Below, piece after piece: positions 1-20,362 of a stretch of 20,362 nt of DNA. Origin of the DNA: a virus; the IMG/VR virus record IMGVR_UViG_3300017710_000077, positions 1 to 20,362 of that record. One strand, given 5' to 3'. Made by a program: the position numbers and the translations under genes. Within the stretch, counting starts at the first letter, position 1. Each line of letters opens with the position of its first letter. The notes beneath the pieces are model-generated. The model was not told the DNA's origin and ran no database searches. It saw nothing but the letters and a program-made list of their open reading frames with translations.

Positions 1-465
1 CAACAAGAAGGCGAATACTACCAACCAAACGATTCACAATGGCATGTTGATAAATTAGGTATGGTTTATAAATTTAATACTGACATTCCAGCAATGAAAG
101 TTCCAGAACGTTCATTATTTATTTTACAGGAAATTGGATGTAAAGTTACCCAAAATGAATTTATTACAATTAAAATTCATGATGGTTTATATGATGAGTC
201 AAATAAGTTTTACTTTATGTCTGGTCAAAAAGAAACTAGATTAAGAACACATTTACCGTTATTAATGCATCAAGCAGATCATATGGCTGCTCAAATCGAA
301 TTTGAATTATGGAATAACGCATCTAATAGTGTTCCTAAATCAAAACCAGCTAATGCTACTAAAGGTGATAAAACACTTAGAGCAGCTAAAAAAGTAAACA
401 CAGAAAATAACCCAAAATTAGCATCAGCAACATTAGATGTTATAGATTCGTTTTTTAAAGATTAA
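1..465 (+). CDS. Unrecognised phage protein, 5' end outside the window
   Basis: The reading frame is open from base 1, so this is the C-terminal part (154 codons) of a longer gene. The ATG at 61 is in frame, but about 20 sense codons precede it within the window, so it is probably internal. I do not recognise the family. Residues encoded by about 60-340 look like a compact, mixed-composition domain rich in aromatics. After that comes a low-complexity Lys/Ala/Asn/Thr linker, then a short C-terminal peptide, TLDVIDSFFKD. Its hydrophobic-acidic character is loosely like the clamp-binding tails of T4-type replication and late-transcription proteins. The next gene starts 2 bases downstream, and the late sigma factor gene is two genes on. 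The function is unknown. Confidence 0.85.
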   Translation, partial: QQEGEYYQPNDSQWHVDKLGMVYKFNTDIPAMKVPERSLFILQEIGCKVTQNEFITIKIHDGLYDESNKFYFMSGQKETRLRTHLPLLMHQADHMAAQIEFELWNNASNSVPKSKPANATKGDKTLRAAKKVNTENNPKLASATLDVIDSFFKD

Positions 466-467
466 AC

Positions 468-737
468 ATGATAACACTTAGTATTATATTAACATTAGTA
501 GTAACAATTTCTTTTTTTGTTGTTAAAAATTTAATTAAAAAAAATGAAAATCAAGAAGATATTTTAAAAAATTATGAAAATTTTATTACTAAACAGAGTG
601 AAGCAATAAATGCATGTAATCAAAGATTAAATGAAGTAGATAATAAGGGTATATTTAAAGCAGATGATGAAATAGGATGGATGTTTGAAGAAATTAAAAA
701 AATACAAGATGCTTTAAACGAATTTACTCTTAAATAA
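468..737 (+). CDS. Small membrane-anchored coiled-coil protein
   Basis: An 89-residue protein. Residues 2-21 form one hydrophobic helix with no charged residue, followed by a Lys-rich stop (NLIKKNE). This fits a single N-terminal membrane anchor with the rest facing the cytoplasm. Residues 25-60 look alpha-helical, and a DDEIGWMFEEIKKIQ segment lies near the C terminus. Short anchored proteins with a similar acidic DDE(I/V)G motif are, as far as I recall, common in environmental T4-like phages, but I know of no demonstrated role. It starts 2 bases after the preceding stop and ends 14 bases before the sigma factor gene, so it is probably co-transcribed with both. There is no Shine-Dalgarno sequence; the start context is AAAGATTAAAC before ATG. 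Confidence 0.85.
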   Translation: MITLSIILTLVVTISFFVVKNLIKKNENQEDILKNYENFITKQSEAINACNQRLNEVDNKGIFKADDEIGWMFEEIKKIQDALNEFTLK

Positions 738-751
738 ATGTAAAAACACAC

Positions 752-1510
752 ATGACAAACAGAATCCCACAAGAACCAGTAATCACTGGTTCTCTTGCGC
801 CAGAACCAAAAAGAAGAGGAAGAAAAAGAACTAAAAAAAGGTATTTTACAGAAGATACAGACGCAGCTATAAAAGAATACTTAGCATCTTCAAATCAAGA
901 TAAAAGAGATTATATATTTAAAACAAGAATACATTACCCTTTTTATAAATTAGCAGAAAATCTTATCCATACATTTAAATTCTACTATACAGAAGTAGAT
1001 AATTTAGAAGATTTAAAACATGAAGTAATTTGTTTTCTTTTAGAAAAATTAGATTATTTCAAACCAGAAAAAGGTACTAAAGCATTTAGTTATTTTTCTA
1101 TTGTAGGTAAAAATTATCTTATATTATATAATAATAACAATTATAAAAAGAAAAAACAAAAAGCAGATCCTTTGGCAGCAGACGAAGATGAAGGAGTTTT
1201 ACGTCAGTTAGGTAGAGATGAACGTAAACAAGAAATTAAAGATTTTATAGATTATTTTACTGAATATATTGATAAAAATATGTTTATAATGTTTAAAAAA
1301 GATAAAGATAGAAAAGTATGTGATGCTATAAATGTACTTTTTAAACGTAGAGAAAATTTAGAAATATTTAATAAAAAAGCACTTTATATTTATATTAGAG
1401 AAATGACAGATGTAGATACCCCAGTTATTACTAAAGTAACTAAAAAATTAAAAGTTTTATATAAAGAACTTTACTCTGAATTTATTGAAACGGGGTATGT
1501 AAAAGTCTAA
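752..1510 (+). CDS. 55: Late-transcription sigma factor, T4 gp55-like
   Basis: This is a 252-residue protein that I read as the phage sigma factor directing host RNA polymerase to late promoters. Residues 1-32 are a basic tail (PKRRGRKRTKKRY). Residues about 60-130 resemble sigma region 2: DNLEDLKHEVICFLLEKL, then FKPEKGTKAFSYFSIVGKNYLI. The KxxxAFSYF block is a hallmark of gp55-type and other region-2 sigma proteins. A charged linker follows, and residues about 185-245 are helical and could be a divergent DNA-binding region. T4 gp55 is shorter (185 residues). The C terminus (ETGYVKV) lacks an obvious hydrophobic-acidic sliding-clamp-binding tail like that of T4 gp55. The shared motif upstream of genes at 1537, 5316 and 18287 is its natural candidate target. 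A host-type or other ECF-like sigma is the alternative reading. Confidence 0.85.
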   Translation: MTNRIPQEPVITGSLAPEPKRRGRKRTKKRYFTEDTDAAIKEYLASSNQDKRDYIFKTRIHYPFYKLAENLIHTFKFYYTEVDNLEDLKHEVICFLLEKLDYFKPEKGTKAFSYFSIVGKNYLILYNNNNYKKKKQKADPLAADEDEGVLRQLGRDERKQEIKDFIDYFTEYIDKNMFIMFKKDKDRKVCDAINVLFKRRENLEIFNKKALYIYIREMTDVDTPVITKVTKKLKVLYKELYSEFIETGYVKV

Positions 1511-1517
1511 AAATTCC

Positions 1518-1531
1518 ATATTTATAATAAA
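1518..1531 (+). promoter_or_regulatory. Putative late promoter 1
   Basis: The 14 bases ATATTTATAATAAA match the motifs at 5288 and 18262 at every position except one T/C difference in the third copy. The core TATTTATAA ends 9 bases before the ATG at 1537. T4-type late promoters have only an AT-rich -10 element (TATAAATA) and no -35, and this motif is similar in kind but not identical. With T4 geometry, transcription would start about 3-4 bases before the ATG, giving an almost leaderless message. Assignment to the gp55-like sigma is inference. Confidence 0.65.
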
Positions 1532-1536
1532 ATAAT

Positions 1537-1905
1537 ATGGATTCATTAAATCAAATACTTTTTGACGATAAATCCTTTGGTGATTTACTCAAAGAAATTC
1601 ATGGCAATCAAAAGAAAAAAGCAAAACAACTTGCATCTTTAATAGCAGAATTACGTCCTTTAGTTCAATCTTTAGGTGATGCTACTGTAGTAGTTCCTTT
1701 AATTAAAGAATATATGGAAATTAGTGTTAAAAATGATGACCAACTTATCAAAATGGCTGCTATTGTACAACGTTTATCTACAGGTGCTGCTTCAACAGGA
1801 GATGGTGGATTATTAACTAATGAAGAAATGGATCAATTAATGGATGTAGCTGAAGAAATAGCTAAAACAGTTGAAAATCCAAAACAAATAGAAGAACCTA
1901 AATAA
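1537..1905 (+). CDS. Small helical protein heading the hub operon, unrecognised
   Basis: A 122-residue, mostly helical and acidic protein. The N terminus (residues 1-20) carries SFGDLLKEIHGNQKKKAKQL. A long amphipathic helix follows to about residue 85, then a Gly/Ser/Ala-rich hinge (TGAASTGDGG), then a C-terminal helix with NEEMDQLMDVAEEI and a polar tail. I do not recognise the family. It is the first gene downstream of putative late promoter 1, and it sits 1 base before the gp5-like hub gene. This suggests a late role such as a tail or baseplate assembly factor or a small structural subunit. That rests on context only. There is no Shine-Dalgarno sequence; the start lies directly after the AT-rich promoter motif. 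Confidence 0.85.
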   Translation: MDSLNQILFDDKSFGDLLKEIHGNQKKKAKQLASLIAELRPLVQSLGDATVVVPLIKEYMEISVKNDDQLIKMAAIVQRLSTGAASTGDGGLLTNEEMDQLMDVAEEIAKTVENPKQIEEPK

Positions 1906-1906
1906 A

Positions 1907-2761
1907 ATGGCAGTATATAAAAAAGACAGAATAAATATATCTGCATCACCAGAAAGTTCTAAATTACTAGCAGTAAGAGTATTAGATATAATATTAGATA
2001 TAGAACACCCATATGCAGAACAATTTGGTAAACATGATGCTATAGGGGCTATTACTTTTACTTATTTAGATGATAATTTACCTTTAGAAAGAGCTTGGTT
2101 AAGTGGTAATAGTGCTTTTCCTTTATTTGCAAATATTAAAAATTATCCTTTAAAAAATGAAATAGTATTAATATTATCTACTTATGATAAAAATACATAT
2201 AGAAATAATTCTACATCTAATTTTTATATTCCTAGTTTAAATATATGGAATCATCCACACCATAATGCTCTTCCCACAATCCAAAATACAAAAAATCCTA
2301 ATGTATTAGCTGATTATACAAATTCAGAAAATGGAGCAATATCCAGACAAGTAACAGATGGAAGTACAGATATAAATTTAGGAAAATATTTTAGAGAACA
2401 AGTAAGAATTAAACCTTTATTACCTTATGAAGGTGATATGATTGTAGAAGGTAGATTTGGAAATTCTATAAGATTAGGATCAACATCACAAGCTATAAGT
2501 ATGATGGGGGATCAAGTAATTCCAGAAGCAAATAAAAATAGATGGAGCGATTTAGGTCAAAATGGAGAACCTATTATAATTATAAAAAATGGACAAAGAA
2601 TAGAAGAAATAAACGATAAAGGTTGGGAACACACAGTAGAAAATATAGACTTAGATGATTCTAGTATTTATCTAACTTCTAACCAACAAATAACAGATTT
2701 TACTCCTGCTTCAGATAATGAAGATTCATATCTTGCAGGAGAATCTTTACTTCCAATATAA
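1907..2761 (+). CDS. Baseplate hub protein with OB-type domain, gp5-like
   Basis: A 284-residue protein. Residues about 20-110 read as an OB-type beta barrel like the N-terminal domain of T4 gp5, the hub protein that joins the tail tube to the spike. They contain RVLDIILDIEHP, a GAITF strand and FANIKNYPLKNEIVLIL, a pattern I associate with gp5-type proteins of environmental T4-like phages. Residues about 170-235 hold LPYEGDMIVEGRFGNSIRLG and NGEPIIIIKNGQ, which looks like a second beta-rich segment. No lysozyme catalytic segment is visible; a separate peptidase gene follows instead. The stop overlaps the next start by 1 base (TAATG). The start context is AATAAA before ATG, with no Shine-Dalgarno sequence. 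The call rests on remembered motif patterns. Confidence 0.7.
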   Translation: MAVYKKDRINISASPESSKLLAVRVLDIILDIEHPYAEQFGKHDAIGAITFTYLDDNLPLERAWLSGNSAFPLFANIKNYPLKNEIVLILSTYDKNTYRNNSTSNFYIPSLNIWNHPHHNALPTIQNTKNPNVLADYTNSENGAISRQVTDGSTDINLGKYFREQVRIKPLLPYEGDMIVEGRFGNSIRLGSTSQAISMMGDQVIPEANKNRWSDLGQNGEPIIIIKNGQRIEEINDKGWEHTVENIDLDDSSIYLTSNQQITDFTPASDNEDSYLAGESLLPI

Positions 2762-3618
2762 TGGTTAAAAAAAAAGAAAATATAATAATTAAACCAGAAA
2801 TAGAAGATATTTCTTTTAAATCAGGTAATATAAAAGAAGATGTAGTATTACATTCTCCAAAAACACCTACTATTATTGAACAAATGATAGAAAGTGAATT
2901 ACCTTGGGATGTACAAGAACAAACATCATATATAATAGAAAGAAAAACAGACACCCAATTCTTAAATTATGAAAATGATGTAATATTAAATACTTTAACA
3001 AAACCAACAAAATCAACCCCTGAATTATATACATTATCTTCAGGTAGTATATCAGAAATATATAGTCCATTAGAACAAAATATAGGAAACTATTATAAAT
3101 TAAAACAATTAATATCTTATGATTATAAAAATCCAACATTTAGTGAAATAAATAACTATCCAGGAGTAGATTTAAATTATAATGGAGAACAAATAGTTAA
3201 AAATTTAAAAAATTTAATGGAAAATTGTGTAGATAGAATAATTGAAGCATATCCTAATTTTATATTAATATCTGCTTATAGAAGTTTAACATTAAATAGA
3301 ATGATTGGAGGTTCTCATGATAATAGTAATCATATAAGTGGATGTGCTATTGATTTTAAAATATCAGAAGAACATACATCTTATATATTTAATTGGTGTA
3401 TTAAAAATTTACCAGAATTTTATGAATTAATGTGGGCTTATCCTGAAAGAGGAAATAAATCATGGATTCATATATCTTATAAAAAAGGACAAAATATAAA
3501 AAGAACAACATTAGCTTCAGAAAGAGAAGATATTCATAAATCTTATGGAGGGTATAGAAGAGGATATAAACAAGAATATCAAGAAGGAATAGTAGAAGCA
3601 ATTCAAAATTTAGTATAA
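2761..3618 (+). CDS. Tail-associated M15-type zinc peptidase (cell-wall hydrolase)
   Basis: A 285-residue protein whose second half is an M15-family (D-Ala-D-Ala carboxypeptidase/endolysin-like) domain. The visible zinc site fits the family: H191 and D198 in SNHISGCAIDF, and H237 in SWIHIS. The SAYRS motif upstream (R174) also matches the family. Members cleave peptidoglycan cross-linking peptides. Residues 1-120 are polar and form no recognisable domain; they may dock the enzyme to the hub. There is no signal peptide, and the gene sits between the OB hub gene and the spike gene. A tail-borne enzyme that opens the wall during DNA entry is therefore more likely than a lysis endolysin. T4 uses a lysozyme domain fused inside gp5 for this. 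A lysis role remains possible. Confidence 0.8.
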   Translation: MVKKKENIIIKPEIEDISFKSGNIKEDVVLHSPKTPTIIEQMIESELPWDVQEQTSYIIERKTDTQFLNYENDVILNTLTKPTKSTPELYTLSSGSISEIYSPLEQNIGNYYKLKQLISYDYKNPTFSEINNYPGVDLNYNGEQIVKNLKNLMENCVDRIIEAYPNFILISAYRSLTLNRMIGGSHDNSNHISGCAIDFKISEEHTSYIFNWCIKNLPEFYELMWAYPERGNKSWIHISYKKGQNIKRTTLASEREDIHKSYGGYRRGYKQEYQEGIVEAIQNLV

Positions 3619-3619
3619 T

Positions 3620-4126
3620 ATGAGTTACATACCAACAAAACCAGGATTATTTCAAGGAAAACAAGTACTTATAAATTCAGATAGATTAGTATTTAATGCT
3701 AAAAATGATTCAATATTATTATATTCTGATAAAGTTATAGGATTTAGTACTAATGGAAGTATTCATTTTGACACAACAAATATAGATAAAAATAAATTTA
3801 TAGTAAATGCACCTAATATTTATTTAGGTTTAAATAAACATGATCAATCATTACCATCTAATCCAGCAATTTTAGGAGATGAATTAGGAGAATTTTTAGG
3901 AGGAGATACAGGAGTATTAGAAATATTTCTTGATATGATAGATGTAATATGTGATCATTTACAATTCCAATGCCCTTCAGGAGGAAAAGGAAAATTAACT
4001 ACAGCAAACTGGAAAAATGAAGGTATGTTTGCAGCCATAAAAGGAAGAGTACAAGAATTAAAAGATGATGCTATGGCTAAACCTGGAATAAGTTCAATAA
4101 AAAGTGATATAACTAAAATAGGATAA
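3620..4126 (+). CDS. Baseplate central spike protein (gp5 C-terminal/gpV-like)
   Basis: A 168-residue protein. Residues about 12-75 are short alternating beta strands (VLINSDRLVFNAKNDSILLYS, then GSIHFDTTN and KFIVNAPNIYLGL). This resembles the beta-helical prism of trimeric phage spikes. The stretch that follows, LPSNPAILGDELGEFL, matches the PAxLGdxL segment commonly found after the beta region in gp5/gpV/VgrG-like spikes, with a helical tail behind it. In the virion it would form the membrane-piercing needle under the hub. It begins 1 base after the peptidase gene, and with the OB protein and the peptidase it would reconstitute the parts that T4 gp5 carries in one chain. I saw no separate PAAR tip gene in the window. 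Confidence 0.65.
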   Translation: MSYIPTKPGLFQGKQVLINSDRLVFNAKNDSILLYSDKVIGFSTNGSIHFDTTNIDKNKFIVNAPNIYLGLNKHDQSLPSNPAILGDELGEFLGGDTGVLEIFLDMIDVICDHLQFQCPSGGKGKLTTANWKNEGMFAAIKGRVQELKDDAMAKPGISSIKSDITKIG

Positions 4127-4127
4127 A

Positions 4128-5279
4128 ATGTCAACACAACAAGTAAGTCTTTTAATGAACCGTGAAATAAGCGGTGTAATGATGAAAGCTAAATCAAAAA
4201 TAAAAGATGAAGGTAAAAAAATGATAAAAGAAAAAGTTTTATCAAAATTACCTTCAAAAGATGAAATTAAAGAAAAATTAATATCAGCTGCTTGTAGTAT
4301 ATCTGCTCAAGAAAAAATGAAAAAGGTATACAATAAATTACATGGTATTTTAGAAAAATTAGAAGCAATATTATTAAAAGCTAAAGGTAAATTAGATGCT
4401 ATTAATGCAAAAATTAAAAAAATAACAGATGGAATATTACCAAAAATAGCAATAATATTTGGTATATTAGCAGTTATATTAATAGTAGTTGAAATATTAA
4501 TGATAGTAGCTAAATTAGGAATAAATTTTTTAGTAGGTATGTTAGCTCATGGTGGTATACAACAAAAATTAGCTATGATAATTATTAAGGGTATAGGAAT
4601 AATTGGTGAATTTGGAGGAATGATAAAATCGGGATCAAAAGCAGCCAAAAAGTATATGAAAATGGCTTTAAAAATAGTAGCATCTATATTAGCAGCTGTT
4701 CTTTTAATTCAACCTATTTTAGATCTTGTACAAAAAATGATGGCATTTATAGAATATTTATATTTAATGTATCTCCAAATGTGTAATACATCAAATTCCT
4801 CTGTTAGAGATTCTGATGGAAATATAAATGAATCTTTATTAGAATCAGAAATATTAAAAAATGACCCAACAGGATTATACCCTGATCCTAATGTATTAAA
4901 TGGAAATAAAGGATTAGGAAGTGATGTAGGTTTAGGAACAGTAGGAACTGGTCCTGGTAATAATGGAAATACAGGTACAGGTACAGGAGCAGGTATGGGT
5001 ATAGGAAATGGAATAAATGGAAATTTAGGTTCAGGTAATGGTATAGGAGCTGGAGGAAATCAAGGACTTCCAGGATATGGAGGAACAGGAACAGGTGCAG
5101 GAGGAGGAGTTGTAAATAACTCAGAACTTGGAGGTATTTCAGAAAGATTAACTACAATTTATGAAGATCTTATATTAGAACTTGAAGGACAAGGAAAAAA
5201 AGAAATAGTAGAACATTTACAAAATTTAGATTTTGGATTTAAAACAAGATTTGAAAGAAAAATTGTACCAATAAATTAA
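4128..5279 (+). CDS. Hydrophobic, glycine-rich tail protein; possible tape measure
   Basis: A 383-residue protein with four visible parts. Residues 1-100 are a Lys/Glu-rich, coiled-coil-like helical region. Residues about 103-142 and 173-202 are strongly hydrophobic helices able to span a membrane. Residues about 261-330 are a Gly/Asn/Thr low-complexity stretch in which GTGTGAG occurs twice. A short helical C-terminal domain ends the protein. Helical regions with hydrophobic segments are typical of tape measure proteins, which set tail length and may enter the host membrane. It follows the spike gene. T4 gp29 is longer (590 residues), and a 70-residue glycine linker is unusual for a ruler. 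A baseplate-hub pore protein is the main alternative. I do not recognise the family. Confidence 0.45.
   Translation: MSTQQVSLLMNREISGVMMKAKSKIKDEGKKMIKEKVLSKLPSKDEIKEKLISAACSISAQEKMKKVYNKLHGILEKLEAILLKAKGKLDAINAKIKKITDGILPKIAIIFGILAVILIVVEILMIVAKLGINFLVGMLAHGGIQQKLAMIIIKGIGIIGEFGGMIKSGSKAAKKYMKMALKIVASILAAVLLIQPILDLVQKMMAFIEYLYLMYLQMCNTSNSSVRDSDGNINESLLESEILKNDPTGLYPDPNVLNGNKGLGSDVGLGTVGTGPGNNGNTGTGTGAGMGIGNGINGNLGSGNGIGAGGNQGLPGYGGTGTGAGGGVVNNSELGGISERLTTIYEDLILELEGQGKKEIVEHLQNLDFGFKTRFERKIVPIN
4971..5109 (+). repeat. Glycine-rich low-complexity coding tract
   Basis: The DNA is built from degenerate GGWACAGG / GGAGCAGG / GGAAATGG units. The block ACAGGTACAGGAGCAGG near 4977 recurs in altered form near 5086, and both encode GTGTGAG. 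It lies inside the 4128-5279 gene and is in frame throughout. It probably evolves by slippage and encodes a flexible linker. Confidence 0.6.
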
Positions 5280-5287
5280 AAAATTTT

Positions 5288-5301
5288 ATATTTATAATAA
5301 A
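5288..5301 (+). promoter_or_regulatory. Putative late promoter 2
   Basis: ATATTTATAATAAA is identical over 14 bases to the motif at 1518. It sits in the 36-base gap between the glycine-rich protein gene and the gene at 5316. The core TATTTATAA ends 18 bases before the ATG, which with T4-type spacing would leave an untranslated leader of about 12 bases. There is no -35-like element, as expected for a gp55-type promoter. The gap gives the second morphogenesis operon (gp25, gp6 and onward) its own start. Confidence 0.65.
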
Positions 5302-5315
5302 TAATAGATAACAAC

Positions 5316-5780
5316 ATGAAAGCAAAAACCTTTGAAAATCTAATTAGAAAAGTAGTTAGAGAAGAAATTGATTATGCGTTACGTAGAGAAATTAAAACAC
5401 TTAAAGAAGATTTACGTGATGAATTAAAACCAACAATTACAGAACATAAAGAAAGAATAGTAAAAGTACCTAATTCAATACCTAAAACAGCAAAAAATGA
5501 ATTAAGAGAAAAAATTATGGGGTCAAACGTATTACCTAAAAGACCACCAATAAAACAAAATTTTACAAATAATTCTACTTTAAATGATTTATTAAATGAA
5601 ACAGCAATGGGAGATACAAACACAGAATCAGGAAATGCTCCTGTAAGTATGGCTCAACCTTTTGCAACATCTGCCCCTTTACCTATGGATACAACAGGAA
5701 TGCCTACAGCAGTAGCAGATGCAGTTACAAGAGACTATAGTAGTTTAATGAAAGCAATAGATAAGAAAAAAGCAAAATAA
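5316..5780 (+). CDS. Unrecognised coiled-coil protein heading the wedge operon
   Basis: A 154-residue protein. Residues 1-50 are a highly charged helix (FENLIRKVVREEIDYALRREI) likely to form a coiled coil. Residues 50-95 are basic and Pro/Asn-rich and include NSTLNDLLNETA. The rest is a Pro/Ala/Met/Thr-rich, probably disordered segment ending in a helix, SSLMKAIDKKKAK. I do not recognise a function. The extended middle with short helices at both ends would suit a small scaffold, a linker, or a factor that threads between other virion proteins. It is the first gene behind putative late promoter 2 and lies 3 bases before the gp25-like gene. The start is preceded by ATAGATAACAAC, with no Shine-Dalgarno sequence. 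Confidence 0.8.
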   Translation: MKAKTFENLIRKVVREEIDYALRREIKTLKEDLRDELKPTITEHKERIVKVPNSIPKTAKNELREKIMGSNVLPKRPPIKQNFTNNSTLNDLLNETAMGDTNTESGNAPVSMAQPFATSAPLPMDTTGMPTAVADAVTRDYSSLMKAIDKKKAK

Positions 5781-5783
5781 AAT

Positions 5784-6188
5784 ATGCCTATAATTCAAGG
5801 AGTAAAAAGAAAAAACCCATTAGATATTAATAGAAATGTTACTATTGGGGTAGCTTTTCCCTTAGATGAAACAAATATGTTTACAGGAACTCCTACTACT
5901 AAGGAACAAGTTAAAAGTAATCTTTTAAATCTTTTATTAACAAAAAAAGGAGAAAGAATAAATCATCCAGGGTTTGGTATAGGATTACAAAATTTTTTAT
6001 TTGAAAATAATATAGATAGTGAAGCAGTAAATGAAGAAATACATAATCAAATTCAATTTTATATTCCTGAAATAACATTATCAGATACACAGATAAATTT
6101 TAATCCAGATGAACATACTATAACAATAAAAATAATATATGAATTTAACTTAGATAGTACTCAAGATGCTATCTTAATAACTGTTTAA
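5784..6188 (+). CDS. 25: Baseplate wedge protein, gp25/GPW-like
   Basis: A 134-residue protein of the gp25/gpW baseplate family, the same size as T4 gp25 (132). The family signature runs through residues about 37-75: TKEQVKSNLLNLLLTKKGER, then NHPGFGIGLQNFLFE. A short beta-rich C-terminal part follows, ending in IKIIYEFNL. In contractile tails this protein joins the gp6 wedge to the sheath and helps trigger contraction. The gp6-like gene follows after 1 base, the conserved gp25-gp6 pairing also seen in other contractile systems. The family was once called lysozyme-like, but no catalytic site is implied. This is one of the most secure calls in the window. Confidence 0.92.
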   Translation: MPIIQGVKRKNPLDINRNVTIGVAFPLDETNMFTGTPTTKEQVKSNLLNLLLTKKGERINHPGFGIGLQNFLFENNIDSEAVNEEIHNQIQFYIPEITLSDTQINFNPDEHTITIKIIYEFNLDSTQDAILITV

Positions 6189-6189
6189 T

Positions 6190-8088
6190 ATGGCTTACTC
6201 AAAAGTATCAAATAAAAATCAAGATAAAGATGTAAAATACCTAAATAAAGATTATAATTCTTTTAGGGATCAATTAATGGAATTCGCAGAAGTTTATTAT
6301 CCTAATAATTTTAATGATTTTAGTGAAGGAAATCCAGGAATGATGTTTCTCGAAATGGCTGCTTATGTAGGAGACGTATTATCTTTTTACACTGATACTC
6401 AATTAAGAGAAAGTTTTTTATTATTAGCTCAAGAAGAAGAAAATTTATATAATTTAGCTTATTCTATGGGGTATAAACCAAAAGTAACAACAGCTGCTAG
6501 CACTATGTTAGATGTATATCAATTAGTCCCATCTATTCAAAATGTAGGAGATAGTACATATCATCCTGATTACACATATGCTTTAGATATAAACACTAAT
6601 TCTTCTTTTAAAACAGCAGATGATATAAAATTTTATACAGTAGATCCTGTTAGATTTAATTATTCTTCATCTATAGACCCCACAAATACAAGTGTATATC
6701 AATATGATTCTACAGATAATCCAGAATATTTTTTATTAAAAAAATCAGTAAAAGCCATATCTGGAGAAAAAATAACAACTCAATTTACTATAGGAGCTGC
6801 CGAAAGATTTAAAACAATAACTTTATTTAATTCAGATATAATATCAATAGAATCAATAAAAGATGATGAAGGAAATATATGGACAGAAGTCCCATATTTG
6901 GCTCAAGATACTGTTTTTGAAGAAGTTGAAAATACAGGAGCAAATGATCCTAAATTACAAGGATTTAATCATCAAACTCCATATCTTTTAAAATTAAAAA
7001 AAGTACCAAAAAGATTTGTAACACGTTTTAAATCAAACGAAGAATTAGAAATACAGTTTGGCCCAGGATCAACAGATAATGCTGATCCAATAATAACTCC
7101 AGATCCTAATAATATAGGTTTAGGAATTAAAGATGGAAGAAATAAACTAGATACAGCATATGACCCTTCTAACTTTATGTATACTAAATCTTATGGAGAA
7201 GCACCAGCAAATACAACATTAACAGTAACTTATTTAGTAGGAGGAGGTTTAAAATCTAATGTATCTGCAAATACAATTACCCAAATAGAAAATATAACAA
7301 CAACTCCACAACCTAATTTATCTGCAAATATGGCTACTTTTATAAGGGGGTCAATAGCTGTAAACAACCCAGAATCAGCAAAAGGAGGAGGAGCAGGAGA
7401 TTCTGTAGAAGAGATAAGAATGAATGCAATGGCTAATTTTTCTGCTCAACAAAGAACTGTAACAAAAGATGATTATATAATTAGAACTTTATCTTTACCC
7501 CCTAGGTTAGGCACTGTATCAAAAGCATATATAACTCAAGATGATCAGATTTCTCCTATGACAAATGAACCAAATCGTATTCCAAATCCTTTAGCTTTAA
7601 ATTTATATACTTTAGGATATAATGCTGATAAAAAAATAACAACATTAAATTCAGCTACTAAACATAATTTAATGACTTATTTAGAACAATTTAGAATGTT
7701 AACAGATGCTATTAATATTAAAGATGCTTTTCCTATTAATTTTAGTATAGATTTTGAAGTAACTGCTTTTAAAAATTATAATAATCAAGAAGTATTATTA
7801 GAATGTATATCAGAATTAAAAGATTATTTTAATATAGATAAATGGCAAATAAATCAACCTATTATCATATCAGAATTAGAAAATTTATTAGCAGGAGTAA
7901 AAGGAGTACAAACAGTAGAAAAAGTAGAACTTAAAAACAAATCAGGAACATCATTGGGATATTCCCAATATAAATATGATTTTATAGGAGCTACTAAAAA
8001 AAGAGTAATTTATCCATCATTAGATCCTAGTATATTTGAGTTAAAATACCCAGATACAGATATTAAAGGACGAGTAATAACATATTAA
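6190..8088 (+). CDS. 6: Baseplate wedge protein, gp6/J-like
   Basis: A 632-residue protein close in length to T4 gp6 (660). Residues about 17-95 carry the N-terminal gp6 signature: YLNKDYNSFRDQLMEFAEVYYP, then SEGNPGMMFLEMAAYVGDVLSFYTD. Residues about 398-450 carry the baseplate-J-like segment, GAGDSVEEIRMNAMANF followed by RTVTKDDYI. The C-terminal domain (about 500-632) is beta-rich with an EVTAFKNYNNQEVL strand pair. In T4, gp6 dimers form the iris-like ring of the inner baseplate that opens on contraction. It lies 1 base after the gp25-like gene and 1 base before the next gene, TTAAAATG context, with no Shine-Dalgarno sequence. Confidence 0.92.
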   Translation: MAYSKVSNKNQDKDVKYLNKDYNSFRDQLMEFAEVYYPNNFNDFSEGNPGMMFLEMAAYVGDVLSFYTDTQLRESFLLLAQEEENLYNLAYSMGYKPKVTTAASTMLDVYQLVPSIQNVGDSTYHPDYTYALDINTNSSFKTADDIKFYTVDPVRFNYSSSIDPTNTSVYQYDSTDNPEYFLLKKSVKAISGEKITTQFTIGAAERFKTITLFNSDIISIESIKDDEGNIWTEVPYLAQDTVFEEVENTGANDPKLQGFNHQTPYLLKLKKVPKRFVTRFKSNEELEIQFGPGSTDNADPIITPDPNNIGLGIKDGRNKLDTAYDPSNFMYTKSYGEAPANTTLTVTYLVGGGLKSNVSANTITQIENITTTPQPNLSANMATFIRGSIAVNNPESAKGGGAGDSVEEIRMNAMANFSAQQRTVTKDDYIIRTLSLPPRLGTVSKAYITQDDQISPMTNEPNRIPNPLALNLYTLGYNADKKITTLNSATKHNLMTYLEQFRMLTDAINIKDAFPINFSIDFEVTAFKNYNNQEVLLECISELKDYFNIDKWQINQPIIISELENLLAGVKGVQTVEKVELKNKSGTSLGYSQYKYDFIGATKKRVIYPSLDPSIFELKYPDTDIKGRVITY

Positions 8089-8089
8089 A

Positions 8090-9358
8090 ATGGCATATTA
8101 TTTTATATTTCCCGAAGCAGACACAACATTATACAGTCATCCTGATAGATTAAATTTAAATACAGGAAAAGATGAAATATTAGAAATTGTAAAAGAAATA
8201 GGAACAACAGATAAAAAACACTATCCATCTAGAGTTCTTATTAAATTTCCAACTAAGGAAGTTACAGATGTAATTGAAAATACTATAGGATCTTCAACAT
8301 TCAATTTAAAAACTTCATGTAGTATACAATTATATTCTACTGAGCACAAAAATTTAACAAAAATATTAAATTTACAATCCTTTCCCGTATCTCAATCATG
8401 GCATGAAGGATCAGGTAGATTCTCAAATTTACCTACAGGTTCAGATGGAGCAAGTTGGGAACATAGACATGATAGTGATGATGGAAATAAATGGATAAAT
8501 TTTGAAGCAGGAGTAGGATACTCAGAAATATTTCATGAAACTTTAAATCCAAATGGAGGTTTTGTAATAGAAGCATATACATCTTATACATCATCCCTTG
8601 GAGGATTATCTTATTATCCTATGTTTTATCCAGGTACTACAGGATCTATAAGTAGCTCAGCTATATCACATGGAGGGGGAACTTGGTGGACAGGTAGTGG
8701 TTTTAGTTCTACACAACAATTTTTACAAGGAAATAGTTTAGATATAGATATAAATGTTACAGATGCATTAAAAAAACACAGTGCAAGTTTTTTTGCAAGC
8801 CAAATATATCCTGATGGTATACCTAATCATGGATTTATAATAAAACAACCAGATTCTGTTGAAGCAAACACAACAAGTAGTTTTGGTGAAATGCAATATT
8901 TTTCAGTAGATACTAAAACAATATACCCCCCAAGATTAACATTTAAATGGGATGATAGTGTACATACTAAACAATCTGTAGCTAAAAAAAGTGGAGAATG
9001 TAGTCTGTATTTATATGGAAATAAAGAAGAATATAATCAAAATGATGAAGTCAAATTTAAAATTCATGTAAGAGATAAATATCCTACAAGAACGTTTGCA
9101 ACCTCTTCAAATTATTTAAATGTAAATTATCTTACAACTTCCTCTTATTATAGTATAAGAGATGCAAAAACAGAAGAAGAAATAATACCTTTTGATAATA
9201 ATTTTACAAAAATGAGCACGGATAGTAATGGAATGTTTTTTAAAATATACATGAAAGGTCTTCAACCAGAAAGATACTATCGTATTTTATTTAAACACGA
9301 AAATGATGATGGTATTACTGTGTATGATAATGATTATTATTTTAAGGTAGTTAGATAA
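8090..9358 (+). CDS. Baseplate-associated protein with DNRLRE-like beta sandwich
   Basis: A 422-residue protein. It opens with YYFIFPEADTTLYSHPDRLNLNTGKDEILEI, the lead-in typical of DNRLRE-type domains (ordered display of parallel strands on surface proteins). The second hallmark is at residues about 96-137: SQSWHEGSGRFSNL, then GASWEHRHDSDDGNKW. Middle residues are Gly/Ser/Tyr-rich. From about residue 290 the chain shifts to an Ig-like segment (SLYLYGNKEEYNQNDEVKFKI, and ERYYRILFKHENDD). No T4 baseplate protein looks like this by eye. The position directly after gp6, where T4 has gp7, suggests an outer wedge component. A fibre-anchoring role is an alternative. The stop overlaps the next start (TAATG). 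Confidence 0.6.
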   Translation: MAYYFIFPEADTTLYSHPDRLNLNTGKDEILEIVKEIGTTDKKHYPSRVLIKFPTKEVTDVIENTIGSSTFNLKTSCSIQLYSTEHKNLTKILNLQSFPVSQSWHEGSGRFSNLPTGSDGASWEHRHDSDDGNKWINFEAGVGYSEIFHETLNPNGGFVIEAYTSYTSSLGGLSYYPMFYPGTTGSISSSAISHGGGTWWTGSGFSSTQQFLQGNSLDIDINVTDALKKHSASFFASQIYPDGIPNHGFIIKQPDSVEANTTSSFGEMQYFSVDTKTIYPPRLTFKWDDSVHTKQSVAKKSGECSLYLYGNKEEYNQNDEVKFKIHVRDKYPTRTFATSSNYLNVNYLTTSSYYSIRDAKTEEEIIPFDNNFTKMSTDSNGMFFKIYMKGLQPERYYRILFKHENDDGITVYDNDYYFKVVR

Positions 9359-10989
9359 TGTCTCAAGAAAATTTAAAATTAAATAAAACAATATACAATA
9401 ACAAAGAATTTACAGATGTTATTGATAGGGAATTTTCTAGTCTTATAAAAACACAAAATACTATTAATGTAGAAAGATTTTTTGGTCTATATAGAGAATT
9501 ATTTTATAAAATAGAAAAATATGAAAATTCTAAATCTCATTATAAACTTATATTAGAAAGTCAAGATTATCTTAATAATTATATTGATTGGAGAGATCAA
9601 ATAATAAGTGATTTAATAGATAGAATAGGAGAATTAGAAAAGATTTTAATAGATAAACAAACTATAGAAAACAGAAGTCATCCTATTTACCCAGATGGTA
9701 CTTTTTTAAGATCACCCGCAAGAAATACTAATGGTTTACCTATATGGGTTATGCAAAATGGGGTTAAAAGAGAAATAAAAAATTATAATACTTTTAAAGC
9801 TTTAAAAAGAGCAGCAGGAAATCAATATGAAGATAATGATGATGATGTTTGTAGAAAACTAGAAATATCAGAATTAGATGATATATTAGATGGACCACAT
9901 ATAAAAGAAGATAATGATATTAATTTAAAAGATGGAGAAATAACAGATTTAGATATAACACTTCAAGGAATATCTGATTATGTTGAAGCTGAATTAACCT
10001 GCTTAGAAGGATCAGATGATCCTAATAATTTAGCCCCATTTAATACAACACAATATTCATCAAGATTTAGTTCTTGTAAAATAGAATATGAATCTTTAGA
10101 TATAAATGCACCTGGAAAAAGAAAATACATAACAGAAACAATATTTCCAGGAGAAACTAAATCTATAAAATATAGAAACAATGATGTAACTCTTCAAGGT
10201 TCTTTAAATATAATAGAAGGTTTCACACAAGAAAAAATAATAAAAGACACAGGTATAGATATAGGAGCTCCTATTAAACAAGATGCTTATGGAAATTGGA
10301 AAGATGAAAATAATAACTTTGTATATAGATATTATGATCTTCCTGGTGTTCCTTATAGCTTTAAAAAATATAGAAATTCTTCTTATGGTACTAAAATGAT
10401 ACAACCTACTTCAAGAAATACAGACGCATCTTGGTGGTTACCATATAATGATCATGCATTTAATGATGCTAATGAATTACAAATACAAGAAAGATTATTT
10501 GAAGAAGTACTTAATGATCCTACTAATGTTTATTATAATACAAATGTAACATGGAATGGATGGAGTGGTCCTTTAGGAGGGTTATATGGGGAACCTATAT
10601 ATTATCTTTCAAGTCCTATAGGAGAACTAGAAGGGTATAATAATATGTTTGTAGTAAAAACAGGAACTAATCTTGAAGATTTAAATGAAACAGGAGCTGG
10701 AAATTTATTATATAATGTTCAATATTATGTTATATTAAATAAAGATTATGAACCTTATAATCAATTAAATAGAATAAAATCATCTTTAGATTATTATTTT
10801 AGTCAAATTTTGTTAAATAATGTAGGAAGTGTTGAATTTTTAAACACAAAATCATACACAGATTTAGAACAAATAGCTTTAAATTGGAATTATCCAAAAT
10901 CAATATTTTTAAATAATTGGTGGTTAACTATGAGTAATTCTACTAGAAGTAATCAAAAATTAGTATATCCTGGATTTAATAATTTATAA
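9358..10989 (+). CDS. Baseplate-region structural protein, larger member of a tandem paralogue pair
   Basis: A 543-residue protein. Residues about 6-190 are homologous by eye to residues 3-175 of the next gene. Shared features in the same order are LNK.I, a D..FS block, VE.FF..Y.ELFY.IEK, a coiled-coil RDQIISDLIDRIGELEKIL, a basic GVKREIKN block, and a DDVC..L...ELDDILDGP block. The rest (190-543) is unique, aromatic and Asn/Tyr-rich, with a WWLPYNDHAFNDANELQIQERLF segment. I know no function. A coiled-coil N-terminal domain shared by two adjacent proteins suggests that both bind the same partner or each other in the wedge or periphery. The gene overlaps both neighbours by 1 base. Confidence 0.6.
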   Translation: MSQENLKLNKTIYNNKEFTDVIDREFSSLIKTQNTINVERFFGLYRELFYKIEKYENSKSHYKLILESQDYLNNYIDWRDQIISDLIDRIGELEKILIDKQTIENRSHPIYPDGTFLRSPARNTNGLPIWVMQNGVKREIKNYNTFKALKRAAGNQYEDNDDDVCRKLEISELDDILDGPHIKEDNDINLKDGEITDLDITLQGISDYVEAELTCLEGSDDPNNLAPFNTTQYSSRFSSCKIEYESLDINAPGKRKYITETIFPGETKSIKYRNNDVTLQGSLNIIEGFTQEKIIKDTGIDIGAPIKQDAYGNWKDENNNFVYRYYDLPGVPYSFKKYRNSSYGTKMIQPTSRNTDASWWLPYNDHAFNDANELQIQERLFEEVLNDPTNVYYNTNVTWNGWSGPLGGLYGEPIYYLSSPIGELEGYNNMFVVKTGTNLEDLNETGAGNLLYNVQYYVILNKDYEPYNQLNRIKSSLDYYFSQILLNNVGSVEFLNTKSYTDLEQIALNWNYPKSIFLNNWWLTMSNSTRSNQKLVYPGFNNL

Positions 10990-11852
10990 TGAGAAAAATA
11001 AGATTAAATAAAGAAATTTTTGGAGCTAGAGAATCTCGTGATTATTTAGATGAGGAATTTTCTGAAATAAAAATTAAAAAATACACAGTAGAAGAATTTT
11101 TTGAATTTTATGATGAATTATTTTATGATATAGAAAAAGAAGGACATTTATCTCATTCTACTATAATAGCTAAAAGCACAGAGTATGTTGGTACTCCCCC
11201 TAATCCAAAAGACCAAGAAATAATAGATTTAAAAGAACAAGTAAGAGATATACAATTTGAAATAGATTCTATAGAAGAAGAACACCCCTTTTTACCTAAT
11301 AGAACAGTTATTCAAGTCAGAAATCAACCTGCTCTTAGATATTATATGCAATCAGGAAGAAGAAGACAAATAAAAAATGATGAAATATTAAAATCTATAA
11401 GACAACAAACAAGAACAGCTGATGGAATACCTAATGAAGATTATTGTGTTTTATTAGATGCAGAAGCTATATTAAGTATACTTCCAGGACCAGATGTAGA
11501 AGTAGAAGCAGATTTAACAGTAAATACAGCTTTAATTAATAGGTATAACCCAGCACTAAGTTCTAAATCAAATGGTCAATTACAAGCAGCAGATATAAGG
11601 GCAGATATAGAACAAGGAATGAGATTAGAAAAACCAGATTTAAAAAACACATCAATAGTACCTGAAATGAGTCAATATAATCCTTTAGCTAATATAGAAG
11701 AACCAGGATTACCTCCAGGAGGATTAGATTTTACTACTTTAATTAATAATACTAATTCTTTTAATGAAAATCAAGAATCTCTAGATAATTGGCAAGGTAG
11801 AAATCAAAATTACAATACAAGAACCGTTAATGACGGAACAACATTATTATAA
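10989..11852 (+). CDS. Smaller member of the tandem paralogue pair
   Basis: A 287-residue protein. Residues 3-175 parallel the N-terminal domain of the preceding gene product: IRLNKEIF, DYLDEEFSE, VEEFFEFYDELFYDIEKEG, then KDQEIIDLKEQVRDIQFEIDSI, a QSGRRRQIKN block and DYCVLLDAEAILSILPGPDVE. The remaining residues (about 180-287) are Asn/Gln/Pro-rich and probably disordered, ending NYNTRTVNDGTTLL. It lacks the 350-residue C-terminal part of its paralogue, so it may be a duplicate reduced to the shared domain. The start and stop are both 1-base TAATG overlaps, which implies translational coupling in a late operon. The function is not known. Confidence 0.6.
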   Translation: MRKIRLNKEIFGARESRDYLDEEFSEIKIKKYTVEEFFEFYDELFYDIEKEGHLSHSTIIAKSTEYVGTPPNPKDQEIIDLKEQVRDIQFEIDSIEEEHPFLPNRTVIQVRNQPALRYYMQSGRRRQIKNDEILKSIRQQTRTADGIPNEDYCVLLDAEAILSILPGPDVEVEADLTVNTALINRYNPALSSKSNGQLQAADIRADIEQGMRLEKPDLKNTSIVPEMSQYNPLANIEEPGLPPGGLDFTTLINNTNSFNENQESLDNWQGRNQNYNTRTVNDGTTLL

Positions 11853-14800
11853 TGGCAGATAAAGTAATAAAAATAGAAAGTGATATTTTATTTAGTCCTA
11901 AACAAGGATCAATATCATCCCAAAATATAACTAAAACATTTGGTAGAAATGAAGACCATGTAGATGTCCATATATATGATCTTAAAAACAATTTACTCCA
12001 ATCTATAATAAATTGTACTGATTATTCATTTACAAATCAAAATACTCCTCCTTCTTCTACTTTAAATCCTACAAATGTAGAACCTGAAATAATAGAAGGA
12101 CTACCAGGAGCAGGTGAAAAAGATTATGATAGTCCAGGTCCTAATATGGCTAAAGACGGGTATTGGGTAAATACAGGACAAGAAAAAATATGGGTATCTA
12201 ATATACCTTTAAGTTCAGACAAAAATATAGGAACAACAGATGAAATGAGTATAGATCCTGAATCTATATTAAAAAAATCAGGATATACAACAGGTAAATA
12301 TATAGTTAAAATTAGTTTAAAAAGAAAAAAAATTTTTAACACTGAAGGATTTCCTTTTTCTATTAAAGAAATATCATCTAATCGTAAAGAAATAAGAACA
12401 GTAACTCCAAAAATACCAAATAATACTCTTAATGCAGCTGTTGGAAGTTTTATTTCAGAAATAGAAAGTTCAGTTTATTTTAAAGATTTTCATTTATCTT
12501 TTGGGCAAGATATTAATATTTTAGGAATAAATATTTTATTAAATAAAAATGCTTCTAAATATGAAGTTTTATTTAAATTATTAAACCCCTTACCTAATTT
12601 TATAACAAATCAAAGTAATTTTACTATATGTGAATATATAATAGATCCAGTAAAATATACAATAGATTTAGGATATCCAGCTACTGAAGATAATACTATA
12701 CCTTTAAGAGGTCCAAACACAAAAATAGATATAAGATTACATAATAGTATTCCATCAAAATTAAAAAACTATAACCAGATATTAGAATATGGAGTATCTT
12801 CTTCATATTATAATTTAATAAATAAATTAGAAAATCATGAAATACCCGAAGTAGATTATGATTTTATTCCTCCTGTATCTGAAAGCAAATATGAATTTTC
12901 TTATCATTTTGAAAATTTTGTACATTTTGGTAGTGCATTTGATCGTTTAAAAAACTTTGAACATAAAGTAGGATTATTAGAAACATATTCATCCCAATCA
13001 GGTAATTTAAATAAAGTACCTTTAAGCACATCTTCTTCTATTCGTATTAAAAATAATAAATCAGAAATAGAAAATAAAAAAAGTAAAATACTAAAGGGAT
13101 TTGATGGTTATGAACAATTTTTATATTATAATTCAGGATCTTTTGCTTCTTGGCCAAAATCAAACGATAAAAAACCTTATACATTACATTCAGTAACTTC
13201 TTCTGTAGTTAAAAATTGGTTAGGACATGAAATAGATACTTTTGGAGATTATGGAGGTCAATTATTATCTGCTTCTTTATTTGATACTCAAAATACTTAT
13301 TCTTTAAAAAGATTAGTACCTAACCATATTATAACCAATAAAGATAATGATTTTTATTTGAAGTTTGTTAATATGGTAGGACAGCATTTTGATAAAATAT
13401 GGCTTCATATAAAACATTTATCAAAAATAAATGATACTCACCATGTAAGAGGTATATCAAAAGATTTAGTTTATTTTACTTTAAAAAGTTTAGGTTTAGA
13501 AACATTTGATCAATTTGAAAACGCTAACTTAATAGAATATATTTTAGGAGAAGGAACCCAAGATAATAGAGTTGGAGAATTAATAATAGGAAGTTATATA
13601 GTAGATGGAACTACAAATCAATTTTATAATACACCTGAAGGAATAAAACATTATGTTACTGCTTCAAATGAAGGTTCACTTCCAAAAGGAGAAATTACTA
13701 GAGAAATTTGGAAAAGAATTTATCATAATGCACCTTATCTTTTAAAAACTAAAGGAACAGAAAGAGGATTAAGAGCATTAATGAGTTGTTATGGTGTTCC
13801 TGCTTCAATGTTAAATGTTAAAGAATATGGAGGACCAACAAAAGACAAATCAACATATAAAACTTTTACATATGATAAATCTTCATTTGCATTAAAAGGA
13901 GACTCAGGAACAGATGGATATTTTATAAAATCCCCATGGAGTTCATCCTTAACAGAAGATTTAAATGCATCAGCTAAAACAGTTGAATTTAGAATAAAAC
14001 CAAAAAGATCAGATGACTCTTACCATTTATTTAGTTTATCAGGTAGTGATGCAACAGCTGACCAACATTTAATATTAAATCCTTATACAGGAAATGATAT
14101 ATCATCTTCGGGAGATTCAACCCAATATGGAAAATTAGATTTATATATAAATGGAGCTGTAACAGCATCTACTAATAATTTTCCTATTTACAATGGTGAT
14201 TTTTGGAATATTCATATTGGAACAAATGGAACTTCAGGGTCAGGAGGAAGTGTACAATTTGGAGCCTATCAATCAAACTGGTTAAAAAACACATCTTATT
14301 ATACAGCTGAAATACCATTTTTTGATGAAAGAGATAGTGGACCATCTCCAAATCATCTTTGTGGAGAATATACAAGATCAGTTACATGGGGAGATCCTTA
14401 TTCTAGTAGTGCTGGTGGTTTATATAATAAAGGAGGAGCAGCTTATGTTTATATTGGAGGAATAAAAGCAAATAAAAATTCAGAATATGATTTAATAGAT
14501 AGTTTACGCTATTCAGGTTCTATTCAAGAAGTAAGATATCATTTTGGAGAATTACTTACACACGATACTCTTGTAAAACACTCACTTGGACCCTTTATAT
14601 ATGGTGGTAATGAAGTTTCTTCTTCTTATGAAACAATTGTAGCTAGATTTCCTTTAGGAAGTAATTTACATAAAGATAGTTCAAGTTTTCATCCTAATAT
14701 AAGTAAAAGATATATATCAACTCCTTCTAGTAGTATGACTACTCAATTATGGGAAGAAATAGATGAAATACACCACTTACCTACACCAGACACAGGAATA

Positions 14801-15685
14801 GCAACAACAAGTGAAAAAGTAAGAATAGACACAGGGATAATAGAAGACGATATATTATCTCATGAAGTAAGATCTGAAACTTCTACATTAGATAGACAAC
14901 CACAAGATTTTGAAGATTTAGGAGTATTTTTCTCACCACAAACAGAATTAAATGAAGATATAATTTATACCTTAGGTTCATTTAGATTAGATGACTATAT
15001 AGGTAATCCTTTACCTTCAGCACAAACATCTTCTATTTATAATGAATTAAAAGAATTAAAAGAATATTATTTTAAAAAAGTAACAAATAAATTTAATTTT
15101 TGGGATTATTTAAAAATGATCCAATACACTGATCACACATTATTTAAAATAATAGAACAATGGGTTCCATTTAAAACAAATTTAAAAACAGGTCTTTTAA
15201 TAGAACCACATTATTTAGATAGAAGTAAAGTAAAAAGAATATTACCAGTATATGATACAGGTCAAACAGCTGTTTCTGGATCTTATAATACTTTTGATTT
15301 AGAATTTACAACAACTTCTGGATCATCAGATAAATTTTATGGTTCAAAATTATTTCAAATAAAATCTGATATAGGAGGAGGAAGTGCTGTAACTATAATG
15401 AATTTTAAAAGAACCTTAGATGGCTTTTCAACAGGAAGTAAAGCAGTACAAGACAATAAAGGATATAGATTAGAACAAGGAACTAATACTACTTTAAATA
15501 TAAATGAATTATATGATTTTGATGAAGAAGTAGCACAAGCACCTATAAAACCCTTTTCGGGTTCTAAACCTGAAGGGTATAAAAAATATACTTCAAATAC
15601 TTTAATGGGAAATATTCAAAAAGGAAGAGTTTCTACTAGGTATTACCATAGTTTAGCAATTGGAAACCAAAATGATCTTCTATAA
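11852..15685 (+). CDS. Very large modular structural protein with LamG-like domain
   Basis: A 1277-residue protein. An N-terminal beta-rich part opens with IKIESDILFSPKQGS and EDHVDVHIYDLKNN. The middle has LLKTKGTERGLRALMSCYGVP (residues about 629-650), a block I recognise from large structural proteins of environmental and Bacteroidota phages. Residues about 670-900 look like a LamG/concanavalin-type jelly roll (SAKTVEFRIKPKRSDDSYHLFS, then YGKLDLYING, then DFWNIHIGTNG). Residues about 1065-1130 include DHTLFKIIEQWVP followed by KTGLLIEPHYLDRSK, a second conserved block. It is likely a baseplate-periphery or fibre-attachment protein, with the LamG fold perhaps binding a host glycan. Size and position suggest an analogue of T4 gp7/gp10, not a demonstrated homologue. 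It is downstream of the paralogue pair and overlaps it by 1 base. Confidence 0.7.
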   Translation: MADKVIKIESDILFSPKQGSISSQNITKTFGRNEDHVDVHIYDLKNNLLQSIINCTDYSFTNQNTPPSSTLNPTNVEPEIIEGLPGAGEKDYDSPGPNMAKDGYWVNTGQEKIWVSNIPLSSDKNIGTTDEMSIDPESILKKSGYTTGKYIVKISLKRKKIFNTEGFPFSIKEISSNRKEIRTVTPKIPNNTLNAAVGSFISEIESSVYFKDFHLSFGQDINILGINILLNKNASKYEVLFKLLNPLPNFITNQSNFTICEYIIDPVKYTIDLGYPATEDNTIPLRGPNTKIDIRLHNSIPSKLKNYNQILEYGVSSSYYNLINKLENHEIPEVDYDFIPPVSESKYEFSYHFENFVHFGSAFDRLKNFEHKVGLLETYSSQSGNLNKVPLSTSSSIRIKNNKSEIENKKSKILKGFDGYEQFLYYNSGSFASWPKSNDKKPYTLHSVTSSVVKNWLGHEIDTFGDYGGQLLSASLFDTQNTYSLKRLVPNHIITNKDNDFYLKFVNMVGQHFDKIWLHIKHLSKINDTHHVRGISKDLVYFTLKSLGLETFDQFENANLIEYILGEGTQDNRVGELIIGSYIVDGTTNQFYNTPEGIKHYVTASNEGSLPKGEITREIWKRIYHNAPYLLKTKGTERGLRALMSCYGVPASMLNVKEYGGPTKDKSTYKTFTYDKSSFALKGDSGTDGYFIKSPWSSSLTEDLNASAKTVEFRIKPKRSDDSYHLFSLSGSDATADQHLILNPYTGNDISSSGDSTQYGKLDLYINGAVTASTNNFPIYNGDFWNIHIGTNGTSGSGGSVQFGAYQSNWLKNTSYYTAEIPFFDERDSGPSPNHLCGEYTRSVTWGDPYSSSAGGLYNKGGAAYVYIGGIKANKNSEYDLIDSLRYSGSIQEVRYHFGELLTHDTLVKHSLGPFIYGGNEVSSSYETIVARFPLGSNLHKDSSSFHPNISKRYISTPSSSMTTQLWEEIDEIHHLPTPDTGIATTSEKVRIDTGIIEDDILSHEVRSETSTLDRQPQDFEDLGVFFSPQTELNEDIIYTLGSFRLDDYIGNPLPSAQTSSIYNELKELKEYYFKKVTNKFNFWDYLKMIQYTDHTLFKIIEQWVPFKTNLKTGLLIEPHYLDRSKVKRILPVYDTGQTAVSGSYNTFDLEFTTTSGSSDKFYGSKLFQIKSDIGGGSAVTIMNFKRTLDGFSTGSKAVQDNKGYRLEQGTNTTLNINELYDFDEEVAQAPIKPFSGSKPEGYKKYTSNTLMGNIQKGRVSTRYYHSLAIGNQNDLL

Positions 15686-15695
15686 AAAATAAGTT

Positions 15696-18236
15696 ATGCC
15701 AGCACCTATATTAAGAAAAATACCAGGATTAGAAAAAAGATTAATTGGAGAATTATATTATACCTTAGGAAATGTAAATGATCAATTAATTCAAAGTAAT
15801 TTACAAGATGGTATAGATGGAATACAAATTGGACATGATTTTGAAGTTGGTAATTTTAATCAAAATATAGGTAAATGGTTTGATAGTGATAGTACAACAA
15901 ATATAAACATAAAACATAATCATCCTAATGGTCCAAGTAAAAGAAAAAGTTGGATAGGGTTTGATTTAGGGACAAATAGAACACTAGATAGAATTACAAT
16001 AACAAACCAAGCAGGTAATAGTGCAACTAATTCTAATATAAGTACTATAGTTTATTTTTGGACAAAAAACCAAAACCCTAAAACAGAAGCTGCTATAGCT
16101 AGACAAAATTTAAATAATATACCTCATTCATCTCAAGCAAAAACTACAAATACTCTTGATAATATTGTATATGAAGATGGAGGTGCTCCTTATCCAAATA
16201 AAAAATTTCAATATGTTGCTATTAGATTAGCACCTGAAACTAACTTTGATAATGATGGATATTTTAATTATGATAATTTTGAAATATTTGAATCATTTGA
16301 CACTAGAGATTATAGTGTTGAATTTAATGACTCTGTTTTAGATCTACAAAGTTGGGCAGGACCAAGATATAAAGGCTGTAAAACTTTAGGTAAAAAAATT
16401 AATGAATTTAATAGTTTTAGTGGTGGAGAAACAGGTGTAGGACATCTAAAAATTGGTACTAATTTTATAATAGGTGAGTATCCTCCTTTAGAACCTTGGA
16501 AAGGAGATATAACTTTTGGAAAATCTCCAAATGTATCTAACAAAACAACAGCTCTTTATATAACAAACACTATAGTAGGAGGTACTGAAGAAGAAGATAT
16601 ATTTGCAAGAATAAAAAATCATTCATATATTGGTATAGACAAAATACTATTAATAAATTTAGATGATGATACAGTTAAAATATTAGATAAAGAAACTGAA
16701 GATTTTGAAGCATTCCATAGATTTGTAACTACTGATTTTCCTACATCTGGAAAATTTAATATTAAAATATTAGATAATTATATTCAAAATAATTTAAAAT
16801 CTGAGTATCATGTAAAAATGAATAAAGGATGGTTATTAAAATCATTTTCATATAATGCAGCAGATGGTCCTTTACCTGGAATGGATGAAGATGGAACTGA
16901 ATTAACAGGTACACAAACAGATGCTTTGGGAGTTGCTTTTGATTCTAATATTCAACATACTATAGTTAATCCTTTAGCATTATATGATTTTGTTTCTGGA
17001 TCTATTCAAAGACCAGATAGAATTTTTGGATTTAACTCTAATATAGGAGATCAAGGATTATATGGGTGTGCAGACGAATTAGAACCATGTACTGGAGCTA
17101 CTGCAACAGTATCAGGATCTATAGTTGATCTTTATAGTGTATTTTCACGAGGTCCTTTATATGGTACTATAGATGAAACAGCATTATTAGATACAACAGC
17201 ACCTTTAAATGCAGGAAGTGATATTTTTAGCTCTGCATATACTCAACATGCAGGAGGAGAACTTAGATTTAGATTTGGAACAACAAATAAAATAGATAAC
17301 GAAAACCCAGTAACAGGTCCTAGAGCTAATTTTTATCCTTTTTATTCAGGAGATAATACAAAATTTATAGATAATAAATTTACTAGAGAATTTATAAAAC
17401 AAGATAATAACTCACAATTAGCTGTAAAAAACTTTAATTTTCCAAAAATACAAGATATAAAAAACACTCAAGCAGGTCTTGCTTTTGGGGGATCAAATGG
17501 AATATATAAATCTAATACATTAAATCCTTCAGTAACAGCAAGTTTATTTATAGGTCAATGTGTACAATATTTAAACAGTCATTCTAAAGAAACTGAGTTA
17601 CATTTAACTTTATTTGAAGGTACAAAAGATTTTTCAAGAAATAATGATGAAATGAGTATAAGTACATTTGAAGTAGATAGAAACGTAAATCCAGGATATT
17701 TAGATTTTGCAGATAACTTAGGAAAATTATATAATACTGTAGGACCAAGAGGTAAATATTTAAAATTAAAAAATTCACCACAATTTAAACCTTCAATACC
17801 TTTACCTAGTAAAGGAATTAATAGATATGTATATGATCTTATTGAAACTTCAGAATTCCAAACAACAATAGAAGAAAGACAAAACGCATTTGTATTTGGA
17901 CCTGGAACCCCACATGAAAATTTATCAGCTAATGCAGGAATAAATCATAATTCTACTGGAGTACATAATTTTACAGAAACATATGATAATAGTATAAGTA
18001 ATTCTGATAATTTTTCAGGATCTTTTCAATATGAACTTTCATTTTTAGATAAAGATCACACACTTATAGCTGACATAGATAAAACAACAGAATTATTTGA
18101 TGGTATAGGAGGAGCAGGAGCAGTACTTATACCTGAATATACTCATGAAGCAGTAAAAATAAATTTATATTATTATTTAGAAAAAGCAGGTATGATAAAT
18201 AGAACAACTAAAAAGAAAAGAGTACCACCTATATAA
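15696..18236 (+). CDS. Large structural protein with discoidin-like domain
   Basis: An 846-residue protein. Residues about 60-205 read as an F5/8 type C (discoidin) beta sandwich: KSWIGFDLGTNRTLDRITITN, a Trp-containing strand, then FQYVAIRLAPETNF and YDNFEIFES. Such domains bind sugars on cell surfaces. The rest is Gly/Asn/Ser-rich beta material with no family I recognise, ending with a basic C-terminal peptide, TTKKKRVPPI. It is separated by 10 bases from the previous gene. The role is probably receptor contact or fibre structure at the baseplate edge, from domain type and position only. It is the last gene before the intergenic stretch at 18237-18286, which starts a new operon. Confidence 0.6.
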   Translation: MPAPILRKIPGLEKRLIGELYYTLGNVNDQLIQSNLQDGIDGIQIGHDFEVGNFNQNIGKWFDSDSTTNINIKHNHPNGPSKRKSWIGFDLGTNRTLDRITITNQAGNSATNSNISTIVYFWTKNQNPKTEAAIARQNLNNIPHSSQAKTTNTLDNIVYEDGGAPYPNKKFQYVAIRLAPETNFDNDGYFNYDNFEIFESFDTRDYSVEFNDSVLDLQSWAGPRYKGCKTLGKKINEFNSFSGGETGVGHLKIGTNFIIGEYPPLEPWKGDITFGKSPNVSNKTTALYITNTIVGGTEEEDIFARIKNHSYIGIDKILLINLDDDTVKILDKETEDFEAFHRFVTTDFPTSGKFNIKILDNYIQNNLKSEYHVKMNKGWLLKSFSYNAADGPLPGMDEDGTELTGTQTDALGVAFDSNIQHTIVNPLALYDFVSGSIQRPDRIFGFNSNIGDQGLYGCADELEPCTGATATVSGSIVDLYSVFSRGPLYGTIDETALLDTTAPLNAGSDIFSSAYTQHAGGELRFRFGTTNKIDNENPVTGPRANFYPFYSGDNTKFIDNKFTREFIKQDNNSQLAVKNFNFPKIQDIKNTQAGLAFGGSNGIYKSNTLNPSVTASLFIGQCVQYLNSHSKETELHLTLFEGTKDFSRNNDEMSISTFEVDRNVNPGYLDFADNLGKLYNTVGPRGKYLKLKNSPQFKPSIPLPSKGINRYVYDLIETSEFQTTIEERQNAFVFGPGTPHENLSANAGINHNSTGVHNFTETYDNSISNSDNFSGSFQYELSFLDKDHTLIADIDKTTELFDGIGGAGAVLIPEYTHEAVKINLYYYLEKAGMINRTTKKKRVPPI

Positions 18237-18261
18237 AAATCAATATTTTTGAAAACAATTT

Positions 18262-18275
18262 ATATTTATAACAAA
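18262..18275 (+). promoter_or_regulatory. Putative late promoter 3
   Basis: ATATTTATAACAAA differs from the copies at 1518 and 5288 by one base (T to C at position 11). It lies in the 50-base gap before the gene at 18287, with the core TATTTATAA ending 15 bases before the ATG. The leader after it, ACACACAAACA, is A/C-rich with no Shine-Dalgarno sequence. No -35-like element is evident. As with the other two, assignment to the gp55-like sigma is inference. Confidence 0.65.
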
Positions 18276-18286
18276 ACACACAAACA

Positions 18287-19012
18287 ATGGGATATTTAGA
18301 TAACACAAGCATCACAGTAGATGCAATTTTAACCAAAAAAGGAAGAGAATTACTAGCACAAGGAGGTATAGGAGCTTTTAATATAACACAATTTGCATTA
18401 GCAGATGATGAAATCGATTATACTTTATTTAATGAAAACCACCCAAATGGTTCTCAGTATTCAGGTGAAGCTATTGAAAACATGGCAATCACAGAAGCTA
18501 TACCAGATGAAAATAATATTATGAGATATAAATTAGTAACTCTTGAAGAGGGAACATCAGTTATTCCATTTATCTCTATAGGAATGAGTAAAGTAACATT
18601 ATCTGTAGGAGCTTCTAAAGCAATAACTCCACAAACACATAATTATAATGGAGTAGTAGGTGGTTTACCAGAACCAGGAGGATATAGATATACAATAGCA
18701 GATAATAGGTTACTACAATTAGTTGAAGGAACAGGTCCTTCTGCTGTTACTACAAACACAGCTACATCAACTACTACTACTAATACAACAGCACAAAGTG
18801 TAACAGTAGTAGGTAATAGTCTTAATTTAACAGCTAAAAGTGCAACATCATTATTTGGGACTCATAGTGAATTAACAACTACCTTAACAATTGAAGGTAT
18901 GACTACTTCCGCTAGAGTAACAATCCCTATTACATTAACTAAAAACGTAACAAACTTTAAAACAACTGGAGATAGTACAGATACTTCTGTAACTCCTTCA
19001 TCAGGTGTTTAA
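18287..19012 (+). CDS. Virion structural protein with Thr-rich insert
   Basis: A 241-residue protein. It opens with MGYLDNTSITVDAILTKKGR, then an ITQFALADDEIDYTLF segment. I recognise this pattern from structural proteins of environmental T4-like phages, but no specific role. Residues about 150-175 are Thr/Ser-rich (TATSTTTTNTTAQ, encoded partly by an ACT repeat at about 18770-18782). The C-terminal part (about 175-230) is a beta-rich, BIG2-like segment (SVTVVGNSLNLTAKS, then TTTLTIEGMTTSARVTIPITLT). Ig-like domains on tail proteins often decorate or bind surfaces. It is the first gene of the third late unit and starts 15 bases after the motif core. Confidence 0.7.
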   Translation: MGYLDNTSITVDAILTKKGRELLAQGGIGAFNITQFALADDEIDYTLFNENHPNGSQYSGEAIENMAITEAIPDENNIMRYKLVTLEEGTSVIPFISIGMSKVTLSVGASKAITPQTHNYNGVVGGLPEPGGYRYTIADNRLLQLVEGTGPSAVTTNTATSTTTTNTTAQSVTVVGNSLNLTAKSATSLFGTHSELTTTLTIEGMTTSARVTIPITLTKNVTNFKTTGDSTDTSVTPSSGV

Positions 19013-19029
19013 TAATTAAAAAATAAAAA

Positions 19030-20139
19030 ATGAGTTTAACAAGATTCGATAAAACAGATGTCCGTGTTCAAACAAATAAATTAACAACATCTACATGGTC
19101 TGACAATACAAATAATTTACAAGAAGTATACACTTCTTCTTTACAAGCATTTACTTCACCAACAAGCTCTAAATGGAATTATCTTAATGTTTACCATAAA
19201 TCTCCAGACCCTGAATATTATTCTTTAACAGGAGAAACAGATGTATCTGCTGATGCTGAAGTTCAATTAGCTTTAGCTTATGGAAATAGATTAGGATCAG
19301 GATCTCCTGATTTTACTAATGACACAGGATCTTTTGGTTTTGGTGCTTCAAGAGCAGTATATGGTCAATATCGTCAATTAGTTTATGGGCAAGAAAATCA
19401 AAACTTTACATTTGGTACCCATGTACCAGATGATATTTATGTAATTAATGTAAATAGATCTAGATATAAAAATAGTTTAGCTTTAAGTACTTTATCTTTA
19501 TGGTTATCAGGTTCAAGCCCTACAGGAGTAGGTAGTACAAAAAGAGTAACAAAACTTACAGATGATAGTATTACATCAAATGGTCAAGCTATATTAACAA
19601 ATATAGGAAGACAATTTAATATAGTATCAGGTTCTAATGGAGTAGCTGTAGGAGGTACTATAAAACAAGTAGGAGGAAGTGCATCTTTTGGGTTATTTTA
19701 TCCTGATGCAGGACTTATTTTATTAAACCCTGACGCTTTTGATTCAGGATCAGATGGTGGATCTCAAGATCTTTACCCTCAACTATATCCTGGTAGAAAC
19801 ACAGGATTAAGTACAAATACTGATAATAATCCTGAAAGACTTTACCATGCTATTTCAGGAGCAGGTCATTTTATTGTTGATAGTGAAGAAACAATTACAT
19901 CACAATATTATTTTGTTAGAGCTAAAAACTTTGAATATAATTATACAACAAATCCTACATTCCAAGATGAAAATGGTAATGTACAATTTTCTAGTATGAT
20001 AAATAACCCAAGAACTTATATAACAACAGTAGGATTATATAATGATAATAATGATTTATTAGCAGTTGCTAAAATGAGTCAACCAATTGCTAAAGATCCA
20101 ACAAAAGAAGCCCTATTTAGAATTAAATTAGACTTTTAA
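19030..20139 (+). CDS. Virion structural protein, conserved C-terminal domain
   Basis: A 369-residue protein. It opens with MSLTRFDKTDVRVQTNKLTT and has SSKWNYLNVYHKSP and a GQYRQLVYGQENQNFTFG block. The C terminus carries NNPRTYITTVGLYNDNNDLL, followed by an AVAKMSQPIAKD and LFRIKLDF tail. I have seen this end repeatedly in structural proteins of T4-like and other large phages. The role is unknown; a baseplate, fibre or neck component is possible. It lies 17 bases after the previous stop in a run of A (AAAAAATAAAAA), with no Shine-Dalgarno sequence, and is probably transcribed with it. Confidence 0.65.
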   Translation: MSLTRFDKTDVRVQTNKLTTSTWSDNTNNLQEVYTSSLQAFTSPTSSKWNYLNVYHKSPDPEYYSLTGETDVSADAEVQLALAYGNRLGSGSPDFTNDTGSFGFGASRAVYGQYRQLVYGQENQNFTFGTHVPDDIYVINVNRSRYKNSLALSTLSLWLSGSSPTGVGSTKRVTKLTDDSITSNGQAILTNIGRQFNIVSGSNGVAVGGTIKQVGGSASFGLFYPDAGLILLNPDAFDSGSDGGSQDLYPQLYPGRNTGLSTNTDNNPERLYHAISGAGHFIVDSEETITSQYYFVRAKNFEYNYTTNPTFQDENGNVQFSSMINNPRTYITTVGLYNDNNDLLAVAKMSQPIAKDPTKEALFRIKLDF

Positions 20140-20152
20140 AAATGTCACCTGA

Positions 20153-20362
20153 ATGTCATCAGTTTATAAAAAATTCACAGCTCAAGACTATGCAATAGTC
20201 CCTTTTAATGCCCATAAACAATATTCTTATGGTTCTTCTTCAGCTGCTTCAAATAGAGTAACATATTATAGTACACAATGGACTTCAGAGTCTATTTCTT
20301 TATATAGTTCATCTAGTGCTTTTTATGGAGGTGATACTAAAAATGTAATTAAATATAATCAA
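20153..20362 (+). CDS. N-terminal part of a structural protein, cut by the window edge
   Basis: Seventy codons are present, and the frame is open to the last base. It begins MSSVYKKFTAQDYAIVPFNA, then has a Tyr/Ser-rich stretch (TYYSTQWTSESISLYSSSSA). This looks like the N terminus of another virion structural protein of the same set as the two preceding genes. I choose the ATG at 20153. The ATG at 20142 is out of frame and stops after 18 codons. The 13-base gap from the previous gene contains A-rich DNA only. The function is unknown. Confidence 0.75.
   Translation, partial: MSSVYKKFTAQDYAIVPFNAHKQYSYGSSSAASNRVTYYSTQWTSESISLYSSSSAFYGGDTKNVIKYNQ

What the first reader, a model, noticed from the sequence alone, without database searches (positions are those of the whole stretch)
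1907..4126. T4 gp5 functions split across three genes, with a peptidase in place of lysozyme
T4 gp5 is a single chain with an OB domain, a lysozyme and a spike beta-helix. Here an OB-like protein, a separate M15-type zinc peptidase (H191, D198, H237) and a spike-like protein follow one another in that order, with a 1-base TAATG overlap at the first junction and a 1-base gap at the second. The result would be a cross-link-cleaving tail enzyme that is a free subunit rather than an insert.
Basis: partly seen in the sequence, partly recalled or inferred. Interest (0 to 1): 0.6.

Follow-up and report, generated by a model that had tools for sequence, protein, structure and literature searches.

The report
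Phage spike with separate peptidase gene
This marine virus fragment carries three neighbouring genes for a cell-puncturing tail spike (hub, cell-wall peptidase and needle); its relatives keep swapping, fusing or dropping the enzyme, and in this lineage the peptidase sits on its own chain with an altered active site.

Summary
Three adjacent genes encode an OB-like hub protein (1907-2761), an M15_3-type zinc peptidase (2761-3618; H191, D198, H237 invariant) and a spike-like protein (3620-4126), with the stated junctions. The tail-spike reading is supported by relatives, not by similarity to T4 gp5 (none found). In Microcystis phage Mel-JY01 and Flavobacterium phage immuto, hub and spike are one chain. 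In many IMG/VR relatives the M15 domain is fused to the hub protein in the same slot. That slot is an exchange site: M15, amidase, C39-like peptidase, phage tail lysozyme or nothing. The break between hub and enzyme sits at two different places, before or after the same linker. So the arrangement is one state of a fluid hub-linker-enzyme plus spike cassette. "Cross-link-cleaving" is not safe: the window's clade alone has changed two near-invariant M15 positions (E226A, Q222E), although the domain is under purifying selection. "Peptidase instead of lysozyme" and "separate M15 gene beside gp5" have precedents in T4-like phages (pf16; phiM12). New variant of a known kind. Virion incorporation and activity are untested.

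The parts
1907..2761 (+). OB-like hub protein (gp5* N-terminal analogue), 284 aa; family signature NIWNHPHHNA ... PYEGDxIxEGRFGNSIRxGST ... GDPIxIIxNGQ
   Evidence: the same core is fused to enzymes or to the spike in relatives
2759..2763 (+). TAATG stop/start junction, conserved in all five S1 lineages
2761..3618 (+). linker + M15_3 zinc peptidase protein, 285 aa
2761..3078 (+). N-terminal linker (about residues 1-106), homologous to the C-terminal tail of hub proteins in S2 relatives
3079..3615 (+). M15_3 peptidase domain (about residues 107-285)
3331..3333 (+). His191, predicted zinc ligand
3352..3354 (+). Asp198, predicted zinc ligand
3469..3471 (+). His237, predicted zinc ligand
3424..3426 (+). 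Glu222, where nearly all other M15_3 members have Gln
3436..3438 (+). Ala226, where all other in-frame aligned M15_3 members have Glu
3620..4126 (+). spike-like protein (gp5C analogue), 168 aa: short-strand ladder, then helices
   Evidence: matches the C-terminal half of OB-spike chains in Mel-JY01 (6e-11) and immuto (1e-7)
5784..6188 (+). gp25-like baseplate wedge protein (context)
6190..8088 (+). gp6-like baseplate wedge protein (context)

Best explanation
The three genes encode the central cell-puncturing device of a T4-type contractile tail. The 1907-2761 protein is the OB-type hub/adaptor. The 3620-4126 protein is the trimeric needle below it. The 2761-3618 protein is the tail-associated cell-wall enzyme, held by a flexible acidic/proline-rich linker. 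In many relatives OB-linker-enzyme is one polypeptide, and in the IMG/VR family the spike is a second one. In the window's clade (S1) hub and enzyme are separate chains with the boundary just after the OB core, so the linker begins the peptidase chain. TAATG coupling (inferred) would keep synthesis balanced, and the linker or the domain itself would dock the enzyme on the hub-spike (inferred). The enzyme is expected to act on peptidoglycan peptides during penetration (inferred). Shown: gene content, junction conservation, zinc ligands, fusion in relatives, linker homology, purifying selection, exchange of enzyme type. Inferred: virion incorporation, stoichiometry, docking, catalysis.
For: M15_3 is fused to the same OB core in many relatives, e.g. 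L019, L047, L051, L149. OB and spike are one chain in Mel-JY01 and immuto. Position upstream of gp25 and gp6 matches the T4-like baseplate cluster. The same slot holds Amidase_2, C39-like peptidase or Phage_lysozyme2 'phage tail lysozyme' (L100, 4.6e-13), all cell-wall enzymes; a viral fold match is a protein named for a GH19 domain (A0A6J5MDN0, 5.6e-6). Linker HMM from S1 peptidase N-termini hits hub-protein tails of S2 relatives at 5.7e-6, best shuffled control 0.056. S1 is one clade, 100/99. M15-domain dN/dS is roughly 0.25-0.45, lower than the linker in each comparison.
Against: No sequence or profile similarity to T4-like gp5. Structure models are low confidence, and the spike model has no useful fold match. 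No proteomics. The PHROG name for the peptidase family is 'endolysin'. E226A/Q222E could mean altered or lost activity. No gp27-like hub or PAAR tip was recognised in this fragment.
Confidence: 0.72

Rival explanations
1. The S1 peptidase is in the spike complex but is catalytically reprogrammed or dead (a zinc-binding or cell-wall-binding subunit), because the clade lost the conserved acidic residue of the M15_3 QLIxE strand.
For: A226 in 7 of 7 distinct S1 sequences against E in 38 of 38 others of the set, and in the further phage enzymes fetched from isolates that align in frame; Q222E is co-restricted to S1.
Against: Zinc ligands are kept and the domain is under purifying selection. The M15A archetype 1LBU has Glu in the 222 column, and E229 or E222 might supply the acid. 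That E226 is catalytic is inferred from conservation only.
Confidence: 0.3
2. The peptidase is the lysis endolysin, placed by chance in the tail cluster and never in the virion.
For: PHROG_894 is annotated endolysin; S2-type free M15 proteins look like stand-alone endolysins; an 89-aa single-TM protein at 468-737 weakly matches a holin family (0.016).
Against: The same domain is covalently part of the hub protein in many relatives, replaced there by other cell-wall enzymes. The S1 protein carries the hub linker. It lies between hub and spike in every S1 contig.
Confidence: 0.12
3. The break is an assembly or sequencing artefact, or the two chains are joined by frameshifting into one OB-M15 protein.
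For: Fused homologues of equal total length exist (L051, 567 aa, against 284+285).
Against: The TAATG junction is conserved in five lineages whose hubs are 62-78% identical to the window's, and no conserved slippery heptamer precedes the stop.
Confidence: 0.04

Closest known systems
T4 gp5 (OB - lysozyme - beta-helix; cleaved Ser351/Ala352; PMC3004832)
   Same: Order hub-OB, cell-wall enzyme, needle; the second gene boundary falls where T4 cuts gp5 into gp5* and gp5C
   Different: Separate genes, M15 instead of lysozyme, no detectable sequence relation
Pseudomonas phage pf16_208 (gp5 family, phrog_430)
   Same: A gp5 protein (Gp5_OB) carrying an M15-type peptidase, upstream of gp25 and gp6
   Different: Single chain; M15 at the C-terminus after the spike-like region; Glu of the DQFLLE motif kept
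Sinorhizobium phage phiM12 gp5 + SmphiM12_144
   Same: A separate M15-domain gene directly between gp5 and gp25 in a T4-superfamily phage
   Different: Its gp5 is annotated as still having a muramidase; the M15 protein is 520 aa and was not shown to resemble the window's outside the domain
Flavobacterium phage immuto (KNV73_gp116) and Microcystis phage Mel-JY01 (WWT39504.1)
   Same: Homologous OB core and spike
   Different: OB and spike in one chain; in Mel-JY01 a separate chitinase/endolysin-like gene follows; none seen next to it in immuto
Phage P1 gp5 and Campylobacter phage F357 gp5
   Same: OB + needle without a built-in enzyme
   Different: In P1 the muralytic domain is proposed to be on the tape measure protein (PMC9024508); F357 gp5 shows only OB and trimer domains

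Membership tests
Peptidase M15_3 (PF08291) | Profile match above curated cut-off | tested here: met
   33.6 bits against cut-off 23.2
Peptidase M15_3 (PF08291) | Zinc ligands H-x6-D ... H | tested here: met
   H191, D198, H237 invariant
Peptidase M15_3 (PF08291) | Conserved Glu of the QLIxE strand | tested here: not met
   Ala226 in S1; Glu in all other in-frame relatives aligned. Not a published membership criterion
Peptidase M15_3 (PF08291) | Peptidoglycan peptidase activity | not testable with these tools
   needs enzyme assay
T4 gp5 family (Gp5_OB PF06714 / Phage_base_V PF04717) | Sequence/profile match of the OB domain | tested here: not met
   No Pfam match at E<=1; hhalign to T4 gp5 and a six-member gp5 alignment negative
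T4 gp5 family (Gp5_OB PF06714 / Phage_base_V PF04717) | OB fold of the N-terminal domain | tested here: inconclusive
   Low-confidence model; OB folds dominate non-significant hits, VgrG and E217 baseplate chains also listed
T4 gp5C beta-helix (PF22178) | Profile match | tested here: not met
   no Pfam match for 3620-4126 at E<=1
T4 gp5C beta-helix (PF22178) | Trimeric beta-helix fold | tested here: inconclusive
   Monomer model pLDDT 66, short strands then helices, no useful fold match
Central-spike cassette (works like gp5) | Hub, enzyme and needle linked in one module | tested here: met
   Hub-enzyme and hub-spike fusions in relatives
Central-spike cassette (works like gp5) | Proteins present at the virion tail tip | not testable with these tools
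   needs proteomics or cryo-EM

The most novel reading that the evidence does not exclude
Separation of the enzyme from the hub and rewiring of its active site (E226A with Q222E) map to the same S1 branch, giving a diffusible or loosely docked zinc subunit with new specificity or a non-catalytic role, within a family whose hub-enzyme joint is a general exchange site for cell-wall enzymes.
Probability: 0.25. Interest if true: 0.65.

Novelty: new variant of a known kind. Interest (0 to 1): 0.48.

Why it matters
It shows in one abundant marine phage family how a tail-spike cell-wall enzyme is swapped, fused, detached or lost while hub and needle stay the same: L149 and L134 hubs are ~81% identical up to residue ~395, then carry unrelated enzymes. 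That turns the question of how phages change their wall-penetration enzyme into a natural experiment. The coordinated active-site change is a concrete, cheap test of whether a detached tail enzyme is still an enzyme. Practically, the hub and spike proteins are invisible to Pfam and PHROGs and are annotated hypothetical, so the alignments allow annotation.

Tried and rejected
T4 gp5 homology by hhalign: no match. PDB sequence search with the OB alignment: nothing; with the spike alignment: only chance coiled coils. Fold search of the spike model: no usable match. Window peptidase alone against PDB: nothing; the M15 alignment reaches only 1LBU. Rooting the hub tree with Mel-JY01, immuto and LR756508: branches too long (2.9-5.6), so root and direction (fission or fusion) were left open. 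Frameshift joining of the two chains: no conserved slippery site. L136 was out of frame and is ignored there; it is in frame. Literature searches gave no paper on this family and no mutational test of the conserved Glu.

Full report
OBSERVATION. The window is a 20,362-bp IMG/VR virus fragment with a T4-type baseplate cluster: gp25-like (5784-6188) and gp6-like (6190-8088) genes are recognised by PHROGs. Tight junctions are ordinary in this genome, so junction geometry is not itself evidence of a special link. The middle protein is an M15_3 zinc peptidase by Pfam (33.6 bits, cut-off 23.2) and PHROGs; H191, D198 and H237 are the family's zinc positions and are invariant in every in-frame homologue aligned. 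The flanking proteins have no Pfam hit and no meaningful PHROG hit.

WHAT THE FLANKING PROTEINS ARE. A tblastn search of annotated phages with the 1907-2761 protein gave only Flavobacterium phage immuto, Microcystis phage Mel-JY01 and one uncultured jumbo phage. In immuto and Mel-JY01 the homologue is longer, and its C-terminal half matches the window's 3620-4126 protein (34% at 1e-7 and 32% at 6e-11; alignment). Hub-like and spike-like proteins of the window are thus one polypeptide elsewhere, upstream of gp25 and gp6. An AlphaFold model of the first protein is poor overall (pLDDT 53) but has a five-stranded region at residues ~20-110. Foldseek hits to the PDB are individually insignificant, but most are OB folds (uS12, PolD/Pol delta B subunits, telomere-end binding proteins, SSBs; fold classes from general knowledge), with VgrG and an E217 baseplate chain lower down. 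Among viral models the significant hits include a protein named for a GH19 enzyme domain (5.6e-6); weaker ones are a VgrG-like protein and a cyanophage baseplate hub/tail lysozyme. The OB assignment is therefore likely, not proven. The spike model was uninformative. No relation to T4 gp5 is detectable by profile comparison.

THE ENZYME SLOT IS FLUID. Two scans found about 180 IMG/VR relatives each; the 80 best per scan were read. Their gene order is conserved: 122-aa gene, hub, (enzyme), spike, 383-type gene, 154-type gene, gp25, gp6. The enzyme is carried in different ways: (S1, the window and L007-L013) M15 on its own gene, break right after the OB core; (S2, L023-L040, L044, L052-L057) M15 on its own gene, break right before the M15 domain; (F, e.g. 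L014, L019, L046-L051, L076, L136, L149) M15 fused to the hub; Amidase_2 fused (e.g. L062, L071, L079, L128, L134) or on a separate gene (L105 above cut-off, L102 just below); C39-like peptidase fused (L043; L081 just below cut-off); Phage_lysozyme2 fused (L100); nothing (L059, L064, L072). The hub tree makes S1 one clade (100/99) and rejects one clade for S2 (p-AU 0.01). Exchange is sharp: L149 (M15) and L134 (amidase) hub proteins are 81% identical over ~395 residues, then share nothing; L061 (amidase) and L059 (no enzyme) are 84% identical up to the loss point.

THE LINKER IS ON EITHER CHAIN. The first ~106 residues of the S1 peptidase are not M15. An HMM of S1 N-termini matches the C-terminal tails of S2 hub proteins at 5.7e-6 and fused-protein linkers more weakly; the best of the shuffled controls reached 0.056, and the alignment shows shared motifs. 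So the same linker is encoded either on the hub chain or on the enzyme chain. This is what two different breaks in an OB-linker-M15 chain, or two different fusions, would leave. Direction could not be rooted.

THE ACTIVE SITE DIFFERS IN THIS CLADE. All seven distinct S1 sequences have Ala at 226 and Glu at 222, where the 38 other sequences of the set have Glu (38/38) and Gln (37/38). Further diverse phage M15_3 enzymes fetched from isolates (Pelagibacter, crAss-like, Lak, Achromobacter, Moraxella, Burkholderia, PaBG, a microvirus, Stenotrophomonas, Synechococcus, pf16) all keep the Glu. Zinc ligands are kept, and the M15 domain evolves under purifying selection (dN/dS about 0.25-0.45, lower than the linker in each pair). 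The role of E226 as catalytic acid is inferred from conservation. The archetype 1LBU has Glu in the 222 column, so activity may persist in altered form.

MECHANISM. Most likely the OB protein caps the tube, the spike protein forms the trimeric needle, and the peptidase rides beside it, as the lysozyme domains of T4 gp5 do. In T4 the single gp5 chain is cut between Ser351 and Ala352, and the pieces stay together as (gp27-gp5*-gp5C)3 (PMC3004832). Here the gp5*/gp5C boundary is genetic in the whole IMG/VR family read, and in S1 a second boundary separates hub from enzyme. The retained linker and the conserved TAATG junction argue for balanced production and docking, but both are inferences.

KNOWN RELATIVES AND NOVELTY. 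T4-like gp5 proteins are already known or found here with other enzymes: CHAP in CBA120, M15 in pf16 (PF08291 just below cut-off, phrog_894 4.6e-17), none in Campylobacter phage F357 or P1 (PMC9024508). In phiM12 a separate M15 gene lies between gp5 and gp25. The window's arrangement is thus a new variant of a known kind. What is new, as far as these tools show, is an unannotated marine family with an exchangeable, attachable and detachable enzyme module, and a clade-specific active-site change that goes with one of the separations.

Noticed in passing
window 4128-5279: 383-aa protein directly after the spike, with hydrophobic helix-like stretches and a Gly-rich C-terminal part; present downstream of the spike in nearly all relatives, no meaningful family match.
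   Followed up: partly
window 1537-1905: 122-aa protein just upstream of the hub, among the most conserved in the cluster (up to 97% identity between contigs whose hubs are only ~60% identical), with no meaningful family match.
   Followed up: no
window 752-1510: 252-aa protein with sub-threshold sigma-factor-like matches (Pfam Sigma70_r2 E 0.13, PHROG 1740 E 0.28); possibly a diverged late sigma factor.
   Followed up: no
window 468-737: 89-aa single-TM-like protein weakly matching a holin PHROG (E 0.016).
   Followed up: no
L042:2955-6867: Two tandem hub ORFs (620 and 678 aa) with related OB cores but different C-terminal parts; the second has an amidase-like domain (phrog_822).
   Followed up: partly
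L122:3081-5477, L130:2593-5007, L137:3371-5785: Hub proteins of about 800 aa whose long C-terminal part has no Pfam match (L122 and L130 tested; L122 also none in PHROGs): possibly an unrecognised enzyme in the slot.
   Followed up: partly
L021:451-2093 against L019:6001-7644: Closely similar contigs, one with the fused hub-M15 ORF broken in two; probably an assembly or sequencing frameshift.
   Followed up: no
window 8090-20139: Seven large baseplate-region proteins (up to 1277 aa) with no PHROG match at E 0.05.
   Followed up: no
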